A stretch of DNA of 64,000 nt, taken from IMG/VR virus record IMGVR_UViG_3300047564_002270, positions 1-64,000 of that record. One strand, 5' to 3'. The notes below the pieces were generated by a model. That model ran no database searches, was not told where the DNA came from, and was given only the letters and a program-made list of their open reading frames with translations. Positions 1-64,000 of this stretch are shown here, one piece after another (position 1 is the stretch's first letter; each line of letters opens with the position of its first letter). The stretch comes from a virus. The position numbers and the translations under genes were made by a program.

Positions 1-24
1 GAGGTCTCAGGACCTCCTTTTTTT
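1..24 (+). terminator. Rho-independent terminator of the upstream gene
   Basis: Stem GAGGTC (1-6) / GACCTC (11-16) with a TCAG loop, followed by a T tract (18-24). It ends a gene that lies outside the window. Confidence 0.8.
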
Positions 25-25
25 G

Positions 26-31
26 TATAAT
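26..31 (+). promoter_or_regulatory. Putative -10 box for the VWA/CobT-like gene
   Basis: TATAAT lies directly after the terminator and 22 nt before the ATG at 54. There is no consensus -35 box in the terminator stem, so recognition may depend on the extended TGTATAAT form. Confidence 0.5.
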
Positions 32-53
32 AGTCTCATACGAAAGAAAACCA

Positions 54-2222
54 ATGCCAGTTCGCCACGAAATCAAATCTCAACTTGCCAAACTGCTTGC
101 CACTGAGGACCTCGTGGTGGAGCATAAAAAGGTCTCTACTGCCTGCTTCAACGTTCATACTCGCGTTCTGACTCTGCCTCTCTGGGAGAAGGCAAGTGGC
201 ACCGTATATGACCTTCTGGTGGGGCACGAGGTGGGTCACGCACTCTTTACTCCTGATGAGGACTGGACCGAAACCGCAAAGGTTCCCCCGCAGTTTGTGA
301 ATGTGGTAGAGGATGCTCGCATTGAGAAACTGATGAAGCGCAAGTATATGGGACTTGCTAAGACTTTCTTTAATGGATATAAAGAATTGAATGATGATGA
401 TTTCTTCCAGATTTCTGATGAAGATGTTACTTCATTCAATCTTGCTGACCGTGTAAATCTTTATTTTAAAATTGGCAACTTTTTGACTCTGGATTTTAAA
501 CCAGAAGAGAAAGAGATTGTTGATCTGATTGGTGCTACGGAATCTTTTGCAGATGTTCTGATTGCTGCAGAAGAACTCTATAAGTATTGTAAAAAAGAAC
601 AGGAACAGCAGCAGAAAGTTGCTGATTTTGATTCTCATCAGCAGGAAGGTGATTCGCAATCTCCTGCAAATGAGATTGTAGAAACCAATGAGTCTGACAC
701 TGAACAGGAAGGTTCTACAGATCAAGACCAACCTGATATGGATCAATCTTACGGTGGAACTGCACAGGGGCAGGAAGTTGATACTTCATCTACCAATAAT
801 AAAGAAGAACCTGAAATTCGCACTGCAGATTCCCTTCAAGATAAGATTAAAGATCTTGTTAATACGACTGGAGAAGAAAATAGTTATATTGAAATTCCCG
901 AAGTAAATCTGAATACTGTTATTGGTAAAAATTCTGAAGTTCATAAAGAAATTGACTCTTGTTTTGAGAAGCAGCAAAAAGGTCGTATTGAGTCTGGATT
1001 AGATCCTCTTATCTTTAAATTTTCTGATGCAGAATTTAAGAAGTTTAAGATTTCTGCCCAGAAGGAAGTTAATTATCTTGTGAAAGAGTTTGAATGTCGT
1101 AAGGCAGCAGACTCTTATGCCCGTGCTTCTACTGCTCGGACTGGTGTTCTAGATTGCTCTCGTTTGCATAATTACAAGTTCAGTGAAGATCTGTTTAAAA
1201 AAGTCACTGTTATTCCTGATGGTAAGAACCACGGTCTAGTGTTTGTTCTGGATTGGTCTGGATCAATGTCTGATGTGATGCTTGATACTTGTAAGCAACT
1301 CTTCAACTTGATTTGGTTCTGTAAAAAGGTTTCCATTCCTTTTGAAGTTTATGCCTTCACTAATGAATGGCGTCGTGGTGAGTATGATTACGAAACTGGT
1401 AAGTATCTTGCCGCAGATCGTAATCCCCATTATCAGAAAAAGGAAGGATTGTTGTGTGTAGACGAAACTTTTTCTATGATGAATATTCTCACCAGTAAAG
1501 TTTCTGGGAAAGTGCTTGAACATCAAATGCTAAACATTTGGCGACTTGCTATTTGCTTTGGTAATTCTTATGGTTCTCTTTATACATATCCTGCTCGTAT
1601 GAGTCTTTCTGGAACTCCTTTGAATGAGTCTTTGATTGCTTTGCATCAAATTCTTCCTAAGTTCCAAAAGGAGAATAAACTCCAAAAGGTTCATACCATT
1701 GTTCTTACGGATGGGGAGGCAAATTTTATCCCCTATCATAGGGAAGTTAAGCGTGGGTGGGAGCAAACCCCTTATATTGGACATGCTACGGTTAATCCTG
1801 CCAAAAGTTTTCTCCGTGATAGGAAGTTGGGGACTACTTATTCTTTCGGGTATTCTTATCACGAATTTACAGATACTCTTCTTAAAAACCTGAAAGACAA
1901 GTTTCCTTCGGTAAGTTTTATCGGCATTCGTGTTCTTCCAAGTCGTGATGCAAATCGGTTCATTAGTCTTTATCACAAGTTTTCTGATAAGCAATATTCC
2001 GTTATTCAGAATGATTGGAAGAAACTGAAGAGCTTCACCATCACAAACTCTGGATATGATGTCTACTTTGGTATGTCTGCAAATGCTCTTTCTCAGGATG
2101 CTGAGTTTGAAGTTTCTGAGGATGCTACAAAGGCACAAATTAAATCTGCGTTTGCAAAGTCTCTTAAAACCAAGAAATTGAATAAAAAAGTTCTTGGTGA
2201 GTTTATTTCTTTAGTGGCATAA
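54..2222 (+). CDS. CobT-like VWA-domain protein with a metallopeptidase-like HEVGH motif
   Basis: A 722-residue protein. The N-terminal part has HEVGH (about residues 58-62), which looks like a zinc-binding metallopeptidase helix. A Gln/Asp/Glu/Ser-rich low-complexity linker follows (about 190-270). The C-terminal half is a von Willebrand factor A domain with the MIDAS signature DWSGSMS near residue 400 and a later TDGEAN segment. Proteins of this kind are called CobT-like or VWA peptidase-like and normally work with a MoxR/CobS-type AAA+ ATPase. Such an ATPase is encoded next but one, at 2505, which supports a functional pair. In cobalamin-making bacteria CobS and CobT belong to the cobaltochelatase, but the phage substrate cannot be told from sequence. 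The ATG at 54 follows the promoter-like TATAAT by 22 nt. Confidence 0.8.
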   Translation: MPVRHEIKSQLAKLLATEDLVVEHKKVSTACFNVHTRVLTLPLWEKASGTVYDLLVGHEVGHALFTPDEDWTETAKVPPQFVNVVEDARIEKLMKRKYMGLAKTFFNGYKELNDDDFFQISDEDVTSFNLADRVNLYFKIGNFLTLDFKPEEKEIVDLIGATESFADVLIAAEELYKYCKKEQEQQQKVADFDSHQQEGDSQSPANEIVETNESDTEQEGSTDQDQPDMDQSYGGTAQGQEVDTSSTNNKEEPEIRTADSLQDKIKDLVNTTGEENSYIEIPEVNLNTVIGKNSEVHKEIDSCFEKQQKGRIESGLDPLIFKFSDAEFKKFKISAQKEVNYLVKEFECRKAADSYARASTARTGVLDCSRLHNYKFSEDLFKKVTVIPDGKNHGLVFVLDWSGSMSDVMLDTCKQLFNLIWFCKKVSIPFEVYAFTNEWRRGEYDYETGKYLAADRNPHYQKKEGLLCVDETFSMMNILTSKVSGKVLEHQMLNIWRLAICFGNSYGSLYTYPARMSLSGTPLNESLIALHQILPKFQKENKLQKVHTIVLTDGEANFIPYHREVKRGWEQTPYIGHATVNPAKSFLRDRKLGTTYSFGYSYHEFTDTLLKNLKDKFPSVSFIGIRVLPSRDANRFISLYHKFSDKQYSVIQNDWKKLKSFTITNSGYDVYFGMSANALSQDAEFEVSEDATKAQIKSAFAKSLKTKKLNKKVLGEFISLVA

Positions 2223-2239
2223 ATATTGAAAAAAATATT

Positions 2240-2425
2240 ATGGATAAATTTCCGTTTGAACACGTAGTCAAATATGATACCAAAGAAATTTGGATCAAAT
2301 GTGATAGTGCAACTACTGCTCTGGGTATTCCCGCACTTGTTGAAAAGTATTATCCTGGATACACAGGACATATCGGAAGTGTGGAATATTTGGATAAACT
2401 AAGAAACAAAAAAGTCCAATTCTGA
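2240..2425 (+). CDS. Conserved small hypothetical protein
   Basis: A 61-residue soluble protein, not recognised. It begins 17 nt after the VWA gene and is followed directly by a strong terminator, so it is probably co-transcribed with the VWA gene. There are no membrane segments or clear motifs. The PGYTGHIGS segment may be a functional loop. Confidence 0.65.
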   Translation: MDKFPFEHVVKYDTKEIWIKCDSATTALGIPALVEKYYPGYTGHIGSVEYLDKLRNKKVQF

Positions 2426-2436
2426 AACTGTCACAC

Positions 2437-2460
2437 GGGGCACTTCGATGCCCCTTTTTT
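2437..2460 (+). terminator. Rho-independent terminator
   Basis: Stem GGGGCA (2437-2442) / TGCCCC (2449-2454), loop CTTCGA, then a T6 tract. It closes the VWA operon. Confidence 0.85.
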
Positions 2461-2465
2461 CTTGC

Positions 2466-2471
2466 TATAAT
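2466..2471 (+). promoter_or_regulatory. Putative -10 box for cobS
   Basis: TATAAT within TTGCTATAATAACT, just after the terminator T tract and 33 nt before the cobS ATG. No good -35 is visible at 17 bp. Confidence 0.45.
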
Positions 2472-2504
2472 AACTTCAGTTAAACAAAACAATCTAACTA
2501 CACC

Positions 2505-3635
2505 ATGCCTCGCAACGCTTCCGTGACCGACGAACAACTGATTGACTCTCTCAAAAATCTTTATGGTCCTGAAATTACTTCTGGAGATCTGAAGGGTTTT
2601 TGTGCCTCCCGTGCTATTAATTATCAAACTGCCTCTCGCCGCCTTGAGAAATACAAGACTTCTCGCGGTCGTTGGAATTTGGAAGTGACCCAAGAACGTG
2701 TGGAAGAGATTGAGCGTTCTTTCCACAGCGTTGCTGTTCTTCCCGAAACTCAACAAAATCTTATTCCTGATAAAGATGATACTTTCGTCAAGTTTGGTAA
2801 CTTTAATGATATTAAAAAAATTATTCAGTCCAATTTCTTTTATCCTACGTTTATTACGGGTCTTTCGGGTAATGGTAAAACGCTCTCTGTGGAGCAAGCG
2901 TGTGCTCAACTTAAGCGTGAATTGATCCGTGTCAACATCACGATTGAAACTGATGAGGATGATCTGATCGGTGGTTTCCGCCTTGTGAATGGTGAAACTG
3001 CCTGGCATAACGGTCCTGTGATTGAGGCACTGGAGCGCGGTGCTGTTCTTCTTCTGGATGAGATTGACCTTGCTTCTAACAAAATCCTCTGCCTGCAATC
3101 CGTTCTGGAAGGTAAAGGTGTCTTCTTGAAAAAGATCGGCAGGTTCGTTAAACCTGCTGCTGGATTCAACGTGATCGCCACCGCAAACACCAAGGGTAAG
3201 GGTTCTGATGACGGTAGGTTCATCGGCACCAACGTGCTCAATGAGGCATTCCTGGAGCGTTTCCCTGTGACCTTTGAGCAATCCTATCCCGCTCCCTCTG
3301 TAGAGCAGAAGATCCTTGAGGGCATCGCTCTGGACCTTGGTGTGGAGGATCGTGATTTCTGTAAGCGTTTGGTTGACTGGGCAGACATTATCCGCAAGAC
3401 CTTCTACGATGGTGGTATTGAGGAAATCATCAGCACCCGCCGCCTGGTTCACGTTGTTCGTGCTTTCAGTATCTTTGGTGATAAGGCAAAGGCAATCCAA
3501 GTTTGTGTAAATCGCTTTGACGATGAAACCAAACAAGCATTCCTTGAACTTTATGATAAGGTTGATGCTGATTTCCAGATGCCAGTTCAAACTGAACTGA
3601 CTGTAGAATACATTGACGAGAAGCAAACAAACTGA
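2505..3635 (+). CDS. cobS: CobS/MoxR-type AAA+ ATPase
   Basis: A 376-residue AAA+ protein. An N-terminal region of about 95 residues may be a DNA- or partner-binding domain. The ATPase core then shows Walker A GLSGNGKT (about residue 120), Walker B VLLLDEIDL (about 185) and a sensor-1 ATANT (about 225). This is the cobS gene common in T4-like cyanophages, named for the ATPase subunit of aerobic cobaltochelatase. The sequence equally fits the wider MoxR family, which remodels VWA-domain partners. The VWA/CobT-like protein at 54-2222 is the obvious partner. The reading frame is intact and of normal length. Confidence 0.88.
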   Translation: MPRNASVTDEQLIDSLKNLYGPEITSGDLKGFCASRAINYQTASRRLEKYKTSRGRWNLEVTQERVEEIERSFHSVAVLPETQQNLIPDKDDTFVKFGNFNDIKKIIQSNFFYPTFITGLSGNGKTLSVEQACAQLKRELIRVNITIETDEDDLIGGFRLVNGETAWHNGPVIEALERGAVLLLDEIDLASNKILCLQSVLEGKGVFLKKIGRFVKPAAGFNVIATANTKGKGSDDGRFIGTNVLNEAFLERFPVTFEQSYPAPSVEQKILEGIALDLGVEDRDFCKRLVDWADIIRKTFYDGGIEEIISTRRLVHVVRAFSIFGDKAKAIQVCVNRFDDETKQAFLELYDKVDADFQMPVQTELTVEYIDEKQTN

Positions 3636-3643
3636 TATAATTG

Positions 3644-3674
3644 GGGAAGGTAAAAAAGTGCCTTCCCTTTCTTT
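3644..3674 (+). terminator. Terminator after cobS
   Basis: Stem GGGAAGG (3644-3650) / CCTTCCC (3661-3667) with a T-rich tail. The next possible start codon (3675) abuts the tail. Confidence 0.75.
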
Positions 3675-4028
3675 ATGATTGAATCAACTTTTACTATTAA
3701 TATGACTGAACATAAAAATCATCTTTGGAAATATAACGAAGATAAAATCCTTAAGGATGTTGAAGACTATGTAACAACTACCTATCACGGTCATTACTGC
3801 GGTGATAGTGATGGTTATGCTGATATCCAGACTATTGACCTTATGGCAGCAAAAAAACTGGCAGCAGGTTTCTGTCAGGCAAACATCCTCAAATATGGTT
3901 CTCGTTATGGTGACAAGGATGGGCGCAATAAGCGTGATTTGATGAAAGTTATTCACTACGCTATGCTTCTACTTCACTTTGATGGGCACTACACCCGCAA
4001 AGATAACGGTCTCTCTGAATTTCGCTGA
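3675..4028 (+). CDS. DUF3310/SaV-like phage protein
   Basis: Up to 117 residues. The C-terminal half contains LKYGSRYGDKDGRNKRDLMK followed by a helix and histidines. This resembles the DUF3310 (SaV-like) family, in which an Ala/Leu-Lys-Tyr-X3-Arg-X-Gly/Tyr-Gly-Lys-Asp core precedes a DLxKa helix. The function of that family is unknown. The start is uncertain: ATG 3675 lies right against the terminator, while ATG 3702 gives 108 residues and leaves room for a leader. It is closely followed by the sliding-clamp gene. Confidence 0.65.
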   Translation: MIESTFTINMTEHKNHLWKYNEDKILKDVEDYVTTTYHGHYCGDSDGYADIQTIDLMAAKKLAAGFCQANILKYGSRYGDKDGRNKRDLMKVIHYAMLLLHFDGHYTRKDNGLSEFR

Positions 4029-4033
4029 TTATT

Positions 4034-4699
4034 ATGAAACTCTCTGATAAAACTCTTACAATCCTTAAGAACTTTTCTTCTATCAACCAATCCATCCTGT
4101 TTAAGGAAGGTAGTTCTCTTCGCACTATCAGTGTGATGAAGAACATTCTTGCAGAAGCTAAAATCGAAGAAGAACTTCCTAAGGATTTTGGTATCTATGA
4201 TCTTAATCAATTTCTGAACGGTCTTAACCTGCATCAGAATGCTGAACTTGATTTTGAAAATGACAACTATGTGGTTATTCGTGAAGGTAAATCCCGCTCC
4301 AAGTATTTCTTCGCTGATCCAAATGTAATTGTCACTCCCCCCGATAAATCAATTTCACTACCAAGCGAAGATGTTTGTTTCCTTCTTGATACCAAAGAAC
4401 TTGATAAACTCCTTAAGGCTGCTGCTGTGTATCAACTTCCTGACCTGTCTGTGGTTGGTGAAGCAGGTGTGGTGAAACTCGTTGTTCGTGATAAGAAAAA
4501 CGATACTTCTAATGACTTCTCTGTTGTCGTTGGCGAGACTCATGGTGAATTCGCTTTCAACTTTAAGGTTGAAAATGTTAAGATTATTCCTGGTAATTAT
4601 GAAGTAGTTGTTTCTTCCAAGCTTCTGTCTAGGTTTAAGAATACTGGATTTGATGTTACGTATTGGATCGCTCTTGAACCAGATAGCACCTTTGGGTGA
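4034..4699 (+). CDS. gp45: Sliding clamp (T4 gp45-like DNA polymerase processivity factor)
   Basis: A 221-residue homolog of T4 gp45, of the usual length. It forms the trimeric ring that tethers gp43 DNA polymerase to DNA and, in T4, also activates late transcription with gp33 and gp55. The fold is visible as repeated strand-helix-strand segments, with conserved stretches near YDLNQFLNGL and the EVVVSSKLLSRF region. It begins 5 nt after the preceding stop. It heads the replication block, with gp44, gp62, regA and gp43 downstream, as in T4. The TATAAATA-type late motifs in this window fit a gp45-dependent late transcription system. Confidence 0.93.
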   Translation: MKLSDKTLTILKNFSSINQSILFKEGSSLRTISVMKNILAEAKIEEELPKDFGIYDLNQFLNGLNLHQNAELDFENDNYVVIREGKSRSKYFFADPNVIVTPPDKSISLPSEDVCFLLDTKELDKLLKAAAVYQLPDLSVVGEAGVVKLVVRDKKNDTSNDFSVVVGETHGEFAFNFKVENVKIIPGNYEVVVSSKLLSRFKNTGFDVTYWIALEPDSTFG

Positions 4700-4727
4700 T
4701 ATGATGATTTAAGAACACACCTTTATT

Positions 4728-5237
4728 ATGAACATCTTTGTGACAAGTGAATATCCTGCAGAAAGTGCTCTCTGTCTTCCTGACAAGCACGTTGTAAAGA
4801 TGCCCTTGGAGTGCTGCCAGATGCTTTCTATCGTGGCATCTAAGTGGTATCACAACTACGGACCCCTTCTCAAGGCAGATAGCACTCCTTATAGCACTGA
4901 GAAGGGTGCTTTTCGAAATCATCCCTGCACCAAGTGGGCAGCAGAGAGTATTCATAATGCTTACTGGTTGATTAAACACGGTCTTAATCTGTGCGATGAA
5001 TACACTTTGCGTTATGGTAAAGTTCATTCCTGTTACAAGACACTCGTAGATGCCTTTTATTTGTTCCCCCGTGGTAAAATTAATAAGGTAGAAAACTTCG
5101 TTCGTGCTATGCCAGATGAGTATAAACTTGACACAAGCATTGACACTTTTACTGCTTACAAGATGTATATCGCATCCAAACCTTGGGTTGCATCTAATTA
5201 TCTTCGTATGCCAGAACGCAAACCTGATTGGATCTAA
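4728..5237 (+). CDS. Conserved phage protein, possibly pyrimidine-dimer glycosylase related
   Basis: A 169-residue protein with a distinctive Cys/His/Trp-rich core. It shows NHPCTKWAAES near residue 63 and RYGKVHSC near 99, with an N-terminal VTSEYPAESALCLPDKHVVK segment. It belongs to a family common in phages of aquatic hosts, in which small proteins share the HPCTxWA and RYGKxH signatures. Some annotations link this type to pyrimidine-dimer DNA glycosylases. I cannot confirm that from sequence. It lies between the clamp and clamp-loader genes, so a DNA-metabolism role is plausible. Confidence 0.6.
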   Translation: MNIFVTSEYPAESALCLPDKHVVKMPLECCQMLSIVASKWYHNYGPLLKADSTPYSTEKGAFRNHPCTKWAAESIHNAYWLIKHGLNLCDEYTLRYGKVHSCYKTLVDAFYLFPRGKINKVENFVRAMPDEYKLDTSIDTFTAYKMYIASKPWVASNYLRMPERKPDWI

Positions 5238-5240
5238 ATT

Positions 5241-6185
5241 ATGACAAGTGAATTTCTTTATGTGGAAAAGTATCGTCCTCAAGTAATTGAGGATTGTATT
5301 CTTCCTGATGATACTAAAAAAACGTTTAAGGAGTTTGTAGAGAAAGGTGAAATTCCAAATCTCCTTCTTGCTGGACCTCCTGGTATTGGTAAAACTACAA
5401 TCGCAAAAGCATTATGTAATGAATTAGGGGCAGATTATTATGTCATTAACGGATCCGACGAAGGACGTTTCCTGGATACTGTACGGAACCAAGCGAAGAA
5501 CTTTGCTTCGACCGTCTCACTTACGGGATCTTCTAAACACAAAGTCATCATCATCGATGAGGCAGATAACACAGGCAACGACGTTCAACTCTTACTACGG
5601 GCAAATATTGAGGCATTTTATAGCAACTGCCGATTTATCTTCACCTGCAACTACAAGAACAAGATCATTGAACCCCTCCACTCCCGATGTGCCGTCATCG
5701 ACTTTACAATCAAGGGAAAACAGAAGCAACAACTTGCAGGAAGTTTCTTCAAAAGAGTTCTCCAAATCCTGGATGCGGAAAAGATTGAGTATGATGAAAA
5801 AGTCGTTGCGGAACTTGTTACAAAGCACTTCCCAGACTTCCGAAGGGTCCTTAACGAATGCCAAAGGTATTCTACGGGGGGTAAAATTGACTCGGGAATT
5901 CTTGCATCGTTCTCAGACATCTCAGTAAATGAACTCGTCAAAAACCTCAAAGATAGGAACTTCCCAGAAGTCCGTAAGTGGGTGGTATCCAACCTGGACA
6001 ACGATGCTCCTGTTCTACTTCGCAGGATTTATGACGCCTGTTATGATTGCCTTTCACCCCAATCTATCCCCGCTGCCGTTCTTGTTATTGCTAAGTATCA
6101 ATACCAATGTGCGTTCGTGGCTGACCAAGAAATTAACCTCTTAGCTGCATTAACTGAAATTATGGTGGAGTGTGAATTCAAATGA
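5241..6185 (+). CDS. gp44: Clamp loader large subunit (T4 gp44-like)
   Basis: A 314-residue AAA+ protein of the clamp-loader family. Visible features are the N-terminal EKYRPQ motif, Walker A GPPGIGKT (about residue 44), Walker B VIIIDEADN (about 103), sensor-1 FTCNYKNKI and the SRC arginine-finger motif (HSRC, about 153). In T4, four gp44 subunits and one gp62 load the gp45 clamp. The gp62 gene is not adjacent here but lies 1.55 kb downstream. The stop overlaps the start of the next gene (ATGA). Confidence 0.94.
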   Translation: MTSEFLYVEKYRPQVIEDCILPDDTKKTFKEFVEKGEIPNLLLAGPPGIGKTTIAKALCNELGADYYVINGSDEGRFLDTVRNQAKNFASTVSLTGSSKHKVIIIDEADNTGNDVQLLLRANIEAFYSNCRFIFTCNYKNKIIEPLHSRCAVIDFTIKGKQKQQLAGSFFKRVLQILDAEKIEYDEKVVAELVTKHFPDFRRVLNECQRYSTGGKIDSGILASFSDISVNELVKNLKDRNFPEVRKWVVSNLDNDAPVLLRRIYDACYDCLSPQSIPAAVLVIAKYQYQCAFVADQEINLLAALTEIMVECEFK

Positions 6186-6379
6186 AAGTGCCAAGTAAAT
6201 CCGAGTTAATGCATCTTAAAATTCAAGCAGCAATGCGTGAGAATGCATTTGCTGATACGGATGTAAAATATCTTGGTGAGCGTCAGGGGCATCATTGGTA
6301 TTTGATTGCTGGTGAGCATGAAGTGAGGGATGATCAATTTACAGATTTTGATATAGTTGATGATTATGAAAAACTTTAG
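6182..6379 (+). CDS. Small hypothetical protein
   Basis: 65 residues, charged and soluble, not recognised. Its ATG overlaps the gp44 stop (ATGA), which suggests translational coupling. The C-terminus is acidic. Confidence 0.6.
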   Translation: MKVPSKSELMHLKIQAAMRENAFADTDVKYLGERQGHHWYLIAGEHEVRDDQFTDFDIVDDYEKL

Positions 6380-6584
6380 ACATCAAATTAAATCTCAATG
6401 GTATTATATTTTTTGGGGTGCTATGGCAGTTGCTGTAGTTGGTGGACAGATTTATGTTGGTCTCGGTTATCGTGAAATGGCAGAGGTAACTAAATCTTCT
6501 TCTATTACTGTAACTTGCGTTCCCCCATATGAACCACCATCTTCTTATGCTGCTGGTAAGAATAGGACTGGTGAGTTTGAATAA
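6360..6584 (+). CDS. Small single-span membrane protein
   Basis: About 74 residues. After a short basic N-terminus there is one hydrophobic segment (YYIFWGAMAVAVVGGQIYVG) and then a polar Pro/Ser-rich tail. The start may be ATG 6360 or ATG 6366; both overlap the end of the preceding gene. Function unknown. Confidence 0.55.
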   Translation: MIMKNFRHQIKSQWYYIFWGAMAVAVVGGQIYVGLGYREMAEVTKSSSITVTCVPPYEPPSSYAAGKNRTGEFE

Positions 6585-6618
6585 CTGCTTCTAAATATAA
6601 CGTTGATATAATTTAAAA

Positions 6619-6906
6619 ATGAGTGTAAAATTAATTCGAATGTCTTCTGGTGAAGATGTGATTGCAACTGTGTTGAATGAAACGGAAGAAACCATTACTA
6701 TTGAAGATAGTATTGTGGCAGTTCCTACATCATCTGGATCTATTGGATTTGCTCCTTGGTCCCCTTTGCAAAGTAAAAATGATAAATCTTTAACTGTCAA
6801 TATGAGATTTGTTGTTTATATTGCTGAACCTGATGAGGGAATTGTAGATCAGTATTCCAAAATGTTCAGTAAATTAATTACCCCAAATAGTAAATTGATA
6901 ACCTAA
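6619..6906 (+). CDS. Sm-like small beta-barrel protein, paralog 1
   Basis: 95 residues. The pattern VKLIRMSSGEDVIATVL, a middle strand, FAPWSPL, and then VVYIAEPDEGIVDQY followed by Y/F-rich helix residues matches the two other proteins at 9209 and 9525. The repeated short strands and the G-E-D-[VI]-I-A motif suggest the Sm/LSm-like fold known for a cyanophage-derived protein family. The role is unknown, and an RNA-binding function is only inferred. The stop overlaps the dam start (TAATG). Confidence 0.6.
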   Translation: MSVKLIRMSSGEDVIATVLNETEETITIEDSIVAVPTSSGSIGFAPWSPLQSKNDKSLTVNMRFVVYIAEPDEGIVDQYSKMFSKLITPNSKLIT

Positions 6907-7769
6907 TGGCAAATACACTTAAATCACTTAAGACTCCTCTTAGATATCCTGGAGGCAAGTCTCGTGCTTGTGTAAAAATGGATCCTTATTTTCCAGATCT
7001 CCGTAACTATGAGGAGTTTAGGGAACCATTTCTGGGGGGAGGTTCTGTAGCAATTCATATCACTAAAAAGTATCCAAATCTTAAGATCTGGGTGAATGAT
7101 CTTTATGAACCTTTGGTTAATTTTTGGCAGCAACTCCAAATGTTTGGGGATGATGTTTCTTCCAGATTGTCTGAATTAAAATCATCTCACCCAGATCCAA
7201 CTCTTGCCAAAAAACTTTTTGATTCTTGTAAAAAAATTATTAACGATTCCGACTATAGCAATTTTGATAGGGCAGTAGCATTTTATGTTGTTAATAAATG
7301 CTCTTTCAGTGGATTGACAGAATCGAGTTCTTTTTCTAAGCAAGCGTCAAGCAGTAATTTTTCTCTCAATGGTATTGAAAAATTAAAAGAGTATTCTAAA
7401 CTGATTGGACATTGGAGAATTACCAACTATTCATATGATGCTATAATGGATAGTAATAAAAATGTTTTTATGTATCTCGATCCTCCTTATGACATTAAGG
7501 ATAATCTCTATGGGAACAAAGGATCAATGCATAAAGGATTTGATCACGATCTTTTCGCTGCTCGTTGCAGTGTTAATAGTATGGATATGCTAGTTAGTTA
7601 TAATTCTGATCAGTTAGTGAAAGATAGATTTACTGATCCTGAATGGAAAGCAGCAGAATTTGATTTGACTTATACAATGCGTTCTGTTGGGGAGTATATG
7701 AGAGAGCAGAAAAAACGCAAAGAACTTTTATTATTTAATTATGAAATACGAACTGAAGGATTGGATTGA
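6906..7769 (+). CDS. dam: DNA adenine methyltransferase (Dam/D12 class)
   Basis: A 287-residue D12-class N6-adenine methyltransferase. It has the SAM-binding segment LRYPGGKSRA at the N-terminus, FREPFLGGGSV (motif I-like FxGxG) and the catalytic DPPYD (motif IV) near residue 195. Enzymes of this class usually methylate GATC, which in phages protects against restriction or marks replication. The gene sits between gp44 and gp62, which are adjacent in T4, so it looks like an insertion into the clamp-loader operon. Its 3' end overlaps gp62 by 29 bp. Confidence 0.9.
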   Translation: MANTLKSLKTPLRYPGGKSRACVKMDPYFPDLRNYEEFREPFLGGGSVAIHITKKYPNLKIWVNDLYEPLVNFWQQLQMFGDDVSSRLSELKSSHPDPTLAKKLFDSCKKIINDSDYSNFDRAVAFYVVNKCSFSGLTESSSFSKQASSSNFSLNGIEKLKEYSKLIGHWRITNYSYDAIMDSNKNVFMYLDPPYDIKDNLYGNKGSMHKGFDHDLFAARCSVNSMDMLVSYNSDQLVKDRFTDPEWKAAEFDLTYTMRSVGEYMREQKKRKELLLFNYEIRTEGLD

Positions 7770-8127
7770 TTCGTTGTCATTTAATAAAAATGATCTAACA
7801 GAAGAAGATCCAACGATTATAAAAGACTATCCGCCTTATATTATTAATCGCTGCCTTTCTGGTCACATTGATTGTATTATGTTTGCCAATGAAATGAATA
7901 TGAAACATTATCTTCCCAAAGATATGCAGTATTCATTTTATCTAAATAGTCTGAGGAAAAAGAAGAGATTTTCTCCCTGGATCCGAAAAGATAAAGTCAA
8001 AGATTTAGAATGCGTTAAACAATACTATGGATATAGTAATGATAAAGCATCCCAAGCTTTGAAAATACTAAATAAAGAACAACTTGAATTTATCAAAAAA
8101 AGACTTGAAAGGGGCGGAAAAAAATGA
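7741..8127 (+). CDS. gp62: Clamp loader small subunit (T4 gp62-like)
   Basis: 128 residues, shorter than the 187-residue T4 gp62 but typical of cyanophage versions. The Leu/Lys-rich helical segment with IDCIMFANEMN and the position directly before regA identify it. It is the single small subunit that joins gp44 to form the clamp loader. It overlaps dam upstream and regA downstream by 4 bp, so all three are probably translationally coupled. Confidence 0.82.
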   Translation: MKYELKDWIDSLSFNKNDLTEEDPTIIKDYPPYIINRCLSGHIDCIMFANEMNMKHYLPKDMQYSFYLNSLRKKKRFSPWIRKDKVKDLECVKQYYGYSNDKASQALKILNKEQLEFIKKRLERGGKK

Positions 8128-8561
8128 CAAACTCTATTGAACCACAGGTTAATTGGACACCAAATATGATGGTGGAGGTTATCCTAAATGAACCTGATGA
8201 CTTTCTGAAAGTTCGTGAGACTTTGACCCGTATCGGAGTTGCATCGCGTAAGGAAAAGAAAATCTATCAATCTTGCCATATTCTTCACAAGCAAGGTAGA
8301 TACTATCTTGTTCATTTTAAGGAACTGTTTGCTCTCGATGGCAAACATGCAAATCTTACGGTTAATGATGTTCAAAGAAGGAACAGAATTACCCGTCTTT
8401 TATCAGATTGGGGATTGATTACTGTTGTTAATCAAGACTCTATTACTGATATTGCACCACTTAATCAAATCAAGGTTCTTTCTTATAAGGATAAGGGGGA
8501 CTGGATTTTGGAACAGAAGTATAATATTGGTAAAAAAGGAAAGGGTCAGGAAACCGAATGA
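8124..8561 (+). CDS. regA: RegA translational repressor
   Basis: A 145-residue homolog of T4 RegA, the sequence-specific RNA-binding protein that blocks ribosome binding on early phage mRNAs. Recognisable segments include FLKVRETLTRIGVAS, YLVHFKELFALDG and the RRNRITRLLSDWGL helix region. The gene order gp62-regA is the same as in T4. It overlaps the gp62 stop and is followed by a terminator that separates it from hsp20. Confidence 0.92.
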   Translation: MTNSIEPQVNWTPNMMVEVILNEPDDFLKVRETLTRIGVASRKEKKIYQSCHILHKQGRYYLVHFKELFALDGKHANLTVNDVQRRNRITRLLSDWGLITVVNQDSITDIAPLNQIKVLSYKDKGDWILEQKYNIGKKGKGQETE

Positions 8562-8568
8562 TTTTGTA

Positions 8569-8592
8569 GGGAGTTCAACACTCCCTTTTTTT
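8569..8592 (+). terminator. Terminator after regA
   Basis: Stem GGGAGT (8569-8574) / ACTCCC (8580-8585), 5-nt loop, T7 tail. Confidence 0.85.
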
Positions 8593-8602
8593 ATGTTTCT
8601 TG

Positions 8603-8608
8603 TATAAT
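8603..8608 (+). promoter_or_regulatory. Putative -10 box for hsp20
   Basis: TATAAT in the context CTTGTATAATTAG, about 60 nt before the hsp20 ATG. It is an extended -10 with TG; no consensus -35 is visible. Confidence 0.5.
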
Positions 8609-8668
8609 TAGTAGTGGACGCCGTAAGGGTCCTCAAAACACAAACTCGCTTAAAAAGGAGCTACCATA

Positions 8669-9103
8669 ATGACTAACCTTATGAAATATCAGGCTGCGGA
8701 TCTTCCTGCTTTGTTGGAGAGAATTAACCGCAATACCATTGGAATGGATGAATACTTTGACCGTGTATTTAAACTTCACGAAACAACTTCTAATTATCCT
8801 CCATATAATCTTGTTCAGGTGAGTAACGTAGAGTCGAAATTAGAAATTGCACTTGCTGGGTTTAAGAAAAAAGAAGTCTATGTCTACACTCAAGATGGAA
8901 AACTATTCGTCGAAGGACAAAAAGAAGACAAAGAAACAGACACCAACTATGTCCACAAAGGATTGGCTCAACGATCTTTCACCAGATCTTGGACACTCTC
9001 AGATGAAACGGAAGTTAGATCAGTTGAATTTGAGGATGGGTTGTTGACCGTTACTCTTGGTAAGATTGTTCCCGAACACCACAAGCGTAAAGATTATCTA
9101 TAA
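8669..9103 (+). CDS. hsp20: Small heat-shock protein (Hsp20/alpha-crystallin)
   Basis: A 144-residue Hsp20-family chaperone. The alpha-crystallin domain spans about residues 45-135 and includes LEIALAGFKKKEVYVY, FVEGQKED and the C-terminal VEFEDGLLTVTLGK strand pair. These proteins hold unfolding proteins in large oligomers, and the gene is nearly universal in T4-like cyanophages. A clear AAAGGAG Shine-Dalgarno (8654-8660) lies 8 nt before the ATG. It has its own promoter and terminator, so it is a monocistronic unit inside the replication block. Confidence 0.93.
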   Translation: MTNLMKYQAADLPALLERINRNTIGMDEYFDRVFKLHETTSNYPPYNLVQVSNVESKLEIALAGFKKKEVYVYTQDGKLFVEGQKEDKETDTNYVHKGLAQRSFTRSWTLSDETEVRSVEFEDGLLTVTLGKIVPEHHKRKDYL

Positions 9104-9133
9104 ATATATTTGAATATCGTCGGCGCTAGCCAA

Positions 9134-9178
9134 AGAGGGGATACTGGCAAAATCCAGTTGACTCCCCTCTATTTTTTT
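9134..9178 (+). terminator. Terminator after hsp20, overlapping a promoter
   Basis: Outer stem AGAGGGG (9134-9140) / CCCCTCT (9164-9170), inner stem ACTGG / CCAGT, then a T7 tract. The -35 box of the next promoter lies inside it. Confidence 0.85.
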
Positions 9179-9186
9179 GCTAAAAT
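9158..9186 (+). promoter_or_regulatory. Sigma70-like promoter embedded in the hsp20 terminator
   Basis: TTGACT (9158-9163), 17-bp spacer, TAAAAT (9181-9186). The -35 lies in the terminator hairpin and the spacer contains the T tract. It should drive the Sm-like genes and gp43. Confidence 0.65.
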
Positions 9187-9208
9187 AACTAAGGATGGGA
9201 AAAAAATT

Positions 9209-9571
9209 ATGACTGTAAAATTGGCACTTTTAAAATCTGGTGAAGATATTATTGCAGATATTAAAGAGATGGTGGTTGGTGATGAAGAAAATCCAAAGGT
9301 TGTTGGATATTTTTTCAATAAGCCTTGCACTGTTAGGATGAGAAATCCACAAGAAATTTTGGAATCTGATGAAAAGTCATTTCAGGTGGCATTGTTTCCC
9401 TGGATTCCTATTTCTAAAGATTCTACGATTCCAGTTCCTTCAGATTGGGTGGTTACTATCGTAGAACCAATTGATAAACTTACCGAAATGTATAAAGATC
9501 AAGTATTGAATTATGGAAAAGAAGATGATAAAGATATTAGTACTGACGAACAAGCAAATTCTGATCAGTAA
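9209..9571 (+). CDS. Sm-like small beta-barrel protein, paralog 2
   Basis: 120 residues from ATG 9209 (AAGGA 14 nt upstream). It begins TVKLALLKSGEDIIADIKEM and continues with a middle strand and FPWIPISKDS, then WVVTIVEPIDKLTEMYKDQV. This is the same pattern as the protein at 6619, so the two are paralogs. The C-terminal tail is acidic. The fold is probably Sm-like; function unknown. It overlaps the third paralog by about 47 bp. Confidence 0.62.
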   Translation: MTVKLALLKSGEDIIADIKEMVVGDEENPKVVGYFFNKPCTVRMRNPQEILESDEKSFQVALFPWIPISKDSTIPVPSDWVVTIVEPIDKLTEMYKDQVLNYGKEDDKDISTDEQANSDQ

Positions 9572-9794
9572 GATTGAGGAAGTTGGTGCAGATGTTGGGG
9601 AACCTGATTGTAAGTTAATTAAACCCTTTCTTATAAAAGAACCTCAACTTGAAGGACTTTCTAGAACATTAGAACCATTTCTAATGGGAGTTACAAAACA
9701 AGATACATTTATGATGAGTTCTGACAAGATCCTTACTCTTGCAGATCCAACTCCAACTCTACTTGAAAAATACGAGGATTTGATTAAAGAATGA
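9525..9794 (+). CDS. Sm-like small beta-barrel protein, paralog 3
   Basis: 89 residues from ATG 9525 (an in-frame ATG at 9513 is also possible). ILVLTNKQILISKIEEVG followed by a Gly/Pro segment with PDCKLIKPFLI, MMSSDKILTLADPT and a terminal helix LLEKYEDLI matches the Sm-like pattern and the paralogs at 6619 and 9209. It overlaps the previous gene and its stop overlaps the gp43 start (ATGA), so it is probably coupled to polymerase translation. Confidence 0.6.
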   Translation: MIKILVLTNKQILISKIEEVGADVGEPDCKLIKPFLIKEPQLEGLSRTLEPFLMGVTKQDTFMMSSDKILTLADPTPTLLEKYEDLIKE

Positions 9795-12286
9795 GATTTT
9801 ATACTAATGTTCAATTGATTGGAAATCAGTTTTTGGTTCGTGGAGTAGAAAATGGTAAAAGATTTGAAACAAGAGACGAGTTCTTTCCAACTCTTTATGT
9901 AAAAACTAAAAAGCCATCCAAATATAGAACATTAAGTGGTGAAGCAGTTGAAGAGGTAAAACCTGGAACAGTTAGGGACTGTCGTGAGTTTTACAGTAAA
10001 TATGAAAATGTTGATGGGTTTGAGATCTATGGAAACGATCGCTATGTCTATCAATACATTTCAGAAAAGTATCCTGAGGATGAAATTAAGTTTGATATTA
10101 GCAAAATCAAACTTGTAACTCTGGATATTGAGGTTGCTTCAGAGCACGGGTTCCCTGATGTGGAATCTTGCTCTGAGGAAATTCTTGCGATTACAATTCA
10201 GGATTATACTACCAAGAAGATTATTACTTGGGGAATTAAACCATTCAATAATACTCGTAGTGATGTAACATATCATCACTGCCCTTCCGAATATCAACTT
10301 CTCAATCATTTCATCAATTATTGGATGAATGATGTTCCAGATGTGATTACTGGGTGGAACGTTCAGATGTATGATATTCCTTATATCTGCAAGAGACTTA
10401 ATCGGGTTCTTGGTGAAAAACTGATGAAACGTTTTTCTAACTGGGGTCTTGTAACTGAGGGTGAAGTTTATATCAATGGACGTAAGCACACTACGTTTGA
10501 CGTTGGTGGTTTAACTCAACTCGATTACCTTGATCTTTATAAGAAATTTACTTATAAAATTCAAGAGTCTTATCGCCTTGATTACATTGCCGAAGTGGAA
10601 CTGGGGCAGAAGAAACTTGATCACTCTGAGTTTGAAACCTTTAAAGACTTTTACACTAACGGTTGGCAGAAGTACATTGAATACAACATCGTTGACGTGG
10701 AACTTGTTGACCGTTTGGAAGACAAGATGAAGTTGATCGAACTTGCATTGACAATGGCATATGACGCTAAAGTGAATTATGCTGATGTTTTCTATCAGGT
10801 TCGTATGTGGGATAATATCATCTACACTTACCTTAAAAAGAGGGATATCGTTATTCCTCCAAAGAATAGGACTAAGAAAGATGAAAAATATGCCGGTGCT
10901 TACGTTAAGGAACCTATTCCTGGAATGTATGATTGGGTGGTGAGTTTTGACCTTAACTCACTATACCCTCACCTCATTATGCAATATAACATCTCTCCAG
11001 AAACTCTTTTAGAAGAAAGGCATCCTACAGTAAATGTGGATAAAATTCTAAATCAGGATCTGAACTTTGAGATGTATAAGGACTATGCAGTATGTGCCAA
11101 TGGTGCAATGTATCGTAAAGACGTTCGTGGTTTTCTTCCAGAACTGATGGAGAAGATTTACAACGAACGTGTAATCTTCAAGAAGAAAATGCTTGCAGCA
11201 GAGCAAGAGTATGAAAAGACTAAGAATAAAGAATTAGTCAAAGAGATTGCTCGCTGCAATAACATTCAAATGGCAAGGAAGATCCAACTTAACTCTGCTT
11301 ATGGTGCTATTGGTAATCAGTATTTCCGCTATTACAAACTAGCAAACGCTGAGGCAATCACCTTATCTGGTCAGGTTTCCATTCAGTGGATTATGGATAA
11401 GATGAATTCTTATTTAAATAAAGTTCTTAAGACTGATGGGGAAGATTATGTTATTGCTTCTGATACTGACTCTTTGTATATCAATATGGGTCCTCTGGTT
11501 GAGAGTGTATTCAAGGGAAGAGAGAAAACTACTCAAAGCATTGTTTCGTTCCTTGATAAGGTCTGTCAGGTGGAACTTGAAAAGTATATTGAAAGTTGCT
11601 ACCAAGAATTGGCGTCCTATGTAAATGCTTATGATCAGAAAATGATTATGAAGCGTGAATGTATTGCTGAGCGTGGTATTTGGACTGCAAAGAAGCGATA
11701 TATTCTAAGTGTTTGGGATAGTGAAGGTGTTCTTTATGAAGAACCCAAATTAAAGATCAAGGGTATTGAGGCAATTAAATCTTCTACTCCTGCACCTTGT
11801 CGTAGTATGTTGAAAAAATCATTTAACATTATGATGAGTGGAAGTGAAGATGACATAATTGATTATATTGAGGAATGTCGAACAAACTTTAAGAATATGA
11901 AACCTGAGCAAATAGCATTTCCTAGAACTGCATCTGATGTTCAGAAGTATTCATCATCTTCTAACATTTATGCATCGAAAACTCCAATTCACGTTAGGGG
12001 AGCTTTGCTATTCAATTATTATGTTAAGCAAAGGAAACTTACTAATAAGTATTCTTTTATTCAGAATGGTGAAAAGGTTAAATATATTTTCCTTAAAAAA
12101 CCAAATATCATTCACGAAAATGTAATTTCTTTCATTCAAGATTTTCCCAAGGAACTTGATCTTGACAAATACATAGATTATGAACTACAATTTGAGAAAG
12201 CATTTTTAGAACCCCTCAAGAGTATTCTTGATGTAGTTGGATGGAGTGTTGAAAAATCTTCAAGTTTAGAATCTTTTTTTGTATGA
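9791..12286 (+). CDS. gp43: DNA polymerase, family B (T4 gp43-like)
   Basis: 831 residues, slightly shorter than T4 gp43 (898). The 3'-5' exonuclease domain has Exo I LDIEVASE (about residue 110) and Exo III around the YIEYNIVDVELV segment. The polymerase domain has motif A FDLNSLYPHL (about 385), motif B KIQLNSAYGAIGNQY (about 497) and motif C SDTDSLY (about 557). All catalytic aspartates are present. It copies the phage genome with the gp45 clamp. The reading frame is uninterrupted, with no intein or intron. It is coupled to the upstream Sm-like gene by ATGA. Confidence 0.97.
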   Translation: MRFYTNVQLIGNQFLVRGVENGKRFETRDEFFPTLYVKTKKPSKYRTLSGEAVEEVKPGTVRDCREFYSKYENVDGFEIYGNDRYVYQYISEKYPEDEIKFDISKIKLVTLDIEVASEHGFPDVESCSEEILAITIQDYTTKKIITWGIKPFNNTRSDVTYHHCPSEYQLLNHFINYWMNDVPDVITGWNVQMYDIPYICKRLNRVLGEKLMKRFSNWGLVTEGEVYINGRKHTTFDVGGLTQLDYLDLYKKFTYKIQESYRLDYIAEVELGQKKLDHSEFETFKDFYTNGWQKYIEYNIVDVELVDRLEDKMKLIELALTMAYDAKVNYADVFYQVRMWDNIIYTYLKKRDIVIPPKNRTKKDEKYAGAYVKEPIPGMYDWVVSFDLNSLYPHLIMQYNISPETLLEERHPTVNVDKILNQDLNFEMYKDYAVCANGAMYRKDVRGFLPELMEKIYNERVIFKKKMLAAEQEYEKTKNKELVKEIARCNNIQMARKIQLNSAYGAIGNQYFRYYKLANAEAITLSGQVSIQWIMDKMNSYLNKVLKTDGEDYVIASDTDSLYINMGPLVESVFKGREKTTQSIVSFLDKVCQVELEKYIESCYQELASYVNAYDQKMIMKRECIAERGIWTAKKRYILSVWDSEGVLYEEPKLKIKGIEAIKSSTPAPCRSMLKKSFNIMMSGSEDDIIDYIEECRTNFKNMKPEQIAFPRTASDVQKYSSSSNIYASKTPIHVRGALLFNYYVKQRKLTNKYSFIQNGEKVKYIFLKKPNIIHENVISFIQDFPKELDLDKYIDYELQFEKAFLEPLKSILDVVGWSVEKSSSLESFFV

Positions 12287-12414
12287 TGAATTTGCCAATT
12301 ACTGATAAAGAATTAGAATTGATAATTGAAATGGTTAAAAGTAGGGATCAGAAACTTTATAATAAGTTATGGACTTATAAATTTAATTTTAAAAATATTA
12401 AAACTGAGAAATAG
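12283..12414 (+). CDS. Tiny conserved-position protein between gp43 and uvsX
   Basis: A 43-residue ORF whose ATG overlaps the gp43 stop (ATGA) and whose stop lies 2 nt before uvsX. Composition is Lys/Glu/Leu-rich, mostly helical, with no signal or membrane segment. The exact fit between two essential genes argues that it is translated. Function unknown. Confidence 0.6.
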   Translation: MMNLPITDKELELIIEMVKSRDQKLYNKLWTYKFNFKNIKTEK

Positions 12415-12416
12415 GT

Positions 12417-13424
12417 ATGGATTTTCTTAAAGATATTGTAAAAGAAATAGGTGATGACTATACAAAACTAGCATCAGATATTGAAGAAACAGAAACTTAT
12501 GTTGACACGGGTTCTTACGTTTTTAATGCACTGGTTTCAGGTAGCATATTTGGTGGTGTATCTGGGAATAAGATTACTGCTATTGCTGGAGAGTCTTCTA
12601 CTGGAAAAACTTTCTTTAGCCTCGCCGTTGTTAAGAATTTTCTTGATAATCATTCCGATGGTTATTGCCTCTACTTTGATACTGAGGCTGCCATTACCAA
12701 ATCTCTCCTGGAAAGTCGCGGCATCGACACATCAAGGTTTGTCGTGGTTAATGTTGTCACCGTAGAAGAGTTTCGAACTAAAGCACTCAAAGCAGTTGAT
12801 CTTTATATGAAGAAACCCGAAGGGGAACGCAGTCCTTGTATGTTTGTGCTAGACTCTTTAGGTATGCTTTCTACCAGTAAAGAAATCACTGATGCCTTAA
12901 ATGAAAAAGAAGTTCGTGATATGACTAAATCACAACTTATCAAAGGCGCTTTCCGTATGCTCACACTCAAATTAGGACAGGCAAATGTACCGCTCATTGT
13001 CACAAATCATACATACGATGTCATCGGAGCTTATGTACCAACGAAAGAAATGGGTGGAGGTTCTGGACTCAAATACGCAGCATCTACGATCATCTATCTC
13101 AGCAAAAAGAAAGAAAAAGATGGAACAGAAGTGGTCGGCAATATTATCAAAGCTAAGACTGCTAAGTCGCGTTTGAGTAAAGAGAATAAACAGGTTGAAG
13201 TTCGCTTATATTATGATGAGAGGGGACTTGATCGATATTACGGACTGCTTGAACTTGGTGAACTTGGTGGACTTTGGAAAAACGTTGCTGGAAGATATGA
13301 GATAGATGGGAAGAAAATTTATGCCAAGCAGATTTTAAAAGAACCTGAGGTATATTTTACAGAAGAAGTAATGCAACAGTTGGACGAAATCGCACAAAGG
13401 GAATTTAGTTATGGAAAAAATTGA
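12417..13424 (+). CDS. uvsX: UvsX RecA-like recombinase
   Basis: A 335-residue RecA/UvsX-family recombinase. Walker A GESSTGKT is near residue 60, Walker B FVLDSLG near 145, and a NVPLIVTNHTYD segment (RecA sensor-like) near 190. It coats single-stranded DNA and drives strand exchange and recombination-dependent replication. It is smaller than T4 UvsX (391 residues) but typical of cyanophages. It overlaps gp41 by 14 bp. Confidence 0.94.
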   Translation: MDFLKDIVKEIGDDYTKLASDIEETETYVDTGSYVFNALVSGSIFGGVSGNKITAIAGESSTGKTFFSLAVVKNFLDNHSDGYCLYFDTEAAITKSLLESRGIDTSRFVVVNVVTVEEFRTKALKAVDLYMKKPEGERSPCMFVLDSLGMLSTSKEITDALNEKEVRDMTKSQLIKGAFRMLTLKLGQANVPLIVTNHTYDVIGAYVPTKEMGGGSGLKYAASTIIYLSKKKEKDGTEVVGNIIKAKTAKSRLSKENKQVEVRLYYDERGLDRYYGLLELGELGGLWKNVAGRYEIDGKKIYAKQILKEPEVYFTEEVMQQLDEIAQREFSYGKN

Positions 13425-14787
13425 GTTTCTAATTCTTAGAAACCTTTTATATAATGAACAATATTTACGCAAAGTTATACCGTTTTTAAAATCAGAATAT
13501 TTTGAAGATCAAAATCAAAAAATAGTTTTTGAGGAAATACTATCATTCGTCAACAAATACAATCAGTTGGCAACGAAAGAAGTTCTTTGTATTGAAGTTG
13601 AAAAAAGAACAGATATCAATGACACTACCTTTAAAGAAATTATCCATTTGATTGGGTGTTTGGATGATATTCCTGCTGAGTTTAATTGGGTAGTTTCTAC
13701 TACTGAAAAGTGGTGTCGTGATCGTGCCATTTATTTGGCACTTATGGAGTCAATTCATATTGCGGACGGTAAGAGTGAAAAGAAAACTCCAGATAGTATT
13801 CCTTCTATTCTTTCTGACGCTCTTGCTGTAAGTTTTGATAATCACGTTGGGCACGATTATTTACAAGATTATGAACAAAGATACGAAGCATATCATAGAA
13901 AGGAGGATAAAATTGAATTTGATCTTGAATATTTTAATAAAATCACAAAAGGTGGGATCCCTAACAAAACTCTTAATATCGCTCTTGCTGGTACGGGCGT
14001 CGGGAAGTCTCTATTCATGTGCCATGTGGCTAGCTCCGTCTTGCTCCAGGGGAGGAACGTTCTCTACATTACAATGGAAATGGCAGAAGAACGAATTGCT
14101 GAGAGAATTGACGCAAACCTCCTGAACGTTCCTATTCAATCTATCATTGATTTGCCTAAGCAAATGTTTGAAAGCAAGGTTACAAACCTTGCCAAGAAAA
14201 CACAAGGAACTCTGATTATCAAAGAGTATCCAACTGCTTCTGCACATAGTGGGCATTTCAAATCTCTTTTGAATGAACTCTCTCTTAAGAAATCATTCAA
14301 ACCAGATATTATCTTCATTGATTACCTTAATATCTGTGCCTCTTCGCGTTATAAGGGAAACAGCAACATTAACTCATATTCTTATATTAAAGCAATCGCA
14401 GAAGAACTTCGTGGTCTTGCTGTAGAGTTCAATGTTCCTATTGTTTCTGCTACTCAAACCACTCGTTCAGGTTATGGCAATAGTGATGTTGAGTTGACTG
14501 ATACTTCTGAGTCATTTGGTCTTCCTGCTACTGCTGACCTTATGTTTGCTTTGATTAGCACTGAAGAGTTAGAAGAGTTGGGGCAAATTCTTGTGAAGCA
14601 ACTTAAGAACCGATACAATGACCCAACAATTTACAAGAGATTTGTTGTTGGTATTGATCGTGCCAAAATGAGATTGTATGATGTGGAACAATCGGCACAA
14701 CAAGACATACTTGACTCTGGTAAAGAAGAAGAGTATGATTATGAAGAAAAGAAACCTAAAAAATCATTTGAAGGATTCAAATTTTGA
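13411..14787 (+). CDS. gp41: Replicative DNA helicase (T4 gp41-like, DnaB family)
   Basis: 458 residues. The N-terminal helical domain (about 1-150) is followed by a RecA-like ATPase core with Walker A AGTGVGKS (about 193) and Walker B IIFIDYLN (about 303). These are hallmarks of the hexameric DnaB/gp41 helicase that unwinds the fork and recruits gp61 primase. The C-terminus is acidic. The start overlaps the end of uvsX. Confidence 0.94.
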   Translation: MEKIEFLILRNLLYNEQYLRKVIPFLKSEYFEDQNQKIVFEEILSFVNKYNQLATKEVLCIEVEKRTDINDTTFKEIIHLIGCLDDIPAEFNWVVSTTEKWCRDRAIYLALMESIHIADGKSEKKTPDSIPSILSDALAVSFDNHVGHDYLQDYEQRYEAYHRKEDKIEFDLEYFNKITKGGIPNKTLNIALAGTGVGKSLFMCHVASSVLLQGRNVLYITMEMAEERIAERIDANLLNVPIQSIIDLPKQMFESKVTNLAKKTQGTLIIKEYPTASAHSGHFKSLLNELSLKKSFKPDIIFIDYLNICASSRYKGNSNINSYSYIKAIAEELRGLAVEFNVPIVSATQTTRSGYGNSDVELTDTSESFGLPATADLMFALISTEELEELGQILVKQLKNRYNDPTIYKRFVVGIDRAKMRLYDVEQSAQQDILDSGKEEEYDYEEKKPKKSFEGFKF

Positions 14788-14825
14788 TTAGCTTAAAAAC
14801 TGACTTTTTACTTAATAAATTACCT

Positions 14826-15245
14826 ATGACTGAAACTAAAGTGATTGACACTGAAAAGTATATTAACTTTGTTCGCCAAACTACAAGTCCTGCAAGTTCT
14901 GATTTTAACCAATTAGTTGCTCGTATGACTGAACTTGAACTTGAAAATGACGTAGATACTCCCCGTCTTTTGACTGCTGCGTTTGGTATCAGTGCAGAGG
15001 CAGGTGAATTTACTGAGGTTGTTAAGAAGGTTTTTCTACAAGGCAAACCATATAGTCAAGAGACTGAGTTTCATTTAAAGCGAGAACTTGGAGACATTTT
15101 TTGGTATCTTGCTCAAGCGTGTATGGCACTTGATACTACTTTTGATGAAGTTCTGCAGATGAACTATGAGAAACTGAGTGCTCGTTATCCTGATGGTGCA
15201 TTTGATGTTTATCGTTCCGAAAACCGTGTAGAAGGTGATTTGTGA
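14826..15245 (+). CDS. mazG: MazG-like nucleotide pyrophosphohydrolase
   Basis: 139 residues from ATG 14826. The metal-binding pattern is clear: AEAGEFTEVVKKV, then about 20 residues later RELGDIFWYLAQAC, the EExxE...ExxD layout of the MazG/all-alpha NTP-PPase fold. Cyanophage MazG hydrolyses nucleoside triphosphates, with dGTP and dCTP reported as preferred in other cyanophages. It was once proposed to lower ppGpp. It is followed by a strong terminator and a late promoter, marking the end of the early block. Confidence 0.9.
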   Translation: MTETKVIDTEKYINFVRQTTSPASSDFNQLVARMTELELENDVDTPRLLTAAFGISAEAGEFTEVVKKVFLQGKPYSQETEFHLKRELGDIFWYLAQACMALDTTFDEVLQMNYEKLSARYPDGAFDVYRSENRVEGDL

Positions 15246-15259
15246 TCTAAGTCGTCTTA

Positions 15260-15282
15260 AACCTCCTCTGGGAGGTTTTTTT
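15260..15282 (+). terminator. Terminator after mazG
   Basis: Stem AACCTCC (15260-15266) / GGAGGTT (15271-15277), TCTG loop and T-rich tail. Confidence 0.88.
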
Positions 15283-15290
15283 TATAAATA
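15283..15290 (+). promoter_or_regulatory. T4-like late promoter
   Basis: TATAAATA directly after the mazG terminator and 20 nt before the ATG at 15311. Confidence 0.75.
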
Positions 15291-15310
15291 ACTAAAAAGT
15301 ATTTGTAAAG

Positions 15311-15973
15311 ATGGCAAACATTTATAGAAATCTTGCAGAAGCATATCAGCAGGTTTATACTCCTCAAGAAGTTGATGAAGCAACTGCGATGGCAAAGCGT
15401 GGTCATGATGAGACTGAACTTCGTAAAAGAGCAGGTGGTGGTGAGGCAGCAGATAGAGCAACTTCACTAGAGAATAGACCAACCTATGGTGATGCTAAGA
15501 AGGCAAAACAGAGAACTGATTATGCCAGAAAGCAAAGAGGTGATTTCCGTAAGACCGCATCTTCAAATCCTGGTCTTCACGTTGGACAGCACAAGTCTGA
15601 TGATCCTAAGGTAAAAGCGAAGCAGGCAGCAAGAGGTGCTCAGAGAGGTGCTCTGACTCCCAATGAGAGAAAGCAACTCAATATGGGCGATGAGTCTTTT
15701 GATATTTTTGATATTGTTCTTGAGTTCCTTCAAGTAGAAGGATACGCAGAAACTCTGGAAGAAGCAGAGTGGATGATGGCAAATATTATTGATGAGGAAG
15801 CAATTGAGATTGTCCTCGGTGAAGCACAAGAGGCTCGCAACAATCCTGAGAAGTATGAAGCAGACCAAAAGAAAAAGTCTGCTCCTGTTCGTGGAGAAAG
15901 AACTCCTATGCCCCCAAGAGGTGATAAGCGTAGAGAGGACTTTGAGAAGTGGTATGCTAAGAACGTTCGCTGA
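15311..15973 (+). CDS. Late modular protein with a capsid-targeting-like N-terminus
   Basis: 220 residues. The N-terminus ANIYRNLAEAYQQVY has LAE-A, which resembles the gp21 protease site ([IL]-x-E / A or G) that ends T4 capsid-targeting peptides. The middle is basic and Arg/Lys/Ala/Gly-rich with weakly repeated segments (KAKQ, TDYARKQRG, RGAQRGALTPNERK), suggesting nucleic-acid contact. A hydrophobic helical part (about 135-180) and a basic tail follow. It has its own late promoter and terminator, so it is a late, probably virion-associated protein. No enzyme motif is visible. Confidence 0.65.
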   Translation: MANIYRNLAEAYQQVYTPQEVDEATAMAKRGHDETELRKRAGGGEAADRATSLENRPTYGDAKKAKQRTDYARKQRGDFRKTASSNPGLHVGQHKSDDPKVKAKQAARGAQRGALTPNERKQLNMGDESFDIFDIVLEFLQVEGYAETLEEAEWMMANIIDEEAIEIVLGEAQEARNNPEKYEADQKKKSAPVRGERTPMPPRGDKRREDFEKWYAKNVR

Positions 15974-15996
15974 TAAATAACGCGGAAGGTTGCTCC

Positions 15997-16026
15997 AACC
16001 CACCCAACTTTGTTGGGTGGGTTTTT
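15997..16026 (+). terminator. Strong terminator
   Basis: 12-bp stem AACCCACCCAAC (15997-16008) / GTTGGGTGGGTT (16012-16023), TTT loop and T tail. Confidence 0.92.
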
Positions 16027-16030
16027 GCTT

Positions 16031-16038
16031 TCTAAATA
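16031..16038 (+). promoter_or_regulatory. Late promoter variant
   Basis: TCTAAATA, 23 nt before the ATG at 16062; the CTAAATA variant recurs after terminators in this genome. Confidence 0.6.
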
Positions 16039-16061
16039 GTAAAAAAGTATTTTGAGTTTTT

Positions 16062-17741
16062 ATGGCTATTGCTGATGAAGTTCAAAAAGAATTAAAAAAT
16101 ATTTTTCAAGGGAAATTAGATCTTAAAAAGTTTTATGAAAAATATTCTTCTAGTGGTGGCGAAGACCGACAGGTAGATCCTTTTGACTATACAAATTCTA
16201 CGATGGTTGTGAAACAGTCTAATAGTAGAATTAAATTTATTCCAAGAATTAAATCGAAGCAAGAAAGAAATCATCTCGCTAATGCAACAAAGGAATGGGT
16301 TGAAGAGAATAAAAATTTGTTGAGAGATGCTATTACTCCATATCTTCCTGGAGGTATGATGTATGAAATTAAAATTGATATAGGCGTAAAAACTGGTAGT
16401 GGATCCCAAACTGTAGAGTTTGCATTAGTTCCACAGGGAAAAAAGAATGCAACATTTTCTTTTTGGTGGCAAGGAAAAGGATTATCAAATGGAGCTGCAG
16501 GTAAAAGAACAGATCCGCATGAATTGATGACTGCGTGTTTAATTTTAAATCAAGAAAGAATAAGTCTTGCAAAAGTTAATGGTATGAAAGATGAAGCAAG
16601 GCAAGCATATTTAAAAGAAGTTGTTGATAAATTAGCATCAACTGCATCTAAAGTTGAGGGTTCTGCTGGTCTTGATGGGTTTTATTGTGATAAAGAAAAA
16701 AATGAACCTGATTTAGTCAATCTCGCTAAAGCAATATCAATTTCCAATTATGTAATAAATCAAATTGGAAGAAATGCAAAGGTGCAAACTGTATGGCAAA
16801 CGGGAACTAAATGGGCTCAAGAAATTAAAAGATTTAATGTTGGCCCAGAGACAATGAAAAATTATAATTCTTCTGATATTATTGTTAAGTTTGATTTAAA
16901 AGGTACAACTCATTATTGGGGATTGTCTCTTAAAAAGCGCGGCATTAATGAAGTTGAGCCAACACTTTTAAATAAGCCATTGTTAGGTAAAACTGGATTT
17001 ATTTCTAAAAGCATACCACCTGCAGAAGAAAATAAAATTCAAGTAGCAAAGAAAAAATTTTTTACCAAGGCAATTCAAATAAAGTTAAGAGGTGATGTTT
17101 ATAAAAATAATATTAAAATTGATGATAATACTCCTATAAAAACTATATTGAAAGTTGCCACAGAACTTTTTAGTGATAAAGAAAAGGGTGATATGTTGCG
17201 TGGATATGGTGAATATTCTAAAAATCCAAATATTTATTTTAAAGAAATAGATAGAGTTTTTTTAGAAAAATTCGATAATAATGAAAAATTCTTCAAAGAA
17301 TTTTTAGATACTATTTTTAAGATTGATTTAACTTCATATTTAAAGGGAACCAATTTTCATTTCAGTTTAATTACTGGTGAGGGGGATTATAAATCTGGTA
17401 AATTGTTGCAAGTAAAAGCACCTTTGGAAAAAGAAGGTAGACTTACTACAGAAATTTTTACAGAAATGTTTGGAAGCAAACCAAAAAGTTCTAAGAAATA
17501 TGTTTTAGAAAAACCATCGGATAAAAAACAAGCATTTGAGCCTGGATCTACTGCTGCTAAATTATTTTATATTATGAAAATAGAAGATGTTCATATCGTA
17601 GATCTTGAGGTTAGATATAAAGGTGCAATGACATCCGAACCTCAATTTCAAATTTTTATGAGTACTAGACCAAATAATTTTTCACAACTTTATAAAAAAT
17701 TGTCTAAGAAGAAAAAATTTGGCGAAGAACGTTGGGGTTAA
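16062..17741 (+). CDS. Large hypothetical protein, possible PD-(D/E)xK-type fold
   Basis: 559 residues, rich in Lys and Asn, soluble. I do not recognise the family. Near residues 270-292 the segment SDIIVKFDLKG...YWGLSLKKRG has the spacing of a restriction-nuclease core: an acidic residue on one strand, then S-L-K on the next. That is a weak hint of a PD-(D/E)xK nuclease fold and not evidence of activity. It is expressed from a late-type promoter and sits among virion-associated-looking genes. It is followed after 35 nt by the nucleotidyltransferase gene. Confidence 0.6.
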   Translation: MAIADEVQKELKNIFQGKLDLKKFYEKYSSSGGEDRQVDPFDYTNSTMVVKQSNSRIKFIPRIKSKQERNHLANATKEWVEENKNLLRDAITPYLPGGMMYEIKIDIGVKTGSGSQTVEFALVPQGKKNATFSFWWQGKGLSNGAAGKRTDPHELMTACLILNQERISLAKVNGMKDEARQAYLKEVVDKLASTASKVEGSAGLDGFYCDKEKNEPDLVNLAKAISISNYVINQIGRNAKVQTVWQTGTKWAQEIKRFNVGPETMKNYNSSDIIVKFDLKGTTHYWGLSLKKRGINEVEPTLLNKPLLGKTGFISKSIPPAEENKIQVAKKKFFTKAIQIKLRGDVYKNNIKIDDNTPIKTILKVATELFSDKEKGDMLRGYGEYSKNPNIYFKEIDRVFLEKFDNNEKFFKEFLDTIFKIDLTSYLKGTNFHFSLITGEGDYKSGKLLQVKAPLEKEGRLTTEIFTEMFGSKPKSSKKYVLEKPSDKKQAFEPGSTAAKLFYIMKIEDVHIVDLEVRYKGAMTSEPQFQIFMSTRPNNFSQLYKKLSKKKKFGEERWG

Positions 17742-17776
17742 ATTAATTAATAAATATAAGTATATAAACGATCAAT

Positions 17777-19030
17777 ATGAAGAGTTTTTCACGATTTTTA
17801 TCTGAGGCAAGAGAGTCGCAGGCAGTAATGCAAGCGCGGCGTCTTGGTCTGACTGGAGATGGCCACGGCGGATGGTATGATAAAAATGGTGAATTTACTG
17901 CCAAGACAGAAGGTGGTAAATTGAAGTTCTATAATCAGAACCAGGTGCCAGGGCAGCAGGACCCTCCCCAGAGGAGGACTGCCGCAAACCAGCAGCCAGT
18001 TGCCACCCAGACCCAGGCACCATCCTCTCAACAGGCACAGCAGGGAGCACCACCACAGGAGCAACCCCAGGGGCAGCAGGAAGCACCCCCAGAAGAGGGG
18101 CAGCAGGAAGACAAGGGAACCCTCACCATTGCTTTTGGTCGTTTTAATCCTCCAACAACTGGACACGAAAAACTTTTAGATACTGTTGCTAATATTGCAG
18201 ATAAGGGTGAGTATCGCATTTATCCTTCAAGATCTAATGATCCTAAGAAAAATCCATTAGATCCTGATACTAAGATTTCAATGATGCGTAGGTTATATCC
18301 AAAGCACGGGGAAAAAATTGTAAATGATGAAGGATCAAAAACAATTTTTGATGTTCTGAAGAAGGCACATCAAGATGGATATTCTGGTGTAAATATTGTT
18401 GTTGGATCAGATCGTCAAGCAGAGTTCCAAAAACTTGCAACCAAGTATAATGGAGACCTGTATGATTTCAAGAATTTGAATATCGTATCTGCGGGAGAAA
18501 GAGATCCTGATGCTGAAGATGTTACTGGAATGTCCGCATCAAAACTTCGCAAGGCAGCAGCAGAAGGGGACTTTGAAACATTCAGAAAAGGAACTCCAAA
18601 GTCCTTAGATGATAAGGAAGCAAGAAAGTTCTTTATGACTCTCCGCAAATCAATGAAGGTTGAAGAAGGTTTTAATCTCTGGGAAATTGCACCTAAAGAA
18701 GATATGGCATCTCTTCGTGAGTCATATATTAACAATGAGGTTTATTGTGAAGGTGAGATTGTAGAAAATATAAACACTGGATTAGTTGGAAAAATTATTC
18801 GCAGAGGAACTAATTACCTGATTTGTGTGACCGAAGATAATCTTATGTTTAAATCTTGGATTAAAGACTTAAACAAAATTGAAGAACAGCAGTGGACCAA
18901 CGTTTCTGGAGTTCCTGCAAATCAAAGAGAAGTTGGAACTGATGCTCTAAGAAAATATACAATGAAGATGACTGGAACGAAAGAAATACGTAATTTCATA
19001 AATAGATACAAGAAGAAAAGTAATCATTAA
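17777..19030 (+). CDS. Nucleotidyltransferase-domain protein with capsid-targeting-like N-terminus
   Basis: 417 residues in at least three parts. The N-terminus MKSFSRFLSEA resembles the T4 capsid-targeting peptide and carries an LSE-A site of gp21 type. A Gly-rich module (GHGGWYDKNGEF) and a long Gln/Pro/Ala linker (about 55-112) follow. From about residue 115 there is a cytidylyltransferase-like core: AFGRFNPPTTGHEKLL (the (H/T)xGH nucleotide-binding motif) and MSASKLRKAA (ISxTxxR-like). Such enzymes (NadM and related) transfer AMP or CMP groups. The substrate cannot be told. The C-terminal 130 residues are of unknown function. It may be packaged and delivered with the DNA, which is inference. 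Confidence 0.72.
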   Translation: MKSFSRFLSEARESQAVMQARRLGLTGDGHGGWYDKNGEFTAKTEGGKLKFYNQNQVPGQQDPPQRRTAANQQPVATQTQAPSSQQAQQGAPPQEQPQGQQEAPPEEGQQEDKGTLTIAFGRFNPPTTGHEKLLDTVANIADKGEYRIYPSRSNDPKKNPLDPDTKISMMRRLYPKHGEKIVNDEGSKTIFDVLKKAHQDGYSGVNIVVGSDRQAEFQKLATKYNGDLYDFKNLNIVSAGERDPDAEDVTGMSASKLRKAAAEGDFETFRKGTPKSLDDKEARKFFMTLRKSMKVEEGFNLWEIAPKEDMASLRESYINNEVYCEGEIVENINTGLVGKIIRRGTNYLICVTEDNLMFKSWIKDLNKIEEQQWTNVSGVPANQREVGTDALRKYTMKMTGTKEIRNFINRYKKKSNH

Positions 19031-19038
19031 AAATTCCA

Positions 19039-21402
19039 ATGAGCAAAGCAATTCTTGAGGATAAGATCGGACCTCATCTTGGTCACGCTGCTGGTGACAC
19101 TGATGCTGAAAAGAAAGCATCTCAACTTGCATCAGATGTCAAGTATAAAGTTCGTCAAGAATTGGGGTCGGATACATCCCTCAATCCTGCTGAGATTGCT
19201 AAGAAGTATTTGCAGCAATTGGCAAAATCACCTGCTCCAGCAGCAGTGAAATTAATTGCTAAGAAAAAATTAGAAGGTTCTTCTACACCTTCATCTTCAT
19301 CAACTCCAGTTTCTGAGGAAGCGGGTGGAGATGATAGGGTATGGATTGTTGTAACAGACAAGAAGACTGGAAATACTTATCGCCGCAGTCTTAGAAAATC
19401 AACTGCCGAAAGGAAAATTGCAGATCTTCGTTCAAATCCAAACATTTCGAGAGTAGAAAGAACTTCATATCATCCTGACGATAAGGATGATGTTCAGGGA
19501 AAGAAAACTGCAAGAGTAAAAGCAGGTAAAGGTTTAGATCAAGATGGTGATGGTGACAAAGATTTTGCTGATGTAATGTCAGCAAGAATGCAAGCATCTG
19601 GAATGTCTAAGAATGCTGCAAACAAGAAAGTTGCTGATAAACCTTATAACAAAAAAGATGTTAAAGAAGGTTTCTCAAACTGGAGAAGTGACCTTATTGA
19701 AGTAGTTGATGATGACATTGCAAATCAAAAGAAAGGTGAAATCAAAGAGAAAAAGGTAGAAAATAAAATTACTATTAATCCTAATGTAGACCTCGGTGAA
19801 AAAATCAATCAGATGGGTGGAGAACTCATTGAAATGGTAGAAATTGATGAAGAACTTTCTTTTGAGGGAGTTCTTGATGAAATCTGTGATGCGGAGTTGG
19901 TCTTCCTTTCAAATGATATTATTGAGCAAGCAGTCGAAGAATTTTTCTTAGAGTGTATTGAAGAAGGATATGAGGTTAAAGATGTAGAAGAGATGCTTAT
20001 CGAGTCTCTTGATACTTCTTTAGAAATGATTTGTGAAGTATCTGATTCTTATTATGATTCTGCTGTTAAGACTTCTAAGAAAAATGCTTCTAAACTGAGA
20101 AGACAAAATAGAATTCAAAAGATCAAAGATACTGTAAAGAAAGTTGGTAAGGCAGTTTCGCATGGAGCGGGATATGTAGCAGGTAAAGCAGTATCTGTTG
20201 CCAAGAAAGTTGGTAGTGAAGTCAAGAAAGGGTATGAGGCAGCTAAAGATTCTGAAGAGACTTCATCTTCATCAGGAACCAGAAAACCACAACCATATCG
20301 TTACGCTAAAAAGGCAGAAAAGAAACCTGGGATTGCTTCTAGACTTGGTAGTGCTCTCAAGAGTGGTCTTAAGAGAGCTGTTAAGCACGGAGCTGCAGCA
20401 GTTTCAAGAGGAGCAAGAAATGTTGCTCGTTCTATGAGTGAAGAGAATATTCAAGAGGTTGCTCCTCCTGGGATGGAAGGAACTGTAAAGGCAATGAAGA
20501 AGCATAAGGATGAAATTGATAATCCTTATGCACTTGCTTGGTATATGAAGAAAAAGGGATATAAGAGCCATAAGACCAAGAGTGGTAAAGATGTAAAAGA
20601 AGCAGTTGGATCTTCTATGGCACAAAAGCAAGATCAAACTCAGGATATGCAGCAAAAGCAGCAACAGCAAAAGTTGCAGCAACAAAAACCAGATCCTGCA
20701 GATAGAAAACTTGCTTCTATTCAGAAAATGCAACTTGCCGCTAAACTAAAGCAAGTTCAGCAGGGAATTCCTCTGAAGGACTCTTATGAGATCGAAGAGG
20801 GTAGAGCAATGGGAAATGTCAGTTCTTCTGATACAAATCCAAGAGGTGCTGCAGTTAGAGCAAGTTCTGGTAGTGGAATGACGATGACTAAGGCTGCTGG
20901 TCTTGGCAAATCAAAGAGCACTGCTAATAATCCTGCTGCTGATGACTTAAGAAAAAAGTATTTTGATAAGCAGGCAAAAGCAGATCGTCGTGCTGCTGCT
21001 AAGGAAAGAGCAGCATCTGGTGATGATAGAGTTGGTAAACTAATTCGTTCGGTTCAGAACTCTCATTACACTCCAGAAGGTGAAATGGTTGACGAAGCAA
21101 GAGCAGAGGATAAGAGAGGTCTTACTCCTACAGGAGCACAAAGACAGAAACAAAAAACTGGTGTTGTAACTTCTTCTGGGCAAGTTGCTCATCCTGCAAC
21201 TTCTTACTCTGGAGGACAAAATCCTCATCTAAGAGGAAAGGGTGGTGGAAATAAAACTCAAAGAAGAGAAGCAAGTCGTAGATATGTAGATCAACCAGGT
21301 GGAGTTTATGCTAAACCTGAAAACAAACAGGGTTCTGGAAGATATGCTGCTATGCAATCTAAGAAGAGACAAAAACCTGACCTCGGGTCAAGGTTTGATT
21401 GA
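19039..21402 (+). CDS. Large modular low-complexity virion-associated candidate
   Basis: 787 residues. The modules seen in order are an N-terminal helical part; an EF-hand-like calcium loop DQDGDGDKDF (about 167-177); a very acidic helical region (about 265-335); a basic Ala/Lys/Gly-rich stretch with repeated KKVG, GAGYV and RLGSALKSGLKRA segments; a compact motif DNPYALAWYMKKKGYKSH (about 495-512); a Gln-rich tract; and a basic C-terminus with GGQNPHLRG. No enzyme is recognised. The modular, charged composition and neighbours suggest a structural or internal head protein. It has several E-A sites that a prohead protease might cut. It starts 8 nt after the nucleotidyltransferase gene. Confidence 0.65.
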   Translation: MSKAILEDKIGPHLGHAAGDTDAEKKASQLASDVKYKVRQELGSDTSLNPAEIAKKYLQQLAKSPAPAAVKLIAKKKLEGSSTPSSSSTPVSEEAGGDDRVWIVVTDKKTGNTYRRSLRKSTAERKIADLRSNPNISRVERTSYHPDDKDDVQGKKTARVKAGKGLDQDGDGDKDFADVMSARMQASGMSKNAANKKVADKPYNKKDVKEGFSNWRSDLIEVVDDDIANQKKGEIKEKKVENKITINPNVDLGEKINQMGGELIEMVEIDEELSFEGVLDEICDAELVFLSNDIIEQAVEEFFLECIEEGYEVKDVEEMLIESLDTSLEMICEVSDSYYDSAVKTSKKNASKLRRQNRIQKIKDTVKKVGKAVSHGAGYVAGKAVSVAKKVGSEVKKGYEAAKDSEETSSSSGTRKPQPYRYAKKAEKKPGIASRLGSALKSGLKRAVKHGAAAVSRGARNVARSMSEENIQEVAPPGMEGTVKAMKKHKDEIDNPYALAWYMKKKGYKSHKTKSGKDVKEAVGSSMAQKQDQTQDMQQKQQQQKLQQQKPDPADRKLASIQKMQLAAKLKQVQQGIPLKDSYEIEEGRAMGNVSSSDTNPRGAAVRASSGSGMTMTKAAGLGKSKSTANNPAADDLRKKYFDKQAKADRRAAAKERAASGDDRVGKLIRSVQNSHYTPEGEMVDEARAEDKRGLTPTGAQRQKQKTGVVTSSGQVAHPATSYSGGQNPHLRGKGGGNKTQRREASRRYVDQPGGVYAKPENKQGSGRYAAMQSKKRQKPDLGSRFD

Positions 21403-21428
21403 TCTAAATAAGATAGGATAAATCACAC

Positions 21429-21434
21429 GGAGGT
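21429..21434 (+). promoter_or_regulatory. Strong Shine-Dalgarno
   Basis: GGAGGT 4 nt before ATG 21439; much stronger than most sites in this window. A CTAAATA late-like motif lies at 21414-21420. Confidence 0.7.
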
Positions 21435-21438
21435 CATT

Positions 21439-21624
21439 ATGTCTTTAGCAGCACTTATTGCTTTTTATAATGCAAATCAGGCGGCAATTCTTACCGTTCT
21501 TTTAATTGTTTCCGAATTTCTTGGTGCAAATCCAAAAATCAAAGCAAACGGTTTAGTATCATTTGTTCTTCAACAAATTCGCCAGAAGGCAGTTGAAGGT
21601 GGAGCAAAAGATCCAACTCCCTGA
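21439..21624 (+). CDS. Small membrane protein
   Basis: 61 residues with one hydrophobic helix (about residues 3-28, ILTVLLIVSEFLGA), then a polar C-terminus ending in Pro/Thr. It is preceded by an excellent GGAGGT ribosome site and followed by a terminator, so it should be strongly translated late. Function unknown. A holin role is possible from size alone but unsupported. Confidence 0.65.
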   Translation: MSLAALIAFYNANQAAILTVLLIVSEFLGANPKIKANGLVSFVLQQIRQKAVEGGAKDPTP

Positions 21625-21648
21625 TATATACATATAACTTAATAAATC

Positions 21649-21677
21649 ATGGGGAGATTTTGGACTCCCCATTTTTT
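21649..21677 (+). terminator. Terminator
   Basis: Stem GGGGAG (21651-21656) / CTCCCC (21665-21670), extended by AT/AT, with a T tail. Confidence 0.85.
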
Positions 21678-21684
21678 ATAAATA
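21677..21684 (+). promoter_or_regulatory. T4-like late promoter
   Basis: TATAAATA at the end of the terminator tail, 33 nt before ATG 21718. Confidence 0.7.
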
Positions 21685-21717
21685 TTCTTAGGCAAATTTA
21701 TAGTAAAGGTAACTAGA

Positions 21718-22254
21718 ATGGCACTCTGGGGAAATAGCACAACTGACGAATCCAGACCAAAGTGGTTGAGAGCAAACGATAATCCTGGAAATGATTTAAA
21801 TAACTGTTTTGCTGACGAAAGGGGATGGGTTCTTCGTCACCCTAATGGTTATGAAGAAGTCCTTGTTACCGTTAGTGGTCTTAGCACCAAGATTGGAAAT
21901 GCTACGATTGCTGGTGTATACTTCAATGCAGCATCTTATGCAAAGAATGCTACGGGAACCGTTGTTGTCAATTATAATGAGAAGGTAACTGTTTCCGGTG
22001 GTGCTACTATTGGAGTTGCTGGAACAACTACTGGAACAATTGTTGGAACTGCGGTTACTCAAACTGCTGTTCAGCAAGTTGCATTTACATTTACAGTTCC
22101 AAATACAACTCAAGTTCTGTCAATACGTCCTGGATCTATCGCTGGAACAATTGTTGATGCTATTGGTGGTGCAACATCAGATAAAGTATTTGTTAGTGGG
22201 GAAGTAAAGGGAGTAGGTGGAGTTGGTATAGTTACAACAATTAGCGTTGCTTGA
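21718..22254 (+). CDS. Virion structural protein candidate
   Basis: 178 residues, Gly/Thr/Val/Ala-rich. The MALWGNS start and a beta-rich body with many short Thr-Val-Gly repeats are typical of small structural proteins in T4-like cyanophages. No enzymatic motif is visible. A late promoter lies 33 nt upstream and AAAGG 9 nt before the ATG. It heads a late transcript with the next two genes. Confidence 0.65.
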   Translation: MALWGNSTTDESRPKWLRANDNPGNDLNNCFADERGWVLRHPNGYEEVLVTVSGLSTKIGNATIAGVYFNAASYAKNATGTVVVNYNEKVTVSGGATIGVAGTTTGTIVGTAVTQTAVQQVAFTFTVPNTTQVLSIRPGSIAGTIVDAIGGATSDKVFVSGEVKGVGGVGIVTTISVA

Positions 22255-22260
22255 TTATAA

Positions 22261-22653
22261 ATGATATTTAATGAACTGAATGAGGAGAATTTCCTCTTGT
22301 TTGCTATTAAAAACTATGAAAATCCTCAGGCAGTAACTAAGGAAGATTTTGATAAGGACTTAAATCATTTTAAGTATATCAAAAGACTTCTGAAAAGATA
22401 TCAAAAAACGGGAGAGTTGCGGGCACACCTTTTAATTAATCATTTTATTGTTCTTTACAATATATTTGGTGATGCCACAACTCCTATGTTATTTTATAAG
22501 ATTGAAAAAGATCTATGGTCTCCTATGAAAACTTTTATTATGTTTTTAAATAAGCTTCCTGAATTTCCTAAATGTTATATACATGAAATTGAGATTAATT
22601 TAGATTGTTTATCCCAACTTCAGAAAATTTATAATAAAAATGGAAAAGATTGA
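22261..22653 (+). CDS. Conserved T4-like hypothetical protein
   Basis: 130 residues, helical. It contains ENFLLFAIKNYENP, HFKYIKRLLKRY and LINHFIVLYNIFGDA. This pattern belongs to a conserved hypothetical family of T4-like phages whose function is unknown. It starts 6 nt after the structural gene and overlaps the next gene by 14 bp. Confidence 0.68.
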   Translation: MIFNELNEENFLLFAIKNYENPQAVTKEDFDKDLNHFKYIKRLLKRYQKTGELRAHLLINHFIVLYNIFGDATTPMLFYKIEKDLWSPMKTFIMFLNKLPEFPKCYIHEIEINLDCLSQLQKIYNKNGKD

Positions 22654-22879
22654 TAAGGTCATTAGTTGTTTTAGAAAACTAAATGAGGAAGGAATGGTGA
22701 CTGCATCAGTTCCTGTGAATAAAGTTGGGGACGGTGGATTTACTAGCAGGGCAGATCCAAAAGGACCAGTTGCTGGTCTTGATCCTGTTATGAGATTTGT
22801 GAGAAGAAAGAAAGTTGATTATAGGACGGTTCCAAATAATTATAAAAAATGGGTTAAAAACTTAGATAAGAAGTCCTAA
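22640..22879 (+). CDS. Small hypothetical protein
   Basis: 79 residues; the C-terminal half (VMRFVRRKKVDYRTVPNNYK) is basic. It overlaps the preceding gene. Not recognised. It is followed by a TATAAATA motif at 22882. Confidence 0.62.
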   Translation: MEKIDKVISCFRKLNEEGMVTASVPVNKVGDGGFTSRADPKGPVAGLDPVMRFVRRKKVDYRTVPNNYKKWVKNLDKKS

Positions 22880-22881
22880 AT

Positions 22882-22889
22882 TATAAATA
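22882..22889 (+). promoter_or_regulatory. T4-like late promoter
   Basis: TATAAATA, 71 nt upstream of ATG 22961. Confidence 0.6.
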
Positions 22890-22960
22890 CTTATAAGTTT
22901 GATCTAAACAATTAGTTTTTCTGATAAGAGAATGGGTGGTCTTTCCAGATAACTAGAACC

Positions 22961-23386
22961 ATGTTTAATCCAAACGCTTCGGCAGATACTAAGATTGCTG
23001 TTCTTGAGGAACGCTTATCTGCATACGAATTAATGCTTAAAAGAATAGACGAAGCCATTCAGCTAGTAAGTAAGACCAATCAAAATATTAGTAAAATGCT
23101 GGCAGTTCATGAGGAAAGGATTGAGCAGTGCCACAAAGCAGATGACTATATTGGAAGGTTAGTTGAAGAGTTAAAACTTGAGAATAAAGATCAGCACGAA
23201 GCAGTATCTGAAAGAATTGATAAGATAGAAGAGGATGTTCAAGAGATAGGGAAAATAAAGTGGATGACTGTTGGATGTGGGGTTCTTCTGGCAGTTCTTA
23301 CTACCGCATTTTCTACTCTTGCTTCAGGATGGTGGACACCATCTGAAATGCAAATGCACAATGAGAAAACATTTAGGTCTAGATAA
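22961..23386 (+). CDS. Coiled-coil membrane-anchored protein, paralog A
   Basis: 141 residues. A long heptad-type coiled coil (about residues 8-95) leads into a single membrane segment (VGCGVLLAVLTTAFSTLAS) and a short tail GWWTPSEMQM. The ending KWMxVGxG...STLASGWWTPxE is shared with the protein at 39135, so the two are paralogs. The layout (coiled coil then C-terminal anchor) resembles XhlA-like or spanin-like envelope proteins, but this is inference only. Confidence 0.7.
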   Translation: MFNPNASADTKIAVLEERLSAYELMLKRIDEAIQLVSKTNQNISKMLAVHEERIEQCHKADDYIGRLVEELKLENKDQHEAVSERIDKIEEDVQEIGKIKWMTVGCGVLLAVLTTAFSTLASGWWTPSEMQMHNEKTFRSR

Positions 23387-23522
23387 ATATCAGGAAGAAT
23401 TGGCCAAACGCCAAATGAAAACGAAGAAAAAATTAACACTTTATAGTCTTCAAAAATTAACTAACTCAGTCATAAAGTGGACTGGAATTCTTTCGTTTTA
23501 CTGTAAAAAGAACCTTGACTGA
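23361..23522 (+). CDS. Small basic hypothetical protein
   Basis: 53 residues from ATG 23361, overlapping the end of the preceding gene by 26 bp. Very Lys-rich; the C-terminal half may form an amphipathic helix (VIKWTGILSFYC). Its stop lies inside the -35 region of the next promoter. Translation is uncertain. Confidence 0.45.
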   Translation: MRKHLGLDKYQEELAKRQMKTKKKLTLYSLQKLTNSVIKWTGILSFYCKKNLD

Positions 23523-23543
23523 TCTGCTAATTCGTTCTAGAAT
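23515..23543 (+). promoter_or_regulatory. Sigma70-like promoter for primase-nrdAB
   Basis: TTGACT (23515-23520), 17-bp spacer, TAGAAT (23538-23543), 22 nt before ATG 23566. Early-type promoter. Confidence 0.78.
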
Positions 23544-23565
23544 ACTACTACGTTAAATTTTGGTT

Positions 23566-24540
23566 ATGGATTTTGTAGATACTAAGTTCATTAGTATTCT
23601 TTCTCCACGTCTTCAGAAGTTCAAGAAAGTTAAAAATAATCTTTATAATTTTCGTTGTCCAATATGTGGAGATTCTCAGAAGAATAAAAATAGAGCTAGG
23701 GGATATTTTTATCAAGTTAAAAATAATTCAAATTTCAAATGCCATAATTGTGGTCTTAATATTTCTTTCAATAATTTCTTAAAACAAGTTGATGTAGAGT
23801 TACATAGGCAATACATTTTTGAAAAATTTAAAGAAGGAAATACTGGTAGAAATTTTCAAGCAGAGGAACCAGTTTTCAAATTTGATAAACCTAAATTTAA
23901 AACAACTTTAGATTTACCTAAAGCAGTAGAAAATGAAAAGGCAAAAGAATATCTTGAAAATAGAAAATTAAACCCTTATAAATTCTATTACACCGACAAA
24001 TTTAAGGAGTGGACTAATTCTAAAATAGAAACATTTGATAGGCAGAGTTTGAAATATGAAGAGGAAAGAATTATAATTCCTCTATACTATAATCAAGAAC
24101 TGGTTGGATTTCAGGGTAGAACACTTGGATCGAGCAGTATAAAATACATTACAATAATGCTAGATGAAAATGCACCAAAAATATATGGTCTCGATGAAAT
24201 TGAAAAAAGCAAAACTGTCTACATTACAGAAGGACCTTTTGATTCGACATTTATCACCAACTCGATTGCTATGTGTGGAGCTGATGGTGATCTTGATAAG
24301 TGGGGTATTAGCAATCGGGTTTGGATATATGACAACGAACCACGTAATAGAGACATCGTATCAAGAATCTCAAAATGCGTCGATAATGGTGAAAAGGTTG
24401 TAATATGGAATACTAATATTCATCAAAAGGATATTAATGATATGGTTTTATCTGGACTTGATGTTCAGAATGTGATAGAATTAAATACTTACTCTGGATT
24501 AGAAGCAAAACTTAAGTTTAATACCTGGAAAAAAATATGA
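23566..24540 (+). CDS. gp61: DNA primase (T4 gp61-like)
   Basis: 324 residues from ATG 23566 (a TTG 6 nt upstream is less likely). The N-terminal zinc finger has CPICGDS (about residue 30) and CHNCG (about 57). The TOPRIM domain shows YITEGPFDSTF (about 218) and YDNEPRN (about 260), with the catalytic acidic residues. It makes RNA primers for the lagging strand with gp41 helicase. Its stop overlaps the nrdA start (ATGA). Confidence 0.92.
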   Translation: MDFVDTKFISILSPRLQKFKKVKNNLYNFRCPICGDSQKNKNRARGYFYQVKNNSNFKCHNCGLNISFNNFLKQVDVELHRQYIFEKFKEGNTGRNFQAEEPVFKFDKPKFKTTLDLPKAVENEKAKEYLENRKLNPYKFYYTDKFKEWTNSKIETFDRQSLKYEEERIIIPLYYNQELVGFQGRTLGSSSIKYITIMLDENAPKIYGLDEIEKSKTVYITEGPFDSTFITNSIAMCGADGDLDKWGISNRVWIYDNEPRNRDIVSRISKCVDNGEKVVIWNTNIHQKDINDMVLSGLDVQNVIELNTYSGLEAKLKFNTWKKI

Positions 24541-26834
24541 GCAACGGAACAAAAGTTAAAAAGCGCGATGGTCGAATTGAGTCTCTTGACTTAGACAAAA
24601 TGCATTTGATGGTTGAAGAGGCATGTAGGGGTCTTGCAGGAGTCTCTGCTAGTCAAGTTGAGATGACTTCTGGTATTCAGTTTTATGATGGAATTACTAC
24701 AGCAGAAATTCAAGAAATTCTTATTCGTTCTGCTTCTGATTTGATTAATTTGGATCACCCAAATTATCAATTTGTTGCCGCCCGTCTTCTTCTTTTTGCA
24801 GTTCGTAAGCAACTGTATGGGAAAATGAAAGAACTTCCAGATCTTGAGCATCACATTTATAATTGTGTTAATCAAGAGGTGTATGATAATGATATCTTTA
24901 ACAAATACTCCAAGGAAGAGATTGAACGCGCTAATTCTTATATTGACCATGACCGCGACTATCTTTTCACTTATGCGGGTTTACGCCAGGTAGTTGATAA
25001 GTATCTTGTTCAGGACAGAAGTTCTGGAGGTGTTTATGAGACTCCACAATTTATGTACATGATGATTGCTCTGACCATCTTTGCAGAGTATCCTAAAGAA
25101 ACCAGAATGTCATATGTTAAGAGGTATTATGACGCAATCTCCAAACACAAAATCAACATCCCAACCCCAATCATGGCAGGAGTGCGGACACCACTTCGAC
25201 AATTTGCTAGTTGTGTTCTTGTTGATGTTGATGACACCCTCGATTCTATCTTTAGCAGTGATATGGCTATTGGCAGATATGTCGCACAAAGGGCGGGTAT
25301 CGGTATCAACGCAGGTCGCATCCGTGGCATCAACAGCAAAATCAGAGGTGGAGAAGTTCAACACACTGGTGTTGTACCGTTTCTCAAAAAGTTTGAAGCG
25401 ACTGTCAGATGTTGCACGCAAAATGGCATACGAGGTGGATCCGCGACAGTCCACTTCCCAATCTGGCACCAAGAAATAGAAGATATTTTGGTTCTTAAAA
25501 ATAATAAAGGTACTGAGGACAACCGTGTTAGAAAACTTGACTACAGCATTCAGATCAGTAAACTCTTTTATGAGAGGTTCATTCAGGATGGTGAGATCTC
25601 GCTTTTCTCCCCACATGATGTACCTGGACTTTATGATATCTTTGGACTCTCTGGTTTTGATGAACTATACGTTTCATATGAGAAAGATCCGACCATTAAG
25701 AAAAAAACTGTTAAAGCGCAAGAACTTATTCTCAACCTCCTTAAAGAACGTGCGGAAACTGGTCGTATCTACTTAATGAATATTGACCATTGTAATTCTC
25801 ACTCTTCCTTTAAGGATAAGGTGAATATGAGTAATCTTTGTCAGGAGATCACACTTCCAACAGATCCTATTCAACATATTGATGACAATATAGGAGAGAT
25901 TGCTCTCTGCATTCTTTCTGCTATTAATGTCGGTAAAGTAAAGTCTGATGAAGAACTTGAGGAACTTTGTGAACTTTCTGTTCGTGGATTGGAAGAACTC
26001 ATCGACTATCAAAAGTATCCCGTATTGGCGGCAGAAATCGCCACGAAGGCACGTCGTTCTCTTGGAGTAGGGTTTATTGGTCTTGCTCACTATTTGGCAA
26101 AACTTGGGTTCAACTATGATTCCCAAGAAGCATGGGACGCTGTTCATGGTCTTTCTGAGTCTTTCCAATACTATCTTCTGAAGGCATCTAACCAACTTGC
26201 TAAAGAAAAGGGATATTGTGAATACTTTGGTCGCACTAAGTATGCTGATGGCATTCTTCCTATTGATACATACAAAAAAGAAGTAGACGAAATCTCATCC
26301 ATTAAACTTCAGCATGATTGGGAAAATCTTAGAGCATCGATCTTGGCTCACGGTCTCAGGCACTCAACACTGTCCGCACAAATGCCTTCGGAGAGCAGTT
26401 CCGTTGTGTCAAATGCAACAAATGGAATTGAACCGCCTAGGGGATACTTGTCCATTAAGAAATCCAAGAAAGGACCTCTCAAGCAGATTGTCCCTCAATA
26501 TCAATCTCTTAAGAACAATTATACGCTTCTTTGGGATATGGAGTCCAATCGTGGTTATATTAATATTGTTGCTATGATGCAGAAGTTTTTTGATCAAGCG
26601 ATTTCTGGAAATTGGTCTTATAATCCTGAAAATTACCCTGACAATGAAGTCCCAGTTTCTGTAATGGCAAATGATTTCTTAACTACATACAAGATGGGAT
26701 GGAAAACGTCCTACTATCAGAATACTTATGATATTAAGACTGATGAGGTAGTGGAAGAGAAACCCAATCTTCAAGATTTGCTAAGTGAGTTAAGTTCAGT
26801 AGAGGAGGGGGAGTGTGAATCCTGTGCAGTTTAA
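24537..26834 (+). CDS. nrdA: Ribonucleotide reductase class I, large subunit
   Basis: A 765-residue NrdA. An ATP-cone domain is visible at the N-terminus (KVKKRDGRIESLDLDK, about 1-95). The core contains the finger-loop and active-site regions (NLCQEITLP with its Cys, and MPSESSSVVSNATNG). The C-terminus ends CESCAV, the redox Cys pair that thioredoxin or glutaredoxin re-reduces. It makes dNDPs for phage DNA synthesis from host RNA and nucleotide pools. It is translationally coupled to gp61 and overlaps nrdB. Confidence 0.96.
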   Translation: MSNGTKVKKRDGRIESLDLDKMHLMVEEACRGLAGVSASQVEMTSGIQFYDGITTAEIQEILIRSASDLINLDHPNYQFVAARLLLFAVRKQLYGKMKELPDLEHHIYNCVNQEVYDNDIFNKYSKEEIERANSYIDHDRDYLFTYAGLRQVVDKYLVQDRSSGGVYETPQFMYMMIALTIFAEYPKETRMSYVKRYYDAISKHKINIPTPIMAGVRTPLRQFASCVLVDVDDTLDSIFSSDMAIGRYVAQRAGIGINAGRIRGINSKIRGGEVQHTGVVPFLKKFEATVRCCTQNGIRGGSATVHFPIWHQEIEDILVLKNNKGTEDNRVRKLDYSIQISKLFYERFIQDGEISLFSPHDVPGLYDIFGLSGFDELYVSYEKDPTIKKKTVKAQELILNLLKERAETGRIYLMNIDHCNSHSSFKDKVNMSNLCQEITLPTDPIQHIDDNIGEIALCILSAINVGKVKSDEELEELCELSVRGLEELIDYQKYPVLAAEIATKARRSLGVGFIGLAHYLAKLGFNYDSQEAWDAVHGLSESFQYYLLKASNQLAKEKGYCEYFGRTKYADGILPIDTYKKEVDEISSIKLQHDWENLRASILAHGLRHSTLSAQMPSESSSVVSNATNGIEPPRGYLSIKKSKKGPLKQIVPQYQSLKNNYTLLWDMESNRGYINIVAMMQKFFDQAISGNWSYNPENYPDNEVPVSVMANDFLTTYKMGWKTSYYQNTYDIKTDEVVEEKPNLQDLLSELSSVEEGECESCAV

Positions 26835-28005
26835 AATTTCTTCCGTAGAAGAACCACAAACAACTATTAAAGGAATGACCGTATTTAATACAGATAAAGT
26901 TGATACCAAAAAACAACCTATGTTTTTTGGACAACCTCTAGGAGTTCAAAGATACGATTCATACAAATATCCAATCTTCGATAAACTAACGACACAACAA
27001 CTTGGTTACTTCTGGAGACCCGAAGAGGTGTCTCTCCAGAAGGATCGTGGGGATTATCATACCCTTCGCCCTGAACAGAAGCATATCTATACTTCTAATT
27101 TGAAGTATCAGATCATGCTTGATTCAGTTCAGGGTCGTGGTCCTGGAATGGCATTTATCCCATATTGCTCCCTTCCTGAATTGGAAGCATGTATGGAAGT
27201 ATGGGGATTTATGGAAATGATCCATAGCCGTTCTTACACTTATATTATCAAAAACATTTATTCAGATCCATCTGAAGTGTTTGACACTATTATTGGTGAT
27301 GAGCGTATTCTGGAACGTGCTAAGAGCGTTACAGAGTCTTATGATGACTTTATTAATTCTGCACAAAGTTATGGTACATCTAATGATTGGATGTATAGAC
27401 TTGAAGGAGTCACAAACGCAAAGGAAACACTCAATGATGTCAAACGAAAACTGTATAGAGCAGTCGCAAACGTTAATATTCTTGAAGGTATTCGCTTTTA
27501 CGTTAGTTTTGCTTGTTCTTTCGCTTTTGGTGAACTTAAGCTTATGGAAGGATCCGCTAAAATCATTAGTCTCATCGCAAGGGACGAAAACCAACACCTA
27601 GCACTTACTCAGAACATTCTGAACAAGTGGAGGGATGGCGATGATCCTGAAATGCAGAAGATTATGAAAGAAGAGGAGGAGTGGACATATAAGATGTTTG
27701 ATCGTGCTGTAAATGAAGAAAAGAAATGGGCAGATTATCTGTTCAAAGATGGAAGCATGATTGGTCTTAATGATAAACTTCTTCAGCAATATGTTGAATG
27801 GATTGCAAATCGTAGACTTAAGGCAATAGGTCTTAAACCTCAGTATGATATTTCGGCAAATAATAATCCACTTCCTTGGACCCAGCATTGGATTTCCTCT
27901 AAGGGACTTCAGGTTGCTCCACAAGAAACGGAAGTTGAGTCCTACGTAGTCGGAGGAATCAAACAAGATGTTACCAAAAATACTTTCTCAGGATTCAAAC
28001 TATGA
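26815..28005 (+). CDS. nrdB: Ribonucleotide reductase class I, small subunit
   Basis: NrdB, 396 residues if translation starts at GTG 26815. That start is supported by a strong AGGAGGGGGA Shine-Dalgarno just upstream inside nrdA. ATG 26875 is an alternative that gives 376 residues. Iron ligands and the radical tyrosine are present: EMIHSRSY has the metal-binding Glu and His and the radical Tyr, and ARDENQHL has the second-site Glu and His. It provides the tyrosyl radical to NrdA. Confidence 0.95.
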   Translation: MNPVQFKISSVEEPQTTIKGMTVFNTDKVDTKKQPMFFGQPLGVQRYDSYKYPIFDKLTTQQLGYFWRPEEVSLQKDRGDYHTLRPEQKHIYTSNLKYQIMLDSVQGRGPGMAFIPYCSLPELEACMEVWGFMEMIHSRSYTYIIKNIYSDPSEVFDTIIGDERILERAKSVTESYDDFINSAQSYGTSNDWMYRLEGVTNAKETLNDVKRKLYRAVANVNILEGIRFYVSFACSFAFGELKLMEGSAKIISLIARDENQHLALTQNILNKWRDGDDPEMQKIMKEEEEWTYKMFDRAVNEEKKWADYLFKDGSMIGLNDKLLQQYVEWIANRRLKAIGLKPQYDISANNNPLPWTQHWISSKGLQVAPQETEVESYVVGGIKQDVTKNTFSGFKL

Positions 28006-28117
28006 TGAATGGTGTGAGCAGGAAATTCTAAACGCATATAAAGAAGCTGCAGAACATGATGATTTTTTGTTTGGAAATCTTGATTATTGTAAAATTTGGT
28101 TAGATGCAACTGACTAA
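27968..28117 (+). CDS. Small acidic protein overlapping nrdB
   Basis: 49 residues from ATG 27968 in another frame, overlapping the nrdB end by 38 bp. Asp/Glu-rich with several Trp and Cys (DEWCEQEIL, YCKIWLDATD). It is followed by a terminator, which fits the end of the nrd operon. Not recognised. Confidence 0.55.
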   Translation: MLPKILSQDSNYDEWCEQEILNAYKEAAEHDDFLFGNLDYCKIWLDATD

Positions 28118-28129
28118 TGCAATATACAT

Positions 28130-28155
28130 AGAGGAGTTCTTGCTCCTCTTTTTTT
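28130..28155 (+). terminator. Terminator of the primase-nrd operon
   Basis: Stem AGAGGAG (28130-28136) / CTCCTCT (28143-28149), T7 tail; the next ATG follows at 28156. Confidence 0.88.
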
Positions 28156-28317
28156 ATGCCTAAAAATCAACTTAATAAAGAAGAACTTAAAGTTCGTATC
28201 CTAAAACTTAAGGATAGGCTTCATAAAGAGCATATTCGTCCAGAGATGGATATGAAAGGACTTGCCCATAAATACCTTAACGAAGTCCTTGATGTGATTG
28301 ATGAGTATAGATATTGA
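28156..28317 (+). CDS. Small charged hypothetical protein
   Basis: 53 residues, Lys/Leu/Glu-rich helical (KVRILKLKDRLHKEHI), starting directly after the terminator tail. It overlaps the nuclease gene at 28301. Not recognised, but the coding pattern is good. Confidence 0.6.
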   Translation: MPKNQLNKEELKVRILKLKDRLHKEHIRPEMDMKGLAHKYLNEVLDVIDEYRY

Positions 28318-28744
28318 CTATGAGAACCCTTGGGTCTATAATGGAGTTCCTTTTAACTCGGACGATATACAAGATTTTTTTGGTTTTGTTTATCTTATCC
28401 AGAATAATCTTAATAGCAGGAGATATATTGGCAGGAAGTATTTCTGGCAGTTTAGAACTCCTAAAGGTAAAAAAAGGAAAGTAAAATCAGAATCAAATTG
28501 GAAGGATTACTATGGGTCTTGCCCGGAACTTAAAGAGGACATTGTCAAAGTTGGCAGAGAAAATTTTAGTAGAACTATCTTATCATTACATAAAACAAAG
28601 GGCAAAACAAACTTTGAGGAGACCCGACGACTCTTCACCAATAATGTCCTCACCGAATCCCTTGACAACGGAGATCCAGCATTCTACAATAGCAACATCC
28701 TCAACCGATACTTCCGAAAAGATTACTATGGAAACTCAGATTGA
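28301..28744 (+). CDS. GIY-YIG-like endonuclease
   Basis: 147 residues from ATG 28301. FGFVYLIQNNLNSRRYIGRK (about residues 26-45) fits the GIY-YIG nuclease core, with Y in the first motif, YIGR(K) in the second, and a basic region after it (PKGKKRKVKS). A later GRENF segment fits the family as well. Such nucleases act in homing, repair or host DNA breakdown. It is not next to a tRNA gene, unlike the other nuclease genes in this window. It overlaps neighbours on both sides, which suggests that it belongs to the operon rather than being a recent insertion. Confidence 0.7.
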   Translation: MSIDIDYENPWVYNGVPFNSDDIQDFFGFVYLIQNNLNSRRYIGRKYFWQFRTPKGKKRKVKSESNWKDYYGSCPELKEDIVKVGRENFSRTILSLHKTKGKTNFEETRRLFTNNVLTESLDNGDPAFYNSNILNRYFRKDYYGNSD

Positions 28745-28946
28745 AAGCCAGTCTGTGGCACAAGTGCGCGATTGGGCAATTCAAAAGATCGAATTGCTTC
28801 ACGAAGCAGATCGGCATAAAAATGCCAGGGCACTTGCTGCAGAATTTGATGAGTGGATTAATCTTCCAGAAGATAAAGAAGAACTTGAATATCTTTGTCT
28901 TGAGGATACTGAATGGACCGACGATCAAGAGATTGATATTCGGTAA
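28728..28946 (+). CDS. Small acidic hypothetical protein
   Basis: 72 residues from ATG 28728, overlapping the nuclease gene by 17 bp. The C-terminus is strongly acidic (EDKEELEYLCLEDTEWTDD). Helical, soluble, not recognised. Confidence 0.6.
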   Translation: METQIESQSVAQVRDWAIQKIELLHEADRHKNARALAAEFDEWINLPEDKEELEYLCLEDTEWTDDQEIDIR

Positions 28947-28955
28947 TTCAAGTTC

Positions 28956-28984
28956 TTGACAAGCAATAAATATTAGATTATTAT
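28956..28984 (+). promoter_or_regulatory. Sigma70-like promoter
   Basis: TTGACA (28956-28961), exact 17-bp spacer, TATTAT (28979-28984). A hairpin terminator lies only about 15-40 nt downstream of the expected start. Confidence 0.8.
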
Positions 28985-29005
28985 GTTAAAATTCCAAAAA
29001 GGAAT

Positions 29006-29028
29006 CCCCGTTATGAGCGGGGTTTTTT
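29006..29028 (+). terminator. Terminator-like hairpin just after a promoter
   Basis: CCCCG (29006-29010) / CGGGG (29018-29022), T6 tail. It lies in the 5' leader of the lysozyme transcript and could attenuate it. Confidence 0.75.
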
Positions 29029-29055
29029 AATTATGAGTCTTTGATATTGATTTAG

Positions 29056-29114
29056 AGCCGTGGGCGCTGCCCCTGAGAAGGGGAAACTCTCCTTTGCCTA
29101 TACGGATGTAGAGT
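29056..29114 (+). ncRNA. Structured 5' leader candidate with a pseudoknot
   Basis: Elements seen: CCGT (29058-29061) with ACGG (29102-29105); GGC (29063-29065) with GCC (29095-29097); hairpin CCCCT-GAGA-AGGGG (29070-29083); and ACTCT (29086-29090) with AGAGT (29110-29114), which crosses the outer stem and would form a pseudoknot. The AGAGT strand lies 13 nt before the lysozyme ATG, so pairing could affect ribosome entry. It may be a cis-regulatory RNA; class unknown. Confidence 0.5.
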
Positions 29115-29127
29115 TCAAATTAACTAA

Positions 29128-29775
29128 ATGCTTAAAAACCTAACAAATGTAACCGTAGCTCTTTTAGGTGCGGTTGCAACATCAGCGGCAACACTGCCAG
29201 CACCGAGTATGGCAACAACTTCAGCACTACAACCACCATTTGTAATTGTTCCTGAAGGCCCTACTCAAGAGACAGAGACCAAAGAGGTTGTTCCCGAAAA
29301 ACCTAAAGTAAAACGATTAGTTTGTAAAGGATGTAATACTAATGAGTCCCGAGCACTGGAATTTCTCCAAGATCGTGGAATCACTGACAAAAACGCCCTA
29401 GCAACCATTATGGGCAATATTCGCCAAGAATCTACCTTCATTCCCAACATATGTGAAGGTGGTGCCAGAGTGCCTTATAGTGGGTGTAGAAGTGGTGGTT
29501 ATGGTCTTATCCAATGGACCAATGCTCCTCGTTTTTATGGACTAGGAGCACATGCTGCCCGTATTGGGGCAAGTCCTTCCTCAATGGACGCGCAACTTGA
29601 TTACATGTTGAATGAAGGTGATTGGAAGATGATTGAGGACAAAATGAAAACACCTGGCAAATCCATTAATGATTATATGAGACTTGCTAAAATGTGGATT
29701 CGTTGGGGACATCATGGAGCAAGAACTGATTTTGCTTATGGTTATGCAAATCGTCTTGTTCTAACTGAAGTCTAA
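29128..29775 (+). CDS. Secreted tail-type lysozyme
   Basis: 215 residues. An N-terminal hydrophobic segment with Ala-rich region (about 1-30) looks like a signal peptide. A Pro/Glu/Thr linker (about 40-65) leads to a phage tail lysozyme-like domain (about 72-215). Its hallmarks are ALEFLQDRGI, IMGNIRQESTFIP with the likely catalytic Glu, and YGLIQWTNAPRF. Four Cys may form disulfides, in line with export. It should cut peptidoglycan. A structured leader and an early-type promoter precede it, and a terminator follows. Confidence 0.8.
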   Translation: MLKNLTNVTVALLGAVATSAATLPAPSMATTSALQPPFVIVPEGPTQETETKEVVPEKPKVKRLVCKGCNTNESRALEFLQDRGITDKNALATIMGNIRQESTFIPNICEGGARVPYSGCRSGGYGLIQWTNAPRFYGLGAHAARIGASPSSMDAQLDYMLNEGDWKMIEDKMKTPGKSINDYMRLAKMWIRWGHHGARTDFAYGYANRLVLTEV

Positions 29776-29801
29776 AAATCATAAAAAATTGAATAAAAAT
29801 G

Positions 29802-29827
29802 GGGGGTGCTGCAGAACCCCCTTTTTT
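29802..29827 (+). terminator. Terminator after lysozyme
   Basis: GGGGGT (29802-29807) / ACCCCC (29816-29821), 8-nt loop, T6 tail. Confidence 0.88.
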
Positions 29828-29882
29828 AGTATCAAAAACGCATATATATAATTAACCTCTATAATTATTTTAAAGGAGTATT

Positions 29883-30080
29883 ATGACTGAGACTGCACAA
29901 CAAATTGCTGATGCATTTGCGACTTGGCAAGCTGAAGATGAAAAATTTGCAAAAGGTAATAGTGCTGCTGGCACCAGAGCCCGTAAGGCATTGCAAGAAA
30001 TTACAAAACTTGCAAAATCAAGAAGGGCAGAAATTTCGGAAGAAAAGACTGCACGTAAAGAAGCAAAGGCAGCTGCTTGA
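29883..30080 (+). CDS. Histone H1/Hc1-like DNA-binding protein
   Basis: 65 residues, Ala/Lys/Glu-rich and helical. KGNSAAGTRARKALQEI followed by KLAKSRRAEI resembles the chlamydial Hc1 family pattern (KGNxAAxxRxR...). Such proteins bind DNA non-specifically. A consensus AAAGGAG ribosome site is 5 nt before the ATG. It stands alone between two terminators, so it is probably strongly expressed. Its role may be to compact or protect phage DNA. Confidence 0.72.
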   Translation: MTETAQQIADAFATWQAEDEKFAKGNSAAGTRARKALQEITKLAKSRRAEISEEKTARKEAKAAA

Positions 30081-30086
30081 TAAATA

Positions 30087-30112
30087 AAGGGGAATGGAGA
30101 CATTCCCCTTTT
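30087..30112 (+). terminator. Terminator after the H1-like gene
   Basis: AAGGGGAATG (30087-30096) / CATTCCCCTT (30101-30110), GAGA loop. GATAAATA (30079-30086, late-like) overlaps the H1-like stop just before it. Confidence 0.85.
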
Positions 30113-30114
30113 AA

Positions 30115-30399
30115 ATGACAATAGAAGACTTACCAGATAAAGAAAAGATAGTAGATACTTTAGCAGAAGCAGAATATCTAAAGGTAGAAACTGAGATTGG
30201 TGATATAAGTTTAGACTCTTATAACCAAATTAATATTCAACCAAAAGGAACAATATTCGGAACAAAGATCGAAGTTGATGATAATGGAAATATCATTCCC
30301 ACATTAACATTCGATACAAAAAAACTTAAAGAACCTAAGAAAGATATAAATCCCAAAGACATAGTCGACCAAGCATTGGAAGATTTTTGGAATGGATAA
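30115..30399 (+). CDS. Hypothetical protein
   Basis: 94 residues, acidic and soluble. ATG 30115 lies 2 nt after the terminator tail. Not recognised; it overlaps the next gene by 8 bp, so it starts a three-gene run. Confidence 0.62.
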   Translation: MTIEDLPDKEKIVDTLAEAEYLKVETEIGDISLDSYNQINIQPKGTIFGTKIEVDDNGNIIPTLTFDTKKLKEPKKDINPKDIVDQALEDFWNG

Positions 30400-30670
30400 G
30401 TATAATATTTTTAAGTTTAAATATGGAAAGGAGAAAAAGGATATCTTTCATTACGCAAAGGTTGGAATTCTTCTTGATGTAGGATTAAGTTTGGTTTCTT
30501 TAATTCCTGGGGTTCAAAAAAAAGATGCCTTCAATGTGATTGATAATGTTCAGAAGAAATTTGGAATTGATGTTCTCAATGATTATATTATAAAAGATGA
30601 AGAATATCTTGGCTATCGTATAGATAGAGTAATCAATGAAGCAATTCAGGATTACGAGAAGGAAAAATGA
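30392..30670 (+). CDS. Hypothetical protein with a C-terminal YRIDRVINEAI-type helix
   Basis: 92 residues, with a short hydrophobic stretch (GILLDVGLSLVSLIPGV). The C-terminus YRIDRVINEAIQDYEK is similar to YRVRRDVDDAINSYER in the next protein, suggesting related helices or a shared partner. It overlaps neighbours by 4-8 bp. Function unknown. Confidence 0.62.
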   Translation: MDKYNIFKFKYGKEKKDIFHYAKVGILLDVGLSLVSLIPGVQKKDAFNVIDNVQKKFGIDVLNDYIIKDEEYLGYRIDRVINEAIQDYEKEK

Positions 30671-31155
30671 AAGTTTATTTTTTCGGTAGAAAAACAATTG
30701 CTTCTGCTATTATTGCCTCTATAATAACATTTTTAATTGTTAATTTGCGTGGATGTGGAATTACTGAGAGTGATATTTACAAATGGTATTTTGAACTTCA
30801 GAAATTAATCAAATGGGATCTACCGAAAACGAATGATATAATAGAAGAAGTCAGAGATCAATTGAACCGTAAGATTATTCAAGATCCTGAACTTTTAGAT
30901 TATAGAGTCCGAAGAGATGTTGACGACGCAATTAATTCTTATGAACGATATGAGAATGAGAATAGAGTTATCTCAATGAAGAACCAGAATATACTTGAAG
31001 AAATTAATAAAGGTAAGTATAATGATCTTCAGAAAAAGATCTTAGAGAACGCAGTATATTATGAATTTGCTGATGGAACTATGGGTATTCGTGGTTCCTG
31101 GGTTCCTGCAGATCCTCGTGAAATTGATTTAGAGAAATTGAATGAAAGTAATTAA
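30667..31155 (+). CDS. Membrane-anchored hypothetical protein
   Basis: 162 residues. One N-terminal membrane segment (ASAIIASIITFLIVNL) is followed by a Cys (RGCG) and a helical soluble domain that contains YRVRRDVDDAINSYER. It may sit on the inner membrane facing the cytoplasm or periplasm; the topology is not clear. It overlaps the next gene by 14 bp. Confidence 0.63.
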   Translation: MKVYFFGRKTIASAIIASIITFLIVNLRGCGITESDIYKWYFELQKLIKWDLPKTNDIIEEVRDQLNRKIIQDPELLDYRVRRDVDDAINSYERYENENRVISMKNQNILEEINKGKYNDLQKKILENAVYYEFADGTMGIRGSWVPADPREIDLEKLNESN

Positions 31156-31687
31156 AGAAAGTATAAGTGAAGATCTAGCTCATTACTGCCTAGAAGAAAT
31201 TAAAAGATTACAAGGATCTCCTGTATGGACATCTAGTTCTCTTTTTTGGTCTGAAGGTATCAAGAAATGTATTACTGGATCTTGTGTTGTTACGACCACT
31301 GATGAGTCAATTCGATATCAGATTTTAAGTCAGATTAGACATCATCTTCCAAAAGATGCAACTGATATCACAACAATGTTTTATATTTGGCAACCTCATT
31401 CTGGAATATCAAAGCACACGGATCATGGGTATAATTTTGCTGCTACGATTTATCTAAATCCCTCTTGGGATATTGATTGGGGAGGAACTTTCTTATACTA
31501 TAATAAGGGGATTGATTGGGAAGATCCTGATAATGGATATATGTATGATAATGAGAACTGGAAACTTGTAGTTCCAGAATGTAGAACTATGGTTCTAAAT
31601 ACTGATGAAACTTTACATATGGTCACTCCACTTTCTCCTATGAGTCCAGAACTGAGATACACCATACAGATCTGGGGACGCGCTTGA
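31142..31687 (+). CDS. 2OG-Fe(II) oxygenase
   Basis: 181 residues. The iron ligands fit the H-x-D...H rule: KHTDHGYNF (His and Asp near residues 91-93) and TLHMVTPLS (distal His near 160). RYTIQIW near the C-terminus carries the arginine that binds 2-oxoglutarate. These enzymes are common in T4-like cyanophages; the substrates are unknown, and DNA or protein hydroxylation has been proposed. The TGA stop lies inside the TTGACA -35 box of the tRNA-array promoter. Confidence 0.83.
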   Translation: MKVIKESISEDLAHYCLEEIKRLQGSPVWTSSSLFWSEGIKKCITGSCVVTTTDESIRYQILSQIRHHLPKDATDITTMFYIWQPHSGISKHTDHGYNFAATIYLNPSWDIDWGGTFLYYNKGIDWEDPDNGYMYDNENWKLVVPECRTMVLNTDETLHMVTPLSPMSPELRYTIQIWGRA

Positions 31688-31712
31688 CAGGGGAACGAGG
31701 ATCCTATATAAT
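31684..31712 (+). promoter_or_regulatory. Full-consensus sigma70-type promoter of the tRNA array
   Basis: TTGACA (31684-31689), 17-bp spacer, TATAAT (31707-31712): a perfect match to consensus. Transcription should start near 31719. Confidence 0.9.
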
Positions 31713-31718
31713 AATCTC

Positions 31719-31798
31719 ATAGGCAGCGGGGGTCCAAACCTTGCGTAAGACCTGCCCCTCCCATGCCTCTCAGCGATGCACAAACAGGGAGGACTCTT
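31719..31798 (+). ncRNA. Structured RNA at the head of the tRNA array
   Basis: GGCAG (31722-31726) pairs with CTGCC (31752-31756), and GTC (31732-31734) with GAC (31749-31751). CCTCCC (31757-31762) pairs with GGGAGG (31787-31792). The element begins close to the predicted start and ends at tRNA-Arg. It could be a stable RNA, as T4 RNAs C and D are, or a processing leader. Confidence 0.5.
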
Positions 31799-31872
31799 GT
31801 CTCGGTAGCTCAGATGGATAGAGCATCTGCCTTCTAAGCAGTTGGTCACAGGTTCGAGTCCTGTCCGAGACG
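31799..31872 (+). tRNA. tRNA-Arg(TCT)
   Basis: Acceptor GTCTCGG / CCGAGAC, loop CTTCTAA, T-arm ACAGG-TTCGAGT-CCTGT. Discriminator G; CCA is encoded (31873-31875). It reads AGA, frequent in this AT-rich genome. Confidence 0.93.
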
Positions 31873-31875
31873 CCA

Positions 31876-31948
31876 GGGGAATTAGCTCAGTTGGTAGAGC
31901 GCCTGCTTTGCAAGCAGGATGTCAGCGGTTCGAGTCCGCTATTCTCCA
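31876..31948 (+). tRNA. tRNA-Ala(TGC)
   Basis: Acceptor GGGGAAT / ATTCTCC, anticodon stem CCTGC / GCAGG with loop TTTGCAA, T-arm AGCGG / CCGCT. It begins right after the CCA of tRNA-Arg. No CCA. Confidence 0.93.
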
Positions 31949-31973
31949 CTTGACTTTTTAATAAAAAAAGTCT

Positions 31974-31981
31974 TATAAATA
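31974..31981 (+). promoter_or_regulatory. Late promoter, possibly also early, for a 33-codon ORF
   Basis: TATAAATA. TTGACT at 31950-31955 lies 18 bp upstream of the same TATAAA, so one site could serve host sigma70 and phage late sigma. Confidence 0.65.
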
Positions 31982-32001
31982 AAATCACTTAGGTCGAAAC
32001 A

Positions 32002-32103
32002 ATGTCTTATCCAATTCCAACCAAACAGATTAGTAACCTTGATTGCCGCTATTGGCATATTGAGGGTGCTCCCCTGTTTGCGGATATGGAAAGACATATG
32101 TAA
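32002..32103 (+). CDS. 33-residue peptide inside the tRNA array
   Basis: ATG 32002 to TAA 32103. Sequence includes YPIPTKQISNLDCRYWHI and one Cys. It has its own promoter motif 20 nt upstream and a strong terminator 21 nt downstream, which argues for a real gene. No similarity is recognised. Confidence 0.55.
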   Translation: MSYPIPTKQISNLDCRYWHIEGAPLFADMERHM

Positions 32104-32124
32104 GATGTTTAATCCATAAAAGCA

Positions 32125-32163
32125 AAAAAGGGGAGAGAAACCAAAAGTTTCCTCCCCTTTTTT
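32125..32163 (+). terminator. Terminator of the 33-codon ORF
   Basis: GGGGA...GAAAC / GTTTC...TCCCC (32130-32157), flanked by an A tract and T6. Confidence 0.88.
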
Positions 32164-32286
32164 GTTGCTTGTGACAGTTTCCTAAGTGTCCACCAACCTC
32201 CCCTCAGAGTTCAAATGGTGGTATTCTATACAAGTGGTTGAGAGACCACACCGAACATCGAAAACTGAATATTTACCACATTATAT
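32164..32286 (+). other. Non-coding spacer with hairpins before tRNA-Lys
   Basis: No ORF. CCACCA (32190-32195) / TGGTGG (32216-32221) and GTGGT (32234-32238) / ACCAC (32245-32249) can form hairpins. TATTCT at 32222 might be a -10. No family recognised. Confidence 0.4.
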
Positions 32287-32358
32287 GGGTCTGTAACTCA
32301 ACGGTAGAGTAACGGGCTTTTAACCTGGAAGTTGTGAGTTCGAATCTCACCAGACCCA
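32287..32358 (+). tRNA. tRNA-Lys(TTT)
   Basis: Acceptor GGGTCTG / CAGACCC, loop CTTTTAA, T-arm GTGAG / CTCAC. Discriminator A, no CCA. Confidence 0.92.
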
Positions 32359-32362
32359 TCGT

Positions 32363-32444
32363 GGGAGGATTTCCGAGTGGCTAAAGGAACCTGACTGTAA
32401 ATCAGGCGGCTCTGCCTTCGCAGGTTCGAATCCTGCTCCTCCCA
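32363..32444 (+). tRNA. tRNA-Tyr(GTA)
   Basis: Class II tRNA: acceptor GGGAGGA / TCCTCCC, anticodon stem CCTGA / TCAGG with loop CTGTAAA, a long variable arm, T-arm GCAGG / CCTGC. Confidence 0.94.
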
Positions 32445-32448
32445 CCTT

Positions 32449-32522
32449 GACCCATTAGTGTAGCGGTCTATCACGCCACCCTGTCACGGTGGAGATCACG
32501 GGTTCAAATCCCGTATGGGTCG
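32449..32522 (+). tRNA. tRNA-Asp(GTC)
   Basis: Acceptor GACCCAT / ATGGGTC, anticodon stem CCACC / GGTGG with loop CTGTCAC, T-arm ACGGG / CCCGT. Discriminator G. Confidence 0.93.
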
Positions 32523-32660
32523 TTGAGAGTCAGTATTCTAACTCTCACGCATTCTTCAGAGGTTGCCAGTTTGCAGAAGAATGTTGTAGTAATAACTGGA
32601 ATTGGGGAGGGATTTCCGCCCGATGATTTTAAATCATCACTTTGCGGGATACCCCTCCCA
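32523..32660 (+). ncRNA. Pseudoknotted RNA followed by a tRNA-like mini-structure
   Basis: Hairpin 1: TGAGAGT (32524-32530) / ACTCTCA (32541-32547). Hairpin 2: CATTCTTC (32550-32557) / GAAGAATG (32576-32583). CCAGTT in its loop (32566-32571) pairs with AACTGG (32594-32599), forming an H-type pseudoknot. Next comes GGGAGGG (32605-32611) / CCCTCCC (32653-32659), a 7-bp acceptor-like stem. It encloses GATGA-TTTTAAA-TCATC, a 5-bp arm with a 7-nt loop that would read UAA if it were an anticodon. There are no D or T arms, so it is not a normal tRNA. It may belong to a known cyanophage RNA class such as manA or wcaG, which must be tested. Confidence 0.6.
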
Positions 32661-32663
32661 TCT

Positions 32664-32735
32664 GGTCCTATCGTCTAGTGGTGAGGACATCACTCTTTCA
32701 CAGTGAAGACACGGGTTCAAATCCCGTTAGGACTA
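32664..32735 (+). tRNA. tRNA-Glu(TTC)
   Basis: Acceptor GGTCCTA / TAGGACT (G-U first pair), anticodon stem TCACT / AGTGA with loop CTTTCAC, T-arm ACGGG / CCCGT. Confidence 0.91.
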
Positions 32736-32738
32736 TAT

Positions 32739-32812
32739 CCAGATGTAGCTCAGTTTGGTAGAGCCCTCCGTTTGGGGCGGAGTTGTCGGAGGTTCAAATC
32801 CTTTCATCTGGA
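32739..32812 (+). tRNA. tRNA-Pro(TGG), copy 1
   Basis: Acceptor CCAGATG / CATCTGG, anticodon stem CTCCG / CGGAG with loop TTTGGGG, T-arm GGAGG / CCTTT. CCA encoded (32813-32815). A second tRNA-Pro(TGG) lies at 41938. Confidence 0.92.
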
Positions 32813-32815
32813 CCA

Positions 32816-32888
32816 CGGGGAGTAGCTCAGTTGGTAGAGCACGGGATTGAAGATCCTGGTGTCGGCGGTTCAATTCCACCCTCTTCGA
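32816..32888 (+). tRNA. tRNA-Phe(GAA)
   Basis: Acceptor CGGGGAG / CTCTTCG (two G-U), anticodon stem CGGGA / TCCTG with loop TTGAAGA. The T-stem GGCGG / CCACC has one C-A mismatch. Confidence 0.85.
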
Positions 32889-32892
32889 CCTT

Positions 32893-32964
32893 GGAACCGT
32901 AGCTCAGTGGTAGAGCACTCGGCTGATAACCGAGCGGTCACAAGTTCAAATCTTGTCGGTTCCA
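32893..32964 (+). tRNA. tRNA-Ile(GAT)
   Basis: Acceptor GGAACCG / CGGTTCC, anticodon stem CTCGG / CCGAG with loop CTGATAA, T-arm ACAAG / CTTGT. Confidence 0.93.
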
Positions 32965-32968
32965 CCTT

Positions 32969-33058
32969 GGAAGTGTGGCAGAGAGGTCTAATGCAGTGGA
33001 TTGCTAATCCGCCGATGTTCTTTAAGGGCATCCGTTGGTTCGAATCCAACCACTTCCG
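32969..33058 (+). tRNA. tRNA-Ser(GCT)
   Basis: Class II: acceptor GGAAGTG / CACTTCC, anticodon stem GTGGA / TCCGC with loop TTGCTAA, long variable arm, T-arm GTTGG / CCAAC. Discriminator G. Confidence 0.92.
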
Positions 33059-33060
33059 TT

Positions 33061-33143
33061 GGAAACATTCTAGAAAATAGAGCCGATATTTCCTCTATCG
33101 AGGTTTGAATGTTCTCCTTGACCGTTGCGGGTAAACGGTCTTT
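33061..33143 (+). ncRNA. Structured spacer RNA between tRNA-Ser and tRNA-Met
   Basis: Outer stem AACATTC (33064-33070) / GAATGTT (33107-33113) encloses ATAGAG (33077-33082) / CTCTAT (33093-33098). A separate hairpin GACCGTT (33120-33126) / AACGGTC (33134-33140) with TTT follows. No ORF; class unknown. Confidence 0.45.
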
Positions 33144-33215
33144 GGCAGTGTAGTTCAGTGGTAGAACAAGAGATTCATACCCTCTATGTCGGTAGTTCAA
33201 TTCTACCCACTGCCT
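33144..33215 (+). tRNA. tRNA-Met/Ile2(CAT)
   Basis: Acceptor GGCAGTG / CACTGCC, loop TTCATAC, T-arm GGTAG / CTACC. There is one mismatch at the base of the anticodon stem. CAT could be Met or lysidine-modified Ile; it lacks initiator features. Confidence 0.85.
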
Positions 33216-33216
33216 T

Positions 33217-33287
33217 GTGTCGTTAGCCTAGTGGTAAGGCAGTGGTTTGTGGAACCACCTAGATGGGTTCAATTCCCATACGACACC
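33217..33287 (+). tRNA. tRNA-His(GTG)
   Basis: Acceptor GTGTCGT / ACGACAC, anticodon stem GTGGT / ACCAC with loop TTGTGGA, T-arm ATGGG / CCCAT. Discriminator C as expected for His; the -1 G is not encoded. Confidence 0.9.
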
Positions 33288-33300
33288 CCAATTCTACATT

Positions 33301-33332
33301 GTAGACCTTATAAATAAAATAAATAGGTCTAC
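33301..33332 (+). promoter_or_regulatory. Hairpin with a late promoter in its loop (HNH 1)
   Basis: 8-bp stem GTAGACCT (33301-33308) / AGGTCTAC (33325-33332). The loop begins exactly with TATAAATA (33309-33316). Read-through RNA would fold and hide the AGGT region 5 nt before the ATG. RNA started at the late promoter (about 33322) would lack the 5' arm and stay open. The same scheme is known for T4 gene e and I-TevI. Confidence 0.72.
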
Positions 33333-33336
33333 TAAA

Positions 33337-33771
33337 ATGAAGTGTAAGAATTGTGGAAAAGAGCATACTCCATCTAGAAATAGTATAGGAGTATATTGTG
33401 GAAACAAATGTCAACATGAGTTTCAAAAAAAACAAAGGATTTCTGATTGGTTATCTGGTGGGAAACTTCCAGGTAGGGGGGCATTAATTGAATACCTATC
33501 CGAAAATTTGGGTGGGTATAAATGTTCTACATGTGGTATTTCAGAATGGAATAATCTTCCTATTTCATTAGAAATAGACCACATAAATGGAAATCCACAT
33601 GATGATAGTTATGTAAATCTTCGTCTTATATGCCCCAATTGCCATTCCCAAACTCCTACTTTTAAAGGTAAAAACAAAGGGAATGGAAGAATTTCCTTAA
33701 TAGAAAGGAGGCGAGAAGATTATCATAGACAAAAACCGCCCGTTAAGCATTGTGGTGATGCAGCAGTTTAG
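33337..33771 (+). CDS. HNH homing-type endonuclease 1
   Basis: 144 residues from ATG 33337. An N-terminal zinc finger (CKNCGKEH and YCGNKC) is followed by a second Cys pair (CSTCGIS), and then the HNH core LEIDHINGNPHDDSYVNLRL with CPNCHS (about residues 78-108). The C-terminus is basic. The last codons and stop lie inside tRNA-Thr (the TAG is in the anticodon arm), so the gene ends within a tRNA gene. It lies between tRNA-His and tRNA-Thr, downstream of a hairpin-enclosed late promoter, and is probably a mobile homing endonuclease. Confidence 0.87.
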   Translation: MKCKNCGKEHTPSRNSIGVYCGNKCQHEFQKKQRISDWLSGGKLPGRGALIEYLSENLGGYKCSTCGISEWNNLPISLEIDHINGNPHDDSYVNLRLICPNCHSQTPTFKGKNKGNGRISLIERRREDYHRQKPPVKHCGDAAV

Positions 33772-33808
33772 TAAACTGCAGAGAACAGTTCAATTCTGTT
33801 ATCGGGCT
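33738..33808 (+). tRNA. tRNA-Thr(AGT)-like gene
   Basis: Acceptor GCCCGTT / ATCGGGC has one T-T mismatch. D-stem GCAT / ATGC, anticodon stem GCAGT / ACTGC with loop TTAGTAA, T-arm AACAG / CTGTT. An A34 anticodon (AGT) is unusual in bacteria. The 5' half overlaps the HNH 1 coding region. Confidence 0.7.
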
Positions 33809-33880
33809 TCTGAGGTCGCCAAGCGGTAAGGCAGCGGGTTTTGGTCCCGCCATTCGTGGGTTCGAATCCTACCCTCAGAA
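33809..33880 (+). tRNA. tRNA-Gln(TTG)
   Basis: Acceptor TCTGAGG / CCTCAGA, anticodon stem GCGGG / CCCGC with loop TTTTGGT, T-arm GTGGG / CCTAC. It abuts tRNA-Thr with no spacer. Confidence 0.91.
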
Positions 33881-33883
33881 CCT

Positions 33884-33955
33884 GTTGGGTTGGTGCAATT
33901 GGTAGCATCTCGGTCTCCAAAACCGAAGATCAGAGTTCAAGTCTCTGGCCCTTCG
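33884..33955 (+). tRNA. tRNA-Trp(CCA) with a weakened acceptor stem
   Basis: Anticodon stem TCGGT / ACCGA with loop CTCCAAA and T-arm CAGAG / CTCTG are good, and CCA is encoded. The acceptor GTTGGGT / GCCCTTC has T-T mismatches at pairs 2-71 and 3-70, so function is doubtful. Confidence 0.72.
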
Positions 33956-33960
33956 CCAAT

Positions 33961-34032
33961 ACCCTGGTAACTCAGTGGAAGAGTGCTTCGCTACGAACGA
34001 AGAAGACGGGGGTTCAAATCCCTCTCAGGGTG
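33961..34032 (+). tRNA. tRNA-Arg(ACG)
   Basis: Acceptor ACCCTGG / TCAGGGT, anticodon stem CTTCG / CGAAG with loop CTACGAA, T-arm GGGGG / CCCTC. Second Arg isoacceptor in the array. Confidence 0.91.
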
Positions 34033-34033
34033 C

Positions 34034-34062
34034 TTGACAAATTCTTAAGAGTTTGTTACTAT
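34034..34062 (+). promoter_or_regulatory. Sigma70-like promoter within the array
   Basis: TTGACA (34034-34039) directly after tRNA-Arg, 17-bp spacer, TACTAT (34057-34062). Confidence 0.7.
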
Positions 34063-34067
34063 ATAAA

Positions 34068-34222
34068 GAGATAGAGGTTAAGTCCCTGTTACATCCTTAT
34101 GAGGTGTATCACACTTAATCCATCAAACGTAGGAAGTGCAATCCCTCTCGCTGGTTAATGCTAGATGAAGGATAAGGTGATTTTGTCCGCACATAGAAAT
34201 CCCTCCTACCACCACAAATATT
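34068..34222 (+). ncRNA. Structured non-coding RNA candidate with its own promoter
   Basis: AGAGG (34073-34077) pairs with CCTCT (34144-34148). GGTTAAGT (34076-34083) pairs with ACTTAATC (34113-34120). ACATCCT (34091-34097) pairs with AGGTGT (34102-34107) with a bulge. CCTTAT (34095-34100) is complementary to ATAAGG (34172-34177) and may form a tertiary or alternative pair. No ORF; class unknown. Confidence 0.48.
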
Positions 34223-34259
34223 GGTAGATACGCTTATAAATAATACTAGCAAGTTTACC
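34223..34259 (+). promoter_or_regulatory. Hairpin with a late promoter in its loop (HNH 2)
   Basis: Stem GGTAGAT (34223-34229) / GTTTACC (34253-34259), then GCT / AGC. The loop begins with TATAAATA (34235-34242). The hairpin ends 3 nt before ATG 34263. Same layout as HNH 1. Confidence 0.68.
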
Positions 34260-34262
34260 ATT

Positions 34263-34730
34263 ATGAGAAAAAGAGCAGATTTAGATAATAACAAAGAATA
34301 TATTATAAAATCTTTGTTGAGTGGAGAAAAATCTCCAACGGATGTCTGTGTTGAATTTAATTGCAAATACGATACTCTTCGTGCCAGAACAAAAGAGTGG
34401 ATTCCAAATTATAAACCAGACTATACTTCAAAGATAAGAACTTGTGGTGGACAAAATAAACATCTTTCTTTGGAACAATATTATCTACATAAAAATAAAA
34501 AATGTAAAAGGTCTATTTTACATAGATTACTTGTAGAAGAAAGGGGTGATTTTTGTTCTGAATGTGGAGTTTCTTCTACTTGGAATGGTAAAGATTTAAG
34601 ATTACAAGTTGACCATATAAATGGAGAATGTTATGATAATAGACCTTGTAATTTAAGATTACTTTGTCCAAACTGTCATTCGCAGACAGAAACATTCTCA
34701 TCAAAACAATCATTAGCGAGAGTGGTGTAA
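34263..34730 (+). CDS. HNH homing-type endonuclease 2
   Basis: 155 residues from ATG 34263. An N-terminal helix-turn-helix-like segment (IIKSLLSGEKSPTDVCVEF) may bind DNA. A Cys pair (CSECGVS) and the HNH core QVDHINGECYDNRPCNLRLL with CPNCHSQ follow (about residues 100-140). The core is close to HNH 1, so the two are relatives. The last codons and the stop lie inside tRNA-Leu(TAG). It is preceded by a hairpin with a late promoter. Confidence 0.87.
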   Translation: MRKRADLDNNKEYIIKSLLSGEKSPTDVCVEFNCKYDTLRARTKEWIPNYKPDYTSKIRTCGGQNKHLSLEQYYLHKNKKCKRSILHRLLVEERGDFCSECGVSSTWNGKDLRLQVDHINGECYDNRPCNLRLLCPNCHSQTETFSSKQSLARVV

Positions 34731-34797
34731 TTGGTAGCCACGTTGCTCTTAGAAAGCAATGCTGAAAAGTGTAAGGGTTCGAGTCCCTTCTCTCGCA
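34716..34797 (+). tRNA. tRNA-Leu(TAG)
   Basis: Class II: acceptor GCGAGAG / CTCTCGC, anticodon stem TTGCT / AGCAA with loop CTTAGAA, variable arm, T-arm AAGGG / CCCTT. Its first 15 nt overlap the HNH 2 ORF. Confidence 0.92.
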
Positions 34798-34798
34798 C

Positions 34799-34827
34799 TT
34801 GACAATCAAACTAAAATAGTTTATGAT
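34799..34827 (+). promoter_or_regulatory. Sigma70-like promoter upstream of tRNA-Gly
   Basis: TTGACA (34799-34804), 17-bp spacer, TATGAT (34822-34827). GACAATCA and TGATTGTC also make the promoter an inverted repeat. Confidence 0.82.
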
Positions 34828-34837
34828 TGTCTTATAA

Positions 34838-34909
34838 GCGGAGTTAGTTCAGCGGTAGAACGCTATCCTTCCAAGTTAGATGTCGTCGGTTCGATTCCGA
34901 TACTCCGCT
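34838..34909 (+). tRNA. tRNA-Gly(TCC)
   Basis: Acceptor GCGGAGT / ACTCCGC, loop CTTCCAA, T-arm GTCGG / CCGAT. One mismatch in the anticodon stem (CTATC / GTTAG). Confidence 0.88.
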
Positions 34910-34929
34910 CTGAACCTTCGGGTTCTTAT

Positions 34930-35002
34930 TGCCCTATAGCTCAATTGGCAGAGCACGGAGCTGTTAACTCTGGGGTTCTTGGTTCGAGTCCAAGTGGGGC
35001 AG
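34930..35002 (+). tRNA. tRNA-Asn(GTT)
   Basis: Acceptor TGCCCTA / TGGGGCA, anticodon stem CGGAG / CTCTG with loop CTGTTAA, T-arm CTTGG / CCAAG. A small GAACC-TTCG-GGTTC hairpin lies just upstream. Confidence 0.91.
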
Positions 35003-35157
35003 TTGGAAGGTCTGGAAATTTTCGGATCTTCCTCTAAATCCTAAAGTCTAGAATTTAGGTCGGGGACTTGATCACCCCCGTTCGGATAGGTAAGGAAAGT
35101 AAAAGGAGCATGGGCACCCTCTTTGCGGGGGAGATACCGCACCTGCCTTATCCTTAA
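35003..35157 (+). ncRNA. Highly structured non-coding RNA candidate
   Basis: Successive stems: GGAAG (35005-35009) / CTTCC (35028-35032); CCTAAA (35040-35045) / TTTAGG (35054-35059); CGGGG (35061-35065) / CCCCG (35076-35080); and GGATA (35084-35088) / TATCC (35149-35153) enclosing GCGG (35125-35128) / CCGC (35137-35140). No ORF. It lies where T4 encodes stable RNAs C and D, near the end of the tRNA array. Confidence 0.5.
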
Positions 35158-35229
35158 CCTCTGGTAGTCTATTGGTAAGGACAGGCGGACAACGCACTTG
35201 GAAACTAGGTTCGATTCCTAGACAGAGGT
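35158..35229 (+). tRNA. Degenerate tRNA-like gene, anticodon arm not standard
   Basis: The D-arm (GTCT / GGAC) and T-arm (CTAGG-TTCGATT-CCTAG) are good, and the acceptor CCTCTGG / ACAGAGG pairs except the last position. The anticodon region (GGCGGACAACGCACTTG) cannot form a normal 5-bp stem with U33. Probably a pseudo-tRNA or an unusual one; identity unassigned. Confidence 0.6.
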
Positions 35230-35232
35230 CAC

Positions 35233-35304
35233 GGGCGATTAACTCAGCGGTAGAGTGCCTCCTTTACACGGAGATGGTCACTGGTTCGAATCCAGTATCG
35301 CCCA
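35233..35304 (+). tRNA. tRNA-Val(TAC)
   Basis: Acceptor GGGCGAT / ATCGCCC, loop TTTACAC, T-arm ACTGG / CCAGT. Last tRNA of the main array. Confidence 0.91.
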
Positions 35305-35315
35305 TAAGAAATGAA

Positions 35316-35347
35316 AAAACCTCAGGAGCGGCCACCCCTGAGGTTTT
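35316..35347 (+). terminator. Terminator of the tRNA array
   Basis: AAAACCTCAGG (35316-35326) / CCTGAGGTTTT (35337-35347), GC-rich loop. Confidence 0.9.
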
Positions 35348-35437
35348 ATTTTGACCACACACGTCCCGTTGAGGACATACGTATTTATACAATTTGAAAC
35401 AAATTAATCGTTTAAATTATTAAGGAGTTATAAAGTA

Positions 35438-35445
35438 TATAAATA
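35438..35445 (+). promoter_or_regulatory. T4-like late promoter with a 300-nt leader
   Basis: TATAAATA. The next convincing start codon is at 35746. The leader holds hairpins: GAGGA-GCAA-TCCTC (35453-35466), TCCTA / TAGGA, and CAGAG / CTCTG. Confidence 0.65.
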
Positions 35446-35745
35446 AAATCAAGAGGAGCAATCCTCAGAGTTAGAGACAGCAGACGTATTACTCAGTGAT
35501 TCCTTTTTTGGTTCACTCATTAATGCTTCATTGGGTCTCCTAGATTTTCTTAGGAAAGTCTAAATCACACACGTCACGTATCTCTAACAGGAGATATGTT
35601 CAATCCCGAAGAGAAGTATTCCCAGAGGACTCGGCCAAAGTTCTCTGAGGCAAGGATTCTTCTGGCAATATGTCAGGGAAGGATTGTGCATATCTCTCCA
35701 AAATTACTTATATACACTTTCTTTCCCTTACGGAGAATAAAAAAA

Positions 35746-36648
35746 ATGGCTGATGTAACCGCTTACATGGGTGTAGACCCAGCACTTGCAGATATTCGCA
35801 GAGAAGGTTCTGTAGAGCGTGGAGAAATCCGCTACGATGTTGCTACTCGTGCTGGCGACATTCGTAGAGAAACCGCAGAAGGTATTAGCGAAGTTCGTTA
35901 TGACGTTGCTACCCGCACTGCTGACAACCGTTATGCTAATGCAATCGGTCAAAGCGACATTCGTAAAGAGCAAGCAATCGGTTTTGGTGATACCAGATAC
36001 GCTATTGCTGAGCACTCAGAAGCAACCAACCGTGACGTTTTAACAAGTGGTTTCAATACCAATGTTAAAGTAGACGAAGCTGCTGACAAAATTCAGCAAA
36101 GAGCTGCTGACTTCTACATTGCTGGTCAAGCAAGAGATTTTGATAACTCCCGTGATCTTGCTGCTCTGAAGGCATTCACAGATATGTCTTCTCAAAAACT
36201 CAGCAGTGAGATCCTTCTTGCTACTGAGAAGGCTGCTACTGCTAATGCTCTTGCGTCTGAAAAAGTTGCTGCTGCTGTAGCACTTGAGTCAGCAAGATTA
36301 GGCACTGCTGTAGCACTGGGTCAGTCACAAATCAGCAAAGAAGTTGCTGAAAGTAAGTATGACCTCAGTAAGCAAATGGCTTATGAGAATGAGAAGACCC
36401 GTGACCTCATCAACGACCTCAAGAACTCTGACCTTAACCGTCAGCTCATTGAGCGTAATAGTGATATTAACTATTATCGCCAAGATTGCAATCGTTGGGA
36501 AGGTCTGTATGGCAATGGCCAGTTTGCTCAACTTGCTTCACAAATCAATGCTCTGCAGTCAAACTTAGCAGAAACTCGCCAGGGTCTCTATAACTTTGGA
36601 ACCATGGCTGGTGTAGGTCAATCCTCAAACCAAAATCAGGTTCGCTGA
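35746..36648 (+). CDS. Repetitive coiled-coil virion protein candidate
   Basis: 300 residues from ATG 35746, which has GGAG about 10 nt upstream. The frame stays open back to 35596, but that part has no ribosome site and poor composition. The N-terminal half repeats units such as DIRREG, EIRYDVATR and DIRKEQAIG about every 14-17 residues, a heptad-like helical repeat. The middle is Ala/Ser/Glu-rich helix, and the C-terminal part is Asn/Gln-rich. It looks like a fibrous or whisker-type structural protein. It is expressed from a late promoter through a long structured leader. Confidence 0.65.
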   Translation: MADVTAYMGVDPALADIRREGSVERGEIRYDVATRAGDIRRETAEGISEVRYDVATRTADNRYANAIGQSDIRKEQAIGFGDTRYAIAEHSEATNRDVLTSGFNTNVKVDEAADKIQQRAADFYIAGQARDFDNSRDLAALKAFTDMSSQKLSSEILLATEKAATANALASEKVAAAVALESARLGTAVALGQSQISKEVAESKYDLSKQMAYENEKTRDLINDLKNSDLNRQLIERNSDINYYRQDCNRWEGLYGNGQFAQLASQINALQSNLAETRQGLYNFGTMAGVGQSSNQNQVR

Positions 36649-36666
36649 TTATTCATAGTTAAACTT

Positions 36667-36692
36667 GGGAGGGAAATATTCCCTCCCTTATT
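36667..36692 (+). terminator. Terminator-like hairpin
   Basis: GGGAGGGAA (36667-36675) / TTCCCTCCC (36679-36687) followed by TTATT. Confidence 0.7.
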
Positions 36693-36707
36693 ACAGGAGA
36701 ATTAACT

Positions 36708-37313
36708 ATGTCTATGGATGATTATGATAGACAACTTATAGAGCTAAATGCTCTTCTTACTGCTGCCAGAAGTCACGGAACCCAAGAGCAGGTGGATTTT
36801 GCTTTGCAAAATATTCAAAAGGCCCTGGGAAATGAGACTCCAAACGGTGGAACAAACATTTCTAATATTACTGTAAATGTCGAAGATGATGATTGCGATG
36901 ATGTGTGCCCACCTGGTCCTCCTGGGCCACCTGGGCCTCCTGGTCCTCCAGGTGAACCAGGACCTCCCGGTCCTCCAGGTGAGCAGGGACCTCCTGGTCC
37001 TCAAGGACCGATAGGAATTTGCAGTTGTAAATGCTCCACACGCCTTGTAACTACCAATTACACGGCAACCTGTGATGATTACTATATTGGAGTTAAATCT
37101 GATGGTCCAGTGACGATTTCACTGCCAGAAGAATGTACCGATTGCTGCGAATTAATTATCAAAGCAGAAATGGGACCTCCTCTTGGAAATAGGAAAGTTA
37201 CTGTTCAGGCAACAGGTGCCAGTTATATTGATGGCACAGACAAATATGTTATAGAAGTCCCGTATCAATCTGTGAATATTATTTGTAGAGATGGAGATTG
37301 GCACATCATCTAA
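36708..37313 (+). CDS. Collagen-like repeat protein with a C-terminal head domain
   Basis: 201 residues. A helical N-terminus (1-45) is followed by an acidic segment and about 12 G-X-Y triplets ([16 protein letters not shown] and onward, about 66-103), which should form a collagen-like triple helix. Cys clusters flank it (CDDVCP and CSCKCS). The C-terminal domain (about 112-201, ending [18 protein letters not shown]) is homologous to the end of the next protein. It is probably a trimeric fiber with a receptor- or sugar-binding tip. An AGGAG ribosome site precedes the ATG. Confidence 0.78.
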
Positions 37314-37322
37314 GGAGAAAAA

Positions 37323-37934
37323 ATGGCTTACTTAGCACAACCTACCTCAAAGACAGAATATGGTGTTGTGGGTGTTGGTAGTTTTATCAATGTTCTTGAT
37401 GGGTTTATTTCTTTAGAACAAGATGTATCACCTACTAGTGTTGTATCTTTTTCTCAGGTTAATGTTGGAAATAAAGATGTAGTTACTTCAGTAAATCCAG
37501 TTGCTGGAGATGGCATCTCAATTACCGATTTAGTTTCGATAGGAAACACAGTTGGATTTGCGGTTTCAAATATAGGTGTTCTATCTTTATCTGCCGGTTC
37601 TGGAATTTCAATTTCCAATACCACCGGAAATATTACAATCTCGGCATCTGGTGCAGACCTGATTGCTACGATTGGAGTTACTGGTGCTTATACTGCAACT
37701 GCAAGTGATGAATATATTGGCGTTTTCAGTGCCTCTGCAGTCACAATTACTCTTCCCATTGGAATTACTGGAAGAGTTTATACAATTAAAGATGAATATG
37801 GTCAGGGATCTGGAAAGATTACAATTAAACCTTCTGGAGCAGAAAAGGTTGATAATTCAAATACTTATGTAATATCGGTGCCGTATCAATCGGTATCGGT
37901 GGTATTTCGTGGCGGACAATGGAGAATTATTTAA
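37323..37934 (+). CDS. Beta-rich fiber or adhesin-like protein
   Basis: 203 residues, Gly/Ser/Thr/Val-rich, with short beta-strand repeats in the N-terminal 120 residues. The C-terminal domain (YTATASDEYIGVFS ... VPYQSVSVVFRGGQWRII) matches the collagen-like protein just upstream, so the two share a tip domain and probably interact or serve as alternatives. The last 16 nt overlap the protease gene. Confidence 0.7.
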   Translation: MAYLAQPTSKTEYGVVGVGSFINVLDGFISLEQDVSPTSVVSFSQVNVGNKDVVTSVNPVAGDGISITDLVSIGNTVGFAVSNIGVLSLSAGSGISISNTTGNITISASGADLIATIGVTGAYTATASDEYIGVFSASAVTITLPIGITGRVYTIKDEYGQGSGKITIKPSGAEKVDNSNTYVISVPYQSVSVVFRGGQWRII

Positions 37935-38680
37935 ATCTAAACTTTAAAGTCAGAAAATCACCTTCGGAAGAAAGTGATCTAATCTATAAGAGCGATAATA
38001 CAAAATGTATTCAAGAAATCGCTGACCTAAGACAGTGGGATACTCTTGTAGAAAATCAGGGAACCTTAAGTGCTTGTAGTGGTTCTGCCATTACAAGTGC
38101 CTATGAACTGATGGTAAAGCAATTGTATCCAGAACAGTCTGTGGAATTAAGTGATTTGTTTGTTTATTACAATGCTCGCTTGAATGAAGGAACAGTCAAT
38201 CGGGATATTGGAATTTACGTTAAGACTGGTATGAGTGTTCTAAAAGAATATGGTGTTTGCTCTGAAGATCTATGGCCTTATGATTTAGAAATGTGGGATG
38301 ATAAACCTCCCAATATTGCTTATGATGATGCTGAAAAAAGAAAAATTTTACAGTATCAAAAAGTAACCAGCACATATTATCTCACTGAAGTGTTGAGTGA
38401 CAACAAACCAGTTGTTTTCGGTATGGAAATATATGATAGTTTTATGGAATTAGATAACCGTATTTCGACTGTGCCATTCCCTTCACGTAAGGAAAAAAGT
38501 CAAGGTGGACACGCAATGTGTATGGTTGGTTACGACCTAGAAAAAAGACTTTTTCTTGCGAAGAATAGTTTTGGAACCAATTGGGGAATGGAAGGGTATT
38601 GTTGGGTCCCTTTTGATTACCTTAAACAGGAAGGATACGATGCGTGGATATTTGATATTCCACCCCAAGTAGGAACCTAA
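37919..38680 (+). CDS. Papain-like (C1 family) cysteine protease
   Basis: 253 residues. All C1 landmarks are present: the oxyanion Gln with the catalytic Cys in NQGTLSACSGSA (Q47, C53), the His in GGHAMCMVGYD (H198), and the Asn in AKNSFGTNWG (N216). There is no obvious signal peptide or propeptide. It is co-transcribed with fiber-like and Tyr-rich genes, so it may be virion-borne or act on virion or host surface proteins. Proteases of this class are unusual in T4-like phages. Confidence 0.85.
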   Translation: MENYLNLNFKVRKSPSEESDLIYKSDNTKCIQEIADLRQWDTLVENQGTLSACSGSAITSAYELMVKQLYPEQSVELSDLFVYYNARLNEGTVNRDIGIYVKTGMSVLKEYGVCSEDLWPYDLEMWDDKPPNIAYDDAEKRKILQYQKVTSTYYLTEVLSDNKPVVFGMEIYDSFMELDNRISTVPFPSRKEKSQGGHAMCMVGYDLEKRLFLAKNSFGTNWGMEGYCWVPFDYLKQEGYDAWIFDIPPQVGT

Positions 38681-38681
38681 A

Positions 38682-38831
38682 ATGTACGACTATTACCGAC
38701 CCTATGACTACTACCGTCCGTATGGATATGGATATCATAGGTATTATGATTCTTGTTGTTATAGACCTTGGTATTATGGACCATATTCGTATAGTTCATA
38801 TCCTTTTTATCCTTACAGACCTTATTACTAA
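38682..38831 (+). CDS. Tyrosine-rich small protein 1
   Basis: 49 residues, of which about 23 are Tyr, with Pro, Arg and Gly (YDYYRPYDYYRPYGYG and similar repeats) and a Cys-Cys pair. It starts 1 nt after the protease stop. The composition suggests an adhesive or aggregation-prone surface peptide. The same style continues in the next protein. Confidence 0.62.
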   Translation: MYDYYRPYDYYRPYGYGYHRYYDSCCYRPWYYGPYSYSSYPFYPYRPYY

Positions 38832-38851
38832 CAATTTAAATGGAGGAAATT

Positions 38852-39121
38852 ATGTTCACCCCCTACTATCCCTATAATAGGAATTATTATCAACCTTATA
38901 TGCCATATAGGCCCTATAGTCCTTATAATGGTTATTATCCAATATCTTCTTATAACTACATGAGAAATCAAATAGCTCAGAACTATCAGAGCATTTATAA
39001 CAGTGGATATATGACTGATGTCATTCAAAGTTCTGATATTAATCAAGTTGGTGCTGGATGTACAGTACCAATTCCTGGAGAACCTCCAGTTCCCCCGATA
39101 GAACCAATTCCAGTTATTTGA
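38852..39121 (+). CDS. Tyrosine/proline-rich protein 2
   Basis: 89 residues from ATG 38852, with a TGGAGG ribosome site ending 5 nt before it. The N-terminal 45 residues are Tyr/Pro/Asn-rich (YYPYNRNYYQPYMPYRPY); the rest is a normal soluble stretch ending in Pro-rich PVPPIEPIPV. Function unknown. Confidence 0.65.
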   Translation: MFTPYYPYNRNYYQPYMPYRPYSPYNGYYPISSYNYMRNQIAQNYQSIYNSGYMTDVIQSSDINQVGAGCTVPIPGEPPVPPIEPIPVI

Positions 39122-39134
39122 AAGGTGATCTATT

Positions 39135-39557
39135 ATGGGATTTGGTATAACGAATAAACAAATTGCAGTTCTTGAATCTAGATTTCAATTTTATGAAAAT
39201 CTATCAAAAGAAATGTTGTACAAGTTAGAAAAAGCAGTAGATAGGATTACCGAGAGTAATCATACTGTTGCTATTATTCTTGAACGGCATGAAAATAGAT
39301 TAGACAGTACCGCACAATCAACTGAGTTAATTATCAAAATGATTGATGAGGTGCGTAAATCTGTTGATAAAAAAATAAATTTAGTTGAAAAAAAGATTGA
39401 AGATGTTTCTAGAATAAAATGGATGATTGTTGGTGTTGGAATGGCATCGGCAATTCTAGCAACTTCAATTTCTACTTTGGCATCTGGATGGTGGACTCCA
39501 GGTGAATTGGGATACAAAATGCAACACAAGTACGTTCCAACAGAAAAATCAAAATAA
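39135..39557 (+). CDS. Coiled-coil membrane-anchored protein, paralog B
   Basis: 140 residues. A long coiled coil (about 8-95) is followed by one membrane segment (VGVGMASAILATSISTLAS) and GWWTPGELGYKM. The segment from IKWM to WWTP is shared with the protein at 22961. AAAGGTG ribosome site 6 nt upstream. It could link the inner membrane to another envelope layer; this is inference. Confidence 0.7.
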   Translation: MGFGITNKQIAVLESRFQFYENLSKEMLYKLEKAVDRITESNHTVAIILERHENRLDSTAQSTELIIKMIDEVRKSVDKKINLVEKKIEDVSRIKWMIVGVGMASAILATSISTLASGWWTPGELGYKMQHKYVPTEKSK

Positions 39558-39579
39558 CGTAGCACCATCAGTTGCTTGA

Positions 39580-39587
39580 TATAAATA
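39580..39587 (+). promoter_or_regulatory. T4-like late promoter
   Basis: TATAAATA, 16 nt before ATG 39604 (dps-like). Confidence 0.72.
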
Positions 39588-39603
39588 ATAACAAAAAAGT
39601 ATA

Positions 39604-40038
39604 ATGGAAACACTGTACAAACTATTGAGTGATGCTCAGTCATCACTCTTTGTTCTTTTTCATAAGACCTGGGTATTTCATTGGAATGTAGTTGGCAAAG
39701 ATTTCACACAACTACATCAACTGTTTGGTGGTCAATACGAAGCAATGTTTAGTGAGATTGATAGACTTTCAGAACATATGAGATACTTGAATGTTAAACC
39801 TTTGAGTTCTCTTTCAAGAATGCTTGAAGTAACTCAAATTCAAGAAGCAGCAAGTTCTACAACAGCAGACAAAATGCTTTCAGAACTTCTGGAAAATAAT
39901 GAAAAGTTCTGTGAAATGTTAAAAGAAATTTCCGAAGAAGCAGAAGAGCAAAAGTCTTATGCCACTGCTAATCTGGTTCAAGATCTAATGGAGTCTCACG
40001 GTAAATTTATTTGGCAATTAAGAGCACACTCCCAATGA
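39604..40038 (+). CDS. Dps-like ferritin-family protein
   Basis: A 144-residue four-helix protein. The Dps ferroxidase pattern is visible: HKTWVFHWNVVGKDF (H26), QLHQLFGGQYE (H38), and EIDRLSEHMR (D53, E57). Dps proteins store iron and protect DNA from oxidative damage. A phage copy could guard replicating DNA or remove peroxide in a photosynthesising host. It is expressed from a late promoter and its stop overlaps the next ATG, so the protein may instead be packaged. Length is normal for the family. Confidence 0.85.
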   Translation: METLYKLLSDAQSSLFVLFHKTWVFHWNVVGKDFTQLHQLFGGQYEAMFSEIDRLSEHMRYLNVKPLSSLSRMLEVTQIQEAASSTTADKMLSELLENNEKFCEMLKEISEEAEEQKSYATANLVQDLMESHGKFIWQLRAHSQ

Positions 40039-40190
40039 AAAAAACATTTAAACAATTTAAACAAACAGCATATGCTGGTTCAAAACCTCATACTGTGTAT
40101 AACCCTACTACTGGTAAAAAGACACATATAGAGGCAGGAAAAGCAATGGCAAAACGTTCTTCATCAAGTGCTGGTGGAGACGGGCAATAA
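40035..40190 (+). CDS. Small basic protein with MKKTFKQF N-terminus
   Basis: 51 residues, Lys/Thr/Ser-rich, translationally coupled to dps by ATGA. The N-terminus KKTFKQFKQTAYAG weakly resembles capsid-targeting peptides. Not recognised. Confidence 0.6.
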   Translation: MKKTFKQFKQTAYAGSKPHTVYNPTTGKKTHIEAGKAMAKRSSSSAGGDGQ

Positions 40191-40216
40191 ATAAACACTT
40201 ATAAGATGATAAAAAA

Positions 40217-40474
40217 ATGGAAAACTTAAGAATTAGATGTCGTTCCTGTAATAAGGAATTAGAGGGGCATCCTACTAAAACTGTGACATGTGGTTGTTCA
40301 AATATGGCAACCATCCGTGGAGGAGTCATTTCAGGAGTTGACTTATCCAATGTGGTTATGCTAAACTCTATGAATACCAAAACAAAATCTGGTGTTCTCT
40401 CAAACGAGGACATTGCCTGGCAAGAGGCAAGAAGACAACGTAAAGTTCGTAGATTAGATTTTGAAGTCCGATGA
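40217..40474 (+). CDS. Small zinc-ribbon-like protein
   Basis: 85 residues. CRSCNKELEGHPTKTVTCGC carries a Cys-x2-Cys...Cys-x-Cys pattern suggesting one zinc site. The C-terminus is basic (EARRQRKVRRLDF). Conserved-looking but of unknown function. Confidence 0.65.
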   Translation: MENLRIRCRSCNKELEGHPTKTVTCGCSNMATIRGGVISGVDLSNVVMLNSMNTKTKSGVLSNEDIAWQEARRQRKVRRLDFEVR

Positions 40475-40475
40475 G

Positions 40476-40507
40476 TATAAATAATACCAGTATACTAAAC
40501 TGGTATG
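40476..40507 (+). promoter_or_regulatory. Late promoter and start-codon hairpin of the PD-(D/E)xK nuclease gene
   Basis: TATAAATA (40476-40483) directly precedes the stem ATACCAGT (40484-40491) / ACTGGTAT (40499-40506). The ATG (40505-40507) lies in the 3' arm. Read-through RNA would hide the start codon; RNA started near 40489 would lose the 5' arm. Confidence 0.7.
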
Positions 40508-40891
40508 TTTGAAAATTTACCTCCAGTAACTCAAGGGTCGTTAGGTTTATCTTATGCTATTGCCTATCTGACTAAAAAAGGTTATAATGTCTCTGTTCCT
40601 TTAGTTGATAATCAAAGTTATGATTTGGTTTGTGAAGTTGATAGTGAATTAAAAAAAGTTCAAGTTAAGACCACAAGGTTCAAACAAAATTCTAATTACT
40701 GTATTCAACTAAAATCAGTTAGAGCAAATAGAACCGAAAACAATATACATAAATTTAATAATAAAGCATCAGATTATTTACTTGCTGTTACTGAAGTGGG
40801 TGATATTTATTTTATTCCTACCTCAGATATTGTGGCAAAAAACTCATTGTCTTTAGGACCAAAATATGAGTCCTATAAAGATAAATTATAA
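40505..40891 (+). CDS. PD-(D/E)xK homing-type endonuclease
   Basis: 128 residues. TQGSLGLSYAIAYL, then SYDLVCEVDSELKKVQVKTT gives the PD-(D/E)xK layout: Asp in YDLV (about residue 39) and V-K-T after a short spacer (about 51-54). This matches the type of cyanobacterial and phage homing nuclease represented by I-Ssp6803I. The stop codon abuts tRNA-Ser(TGA) with zero spacing. It is controlled by a late promoter beside a start-codon hairpin. Confidence 0.78.
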   Translation: MFENLPPVTQGSLGLSYAIAYLTKKGYNVSVPLVDNQSYDLVCEVDSELKKVQVKTTRFKQNSNYCIQLKSVRANRTENNIHKFNNKASDYLLAVTEVGDIYFIPTSDIVAKNSLSLGPKYESYKDKL

Positions 40892-40978
40892 GGAAGGTCA
40901 ATCCGATTGGCGACGGAACCGCTCTTGAAAAGCGTTGAGGTGTTAAAGCCCTTGGGAGTTCGACTCTCCCACCTTCCG
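40892..40978 (+). tRNA. tRNA-Ser(TGA)
   Basis: Class II: acceptor GGAAGGT / ACCTTCC, anticodon CGCT-CTTGAAA-AGCG, long variable arm, T-arm GGGAG / CTCCC, discriminator G. It begins at the base after the nuclease stop. Confidence 0.92.
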
Positions 40979-41031
40979 TTTTACTTAAGATTTAACAATT
41001 TTTTGAACTATGTTACAGTATGAACACAAAC

Positions 41032-41059
41032 TTGACTTCTGAGACATATAAGTTATTAT
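41032..41059 (+). promoter_or_regulatory. Sigma70-like promoter
   Basis: TTGACT (41032-41037), 16-bp spacer, TATTAT (41054-41059), 29 nt before ATG 41088. Confidence 0.65.
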
Positions 41060-41087
41060 AACTAATACAATCAATCAAAAATTTCAT

Positions 41088-41237
41088 ATGGATCAACACA
41101 CCTATGATAATTGGGTGAAGATCAAAGAAACCTTTGAAACTTCTGGTAATACAAATAATATGTTTTACAAGAGAGCAGTTGAAATTGTAAAAACCAGAAG
41201 AGATCCTTTAGCAAAATTCCTTGGCGATGAAAAATGA
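41088..41237 (+). CDS. Small conserved-type cyanophage protein
   Basis: 49 residues, charged and helical (YDNWVKIKETFE, YKRAVEIVKTRRDP). It overlaps the next gene by 4 bp (ATGA). Function unknown. It is the first gene of a run of tiny overlapping ORFs. Confidence 0.65.
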   Translation: MDQHTYDNWVKIKETFETSGNTNNMFYKRAVEIVKTRRDPLAKFLGDEK

Positions 41238-41437
41238 TGGAACCAGGTGATGAATTTATAAGTCGTGAAGAAGTTCAGGAGATGATTGATGCTGCTATCA
41301 GAAGACACAACCGTAATGCTTCTATCATTAGTATGTGCGTCGGTTGGGTGGTTCTTTCTTTATTTGCTGAGGGACTTTTGAGATTGATAGGAGTTATTCC
41401 ACCTTTAATGCCATGGCTTAAAATCACTTTAAACTAA
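41234..41437 (+). CDS. Small single-span membrane protein
   Basis: 67 residues: a charged N-terminal helix (EEVQEMIDAAIRRHNRN), then a hydrophobic segment (IISMCVGWVVLSLFAEGLL). Coupled at both ends. Function unknown. Confidence 0.62.
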   Translation: MMEPGDEFISREEVQEMIDAAIRRHNRNASIISMCVGWVVLSLFAEGLLRLIGVIPPLMPWLKITLN

Positions 41438-41550
41438 TGGTTCAAATTTCAGAAAAAGATTTAAAAGAATTACAACAAAGAGTCCTTCAGCAAAAAATGG
41501 ATGAACTCTTTGAAGAACCTTCAACTTACGAGGATGAAGAAGATGAGTAA
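41437..41550 (+). CDS. Tiny acidic helical protein
   Basis: 37 residues, Gln/Glu/Leu-rich, very acidic end (EPSTYEDEEDE). ATG overlaps the previous stop (TAATG); the end overlaps the next gene by 8 bp. Confidence 0.5.
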   Translation: MVQISEKDLKELQQRVLQQKMDELFEEPSTYEDEEDE

Positions 41551-41632
41551 ATTAATTTATACCTCAATGACTATTTTCGGTCTTACAGGTCTTTTTATTT
41601 TCTGGAGTCTCAATCATGCATATCTTCGATAA
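41543..41632 (+). CDS. 29-residue membrane peptide
   Basis: 29 residues with one span (MTIFGLTGLFIFWSLNHAYL). Its size and shape recall small photosynthetic-complex subunits, but no homology can be claimed. It overlaps both neighbours. Confidence 0.48.
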   Translation: MSKLIYTSMTIFGLTGLFIFWSLNHAYLR

Positions 41633-41816
41633 ACAAAGATATGCTTTTGCAATGTCTGCTTTTGTGAGAATGCATGGGTATTCTGTTTCTCATAATCATG
41701 ATATTAGACAGTTTTGTATTGAATGGTCTGGTTGGGATGTTTATGCTCCTTTAACGGGGCTTGATGAGGTTGATCAGTATTTTTATTACGAATATAAGAA
41801 TTGGAGAGGGAGATGA
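41616..41816 (+). CDS. Small hypothetical protein
   Basis: 66 residues, His/Tyr/Trp-rich (FVRMHGYSVSHNHD, IEWSGWDVY). Soluble. Overlaps neighbours by 4-17 bp. Not recognised. Confidence 0.58.
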   Translation: MHIFDKQRYAFAMSAFVRMHGYSVSHNHDIRQFCIEWSGWDVYAPLTGLDEVDQYFYYEYKNWRGR

Positions 41817-41929
41817 TATTTTATATTGTAGAAACACTTGCAGCGAGTCCAGTTTGGTTGTTTATGTGTGGTATGGGGTTGACAGTGGTTCCTTTTATTG
41901 GTATAATGTTCATACACCGAAATAAATAA
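41813..41929 (+). CDS. 38-residue membrane peptide
   Basis: One long hydrophobic span (VWLFMCGMGLTVVPFIGIMF). A perfect promoter for tRNA-Pro lies inside the coding region, so coding status is less certain; the ATGA overlap upstream supports it. Confidence 0.45.
   Translation: MIFYIVETLAASPVWLFMCGMGLTVVPFIGIMFIHRNK
41879..41907 (+). promoter_or_regulatory. Full-consensus promoter for tRNA-Pro copy 2
   Basis: TTGACA (41879-41884), 17-bp spacer, TATAAT (41902-41907). The predicted start is only about 24 nt before the tRNA. Confidence 0.88.
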
Positions 41930-41937
41930 ACGTGTAA

Positions 41938-42011
41938 CGGGGTGTAGCGCAGTTTGGTAGCGCATCCGCTTTGGGAGCGGGAGGTCGTAGGTTCGAATCC
42001 TATCACCCCGA
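41938..42011 (+). tRNA. tRNA-Pro(TGG), copy 2
   Basis: Acceptor CGGGGTG / CACCCCG, anticodon stem TCCGC / GCGGG with loop TTTGGGA, T-arm GTAGG / CCTAT. Different in sequence from copy 1 at 32739, so probably acquired separately. Confidence 0.92.
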
Positions 42012-42048
42012 TTGTCTTATGACATTTAGACATTATTGGCTTGAATTT

Positions 42049-42624
42049 ATGAGTGAACATAAAATTGCTAAATCTGCTGGACACTATGAGGAAGTTATTC
42101 CAGATGAGTTGATGGACTTGATTGTCAAGGAAGTAGAAAGTATTGATTATGAAGTTTTTTCAGAAGCCAGTATTGGAGATTCTGGAAGTTCTATTGTGGA
42201 AACTAAAACAAGAAATTCCAAGATCACTTGGTGGTATGAAGAACATTGGGTTTGTTCTATTTTTTCTCATTACTTTAATAAGGCAAATAGAGAGTTCTGG
42301 GAATATGATTTGACTTACTTGTCAGGTATTCAGGTGACGAGTTATGATGTTGGAGAGCATTATGGGTGGCACGCAGACTACGGAAATCCAGATGATTCAA
42401 ATCATACCCGTAAATTAAGTGCCACTTTACTTGTAAATGATCCTTCTGAATATGAAGGTGGAGATCTTGAATTTATTGATTATCATGGAAGAACTCTTGT
42501 TGCCCCTAGGGTGAAAGGAACTATGATTATCTTTGATTCTAGAATTCCTCATAGAGTAACTCCTGTAACTAAAGGAAAAAGAATTTCTTTAGTTTCTTGG
42601 ATGCTTGGTCCTAAACTTCGATAA
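42049..42624 (+). CDS. 2OG-Fe(II) oxygenase, prolyl-4-hydroxylase type
   Basis: 191 residues from ATG 42049; ATG 42019 would add ten. Iron ligands: HYGWHADYGN (H-x-D) and IPHRVTPV (distal His); KRISLVSW supplies the 2OG-binding residue. The SATLLVNDPSEYEGGDLEF segment is typical of PKHD/P4Hc-type enzymes. It differs from the oxygenase at 31142. The substrate is unknown. Confidence 0.85.
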   Translation: MSEHKIAKSAGHYEEVIPDELMDLIVKEVESIDYEVFSEASIGDSGSSIVETKTRNSKITWWYEEHWVCSIFSHYFNKANREFWEYDLTYLSGIQVTSYDVGEHYGWHADYGNPDDSNHTRKLSATLLVNDPSEYEGGDLEFIDYHGRTLVAPRVKGTMIIFDSRIPHRVTPVTKGKRISLVSWMLGPKLR

Positions 42625-42645
42625 ATTATAAATTAAGTTGTAGAT

Positions 42646-42873
42646 ATGGAAAACATTTCACCCACGATGGAAAAATTTAACGTAGAATATTTCCAGCAAA
42701 ATTTTGACGAAATCATGGAAAGAGTTGATAATGGTGAGACCTTTATTGTTCAAAGTGAATATGGGAATGCTATGTTAGTTCCATATAAAGATGTTGTAGA
42801 TGTGTTTGAAGACTCTAGAGTTTCTGAAGAAGATTTTACAAGACTTTACAGAGACCACGAAGAAGCCCCTTGA
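42646..42873 (+). CDS. Phd/YefM-type antitoxin-like protein
   Basis: 75 residues. NVEYFQQNFDEIMERVDNGETFIVQSEYGNAMLVPY follows the Phd/YefM fold pattern: an F-R/Q-x-N helix, then G-E and two strands ending in a V-P-x-x-hydrophobic helix. No toxin gene lies next to it. It may counter a host toxin or bind DNA. The stop lies inside the TTGACA of the next promoter. Confidence 0.72.
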   Translation: MENISPTMEKFNVEYFQQNFDEIMERVDNGETFIVQSEYGNAMLVPYKDVVDVFEDSRVSEEDFTRLYRDHEEAP

Positions 42874-42898
42874 CAAAGCGTTTCAGATCCGCTATTAT
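42870..42898 (+). promoter_or_regulatory. Sigma70-like promoter for a tRNA
   Basis: TTGACA (42870-42875), 17-bp spacer, TATTAT (42893-42898). The antitoxin TGA stop is part of the -35. Confidence 0.83.
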
Positions 42899-42912
42899 AG
42901 ATCTGAACCTAA

Positions 42913-43000
42913 GCGAGTGAGACTTGGTAGTCAGAGGAGTCTTATAAACTCTTTCCGCCAGATTAGCGGCTTTGACCTGGTTCGAATCCAGGCACTCGTA
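42913..43000 (+). tRNA. Class II tRNA with TAT anticodon
   Basis: Acceptor GCGAGTG / CACTCGT, short D-arm GAC-TTGGTA-GTC, anticodon stem GGAGT / ACTCT with loop CTTATAA (TAT), a long variable arm with CCGC / GCGG, T-arm CCTGG / CCAGG. A long variable arm is normal only for Leu, Ser or Tyr, yet TAT would read Ile AUA. It may be a changed Leu tRNA; identity is uncertain. Confidence 0.75.
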
Positions 43001-43002
43001 TT

Positions 43003-43031
43003 ACTCATAACTTTCATAAATAGTTATGAGT
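43003..43031 (+). promoter_or_regulatory. Hairpin with a late promoter in its loop (HNH 3)
   Basis: 10-bp stem ACTCATAACT (43003-43012) / AGTTATGAGT (43022-43031), with CATAAATA (43015-43022) spanning the loop. Transcripts from it would start near 43028 and lack the 5' arm. Confidence 0.7.
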
Positions 43032-43046
43032 TATTTAAAACTTAAT

Positions 43047-43421
43047 ATGCCCAGAAAAAGAAAAACTTCTGCCGATTGTGATATAATACGAGAGTATCAA
43101 CGCAATTGGTTAAGAGATAAACTTAAAAGCGACCCAGAATACAGGGAACGACATTACGCAAACCGACAAAATAGAGCAAAACAAAATAAAGAAAATCTCA
43201 CAAAGTTAAAAGAAAATATTTGTTGCTCTGCTTGTGGTGAATATCATCCAGCATGTTGTATGGATTATCATCATTTAGACCCAAATATAAAAGAAAAAGG
43301 TGTATCACAAATGATACAGGGAAATTCTTGGAAAAAAATTCAAGAAGAAATTTCTAAATGTATTTTAGTTTGTGCAAATTGTCATAGAAAAATTCACGAA
43401 GGACTTATTACGCTCGTTTAG
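43047..43421 (+). CDS. HNH homing-type endonuclease 3
   Basis: 124 residues from ATG 43047. ATG 43026 lies in the hairpin stem and would precede the expected late start. A basic N-terminal half (PRKRKTS, WLRDKL, HYANRQNRAKQ) leads to zinc and HNH elements: CSACGEYHPACCMDYHHLDP and CANCHRKIHEG. This H-H-D...H type is a different subfamily from HNH 1 and 2. The TAG stop lies within tRNA-Met (CAT), 10 nt into the tRNA. Confidence 0.83.
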   Translation: MPRKRKTSADCDIIREYQRNWLRDKLKSDPEYRERHYANRQNRAKQNKENLTKLKENICCSACGEYHPACCMDYHHLDPNIKEKGVSQMIQGNSWKKIQEEISKCILVCANCHRKIHEGLITLV

Positions 43422-43485
43422 CCATCTGGAGAAGGCAGCGTTCTCATAAAGCGCCATCAGGAGAGTTCGATCCTCTCAACGAGCA
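43412..43485 (+). tRNA. tRNA-Met/Ile2(CAT), copy 2
   Basis: Acceptor GCTCGTT / AACGAGC, D-stem GCC / GGC, anticodon stem GCGTT / AGCGC with loop CTCATAA, T-arm GAGAG / CTCTC. Not an initiator type, since pair 1-72 is G-C. Confidence 0.88.
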
Positions 43486-43511
43486 TAAGGACACTTCCGA
43501 AAGCGTCCTAC

Positions 43512-43540
43512 TTGACTTCTCTAAGTCAAACCCTTATAAT
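43512..43540 (+). promoter_or_regulatory. Sigma70-like promoter
   Basis: TTGACT (43512-43517), 17-bp spacer, TATAAT (43535-43540), 22 nt before ATG 43563. A hairpin without a T tract (43488-43509) lies just before it, perhaps a tRNA 3' processing signal. Confidence 0.8.
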
Positions 43541-43562
43541 ACTAAGGTCAACATTCAAAACA

Positions 43563-43778
43563 ATGACTCTCACTTCTAAATTTAAGAAAGACGTTCAGAC
43601 CCTTCGCGGTGCTGCAAATGGCGATTTCTATCTTGACGTAAAGAATCCAAAACTCTTTAAAAAAGTTCGTCGTTTTTATGAGCAAGAAGGTGTAGTATTC
43701 TCTGGTGATCCACTTGATGACTATGAAATGCTTATGGAATATGTCCTTGCCGATCTAGAATCCGTTGAGGTTGCATGA
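43563..43778 (+). CDS. Small conserved-type hypothetical protein
   Basis: 71 residues from ATG 43563, charged and helical (KNPKLFKKVRRFYEQEGVVF). It has its own early-type promoter and overlaps the next gene by 4 bp. Function unknown. Confidence 0.63.
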   Translation: MTLTSKFKKDVQTLRGAANGDFYLDVKNPKLFKKVRRFYEQEGVVFSGDPLDDYEMLMEYVLADLESVEVA

Positions 43779-44017
43779 CAAAAGTTCTTTTAGAACGTGA
43801 AGAATACCGATTTGTTGAAGTTGGTATTATTGAGATAAACGGTAAACCTGATTACCGTCTTCAAAAGAAAAATGAATATACAAAACGATGGAATGACATC
43901 TATCTCTTTGATAATCAAATGCAGTGTTTGACTGCTATGGAAGACCATCAATATGCCCGTTGGTTAGATCCAGATAGAGTTCCTTGTTATATTAAAGATG
44001 ATGGGGATGAAGAATAG
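43775..44017 (+). CDS. Small hypothetical protein
   Basis: 80 residues, rich in Arg, Asp, Glu and Tyr (EEYRFVEVGIIEINGKPDYR). ATGA overlap with the preceding gene. Soluble, unknown. Its stop abuts the structured RNA before the sugar cluster. Confidence 0.63.
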   Translation: MTKVLLEREEYRFVEVGIIEINGKPDYRLQKKNEYTKRWNDIYLFDNQMQCLTAMEDHQYARWLDPDRVPCYIKDDGDEE

Positions 44018-44250
44018 TCTCGGAAAGACTTAAAACCTGCCCTGGTCGGGAGCAAACCCCTTAGTCACGGATGGACTATAACAGAACTGGTGGAGTCAAG
44101 TATGACCCTATTATGAGTTTCCAGTTTCTCTAAAGAACTGGTGGTGCGGATGGGGTAACCCCGCCTGGTTTCCAATTTCCAGTTAAAGAATTGGTGGCGC
44201 GTGTAAAGTAGGTTTATACATAAGAGGAGAATAATTCTCCTCTTTTTTTG
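44016..44250 (+). ncRNA. Structured RNA upstream of the sugar cluster (manA-motif candidate)
   Basis: AGTCT (44016-44020) / AGACT (44026-44030); CCAGTT (44121-44126) / AACTGG (44136-44141); GCGG (44146-44149) / CCGC (44161-44164); CCAATT (44172-44177) / AATTGG (44189-44194). The second and fourth hairpins are near repeats and differ by a compensatory G-C to A-T change, which supports the pairing. A terminator ends the element at 44250. A cupin of the mannose-6-phosphate isomerase type follows, the context in which the manA RNA motif was described in cyanophages; membership is not proven. Confidence 0.62.
44222..44250 (+). terminator. Terminator at the end of the structured RNA
   Basis: AGAGGAGAAT / ATTCTCCTCT (44223-44243) with T7. 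It could be the expression platform of a cis-regulator or simply the RNA end. Confidence 0.88.
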
Positions 44251-44264
44251 TATTTGAAATTTGT

Positions 44265-44603
44265 ATGGAAAAGGTAAAACGTCCTTGGGGATGGTATGAA
44301 AATCTTTTAGAAGATTCTGGATATAAAGTAAAAAGACTTTACGTTAATTCGGATCAAAGTATATCTTTACAGTATCATAATTTTAGAAATGAGCACTGGG
44401 TGGTAGTTTCTGGAGATGGTATAGTAGAAATAGATGGTGTTTCTAAGAATATCTTTTCTGGCGATTATATATTTGTTCCATTAAATTCTAAACATCGTAT
44501 TATTGGTGGAAAGTGTGGTATAATTATTGTAGAAGTTCAGATGGGAGAAGTGTGTGAAGAGACTGATATTGTCAGGATTGAAGATCAATATGGTAGAATA
44601 TAA
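44265..44603 (+). CDS. Cupin, mannose-6-phosphate isomerase type II-like
   Basis: 112 residues, a single cupin domain. VKRPWGWYENLLED at the start and YHNFRNEHWVVVSGDG with DYIFVPLNSKHRI are the hallmarks of the C-terminal isomerase domain of ManC/type II phosphomannose isomerases. It lacks the guanylyltransferase part. It probably makes mannose-6-phosphate from fructose-6-phosphate or acts on a nucleotide sugar. It heads the sugar cluster. Confidence 0.82.
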   Translation: MEKVKRPWGWYENLLEDSGYKVKRLYVNSDQSISLQYHNFRNEHWVVVSGDGIVEIDGVSKNIFSGDYIFVPLNSKHRIIGGKCGIIIVEVQMGEVCEETDIVRIEDQYGRI

Positions 44604-44620
44604 GGAATTAAATTACTGAA

Positions 44621-45631
44621 ATGACTAAAAAAATTGCTTTAATTACTGGTATAACTGGACAAGATGGATCATATCTTGCTGAACTCCTTTTAGAAAAAGG
44701 ATATGAAGTTCATGGTATTGTTCGTAGATCTTCTTTGATTAATACTGATAGGATTGATCATATCTATAATCACATTCATCTTCATTATGGTGATCTTACG
44801 GATTCCACAAATCTTGTAAGAGTTATTCAGCAGGTTCAACCTGATGAGATTTATAATCTTGGTGCTCAGAGCCATGTAAAAGTTTCTTTTGAAATTCCTG
44901 AATATACCGGACAAGTTGATGCTCTTGGAACTCTTAGAGTTCTTGAGGCAGTTCGCCTTTTAGGAATGGATGACAAAGTTCGCATTTATCAGGCATCTAC
45001 TTCGGAACTTTATGGTAAGGTTCAGGAAATTCCTCAGACGGAGACAACTCCTTTTTATCCAAGAAGTCCTTATGGGGTTGCTAAAATTTATGGTTACTGG
45101 ATCGTTAAAAATTATCGTGAGGCATATGGACTTTATGCTTGCACGGGGATTCTTTTTAATCATGAATCTCCTCGCCGGGGTGAGACATTTGTTACTCGTA
45201 AGATCACAAGAGGTCTTAAGGCAATTTCTGAGGGCAAACAAACCGTTCTTAAACTTGGCAATCTAAATGCCCTTCGTGATTGGGGTCATGCAAAAGATTA
45301 TGTTGAAGCAATGTGGTTAATGCTTCAACAGGATGAACCTGATGACTTTGTAATTGCTACTGGTAAGCAATATTCAGTTCGTGAGTTTGTTGAAAGAGCA
45401 GCACCTTACTTTGGAATGAATATTGAATGGCAGTTTACTGATCAAGGAACTGAAGTTGGAATTGATAAAAATACTGGATTAGTGCGTGTAATGGTCGATC
45501 CTAAATATTTCCGACCTGCTGAAGTTGAAACTTTGTTAGGTGATGCCACAAAGGCAAAGCAGAAACTAGGTTGGGAACCTAAGATTTCTTTTGAACAATT
45601 AGTTGAGGAAATGTGTAAAAATGAATATTGA
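44621..45631 (+). CDS. gmd: GDP-mannose 4,6-dehydratase
   Basis: A 336-residue short-chain dehydratase. NAD(P)-binding [15 protein letters not shown] at the N-terminus; the catalytic [14 protein letters not shown] (Ser/Thr-x-Glu) near residue 128 and [10 protein letters not shown] (Tyr-x3-Lys) near 153. It converts GDP-D-mannose to GDP-4-keto-6-deoxymannose, the branch point for fucose, perosamine and colitose. It overlaps the next gene by 11 bp. Confidence 0.95.
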
Positions 45632-46565
45632 TTCTAAAATTTTTATTGCTGGTCATCGAGGTTTGGTTGGATCCGCGCTTACTAGAAATTTAAAGGACCT
45701 TGGACATACTAATGTTCTTGGTGTAAGTAAATCTATATTAGATTTAACAAATCAAAATCAGGTTAATGATTTCTTTGAAAACGAAAGACCCGAGTATGTT
45801 TTTCTTGCTGCCGCAAAAGTCGGCGGTATTGGATATAATAAACAATGCCCCGCAGATTTTATTAGAGAAAATCTGCAAATTCAAACCAACGTGATTGATG
45901 CTGCATATAGAAATGGTTGTAAAAAACTTCTATTTTTAGGATCTGCTTGTATATATCCTAAACATGCGCCAGTTCCAATTAAGGAAGAGTATTTGATGTC
46001 TGGTCCTCTTGAAGAGACGAATATCTCATATTCATTGGCAAAGATTTCTGGATATCTAATGTGCAAAAAATATACTGAACAGTATGGGTTTTCTACTGTT
46101 TCTGTAATGCCAAATAATCTTTATGGTATCAATGATAATTTTATCATTGAGCAATGTCATGTGATTCCAAGTTTTATTAATAAATTTATTTCTGCAAAAG
46201 AAGATAACCAAGATATTGTAACTTGCTTTGGTGATGGAAGTCCAACCAGAGAGTTTTTATTCTCTGATGACCTTGCTGATGGTCTTGTGTTTTTGATGAA
46301 CAATTACTCTGATCCAGAAATTATTAATATCGGACCTCAGAGAGAGGTTAGTATTAAAGAACTTTCTGAATTAATTTCTAAGTTAGTTGAGTATACTGGA
46401 GAAATTTATTGGGATGTCAACAAACCAAATGGAACTCCTAGGAGAGCTTTAGATACTACTAAAATGGATTCCTTAGGTTGGAAGGCAAAAACATCACTTG
46501 AAGATGGTTTAAAAATTACAATTGATTGGTTTTTACAAAATAGGAGCAATTATGTCAGGGTATAA
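45621..46565 (+). CDS. wcaG: GDP-L-fucose synthase-like epimerase/reductase (WcaG/ColC type)
   Basis: 314 residues from ATG 45621. Rossmann motif [14 protein letters not shown]; active-site [12 protein letters not shown] and YSLAKISGY (Tyr-x3-Lys). It epimerises and reduces a GDP-4-keto-6-deoxy sugar. With Gmd alone this would yield GDP-L-fucose. With the ColD-like gene directly downstream, a ColC-type role in GDP-L-colitose synthesis is also possible. The end overlaps the next gene by 14 bp. Confidence 0.9.
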
Positions 46566-47718
46566 GTGGCCACTCATGAAAAACACTCTGTCAATCATGG
46601 ACAGAGTTAAATTGGCTAAGTTCATTTTAACTTCAGATAAATTTACTCAAGGTAAAAAAGTAAATCAATTTGAAGATGAGTGGTCAAAATGGATTGGTTG
46701 CAAACATTCTTTATTTGTAACATCTGGAAGTACTGCTAATTTTCTTTTGGTTGCTGCAATAATTGAAAAATTTAATTTACAGAAAGGGGATAAAGTTTTA
46801 CTCCCTGCTTGCACTTGGGTAACCAATATAAACCCTATTTTTCAATTAGGTCTTACTCCAATTTTTTGTGATGTAAATCTAGATGATTATAGTTTTGACA
46901 TTGAAAATTTAAAGCATATTTCCCAGACTCACTCTGATATTAAACTTGTTTTTGTAACTCATCTTCTTGGTATTCCTGCAAAAATAGAAAAGTATAAAGA
47001 GATTTTTCCAAATGCAATCTTTATCGATGATGTATGCGAATCTCATGGTTGTGTTGATTCTTTTGGAAATAAAATTGGATCTAATAGTTTAGGTGCAACT
47101 TTTAGTTTCTATTTTGGTCATCATATGTCAACTATTGAAGGTGGGATGATTTCCACTAATGATAGTGAACTATATGATTTGATGAAACTGAAAAGGTCTC
47201 ATGGGTTGGCAAGAGTGTCTGATAACTTTGATGAATACTCAAAGAAAAATCCAGAGATTGAAAAGTCTTTTCTGTTTGTGACTGATGGATATAATTTCCG
47301 AAATACTGAACTTGGGGCAGTTCTTGGTTTATCTCAACTCAAAAGGTTGGATAAGTTTATTGGAATTAGAAGAAATAATTATAAACAATTTGCCAATATC
47401 ATAAACAAACATAGTGATAAATTTTATCCAGTGGATTATAATTGGGGAAATAGTTGCTTCTGTTTTCCTTTCATTTGCAGGACTGCGGACGTAAAGAATA
47501 AACTAATTCAATTATTTGATAGGTATAAAATAGAATATAGACCAGTTGTCGGTGGGAATCTTTTAAGGCAACCTTATTTAAAAGGTTATACTATTTCTGA
47601 CAAAGTTGATAATTTTAATGTTGACATCATACACGAAAATGGAGTATATATAGGTAACAGTCAATTTGTTACAGAAAAGCAATTAATTCAAATTGATGAA
47701 ATATTAAAATTATTTTGA
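46552..47718 (+). CDS. ColD-like PLP enzyme (GDP-4-keto-6-deoxymannose 3-dehydratase type)
   Basis: 388 residues from ATG 46552 (AGGAG upstream). DegT/DnrJ/EryC1-fold sugar enzyme: SGSTANFLLVAAII, ACTWVTNI and the DVCESHG cofactor-binding Asp. At the place of the usual PLP lysine the sequence reads SFYFGHHMSTIEGG, with His-His (residues 190-191). ColD-type 3-dehydratases have His instead of Lys there and so dehydrate rather than simply transaminate. This points to a 3,6-dideoxysugar product such as GDP-colitose. Confidence 0.85.
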   Translation: MSGYKWPLMKNTLSIMDRVKLAKFILTSDKFTQGKKVNQFEDEWSKWIGCKHSLFVTSGSTANFLLVAAIIEKFNLQKGDKVLLPACTWVTNINPIFQLGLTPIFCDVNLDDYSFDIENLKHISQTHSDIKLVFVTHLLGIPAKIEKYKEIFPNAIFIDDVCESHGCVDSFGNKIGSNSLGATFSFYFGHHMSTIEGGMISTNDSELYDLMKLKRSHGLARVSDNFDEYSKKNPEIEKSFLFVTDGYNFRNTELGAVLGLSQLKRLDKFIGIRRNNYKQFANIINKHSDKFYPVDYNWGNSCFCFPFICRTADVKNKLIQLFDRYKIEYRPVVGGNLLRQPYLKGYTISDKVDNFNVDIIHENGVYIGNSQFVTEKQLIQIDEILKLF

Positions 47719-47726
47719 GGAAATTT

Positions 47727-48071
47727 ATGAGTAAATTTGGAGATCTTATCGATCAGTGCATTTCACAAACAGTAAATGAAGTTTTGTCTCAGAGAGAACT
47801 TCCAGATATTGAATATATTGCAACTGATAATCTTGGAGAAGTTGTAGAGAAACTTTCTATCCTTCATATTAGAACTTGGATGCTTGAAGATGCAATTCAA
47901 GAAGCAAAAACTGATGAAGAAATTGCTGAGTTAAAAAGAAAAATTGATATTTGCTTTAAAGTAAAAAGACCAAGACTTGTTCAGGCAATTAATTGCTTAG
48001 TTGAAGATGCAATTCATAATAATAAAAGCCTCAGAGAGGACTCTGTGAAATTGTATAAGGGTGTTGAGTAA
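47727..48071 (+). CDS. Small helical protein of the sugar cluster
   Basis: 114 residues from ATG 47727 (GAGG upstream). All-helical; LGEVVEKLSILHIRTWMLED and ELKRKIDICFKVKRPRLV suggest a conserved accessory protein often found next to glycosyltransferase genes. It overlaps the next gene by 1 bp. Role unknown. Confidence 0.65.
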   Translation: MSKFGDLIDQCISQTVNEVLSQRELPDIEYIATDNLGEVVEKLSILHIRTWMLEDAIQEAKTDEEIAELKRKIDICFKVKRPRLVQAINCLVEDAIHNNKSLREDSVKLYKGVE

Positions 48072-49003
48072 TGAAAAATATTTGTTTTTTCTGCCATTTT
48101 CATAATGGGGATATTTTTCATGTGAAATCTTTTATTAAAGATATAACCTCAAAAATAGACACTGAATATTACATAGCTCATCCAAACAGTGAAATTATTA
48201 CCTGTGATATGGATCTTCAGTATATTAATATTCCTTTAAGTTGGTCTAAGTTTACGGAACAATATCAAGAGAATAGAAAATTATATGAAGATCATGTAAA
48301 TTTATTGCTTGGGAAAGAGCATACCAAGTTTATTGAGACTGATGATTGTTTCTACATCAATACTTGGATTGGTGGTTATTTTGGTAATGAAAATGAATAT
48401 AATGGAGAATGTTCTTTGAGAGGATTTTACAGAATGTTCTCTAAAATTTATGAAAAATTGAATGAGGTATTTAATACTAATTTAGAATTAGGGCAGTTAA
48501 ACGATTATCTTCCATTTGTTGATTATTCAAAAATAGATTGTAGTGAAGTTGATAAATTTTTAGAAAACAATAATAATCAAAAAATTCTTATTTGTAATGG
48601 TCCTGCTTGTTCTGGGCAAACAACTTATAATGGAAATATGTCTGAGATTATAGTTCCATTAGCTGAGCAGAATGAAGATAAAACTTTTATTTGTACTCAG
48701 AAATTTGATACTGAATTAAATAATATAAAATTCAGCAATGATATTATTAACTCAAATTCTTGCGATTTGAATGAAATATCTTATCTGTCAAAATTTTGCT
48801 ATTTAATTGTAGGAAGAAATTCTGGACCTTTCTGTTTTTCTACAACTTATGAAAATTTAAATAATAAAGATAAAACATTTTTGGCTTTTGGAACTAGAGC
48901 AACAGATTGTTTAGCTTACGAAATGGATATAAATTCATCTTTTGTTTTTGAATATTTTAACAGCGTGGATGATTTGTATAAATCAATATCTGAATTAGTT
49001 TGA
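48071..49003 (+). CDS. Glycosyltransferase-like protein of the sugar cluster
   Basis: 310 residues. No strong signature, but the C-terminal half has ILICNGPACSGQTTYNG and LIVGRNSGPFCFSTT, like the donor-binding half of GT-B enzymes (compare the VGRNSGP loop). It sits between sugar-synthesis and transferase genes. The call rests mainly on context. Confidence 0.55.
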   Translation: MKNICFFCHFHNGDIFHVKSFIKDITSKIDTEYYIAHPNSEIITCDMDLQYINIPLSWSKFTEQYQENRKLYEDHVNLLLGKEHTKFIETDDCFYINTWIGGYFGNENEYNGECSLRGFYRMFSKIYEKLNEVFNTNLELGQLNDYLPFVDYSKIDCSEVDKFLENNNNQKILICNGPACSGQTTYNGNMSEIIVPLAEQNEDKTFICTQKFDTELNNIKFSNDIINSNSCDLNEISYLSKFCYLIVGRNSGPFCFSTTYENLNNKDKTFLAFGTRATDCLAYEMDINSSFVFEYFNSVDDLYKSISELV

Positions 49004-49014
49004 CATTATCTTAT

Positions 49015-50565
49015 ATGGAAAAATTTGCATTACTTGAAGTTGGGACTCCGCGTGGATTTCTTTCTAATTATACTACGGTATTAACTTCTTTTAGAAATTT
49101 AGTTAAGAATAAAAATATTGACCCAGAAAATATTTTTATTTCATCGAAAATGTTTTCTCTTTATGGTAATCCTGAGAATTGGTTTGATTCATCTAGGATA
49201 GTTGAAGATAATCCTGAAGAATTTATTTTATGGGATAGTGTAGATAACTTTGATCTATCTCTTTGGCCAACTACTACAGAGCTTGAACTTCAGGAATATA
49301 TTAAATATATTCCCTTTAACGATAGAATTCAACAGTTATTGACATTCGATAAAGTTGATTATTCAAATTGTCTTGGGATTCATTATAGGGGGACTGATAA
49401 TAGAAATGATTGTGGGCATACTGATTTTGTCTCTTTGGAAAAAACATTAAACTCTGCTTTAATTGAATTTAATGAAAACACATATGATTCTATTTTTATT
49501 GCTTCGGATGAACTTGGAGTTGTGGAGGAAGCTAAAGATTTCTTTTTAAAGGAATGTAATTTTAAAAACATACTTCACTTTAACCATATTAGAACAACAG
49601 GATATCAGGGGTTGCATTTTTCTGATTTTTCAGCAGACGAAAAAATAACTCTTGGTGATCAAGTTTTAGTAGACTCTACTACACTTTCAAAGTGTAAGAC
49701 TATAATTGGAAAAACTTCAAATATTGTAAATTATGCTAGGATTCTAAATCCAAATATTGAAATTTTATATCAAGATTTAGATAGCAATCGCTTACTCGGT
49801 AATTTGAATCAAACATTTAATCAAATTAGGATATCTGATATACAACCTTTTATTTTTAATTGGAAAAATCAATTTGAAAAAACTATTAAGACTGAAAAAT
49901 CTTTAAAAGAAATTTTTGGAGATGTGACTGTTATTAATAGTGATGAGGATAATACTAGAGAAGGTTGGATTGATTTAGGAGATAGTGCTTATTTTACCGA
50001 GCAGTTTACTAAAGCTTTGGAATTATTTAAAGACAATAAAAAAGTTTTAATGCATGTTCAAGGAGATACTGAGTATGATAATTATCTCGAATTGGTAAAT
50101 GATGCAAGAAAATATTATTCCATATATGAATGGGGTGTGTATGCTCCTGATATTACTAATGTTTGGTATACTTCAGAAAATGTGGATATTAATGGAATAG
50201 AATCCGAACATGAAAATATTAAAATGGTGGCGTGTACAGATGAAACTGTTTGGTTCATTCATAGGGATATTATAGAAGAATACTATGAAAGAAAACTTTT
50301 CGAAATCATGAATTCGGAAAAAATGAAAATGGGATGGGGTTGGGATTTGGTTATGAATTCTTTATCCTTTTTAAAGGGTAGACCTGTGATCCGGGATTAT
50401 AATCATCAAGTTCAACATAAGGAAGGAACAGATTATGATAAAGCATTTGCATCTCAAGAAATGACCAATCTTTGGTATAATCTTACCGATGACCTAAAAG
50501 AATGTATATCTTACATTAAGGGTGATCGAGAAAATTTAACAAAATATTTCAATAGCGATGGATAA
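49015..50565 (+). CDS. Two-domain glycosyltransferase, N-terminal fucosyltransferase-like
   Basis: 516 residues from ATG 49015. The N-terminal domain has CLGIHYRGTDNR (the HxRxxD-type GDP-fucose-binding motif of NodZ/FUT8-like enzymes) and SIFIASDELGVVE. The C-terminal part (from about 300) looks like a second transferase or partner domain with VACTDETVWFIHRDI and GWGWDLVMNS. This fits transfer of a GDP-deoxysugar made by the upstream enzymes. It overlaps the next gene by 8 bp. Confidence 0.72.
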   Translation: MEKFALLEVGTPRGFLSNYTTVLTSFRNLVKNKNIDPENIFISSKMFSLYGNPENWFDSSRIVEDNPEEFILWDSVDNFDLSLWPTTTELELQEYIKYIPFNDRIQQLLTFDKVDYSNCLGIHYRGTDNRNDCGHTDFVSLEKTLNSALIEFNENTYDSIFIASDELGVVEEAKDFFLKECNFKNILHFNHIRTTGYQGLHFSDFSADEKITLGDQVLVDSTTLSKCKTIIGKTSNIVNYARILNPNIEILYQDLDSNRLLGNLNQTFNQIRISDIQPFIFNWKNQFEKTIKTEKSLKEIFGDVTVINSDEDNTREGWIDLGDSAYFTEQFTKALELFKDNKKVLMHVQGDTEYDNYLELVNDARKYYSIYEWGVYAPDITNVWYTSENVDINGIESEHENIKMVACTDETVWFIHRDIIEEYYERKLFEIMNSEKMKMGWGWDLVMNSLSFLKGRPVIRDYNHQVQHKEGTDYDKAFASQEMTNLWYNLTDDLKECISYIKGDRENLTKYFNSDG

Positions 50566-51349
50566 AAATAAAGCAGTATTCAAATTAAATAATCTACCTT
50601 CGATATATTGGTTGAACTTAGATTCAGATACTCATCGTTGTCAATATATGGAAGGGCAATTTGATTATTGGGAAATCAAAAAGCATCATCGTATTTCTGG
50701 ATATGATGGAAGAGGTGATGATGTTTCTTCTTATTTGAAGGGGAGAATGCCTGATAATATGACTCAAAATGAGGTTGGATGTGTCTTGTCTCATTTAAAA
50801 GCAATTAAGCATTTTTATGAAGAAACTGACGATCCATATGTTCTTATTCTAGAAGATGATGTAAGTTTTGAACCTGTAAAATATTGGAGTTTTTCTTGGA
50901 CTGATTTTGTTGCAAATCTTCCTTATGATTGGGATTGTGTTCAATTAACAACTATATGTACTGGCGATATACATGTAAATCTTCATATCAGATTTATTAA
51001 TGATTTTTCTGCAGCCGCATATCTTATAACTAGGCATCACGCTGAAAAAATCGTTAAAAATCATATTAGGGGTGACAAATATAAACTTGATAACGGGGTA
51101 AAGCCTAGAGCAGTTTCTGAAGACCTTATTTTTGAATCTGGAAAAACCTATAGTGTTCCGATATTTTTGTATCGTTTGGATATGGGATCTGCCATTCACC
51201 CTGAGCATATTGAGATATTCCATAAAAATAGTCACGACGGTTTAATGAATTTTTGGAAAACTAGTGGATGTGATTTTAAAATATCTCAAATGATGACATA
51301 TGATCCTTATTTAAAGAGAATTACTCATCCTTCTGAAAAAACTTCTTGA
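50558..51349 (+). CDS. Glycosyltransferase family 25-like protein
   Basis: 263 residues. IYWLNLDSDTHRCQYM, NEVGCVLSHLKAIKHF and VLILEDDVSF (DxD-like EDD) are the landmarks of GT25 LPS glycosyltransferases. It probably adds a sugar to LPS or to a virion glycan. The TGA stop is part of the TTGACA of the porin promoter. Confidence 0.8.
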   Translation: MDKNKAVFKLNNLPSIYWLNLDSDTHRCQYMEGQFDYWEIKKHHRISGYDGRGDDVSSYLKGRMPDNMTQNEVGCVLSHLKAIKHFYEETDDPYVLILEDDVSFEPVKYWSFSWTDFVANLPYDWDCVQLTTICTGDIHVNLHIRFINDFSAAAYLITRHHAEKIVKNHIRGDKYKLDNGVKPRAVSEDLIFESGKTYSVPIFLYRLDMGSAIHPEHIEIFHKNSHDGLMNFWKTSGCDFKISQMMTYDPYLKRITHPSEKTS

Positions 51350-51379
51350 CAAATCAATTATTCCACCTTATACTAAATA
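51346..51379 (+). promoter_or_regulatory. Fused early/late promoter of the porin gene
   Basis: TTGACA (51346-51351), 17-bp spacer, TATACT (51369-51374) running into AAATA, which makes CTAAATA (51373-51379), the late variant. The 5' leader has hairpins GGAAGA / TCTTCC and CGCAG / CTGCG. Confidence 0.72.
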
Positions 51380-51491
51380 AGTGAGCGTGACGAAACCTCA
51401 ACTACTCGTTTGGTTACGTGAACTAAATCGGAAGATAGTCGGTCTTCCATTCATCCGCAGGTTAACTCTGCGAGAAAATATAGAGATACTT

Positions 51492-52952
51492 ATGTTTAAA
51501 TCCGCAATCGCAGCAACTCTAGCTGCAACCCCACTAGTCGCTGGTGCTGCGTTCGCAGAACCATTTGGTCAATATGGACCATATGTGGAATCACAAGTTA
51601 CTAGTATTAGTCAATTCTCTGATGTGCAACCAACTGATTGGGCATATCAGGCACTCAGCAACCTCGTAGAGCGTTATGGCTGCGTTGCTGGTTATCCTAA
51701 TGGCACCTATGGCGGTGGCAAGGCAATGACCCGCTATGAGGCAGCAGCACTTCTCAATTCTTGCTTGGATCGTGTGACGGAAGTTACTGATGAACTCAAG
51801 CGTCTTATGAGTGAGTTCTCTAATGAACTTGCTGTCATCAAAGGTCGTGTAGACGGTCTTGAAGCAAAGGTTGGTGAACTTGAGGCGACTCAATTCTCTA
51901 CTACTACCAAACTGAAAGGTGAAGCAACATTCGTTCTTGGTGGCGTTCCTGGTTATGATACCAAGAGTGATGTCAGCACTCGCACAGCATTTAACTATGA
52001 TGTTCGTCTGAACTTTGATACTTCATTCACTGGTAAGGATCTGCTTCGCACTCGTCTGCGTTCTTCTAACTTCAGCACTGATCCGTTTGGTTCTTCTTCA
52101 TCGCTGTTTAAACTTGACAAGGCAGACAACTTCTCAAGTGATAATGGAGATAATGTAGTCCTTGATCGTCTGTATTATTCATTCCCTGCGTTCAACAACA
52201 CCACTACTCTGACTGCTGGTGCTAAGGTTCGTAATACCGAAATGGCGTGGGTTCCTTCGGCATATAAGTCTGAAATTCTTGACTTCTTTGCCGTTGCTGG
52301 TGCTCCTGGTGTCTATAACAAGGCAACTGGTGCTGGTTTTGGTGCTCTGTATTCTGGTAAGAGTGGATTTGTTGCTGGTGTAAACTATGTTGCCCAAGAT
52401 GGAGACAACTCTGAAACTGGAGTATTTGATGAAACTGGTGCTCTGAATACTATGGTTCAACTTGGATATCGTGGTAAAAACTATGGTATCGGACTTGGTT
52501 ATCGTTATGGTACTCAGGGAACTCGTGTTCGTACTTATAACGGTCTAGATGGTGCCTCTGGTACTCTTGTTCCTGGACAAACTTCTAGTGGTTACTCTGC
52601 AAACGCTTACTGGCAACCTGAGAAGTCGGGTATTGTTCCTTCAATCACCGTTGGTTATGGTTGGAACACTGTAAGTGGCACTGAGAGTGCTGCTACTGAT
52701 AGTCAATCCTGGATGGCAGGTCTCCAGTGGTCTGATGTATTTGCCAAGGGTAACTCTGCAGGTATCGCTGTAGGTCAAGCACCCACTGGTGAAGAACTTG
52801 AGAAGGCAACAATGCTTGAAATTTTCTACAAGTATCAGGTGTCTGACAACATCAGCATCACTCCTGCGATCTTCTACGCTAGTGACAACCAGCGTCTGAA
52901 TGATAATGCCTCCAAGTGGGGTGGTGTAATCCAGACCAAGTTTACCTTCTGA
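51492..52952 (+). CDS. SomA-like cyanobacterial outer-membrane porin
   Basis: 486 residues from ATG 51492. A signal peptide (about 1-24) ends VAGAAFA/EPF. An S-layer-homology domain follows (FSDVQPTDWAYQALSNLVER, CVAGYPNGTY, MTRYEAAALL, about 40-100), then a short coiled coil (about 105-140) and a beta-barrel region (about 145-486) that ends in the aromatic TKFTF typical of outer-membrane barrels. This is the architecture of the major cyanobacterial porins (SomA/OprB type). It is surely host-derived. A phage copy could keep up ion or nutrient uptake during infection or change surface receptors. Confidence 0.88.
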   Translation: MFKSAIAATLAATPLVAGAAFAEPFGQYGPYVESQVTSISQFSDVQPTDWAYQALSNLVERYGCVAGYPNGTYGGGKAMTRYEAAALLNSCLDRVTEVTDELKRLMSEFSNELAVIKGRVDGLEAKVGELEATQFSTTTKLKGEATFVLGGVPGYDTKSDVSTRTAFNYDVRLNFDTSFTGKDLLRTRLRSSNFSTDPFGSSSSLFKLDKADNFSSDNGDNVVLDRLYYSFPAFNNTTTLTAGAKVRNTEMAWVPSAYKSEILDFFAVAGAPGVYNKATGAGFGALYSGKSGFVAGVNYVAQDGDNSETGVFDETGALNTMVQLGYRGKNYGIGLGYRYGTQGTRVRTYNGLDGASGTLVPGQTSSGYSANAYWQPEKSGIVPSITVGYGWNTVSGTESAATDSQSWMAGLQWSDVFAKGNSAGIAVGQAPTGEELEKATMLEIFYKYQVSDNISITPAIFYASDNQRLNDNASKWGGVIQTKFTF

Positions 52953-52974
52953 TAAACTACTCATAGGTTGAGTG

Positions 52975-53003
52975 AAACCACCCCTTTCTGGGGTGGTTTT
53001 TTT
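52975..53003 (+). terminator. Terminator after the porin
   Basis: AAACCACCCC (52975-52984) / GGGGTGGTTT (52990-52999), TTTCT loop, T tail. Confidence 0.92.
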
Positions 53004-53016
53004 ATGTTATAAACTT

Positions 53017-53061
53017 CTTAACCAAATCTTAGTGGACTTCTCCTTTCGGATCTTCTATAAT
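53017..53061 (+). promoter_or_regulatory. Pho-box-like repeats and -10 of pstS
   Basis: CTTAACC (53017-53023) and CTTAGTG (53028-53034) repeat with an 11-bp period, as in cyanobacterial Pho boxes. TATAAT (53056-53061) follows. Cyanophage pstS genes are known to answer to the host PhoB/R system. Confidence 0.6.
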
Positions 53062-53096
53062 TTCGGAGAAGTCTATTTTACTTCTAACAAATTTTT

Positions 53097-54059
53097 ATGA
53101 AACTTAAACACATTTTTGCAATTGGTCTTCTTGCTGCACCTACTGCTGCACTTGCAGGAACGACTTTGAACGGTGCTGGTGCCACCTTCCCCGCACCAAT
53201 TTATCAACGCTGGTTCCAAGATTATGCACGAACTTCTGGGAGTAGGGTTAATTATCAGTCCGTTGGTTCTGGTGCTGGTGTTCGTCAATTCCTTGCGGGC
53301 ACAGTTGACTTCGGGGCAAGTGATGAACCAATCAAAGCATCAGAAGCCGCTAAAGTAAAGCGTGGTGTTGTTCAGATCCCTATGGTGGGTGGAACGATTG
53401 CGATTGCCTATAACAAACCAGGATGCACTTTGAAACTCACTCAGAAGCAAACTGTAGACATCTTTGCTGGACGTATTAAGGATTGGAAGGCACTTGGTTG
53501 TGCTGCTGGTCCTATTCGCACCGTATATCGTGCAGATGGTTCTGGAACTACCTTTGCCTTTACCAACTCCCTGGATGCCTTTGGTGGTTGGACTGCTGGT
53601 GTAGGTAAGGCAGTTAAGTGGCCTACTGGTATTGGTGCAAAAGGTAATGAAGGTGTTTCTGGCACTGTTAAGACTACTCCTGGATCTATTGGTTATGTGA
53701 ACACTGGATTTGTAAAGGTAAATAAACTCCAAGCAGCAGCACTTCAAAACAAGGCAGGTAAGTTTGTTCTTCCTACTGCAGCTTCTGGTTCTACCGCACT
53801 GAATGGTATCAAACTGGATGCAAACCTTGCTGGTGAAAATCCCAATCCTGCTGGTGCAAATGCTTATCCAATTTCTACTTTGACTTGGGTTCTTGCTTAT
53901 AAGACTGGCAATGGTGCCAAGACAAATGATATCCGTGCTGCTCTTAATTATGCTCTGAGTTCTAAGGCACAATCGATTGCTGATGATCTTGGATATGTTC
54001 CTTTGAGTGGTTCTGTGCTTAACAAAGCAAGGATTGCTGTTGGGCGTATTGGTCAGTAA
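53097..54059 (+). CDS. pstS: Phosphate ABC transporter substrate-binding protein
   Basis: 320 residues. A signal peptide (about 1-20, ending TAALA/GTT) is followed by the periplasmic phosphate-binding fold: LNGAGATFPAPIY, SVGSGAGVRQF, GASDEP and RADGSGTTFAF line the phosphate site. It is a known auxiliary gene of cyanophages that boosts phosphate uptake during infection. Normal length, intact frame. Confidence 0.95.
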   Translation: MKLKHIFAIGLLAAPTAALAGTTLNGAGATFPAPIYQRWFQDYARTSGSRVNYQSVGSGAGVRQFLAGTVDFGASDEPIKASEAAKVKRGVVQIPMVGGTIAIAYNKPGCTLKLTQKQTVDIFAGRIKDWKALGCAAGPIRTVYRADGSGTTFAFTNSLDAFGGWTAGVGKAVKWPTGIGAKGNEGVSGTVKTTPGSIGYVNTGFVKVNKLQAAALQNKAGKFVLPTAASGSTALNGIKLDANLAGENPNPAGANAYPISTLTWVLAYKTGNGAKTNDIRAALNYALSSKAQSIADDLGYVPLSGSVLNKARIAVGRIGQ

Positions 54060-54080
54060 ATTCAAACAAAACTTTGAGTG

Positions 54081-54104
54081 GGGGCTTGACGCCCCTTTAT
54101 TTTT
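54081..54104 (+). terminator. Terminator after pstS with a -35 box in its loop
   Basis: GGGGC (54081-54085) / GCCCC (54091-54095), loop TTGAC, then TTTATTTTT. Confidence 0.82.
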
Positions 54105-54114
54105 CCTATATAAT
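54086..54114 (+). promoter_or_regulatory. Promoter of hli-petF overlapping the pstS terminator
   Basis: TTGACG (54086-54091) in the terminator loop, 17-bp spacer, TATAAT (54109-54114), 27 nt before ATG 54142. Confidence 0.75.
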
Positions 54115-54141
54115 TGTGTAACAATTCGTAATAAAACGAAA

Positions 54142-54351
54142 ATGACTGTAACAAAAAATGAGTTTGGGCAAATGAATATGTTTGCCAAAGAACCTTCGAT
54201 GTATATGTCAAAGGAAGATCTTGAGCGTTATGGTATTGAACCCTATGCTGAGAAAGCGGAGAAAATGAATGGACGTTGGGCTATGGTCGGTTTTGTTGCT
54301 GGGATCATTTCTTATTCTATCACTGGCAACTTCTTCTTCGGAATCTTCTGA
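54142..54351 (+). CDS. hli: High-light-inducible protein 1
   Basis: 69 residues from ATG 54142. AEKMNGRWAMVGFVAGIISY carries the full chlorophyll-binding motif ExxNxRxAM in a single membrane helix. HLIPs bind pigments and protect photosystems. It is first in an hli-petF-hli-prx transcript. Confidence 0.93.
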   Translation: MTVTKNEFGQMNMFAKEPSMYMSKEDLERYGIEPYAEKAEKMNGRWAMVGFVAGIISYSITGNFFFGIF

Positions 54352-54360
54352 GGGTTGACA

Positions 54361-54447
54361 ATGACCTCAATCATCTTTACAATTACTAGTGTTGCCTTTT
54401 TTGTTTTACTGGCACACTCCGTAAATCAACTTTCTGAAACTTACTGA
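54361..54447 (+). CDS. 28-residue membrane peptide
   Basis: One span ([18 protein letters not shown]). ATG 54361 follows hli by 9 nt and its TGA overlaps the petF start. Unknown; perhaps a small photosystem-associated peptide. Confidence 0.5.
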
Positions 54448-54740
54448 TGACTACTTATAACATTACTCTTCAACATCCTGATGGCACTGAAAATGTAATT
54501 CAGTGCGAAGATGACCAATACATTCTGGAAGCTGCTGAAGAAGCAGGTCTTGAACTGCTTTACTCTTGCCGTGCTGGTGCTTGTTCTTCTTGTGCTGGTA
54601 AATTGGTAAGTGGCACTGTTGATAATAGTGAGCAATCTTTTCTGGATGATGATCAAATCGATGATGGATTTATTCTTACTTGTGTGGCATATCCTACCAG
54701 CGATTGTGTGATCCTTACTGAACAGGAAGAAAACCTGTGA
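54447..54740 (+). CDS. petF: Plant-type 2Fe-2S ferredoxin
   Basis: 97 residues. [15 protein letters not shown] gives C-x4-C-x2-C and the fourth Cys is in [11 protein letters not shown], as in photosynthetic ferredoxins. It carries electrons from photosystem I to reductases; in phage infection it may feed ribonucleotide reduction or bilin and other pathways. Coupled to the upstream peptide and the next gene. Confidence 0.95.
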
Positions 54741-55009
54741 GTGCTGGAATGTTAGGGCAATTTGCTATTGCTCTTGAAAAACTTGGATGGGACGCTAACG
54801 ATGAACTCTCTGTAGAGATCGGTGGTGTAGCGGTAACAGGAACTGCAACTCATCCAGATGCTAATGAGAAATGGGCAAAACCATTTGGGACCGTAACTTA
54901 TCACAATGATGCTTTCATTGTGATTAAAAACAAAACCAGAAGTCCTATGGTATTTTCCCAACCCAATCCTGAACTTAAACAACAACACCCCTATACTGGA
55001 GGAAACTAA
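54737..55009 (+). CDS. Small hypothetical protein
   Basis: 90 residues from GTG 54737 (overlaps the petF stop); ATG 54749 is an alternative. Mixed alpha/beta, with [17 protein letters not shown]. Not recognised; part of the hli-petF transcript. Confidence 0.6.
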
Positions 55010-55010
55010 A

Positions 55011-55130
55011 ATGAAAAATCTTTTTACTGAGAAAGCAGAACGTATTAATGGTTTGGCTGCTATGATTGGAATTATTGCTGCAATGGGTTCCTATGCCGTA
55101 ACTGGTCAAATTATCCCTGGAGTATTCTGA
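55011..55130 (+). CDS. hli: High-light-inducible protein 2 (short)
   Basis: 39 residues. AERINGLAAMIGIIAAMGSY is an HLIP helix, but the Arg of ExxNxRxAM is Leu. The ending TGQIIPGVF is typical of phage HLIPs. A GGAGG-like site precedes the ATG. Pigment binding may be altered. Confidence 0.88.
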   Translation: MKNLFTEKAERINGLAAMIGIIAAMGSYAVTGQIIPGVF

Positions 55131-55132
55131 TT

Positions 55133-55723
55133 ATGATTCGTGACATTTATAATAAAATCATTAACAATAATAAAGGACAAGGTGTGGAGGTTCCTATGCG
55201 TAAAGAAAAATACGTTATCCCCCAAGTTGAATTTGTATTTCGTGAGAATGGTGAGTTTGTAACTCGTAAATCCGCAGAACTGTTCGATGGAAAGCGTGTG
55301 GTCGTGTTTAGTTTGCCTGGTGCTTTCACTCCTACTTGCAGTGCCTATCAGCTACCTGGATTCGAAGAGAGATACGACGACTTTATTGGTCTTGGCATCG
55401 ACGATATTTACTGCATCTCTGTTAATGATGGGTTTGTGATGAATGCTTGGGCACAAGACCAGAACATTGAAAAAGTAAAACTCATTCCAGACGGCAATGC
55501 TTACTTCACACGTTCTATGGGAATGCTTGTCAATAAGTCTAACCTTGGTTTCGGAGATCGCTCTTGGCGTTATGCTATGGTTGTGGATAACGGAGTCATC
55601 AGTAAACTTTTCCTTGAGGAGGGTATGCGTGACAACTCCGATACGGATCCATATGTGGAGAGCACTCCAGAAAACGTTTTTGAATATATTAAATCCACAA
55701 TCTTAGAAAAAGAATTGGTGTGA
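55133..55723 (+). CDS. Peroxiredoxin (Prx5/AhpC-TSA type)
   Basis: 196 residues. The thioredoxin-fold core contains PGAFTPTCSAYQLPG with the peroxidatic Cys and the preceding Thr, and a downstream SWRYAMVVDNG segment with the conserved Arg. It reduces peroxides. It lies in the transcript with hli and ferredoxin, suggesting defence against photo-oxidative stress. Confidence 0.9.
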   Translation: MIRDIYNKIINNNKGQGVEVPMRKEKYVIPQVEFVFRENGEFVTRKSAELFDGKRVVVFSLPGAFTPTCSAYQLPGFEERYDDFIGLGIDDIYCISVNDGFVMNAWAQDQNIEKVKLIPDGNAYFTRSMGMLVNKSNLGFGDRSWRYAMVVDNGVISKLFLEEGMRDNSDTDPYVESTPENVFEYIKSTILEKELV

Positions 55724-55728
55724 TGTTG

Positions 55729-55753
55729 AGGAGGGTTTAAACCCTCCTTTTTT
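55729..55753 (+). terminator. Terminator after peroxiredoxin
   Basis: Perfect palindrome AGGAGGGTTTAAACCCTCCT (55729-55748) with a T tail. An AATAAATA late-like motif follows. Confidence 0.9.
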
Positions 55754-55783
55754 AATAAATAGATTTGCTGAATAGGTAATCGT

Positions 55784-56476
55784 ATGAAAGTAGATCTTCA
55801 CAACTTCTTTTTAAATTATGATCCTAAAAATCCAAAGCATGTTGCTGCAGTAGAACAACTAGAAGTGGATTTGTCCAGTAAAGAACCTGATTTACTTGAA
55901 GATACTTCAAACTGGGTTAGAATTTTTAGAACTAAAGTTGATCCAGTTATTCCTGGAATTTTAAATGTTCCCTATTTTCCACAAACTGATAATTACAGAG
56001 ATGCTGATCGCACTTGTAATTCTTCCTCTTGTGCAATGTGTTTAGAATATTTTAAACCAGGCACTCTCAAAGGAGCAAAGGGAGATGATGCTTACATTCA
56101 GAAAGTATTTGCCATTGGTGATACAACTAATCACGATGTTCAAACCCGTGTTCTTAAGGATTACGGAGTTAATTCTGATTTTAGGTATAATCTTGGGTTT
56201 TCTGACCTTGATCGTGAGTTGTCTGCTGGGAGACCCGTTGCTATTGGCATACTCCACAGGGGCACTCTTTCTTCTCCTACTGGCGGTCACATATGTGTAG
56301 TGATTGGAAAGAAGGGTGAAGACTACGTTGTAAATGATCCTTATGGTTCTCTGAATGATGGTTATACAGGACCTGTTACAAATGGTAAAGGTGCTGTTTA
56401 CAAGAAGTCTGACCTTATGTATCGTTGGTTGACTAAAGGTAAAGATAAGACTGGTTGGGGTAGAATTTTCAAATGA
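55784..56476 (+). CDS. C39-like cysteine peptidase
   Basis: 230 residues. VPYFPQTDNYRDADRTCNSSSC (Q67, C78), GGHICVVIG (His) and VVNDPYGS (Asp/Asn) follow the peptidase_C39_2 layout. No signal peptide is visible. It is followed with a 4-bp overlap by the endolysin, so it may act on peptidoglycan cross-links or bacteriocin-like substrates. It is the second papain-fold enzyme of the window. Confidence 0.8.
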   Translation: MKVDLHNFFLNYDPKNPKHVAAVEQLEVDLSSKEPDLLEDTSNWVRIFRTKVDPVIPGILNVPYFPQTDNYRDADRTCNSSSCAMCLEYFKPGTLKGAKGDDAYIQKVFAIGDTTNHDVQTRVLKDYGVNSDFRYNLGFSDLDRELSAGRPVAIGILHRGTLSSPTGGHICVVIGKKGEDYVVNDPYGSLNDGYTGPVTNGKGAVYKKSDLMYRWLTKGKDKTGWGRIFK

Positions 56477-57090
56477 CAATTAAATTCATTGATGCAGTAA
56501 AAAACCATAAGGATTTACCTCACCAAAATGATGCCTGGGCATTTCTTCAAGCAACTGTTCATAAAGAAGTTTTAGATGAGTTTTCAAGAAGATTTAGAAA
56601 TGAAAAGATAGACCCTACTCTAGAAGGACTTCCAATTCCTGGTGTAGATTTAATAAAAAAGTTTGAAGGATGCCATTTAAAATCATATTACGATCCTCTT
56701 ACTGGAGGACTTCCTATCACGATTGGGTGGGGAAGCACTCGCAGAAAAGATGGAACTCGTTTTATGATTGGGAATACTATTACTCAAGATGAAGCAGATG
56801 ATCTACTTTATTATCAACTGCGCCGTGAGTTCCTTCCTTCATTACAAAAAATACCTTATTGGAGAGAGATGAATGAAAATCAACAAGGCGCAATTCTTAG
56901 CTTTGCTTATAATCTTGGCGCTGATTTTTATGGAAGCCCTAACTTTAATACGATAACCAAAGCACTCAAGGAAAAGAGATGGGGTGATGTTCCTGCTGCT
57001 TTAGAACTTTATCGCAATCCTGGAACAAACGTGGAGGCAGGATTACTTCGTAGAAGAAAGGCAGAAGGTGCTCTGTGGTCTAAAAAGTAG
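56473..57090 (+). CDS. GH24 lysozyme (endolysin)
   Basis: 205 residues with an N-terminal extension of about 55. The catalytic set is LIKKFEGCHLKSYYDP (E65, D74) and ITIGWGST (T83), as in T4 lysozyme-family enzymes. It hydrolyses peptidoglycan at lysis. Its 3' end faces the minus-strand genes with a 1-nt gap. Confidence 0.92.
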   Translation: MTIKFIDAVKNHKDLPHQNDAWAFLQATVHKEVLDEFSRRFRNEKIDPTLEGLPIPGVDLIKKFEGCHLKSYYDPLTGGLPITIGWGSTRRKDGTRFMIGNTITQDEADDLLYYQLRREFLPSLQKIPYWREMNENQQGAILSFAYNLGADFYGSPNFNTITKALKEKRWGDVPAALELYRNPGTNVEAGLLRRRKAEGALWSKK

Positions 57091-57091
57091 T

Positions 57092-57427
57092 TCAGTAAGG
57101 TTTAGCAATACCCTCATTTAACATTTTTTCATTAATGGTTACTGGGTCTCCCACAAAATAAAGAGTTCCAAGTATTCTTCCATACTTATCTTCTTTTGTT
57201 GTTTCAATTACCCACTCTCCTTCACGGGAGAGTTCTTTTTTTAACCACTCTTTTGCCGCTAATCCTTTTGCCTTTTCTTCTAAATTTAAGGTCTTTGTTT
57301 CTGCTGTATTGATGCCTTTCAGACGAACTCTGTGAGATAGTGTAATACCAAATCCTAAATCAATATCTAAATCTACAGTGTCTCCATCAATGACTCTGGT
57401 GATCTTCTTGATCTTGTATTGATACAT
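57092..57427 (-). CDS. Thermonuclease-like (SNase-fold) protein
   Basis: 111 residues. RVIDGDTVDLDIDLGFG with Asp ligands, HRVRLKGINTAET (Arg, Glu) and DKYGRILGTLYF (Arg) are the staphylococcal-nuclease catalytic pattern. No signal peptide. It may break down host DNA. Last gene of the minus-strand block; tail-to-tail with the endolysin. Confidence 0.86.
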   Translation of the reverse strand: MYQYKIKKITRVIDGDTVDLDIDLGFGITLSHRVRLKGINTAETKTLNLEEKAKGLAAKEWLKKELSREGEWVIETTKEDKYGRILGTLYFVGDPVTINEKMLNEGIAKPY

Positions 57428-57530
57428 TTAATTCATCTGTTGCTTCTTTAAGTATGTAGTAGATTATCCAAGCAACTCCAAGCAATCCAATACCTAACAT
57501 TATAATCACTGACCAAACTACTTCACTCAT
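57387..57530 (-). CDS. 47-residue membrane protein
   Basis: Minus strand. Single span (VVWSVIIMLGIGLLGVAWII) followed by an acidic tail. Overlaps the nuclease gene by 41 bp. Position near the lysis gene suggests a lysis accessory role, unproven. Confidence 0.62.
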   Translation of the reverse strand: MSEVVWSVIIMLGIGLLGVAWIIYYILKEATDELNVSIQDQEDHQSH

Positions 57531-57816
57531 TTTTATTATCCTCAGGTTTCCTCTTAAGGTCCGCTTTAAGGGCGATGATAGTTGCAAGTAGAGACATTAG
57601 AGTTTGAACGGATTCTGAAGTATTATCGTCACACTTACTGGGTGGTTTTGCTCCAGTTTGATTAAATGCTTTGACTAGATACAAGTAATGAAGACTTGTC
57701 ATTACTTTAAAATTACAAATTATATAATTTGTAAAGGTCATACCAACGATTGATGCTGCGACAAAAGCAACTAACATTGGGACAATATTGTCAAGGGTGG
57801 GGTATTTAATTTTCAT
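57523..57816 (-). CDS. Two-span membrane protein, possible holin-type
   Basis: 97 residues. Hydrophobic segments near residues 11-37 and 71-88 and a charged C-terminus (KRKPEDNKNE) fit a small holin topology. Opposite in direction to the endolysin. Function not established. Confidence 0.6.
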   Translation of the reverse strand: MKIKYPTLDNIVPMLVAFVAASIVGMTFTNYIICNFKVMTSLHYLYLVKAFNQTGAKPPSKCDDNTSESVQTLMSLLATIIALKADLKRKPEDNKNE

Positions 57817-58004
57817 CTTCCTTCTTGTTTATGTATCCAAGTCTTCAATTCATCTAAATATTTTCTTAACATTTCTGCTTTTGCGAGGTGCCACTCATCA
57901 CCGCTCTTGAAGTATTCTTGCGTGTGATTGTCGATGGCTTTTAGAATATTATGGATAGGAGCATTCCAAGGCTCACGCTTTGGAGTATTCCATTCTCTTG
58001 GCAT
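57813..58004 (-). CDS. Small hypothetical protein
   Basis: 63 residues, minus strand, with a Trp/Lys/Glu-rich helix (KAEMLRKYLDELKTWIHK). Overlaps its neighbour by 4 bp. Not recognised. Confidence 0.6.
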   Translation of the reverse strand: MPREWNTPKREPWNAPIHNILKAIDNHTQEYFKSGDEWHLAKAEMLRKYLDELKTWIHKQEGR

Positions 58005-58010
58005 AATTCC

Positions 58011-58112
58011 TCACTTTTTCTTTCCGCCGTTCTTTGCTTTCTTCGCAGTCGCATTACCTTGATTTTGTTTTGAAGGTCCTTTTTTTCCCTTCTTGTTAGG
58101 CGACTTAGACAT
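58011..58112 (-). CDS. 33-residue lysine-rich peptide
   Basis: Minus strand, about 14 Lys of 33 (KSPNKKGKKGPSK). AAGGA ribosome site 7 nt upstream. First gene after the minus-strand late motif. Probably binds nucleic acid. Confidence 0.55.
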   Translation of the reverse strand: MSKSPNKKGKKGPSKQNQGNATAKKAKNGGKKK

Positions 58113-58135
58113 TATTAGTCCTTATGATACATGAG

Positions 58136-58143
58136 TATTTATG
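58136..58143 (-). promoter_or_regulatory. Minus-strand late promoter motif
   Basis: CATAAATA on the minus strand, 24 nt upstream of the Lys-rich peptide start. Confidence 0.6.
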
Positions 58144-58146
58144 GCA

Positions 58147-58176
58147 TTGACATACTTATAAAAAGTATGATAGTAT
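58147..58176 (+). promoter_or_regulatory. Sigma70-like promoter for the methyltransferase
   Basis: TTGACA (58147-58152) with TAGTAT (58171-58176) at 18 bp, 19 nt before ATG 58195. Confidence 0.6.
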
Positions 58177-58194
58177 AAAAAAAAATTTATTAGT

Positions 58195-58770
58195 ATGCCA
58201 TCTTCGATAAATGTATTCAATGATATGATCAAAGATCATCTGCAAATAATTAATCCAAGCACAGTTTTGGATGTAGGTGCAGGTGCAGGAAAGATGGGAT
58301 ATCTTTGTAGAGAAGCAGTTAAACATTCTCGAATAGATTGTATAGAGCCAACCGAATCTTATATCGATACGTATAAATTAAATACAATTTATAATAAGGT
58401 TTATAATACATCAATTCAAGATTTTGCAACAAAACATTGTCAAAATAGATATGATTTAGTTATTTTTGGCGATATCTTAGAGCATTTATTTCGTTCTGAA
58501 GCCATTGATTGTTTGGACTTTATTCTCTATAGAACAAATTGGGCAATGATTGTTTGGCCCACAAACTTACCTCAAGATGATTGGGGAGATAATACTTATG
58601 AAATTCATAAATCAAATTTTAAATTAAATGATATTGCTTCAAAATTTGATGTTCTTTACTATAAGAAAAAGTTTTTGGGGTATCACAATAATAATTCTGA
58701 ATATCCTTCTTATGAACTTAATTATTGTCTTATGAGAGGACACGCTGCTAAGAGAAATATTTCCTTGTAA
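58195..58770 (+). CDS. SAM-dependent methyltransferase (class I)
   Basis: 191 residues. Motif I VLDVGAGAGKMGYL (about residues 24-37), an acidic residue after strand 2 (CIEPTE), and DLVIFGDILEHL are typical of class I enzymes of the Methyltransf_11/23 type. Substrate unknown; sugar or lipid rather than DNA is suggested by the lack of an NPPY or DPPY motif. Confidence 0.82.
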   Translation: MPSSINVFNDMIKDHLQIINPSTVLDVGAGAGKMGYLCREAVKHSRIDCIEPTESYIDTYKLNTIYNKVYNTSIQDFATKHCQNRYDLVIFGDILEHLFRSEAIDCLDFILYRTNWAMIVWPTNLPQDDWGDNTYEIHKSNFKLNDIASKFDVLYYKKKFLGYHNNNSEYPSYELNYCLMRGHAAKRNISL

Positions 58771-58793
58771 TCGAAAAATTTGGGGAAGACCCC

Positions 58794-58827
58794 TTGACTT
58801 CCTTTTCAGGAAGTGTTATGATAAATA
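58794..58827 (+). promoter_or_regulatory. Fused early/late promoter of psbA
   Basis: TTGACT (58794-58799), 17-bp spacer, TATGAT (58817-58822) continuing into GATAAATA (58820-58827). About 160 nt of leader follow, with stems CTCCC / GGGAG and CCACAC / GTGTGG and no ORF. Confidence 0.82.
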
Positions 58828-58989
58828 CAACATCAAGTTAAGAACTGTTACAACTTCTTAATCTTTGTGCTCCCGTTAACCGAGACCTATGGGAGGGTAA
58901 ATCACGTCTCTCATATCCACACTGGAGGGTGGTGTGGAACATAATGATACTAGTTCGTCCCCCCGAACTCATATCTAACACTCTTACAA

Positions 58990-60069
58990 ATGACTGCTAC
59001 AATTTCACGTCAACGACAACTTAATACTTGGGACCAGTTCTGTAACTGGGTTACCTCAACCGACAATCGTCTTTATGTCGGGTGGTTCGGAGTCCTTATG
59101 ATTCCTTGCCTTCTCGCTGCTACAACTTGCTTCATTATTGCATTCATCGGTGCTCCCCCTGTGGACATTGATGGCATCCGCGAACCAGTTGCTGGTTCTC
59201 TGATGTATGGAAACAACATCATCTCTGGTGCCGTTGTTCCTTCTTCTAATGCTATCGGACTTCACTTCTATCCTATCTGGGAAGCTGCTTCACTTGATGA
59301 GTGGCTTTATAATGGTGGACCTTTCCAACTTGTTGTATTCCACTTCCTCATTGGCATCTATGCTTATATGGGTCGTGAATGGGAACTCTCCTATCGTTTA
59401 GGTATGCGTCCTTGGATCTGCGTTGCTTACTCGGCACCTGTTGCTGCTGCTTCTGCTGTATTCCTTGTATATCCTTTCGGTCAAGGTTCTTTCTCTGACG
59501 CTATGCCACTTGGCATTTCTGGTACTTTTAACTACATGCTCGTATTCCAGGCAGAACATAACATTCTGATGCACCCCTTCCATATGCTTGGAGTTGCTGG
59601 TGTGTTCGGTGGTTCACTGTTTTCTGCGATGCACGGTTCTCTGGTTACTTCTTCACTGGTTCGTGAAACCACTGAGAACGAGTCACAGAATTATGGTTAT
59701 AAGTTCGGACAAGAAGAAGAGACATACAACATCGTTGCTGCTCACGGGTATTTTGGTCGCCTTATTTTCCAATATGCTTCCTTTAATAACTCGCGTTCGC
59801 TTCACTTCTTCCTTGCTGCCTGGCCCGTTGTAGGCATCTGGTTTACTGCTCTTGGTGTTTCCACGATGGCTTTTAATCTCAACGGACTGAATTTTAACCA
59901 GAGCATTCTGGATAGTCAGAACCGTGTGGTTAATACTTGGGCTGATGTTCTCAACCGTGCTGGACTTGGTATGGAAGTGATGCACGAGAGAAACGCACAT
60001 AACTTTCCTTTAGACCTTGCTGCTGCTGAAGCAACTCCTGTTGCTCTCACTGCACCTTCTATTGGTTGA
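58990..60069 (+). CDS. psbA: Photosystem II D1 protein
   Basis: A 359-residue full-length D1 with all five membrane helices and the C-terminal extension. Residue 130 is Glu ([11 protein letters not shown]), the form linked with high-light D1 in cyanobacteria. Ligand segments [16 protein letters not shown] and [11 protein letters not shown] are intact. No intron. Phage D1 replaces damaged host D1 so that photosynthesis continues during infection. Confidence 0.98.
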
Positions 60070-60090
60070 TAAACAACTCTTATCAAAATG

Positions 60091-60112
60091 GGGTCCTTCG
60101 GGACCCTTTTTT
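60091..60112 (+). terminator. Terminator after psbA
   Basis: GGGTCC-TTCG-GGACCC (60091-60106), T6 tail. Confidence 0.92.
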
Positions 60113-60113
60113 A

Positions 60114-60151
60114 TTGCTAAATAGTTAAAGTTATGCTATAATAACTTTAAC
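60114..60151 (+). promoter_or_regulatory. Promoter inside a hairpin upstream of the endonuclease VII-like gene
   Basis: 11-bp stem GTTAAAGTTAT (60124-60134) / ATAACTTTAAC (60141-60151). TATAAT (60137-60142) spans the loop, TTGCTA (60114-60119) is a 17-bp-spaced -35, and CTAAATA (60117-60123) lies at the 5' side. Confidence 0.65.
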
Positions 60152-60165
60152 AACTAAAAACGATT

Positions 60166-60600
60166 ATGAAAACTTGTAAAATCTGCAATCAACTAAAACC
60201 ACTTACGGATTTTTATCAAACCGTAAGAAATGGAAAACCATATGGTCATCACGGAAAATGTAAATCTTGCTATGTAAAAAAACAACAAGAGAATTATGAC
60301 CCTATTAAAAAACGAGATGAAAACTTGAAAAGAGTTTATGGTATTGGTATTGAAGAATATAATATTCTTTTAGAAAAACAAGGACATAAATGTGCTATTT
60401 GCAAATCTACCGACCCAAAAGGCAGAAAATCTGGTAGAGGTGGTGGAGTAGATGTTTTCTATGTTGACCACAATCATAAAACTGGTGAAGTAAGAGGTCT
60501 TCTTTGTAATGTTTGTAATAGGACGATTGGATATGTTAATGAAGATGTTGAGTTGATTAAGAGTATGATTGATTATGTTAAAAGGCATAAAGACGATTGA
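60166..60600 (+). CDS. Endonuclease VII-like HNH protein next to psbA
   Basis: 144 residues. Zinc Cys pairs CKICNQ, CKSC and CAICKS, then the core VDHNHKTGEVRGLLCNVCN, the signature of the recombination endonuclease VII family (T4 gp49 type). Free-standing homing nucleases beside psbA are known in other cyanophages. Its place between psbA and psbD and its hairpin-promoter leader suggest a homing role rather than gp49 itself. Confidence 0.8.
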   Translation: MKTCKICNQLKPLTDFYQTVRNGKPYGHHGKCKSCYVKKQQENYDPIKKRDENLKRVYGIGIEEYNILLEKQGHKCAICKSTDPKGRKSGRGGGVDVFYVDHNHKTGEVRGLLCNVCNRTIGYVNEDVELIKSMIDYVKRHKDD

Positions 60601-60603
60601 ATA

Positions 60604-60611
60604 CATAAATA
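60604..60611 (+). promoter_or_regulatory. Late promoter motif
   Basis: CATAAATA, 20 nt before ATG 60632. Confidence 0.6.
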
Positions 60612-60631
60612 CCTAAAAAGTATCGATACAA

Positions 60632-60886
60632 ATGAAAACTTTTAGAGGGTTTATATTGGAGTGTGAATTGATTGAAATGGCTCAAAGAGAAAAACTTCCC
60701 GTAGGCAAAATGCTCAAGCAGGCTGCAAGACATAAAGACCCAGAACGAGTTGCAAGAATGGGTGAGGTTGCTGACAAGTATGATCCTGAAAAGTCCAAAA
60801 GAAAAGAGGAAGATAATAGACGAACAGGAGGACGTAAAAGAGATGCGGGAAGACCTAGAAGTAATGAACTTCAGGATAATTGGTAA
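60632..60886 (+). CDS. Basic protein with capsid-targeting-like N-terminus
   Basis: 84 residues. It begins MKTFRGFILECE, close to the T4 capsid-targeting consensus MKTYQEFIAEA. The remainder is strongly basic and Arg/Lys-rich (RTGGRKRDAGRPRSN), suggesting DNA binding. Late promoter upstream, terminator downstream. Candidate internal head protein. Confidence 0.62.
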   Translation: MKTFRGFILECELIEMAQREKLPVGKMLKQAARHKDPERVARMGEVADKYDPEKSKRKEEDNRRTGGRKRDAGRPRSNELQDNW

Positions 60887-60908
60887 ATTAAGATCTTCTT
60901 GATATTTG

Positions 60909-60933
60909 AGAGACCCGAAAGGGTCTCTTTTTT
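60909..60933 (+). terminator. Terminator
   Basis: AGAGACCC-GAAA-GGGTCTCT (60909-60928) with T tail; very stable tetraloop hairpin. Confidence 0.92.
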
Positions 60934-60950
60934 ATGAGCACTAACACCCA

Positions 60951-60984
60951 TTGACATCCTCCATAAAAAACCTTATAATAAATA
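60951..60984 (+). promoter_or_regulatory. Fused early/late promoter of psbD
   Basis: TTGACA (60951-60956), 17-bp spacer, TATAAT (60974-60979), full consensus, continuing as TATAATAAATA so that ATAAATA overlaps the -10. Confidence 0.85.
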
Positions 60985-61005
60985 TTACAAATCGTTAAGG
61001 AGATT

Positions 61006-62067
61006 ATGGTTTCATCTACAATTTCTCAACCTATTCAACAAAGGGGGTGGTTCGATGTCCTGGATGACTGGCTTAAACGAGATCGCTTTGTCTTTGTGGG
61101 TTGGTCTGGATTACTTCTTTTTCCCACTGCTTATTTGGCCCTTGGTGGTTGGCTTACTGGCACAACGTTTGTTACAAGCTGGTACACCCACGGGTTGGCG
61201 TCTTCTTATCTTGAAGGCGCTAATTTTCTCACAGCAGCTGTTTCGACGCCTGCAGATGCTATGGGTCATTCTCTTCTTCTACTTTGGGGTCCTGAGTCTC
61301 AAGGGGATTTTGTCAGGTGGTGCCAACTTGGGGGACTCTGGACTTTTGTGGCGCTCCACGGAGCCTTTGCTCTCATAGGTTTTATGCTCCGCCAGTTTGA
61401 GATCGCTCGTCTGGTAGGTATCCGTCCTTATAACGCAATCGCATTCTCTGGTCCTATCGCAGTATTTGTTTCTGTATTCCTGATGTATCCACTGGGTCAA
61501 TCCAGTTGGTTCTTTGCTCCATCCTTTGGGGTGGCAGCAATCTTCAGGTTCCTACTGTTCCTTCAGGGTTTCCACAACTGGACCCTCAACCCCTTCCATA
61601 TGATGGGAGTTGCTGGTATACTAGGAGGAGCACTGCTCTGTGCAATTCATGGAGCAACTGTAGAAAATACATTATTTGAAGATGGAGATCAAGCGAACAC
61701 ATTCAAGGCATTTGAACCAACACAAGAGGAAGAGACCTATTCAATGGTTACAGCAAACCGTTTTTGGTCACAGATTTTCGGCATTGCTTTTAGTAATAAG
61801 CGTTGGCTTCATTTTTTCATGCTGTTTGTACCTGTCATGGGGTTATGGACTAGTAGCATTGGTATTATCGGTCTGGCTCTTAATCTTCGTGCTTACGACT
61901 TTGTAAGTCAGGAAATCAGGGCTGCAGAAGATCCTGAGTTTGAAACCTTCTACACGAAGAACATTCTACTCAATGAAGGTCTTCGTGCTTGGATGGCACC
62001 TACAGATCAACCTCATGAGAACTTTGTGTTCCCAGAGGAAGTTCTACCGCGAGGTAACGCACTGTGA
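61006..62067 (+). CDS. psbD: Photosystem II D2 protein
   Basis: A 353-residue full-length D2. Landmark segments: [20 protein letters not shown] at the N-terminus, [19 protein letters not shown] (chlorophyll and iron His) and the C-terminal [26 protein letters not shown] lies 5 nt before the ATG. Works with D1 as the PSII core; commonly carried by Synechococcus myoviruses. The stop overlaps a GTG start. Confidence 0.97.
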
Positions 62068-62198
62068 ACGCTCAGTATTTTCTATACTTAGTTCTATTTG
62101 TATTTGCTCTTATCATTATTCTCAATGAGGATCACGATAATGATGATGATCAAGACGGGGGTATTTTACAACCCGTCTATTCACAAGGACAAAGTTAA
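62064..62198 (+). CDS. Small membrane protein after psbD
   Basis: 44 residues from GTG 62064, overlapping the psbD stop. One hydrophobic span ([16 protein letters not shown]) and a very acidic tail ([11 protein letters not shown]). Probably co-translated with D2. Unknown. Confidence 0.58.
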
Positions 62199-62210
62199 AA
62201 ATAAATAAGA

Positions 62211-62235
62211 GGAGTTCTCTGAACTCCTTTTTTTT
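62211..62235 (+). terminator. Terminator after psbD operon
   Basis: GGAGTTC (62211-62217) / GAACTCC (62221-62227), T8 tail. Confidence 0.9.
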
Positions 62236-62310
62236 ATGTTATTCATTCTCATAAGTTTCATACTCTTCGGATTTTTTATGTTTATTATGTCTATTACACA
62301 AGATTTATGA
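62236..62310 (+). CDS. 24-residue membrane peptide
   Basis: Entirely hydrophobic (FILISFILFGFFMFIM). Starts right after the terminator tail; its stop overlaps the next gene by 4 bp, which supports coupling. Low certainty. Confidence 0.42.
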   Translation: MLFILISFILFGFFMFIMSITQDL

Positions 62311-62861
62311 AACGTATAATTTTTGCTATTCTTTTGGTTTTATTCTTTGTTCCATTAGAGTCTCAAAATAAAACTCTGAACAATTATGGAGTGAAGGATA
62401 GAACAATCACACCAACGTTGATAAGTAATACAGTTTCTAATATTCCTATCACAAAGGAAATGAGTTATAAGAAACTGGAAACTTTAGTCCCTTATATCAT
62501 AAAAGCAAGTCAGCAATTTAATATTCCAGAAAATGTTCTTGCTGCAGTTCTTTATGAGGAGATATTGCACCGCAAACCAGTTGATGTAAAGACCTTTGGA
62601 GTTGCGCAGATGGGAGTTCAGGAGTTAGTTATTCAAGGACTTCCACCAAAGAAGCAACTACTAGAAGATGATGAAGTATCTGTATGGTTACTTGCAAGCA
62701 AACTTCGCCGCCTTCAAAAGGAAACAGGTTCTTTAAAGACTGCGATTATATTGCATAATGGGTATTATGATTATTATGAGTCTATAAAAAAATCTGCAAA
62801 GGACACTAAAATATTATCTCTTTTAGAGCAACGTACTAGTAGAAAAACATTATTTGTCTAA
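62307..62861 (+). CDS. Exported lytic-transglycosylase-like protein
   Basis: 184 residues. Signal-like N-terminus (RIIFAILLVLFFVPL). YIIKASQQFNIPENVLAAVLYEEI with the likely catalytic Glu, FGVAQMGVQEL, and LKTAIILHNGYYDYY match the lysozyme-fold (SLT/goose-type) pattern. Could locally open peptidoglycan. Confidence 0.68.
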   Translation: MKRIIFAILLVLFFVPLESQNKTLNNYGVKDRTITPTLISNTVSNIPITKEMSYKKLETLVPYIIKASQQFNIPENVLAAVLYEEILHRKPVDVKTFGVAQMGVQELVIQGLPPKKQLLEDDEVSVWLLASKLRRLQKETGSLKTAIILHNGYYDYYESIKKSAKDTKILSLLEQRTSRKTLFV

Positions 62862-63001
62862 TGATTACCTCCGAAACTCCATACAAACTAGCAGAAATTA
62901 TAAGAGATACTTGGCCAGGTCTTTACAGAAATCCACGAGTGTCTTATAATACTAAAAACAATATACAAGATGAACGAATATTGGATCGTAACAGAAAATA
63001 A
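62861..63001 (+). CDS. Small basic hypothetical protein
   Basis: 46 residues; ATG overlaps the previous stop (TAATG) and the end overlaps the next gene by 32 bp. RDTWPGLYRNPRVSYNTKNN is notable. Unknown. Confidence 0.52.
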   Translation: MITSETPYKLAEIIRDTWPGLYRNPRVSYNTKNNIQDERILDRNRK

Positions 63002-63242
63002 GACTGGAAGAATTATTGCTCACTGTGGGGATATTAATGATGCGATAATGATGGTTTCTTTTGATCCTCAACATCGCTCATATAGTCGTCATCGTTTTCT
63101 TATGGATCAGGTAATTGATATAACTTCGACTACTGATAAACAACTTCCAGGTCAACAAGGACTTCCTGCAGGTAAAGTAGAACAACTCAATCCTCATAGG
63201 GAAAAACTTCCAGAAGGACAACAAGAACCTGTAGTTGTATGA
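62970..63242 (+). CDS. Small hypothetical protein
   Basis: 90 residues. A compact beta-like N-terminus (YWIVTENKTGRIIAHCGDIN) and a flexible Gln/Pro-rich tail. Overlaps neighbours. Unknown. Confidence 0.6.
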   Translation: MNEYWIVTENKTGRIIAHCGDINDAIMMVSFDPQHRSYSRHRFLMDQVIDITSTTDKQLPGQQGLPAGKVEQLNPHREKLPEGQQEPVVV

Positions 63243-63361
63243 ATAAAATAAAAAAAGTTATTGAATTCTTTGAAAGAGACTCTGATATTACTTTATATGA
63301 TGAGTGGCATTACATTTATATCACTATTAAAGAATGTATTAAAATATTAAAAAGTAATTAA
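63239..63361 (+). CDS. 40-residue hypothetical protein
   Basis: Lys/Ile/Glu-rich helices; ATG overlaps the previous stop (ATGA). Unknown. Confidence 0.5.
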   Translation: MNKIKKVIEFFERDSDITLYDEWHYIYITIKECIKILKSN

Positions 63362-63366
63362 ATAAT

Positions 63367-64000
63367 ATGATAAAAGTATTATTCTTTGGTATAGAAACAA
63401 AAGATCATATGTGCGAATATGATTTTATCGTAAATGAATTACTTCCTAGTCAAGTTGAACGGGACGATTATTTTCTATCATTAGAAAATATTAAAAATAC
63501 TACTGAAAAATTTGATATTTTTGTATATTTCTGTAGAGAACCTCAAAATTATTCTTGGAGTTATATACCTACTTATAATGAAGTTTTAGAGGCTGTATTA
63601 AAAACAAATCCAGAAATTATAATACAATTATCTGATGAGTTTGTGAGTGAAGATTTGCAAGATCATAATAAATTAGCAAATTACTGTCAATTATTTTTAA
63701 GAAATTATCATCATAAAAATTATTTTTATACTGATAATACTGTGCATATTCCACTTGGTTATACGAATGAATGTAAAGTATTTCAAGAAAAGAAAGATTT
63801 AAATTGGTCTTTTTTGGGTGAGATTAAATCCGATAGATCCAAAATGATTACAAGTTTTTTAAACATTCCAAATCATTTTGTTGGTAGGTCTATGCCAAAA
63901 GATGAAATGTGTAAAATATATTCTAGATCAATTTTCGTTCCATGCGGCCGCGGTAATTCTTCTTTGGATTGTTTTAGACTTTATGAGGCATCTATGAATG
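63367..64000 (+). CDS. Glycosyltransferase-like protein, 5' part only
   Basis: Open from ATG 63367 to the window end (at least 211 residues). The late segment FVPCGRGNSSLDCFRLYEA resembles the donor-binding motif of exostosin-like and other GT-B enzymes (P-x-G...S-x-D/R...E-A). PLGYTNECKVF and WSFLGEIKSDRSK fit too. The C-terminus lies outside the window. Confidence 0.62.
   Translation, partial: MIKVLFFGIETKDHMCEYDFIVNELLPSQVERDDYFLSLENIKNTTEKFDIFVYFCREPQNYSWSYIPTYNEVLEAVLKTNPEIIIQLSDEFVSEDLQDHNKLANYCQLFLRNYHHKNYFYTDNTVHIPLGYTNECKVFQEKKDLNWSFLGEIKSDRSKMITSFLNIPNHFVGRSMPKDEMCKIYSRSIFVPCGRGNSSLDCFRLYEASMN

Follow-up and report, generated by a model that had tools for sequence, protein, structure and literature searches.

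The RNA element preceding the sugar operon of this T4-like cyanophage is the wcaG RNA, which lies inside a tandem array of four pseudoknot modules in the order U1-U2-K1-K2. The wcaG RNA of cyanophages is known; added here are the two upstream U modules, which are absent from Rfam. As to its role, we put at about one in two the probability that the array forms the untranslated 3' end of the transcript of a small early operon and acts in cis at the transcript boundary. The window denotes the whole stretch of DNA that was analysed (64,000 nucleotides), which is part of a virus record of 159,419 bases.

Identity and composition of the element

Searching with all Rfam 15 models revealed a match to wcaG (RF01761) at 44113-44208, which covers the model over its full length (positions 1-98) and scores 96.4 bits (E 7.6e-19) as compared to a gathering score of 42. 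This is the only wcaG match in the virus record. The phage host and the sugar-gene neighbourhood are as published for this family, which occurs upstream of exopolysaccharide or high-light genes, and a sugar operon follows 3' of the window copy. However, the modelled part comprises modules K1 and K2 only, that is about half of the whole element, whereas 44016-44112 has no match to any Rfam 15 model. The locus is organised as follows (window positions).

43512-43540, plus strand: sigma-70-like promoter TTGACT-17-TATAAT, presumed start of the array transcript (consensus scan, 11/12 matches; the number of such promoters found equals the shuffle mean)
43563-43778, plus strand: small phage ORF, phrog_552, at the T4-GC 249 position in S-SM2 and P-SSM2
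43775-44017, plus strand: small phage ORF, phrog_481, at the T4-GC 250 position
44016-44045, plus strand: module U1, H-type pseudoknot, S1 AGUC/GACU with crossing S2 (nhmmer 33.3 bits, covariation)
44044-44060, plus strand: linker hairpin GGTCGGG-AGCAAA-CCCC
44063-44090, plus strand: module U2, pseudoknot like U1, S1 AGUC/GACU (nhmmer 25.8 bits)
44089-44108, plus strand: linker hairpin GGTGGAGTCA-AGTA-TGACCC
44113-44208, plus strand: wcaG RNA RF01761 as delimited by Rfam (covariance model)
44115-44144, plus strand: module K1 pseudoknot, S1 GAG 44115-44117/CUC 44128-44130, S2 CCAGUU 44121-44126/AACUGG 44136-44141
44140-44165, plus strand: linker hairpin GGTGGTGCGGATGGGGTAACCCCGCC
44165-44199, plus strand: module K2 pseudoknot with tail GGUGGCG, S1 CUGG 44165-44168/CCAG 44179-44182, S2 CCAAUU 44172-44177/AAUUGG 44189-44194
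44222-44249, plus strand: intrinsic terminator, 10-bp stem within 44222-44244 and T-run to 44249
44265-44603, plus strand: MannoseP_isomer cupin (PF01050), first gene of the sugar operon
44621-51349, plus strand: remaining sugar operon, encoding GDP-mannose 4,6-dehydratase, epimerase, DegT aminotransferase, DUF4254, two unassigned ORFs and a glycosyltransferase of family 25

The preliminary description had delimited an element at 44016-44250 with two near-repeat hairpins, CCAGTT/AACTGG and CCAATT/AATTGG, in the context of the manA motif. Both hairpins are present as the S2 helices of K1 and K2, and they differ by the paired change that had been noted, i.e. one G-C to A-U exchange. The terminator likewise closes the element, at a distance of 15 nt from the start codon of the cupin gene. 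The extent given did include both hairpins, but the two further modules at 44016-44108 had been overlooked. The name manA had to give way to wcaG: the window shares the cyanophage host and the sugar-gene context with manA (RF01745), but there is no manA match at E≤10 within 43400-44700. What persists of the proposed context is a structure-conserved cyanophage RNA that adjoins a sugar operon and carries an intrinsic terminator at its end. Phage S-CREM1 carries the manA and wcaG motifs as separate elements.

Pseudoknot covariation and array distribution in relatives

The folding energy of the single window sequence is not significant (z -1.31, with 18 of 200 shuffles as stable), and single-sequence folding was dropped as proof of structure. 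Support beyond chance is provided by the covariance-model match and by covariation across relatives. Two pattern scans of IMG/VR together with phage records yielded at least 231 loci, with at least 305 distinct K modules (the wcaG type) and at least 139 distinct U modules among the matches listed; the CCAG type is over-represented because the K pattern of the scan fixed a CCAG loop. In K modules, the bases 5' of an invariant UUU pair with bases 3' of the hairpin's 5' strand. This pseudoknot helix is paired in 234 of the 305 modules listed, as compared to 123 (maximum 144) with permuted loops. When K modules of equal length are aligned, helix S1, which was not used in choosing the modules, is 95.5% paired and reaches a covariation score of 0.767 versus 0.203 for shuffles, while slid controls all remained below 0.29. 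Its pair types include GAG/CUC, CUGG/CCAG, CCUG/CAGG, CAGG/CCUG, GUG/CAC and CAG/CUG. In the U modules, both S1 and the two-pair helix that crosses it show covariation (C-G/U-A and A-U/G-C/U-A, 100% paired), yielding a score of 0.550 versus 0.156 for shuffles and at most 0.081 for slid controls. None of 500 shuffles reached the observed covariation for either K helix S1 or U; the shuffles ignore relatedness, which the slid controls take into account. Thus, all four window modules are H-type pseudoknots, backed by strong covariation in relatives. These pseudoknots exceed the Rfam covariance model, which is unable to hold a pseudoknot, the comparison being with the model itself. The unpaired bases UUU, UAAAG and GGUGGUGCGGAUGG are strongly conserved, which suggests a specific partner.

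These structural data bear on the idea that the modules are conserved intergenic boxes for the swapping of gene cassettes at the DNA level, devoid of any RNA function. Arrays do flank variable cassettes, small ORFs may sit between the U and K parts, and PeSL elements mediate shuffling according to work cited in PMC4503421. However, compensatory changes in helices that cross each other presuppose the folding of a single strand, and the wobble pairs in K helix S1 (12 G-U versus one A-C) favour the transcribed strand. We consequently consider a DNA-level recombination element highly improbable.

Profile searches detected at least 378 arrays, each with one to five modules at a spacing of 46-53 nt, and with a single exception among the 378 arrays listed, U comes before K. 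U modules recur in cyanophages, either immediately 5' of wcaG or with a small gene in between. Many phages carry a small ORF of the phrog_2318 family between the U and K parts (L019, L072 and similar loci), starting 12 nt past the U module. In Synechococcus phage DSL-LC02 (L252:2330-2530), the array is a mosaic: the first wcaG hairpin is replaced by a U module with a K-type linker, and the array continues directly into tRNA genes. In relatives, the array begins where the preceding small ORF ends or reaches a few bases into it; in the window, its first base pairs share bases with the stop codon of the phrog_481 ORF. Public annotations of S-SRM01 and Syn1 place a hypothetical CDS over the pseudoknot array (L008:2514-2720 and L009:2534-2623, respectively), which is probably spurious in both cases.

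Array matches in phage-record DNA come nearly all from Synechococcus phages. A host origin was also considered: the exact K pattern occurred in 11 non-phage contigs, which we judged to be chance, and RF01761 was found in none of 386 Cyanobacteriota genomes sampled across the whole phylum, among which host strains may be few. The same RF01761 search does detect wcaG in the window's own record. A dispersed repeat was ruled out, as the 159-kb genome of the window carries a single array.

Terminator, promoter and the transcript boundary

A strong hairpin follows 163 of the 195 K-ending arrays listed as compared to 62 of 1000 control positions, although enrichment over ordinary intergenic sequence must be smaller than this ratio because the controls were random rather than intergenic positions. 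The hairpin lies at a median of 7 nt past the array and has a T-rich tail in 146 of the 163 cases. In 130 of the 163 hairpins, the loop region contains a -35-like sequence, and a -10 box (at least 5/6 matches) is located just past 129 of the 163, as compared to 12.8% by chance. In most relatives, the terminator is thus fused to a sigma-70-like promoter of the next cassette, and the array therefore marks the boundary of two transcription units, with read-through usually dispensable for the downstream gene. Judged by this organisation, the wcaG RNA appears in most relatives to belong to the upstream transcript as its 3' tail rather than to the sugar genes as a leader. In the window, promoter boxes are missing both from the terminator loop GAATAATTC and from the TATTTG behind it, and no promoter or late-promoter motif was found between the terminator and the sugar operon. 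Read-through may therefore matter for the sugar operon here. In P-SSM2, the same flanking genes are present without array and terminator, and the sugar genes follow directly. Array plus terminator therefore constitute a removable unit boundary, which the operon does not require.

Promoter-early stem-loops (PeSLs) of T4-like phages were reportedly described by Arbiol in 2010 and Comeau in 2014. They are composites of a terminator hairpin and an early promoter, as cited in PMC4503421. Most relatives carry such a composite at the cassette boundary, i.e. a stem-loop terminator overlapping an early promoter, but with an additional pseudoknot array 5' of the hairpin; the window copy lacks the promoter overlap.

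For the cis-acting 3' tail that we favour, we infer a transcript that would start at the promoter at 43512, which is the closest promoter-like site 5' of the array, span the phrog_552 and phrog_481 ORFs and end in vivo at the terminator at 44222-44249. The stacked pseudoknots would be a binding site for a factor, or an obstacle to nucleases or polymerase; in this way, they would define or shield the 3' end and determine the level of transcriptional read-through into the sugar operon. Whether 3'-end protection or read-through control is given preference, either would be a choice that we infer. A pure 3'-end role does not explain the U-only arrays, which precede small ORFs: 3 of 121 U-ending arrays have a terminator. 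Conversely, a role independent of the downstream gene does not predict that a nucleotide-sugar epimerase is encoded 3' of 92 of the 198 K-ending arrays listed.

One alternative is a leader riboswitch or attenuator, and wcaG has been published as a probable riboswitch (Weinberg 2010, PMC2864571). According to this proposal, the pseudoknots would bind a metabolite, e.g. a nucleotide sugar, and switch the terminator, and the sugar operon would be expressed by conditional read-through. Sugar genes lie 3' of the array in most cases, with nucleotide-sugar epimerases and a cytidylyltransferase-like family (the latter in 28 of the 198 listed) enriched, the unpaired bases are highly conserved, the terminator is close to the array and the window operon has no promoter motif behind the terminator. 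However, tRNAs and photosynthesis-linked genes are also found among the downstream genes, and the sampled cyanobacterial genomes lack RF01761. Moreover, alternative pairing between the terminator arm and its own array shows no conserved excess over pairing with other arrays (-10.04 versus -10.01 kcal/mol). Finally, a wcaG RNA of the published kind would lie in the 5' UTR of the gene that it regulates, whereas the array appears to sit at the 3' end of the upstream unit, separated from the gene by the terminator and, in most relatives, by a new promoter. The 3'-tail position and the downstream gene's own promoter in most relatives argue against a simple 5'-leader riboswitch, which we regard as unlikely. 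The terminator had been suggested in the preliminary description to be the switch; this is weakened by the promoters of most relatives and the missing alternative pairing, but it retains some ground in the window, where promoter boxes are absent.

Processive antiterminator RNAs, such as put of phage HK022 and the RNA associated with eps in B. subtilis, offer a different route through a terminator. By analogy, the array would modify RNA polymerase, allowing early transcription to pass the terminator into the long sugar operon. The layout is compatible: the array is present once per genome and would be transcribed 5' of a strong terminator, behind which lies a long polysaccharide operon that in the window lacks a visible promoter of its own. 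Nevertheless, a promoter directly past the terminator in most relatives and U-only arrays with no terminator behind them make this quite improbable.

Other tandem pseudoknot RNAs and neighbouring features

Decoy-type precedents are provided by type III antitoxin RNAs and by pseudo-ToxI of phage PhiTE. Type III antitoxins (ToxI, CptI, TenpI) share the layout of the array, with a Rho-independent terminator placed behind tandem pseudoknots (PMC5086642). Architecturally, a trans-acting decoy is thus possible by analogy: wcaG would be part of a phage-specific pseudoknot RNA, freed by processing from the 3' tail, and would sequester a nuclease or RNA-binding protein of the host in trans instead of serving as a leader riboswitch. 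The restriction of the arrays to phages and the presence of an abiF RNA in the same genome are in line with this. On the other hand, type III antitoxins consist of near-identical repeats, unlike the modules of the array, which are unequal, diverged and of two types. Furthermore, no Rfam type III antitoxin family matches the window element, and a ToxN-, CptN- or TenpN-like endoribonuclease toxin gene is absent past the terminator, where the PF01050 cupin and then the sugar genes are located. We therefore hold a decoy function in trans to be very unlikely. STAXI (RF01728) likewise features a pseudoknot in two to three tandem copies (PMC2864571), but it is enterobacterial, is found near genes for DNA-binding proteins and gave no match at E≤10 around the window element.

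For more than ten years, wcaG has been treated as a probable orphan riboswitch of the 5' UTR. The arrays suggest a longer unit of up to five modules with crossing helices, which would form the 3' end of the transcript before it and adjoin a terminator-promoter composite on its 3' side. This shifts the choice of experiment to 3'-end mapping and read-through assays beside ligand screens, for which a defined target is now given in common marine Synechococcus phages.

Further RNAs were observed elsewhere in the window. The abiF RNA (RF03085, 46.8 bits) is located at 31757-31793, at the head of a large tRNA cluster, and could, if no abiF gene adjoins it, act as a decoy. ARAGORN predicts 25 tRNA genes at 31799-43485, including tRNA-Ile(tat). 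An HNH endonuclease ORF (43026-43421) is flanked by tRNA-Ile(tat) and tRNA-Met and extends with its 3' end into the tRNA-Met gene (at 43412). A PhotoRC-II RNA (RF01717, 80.3 bits) is present at 58858-58952.
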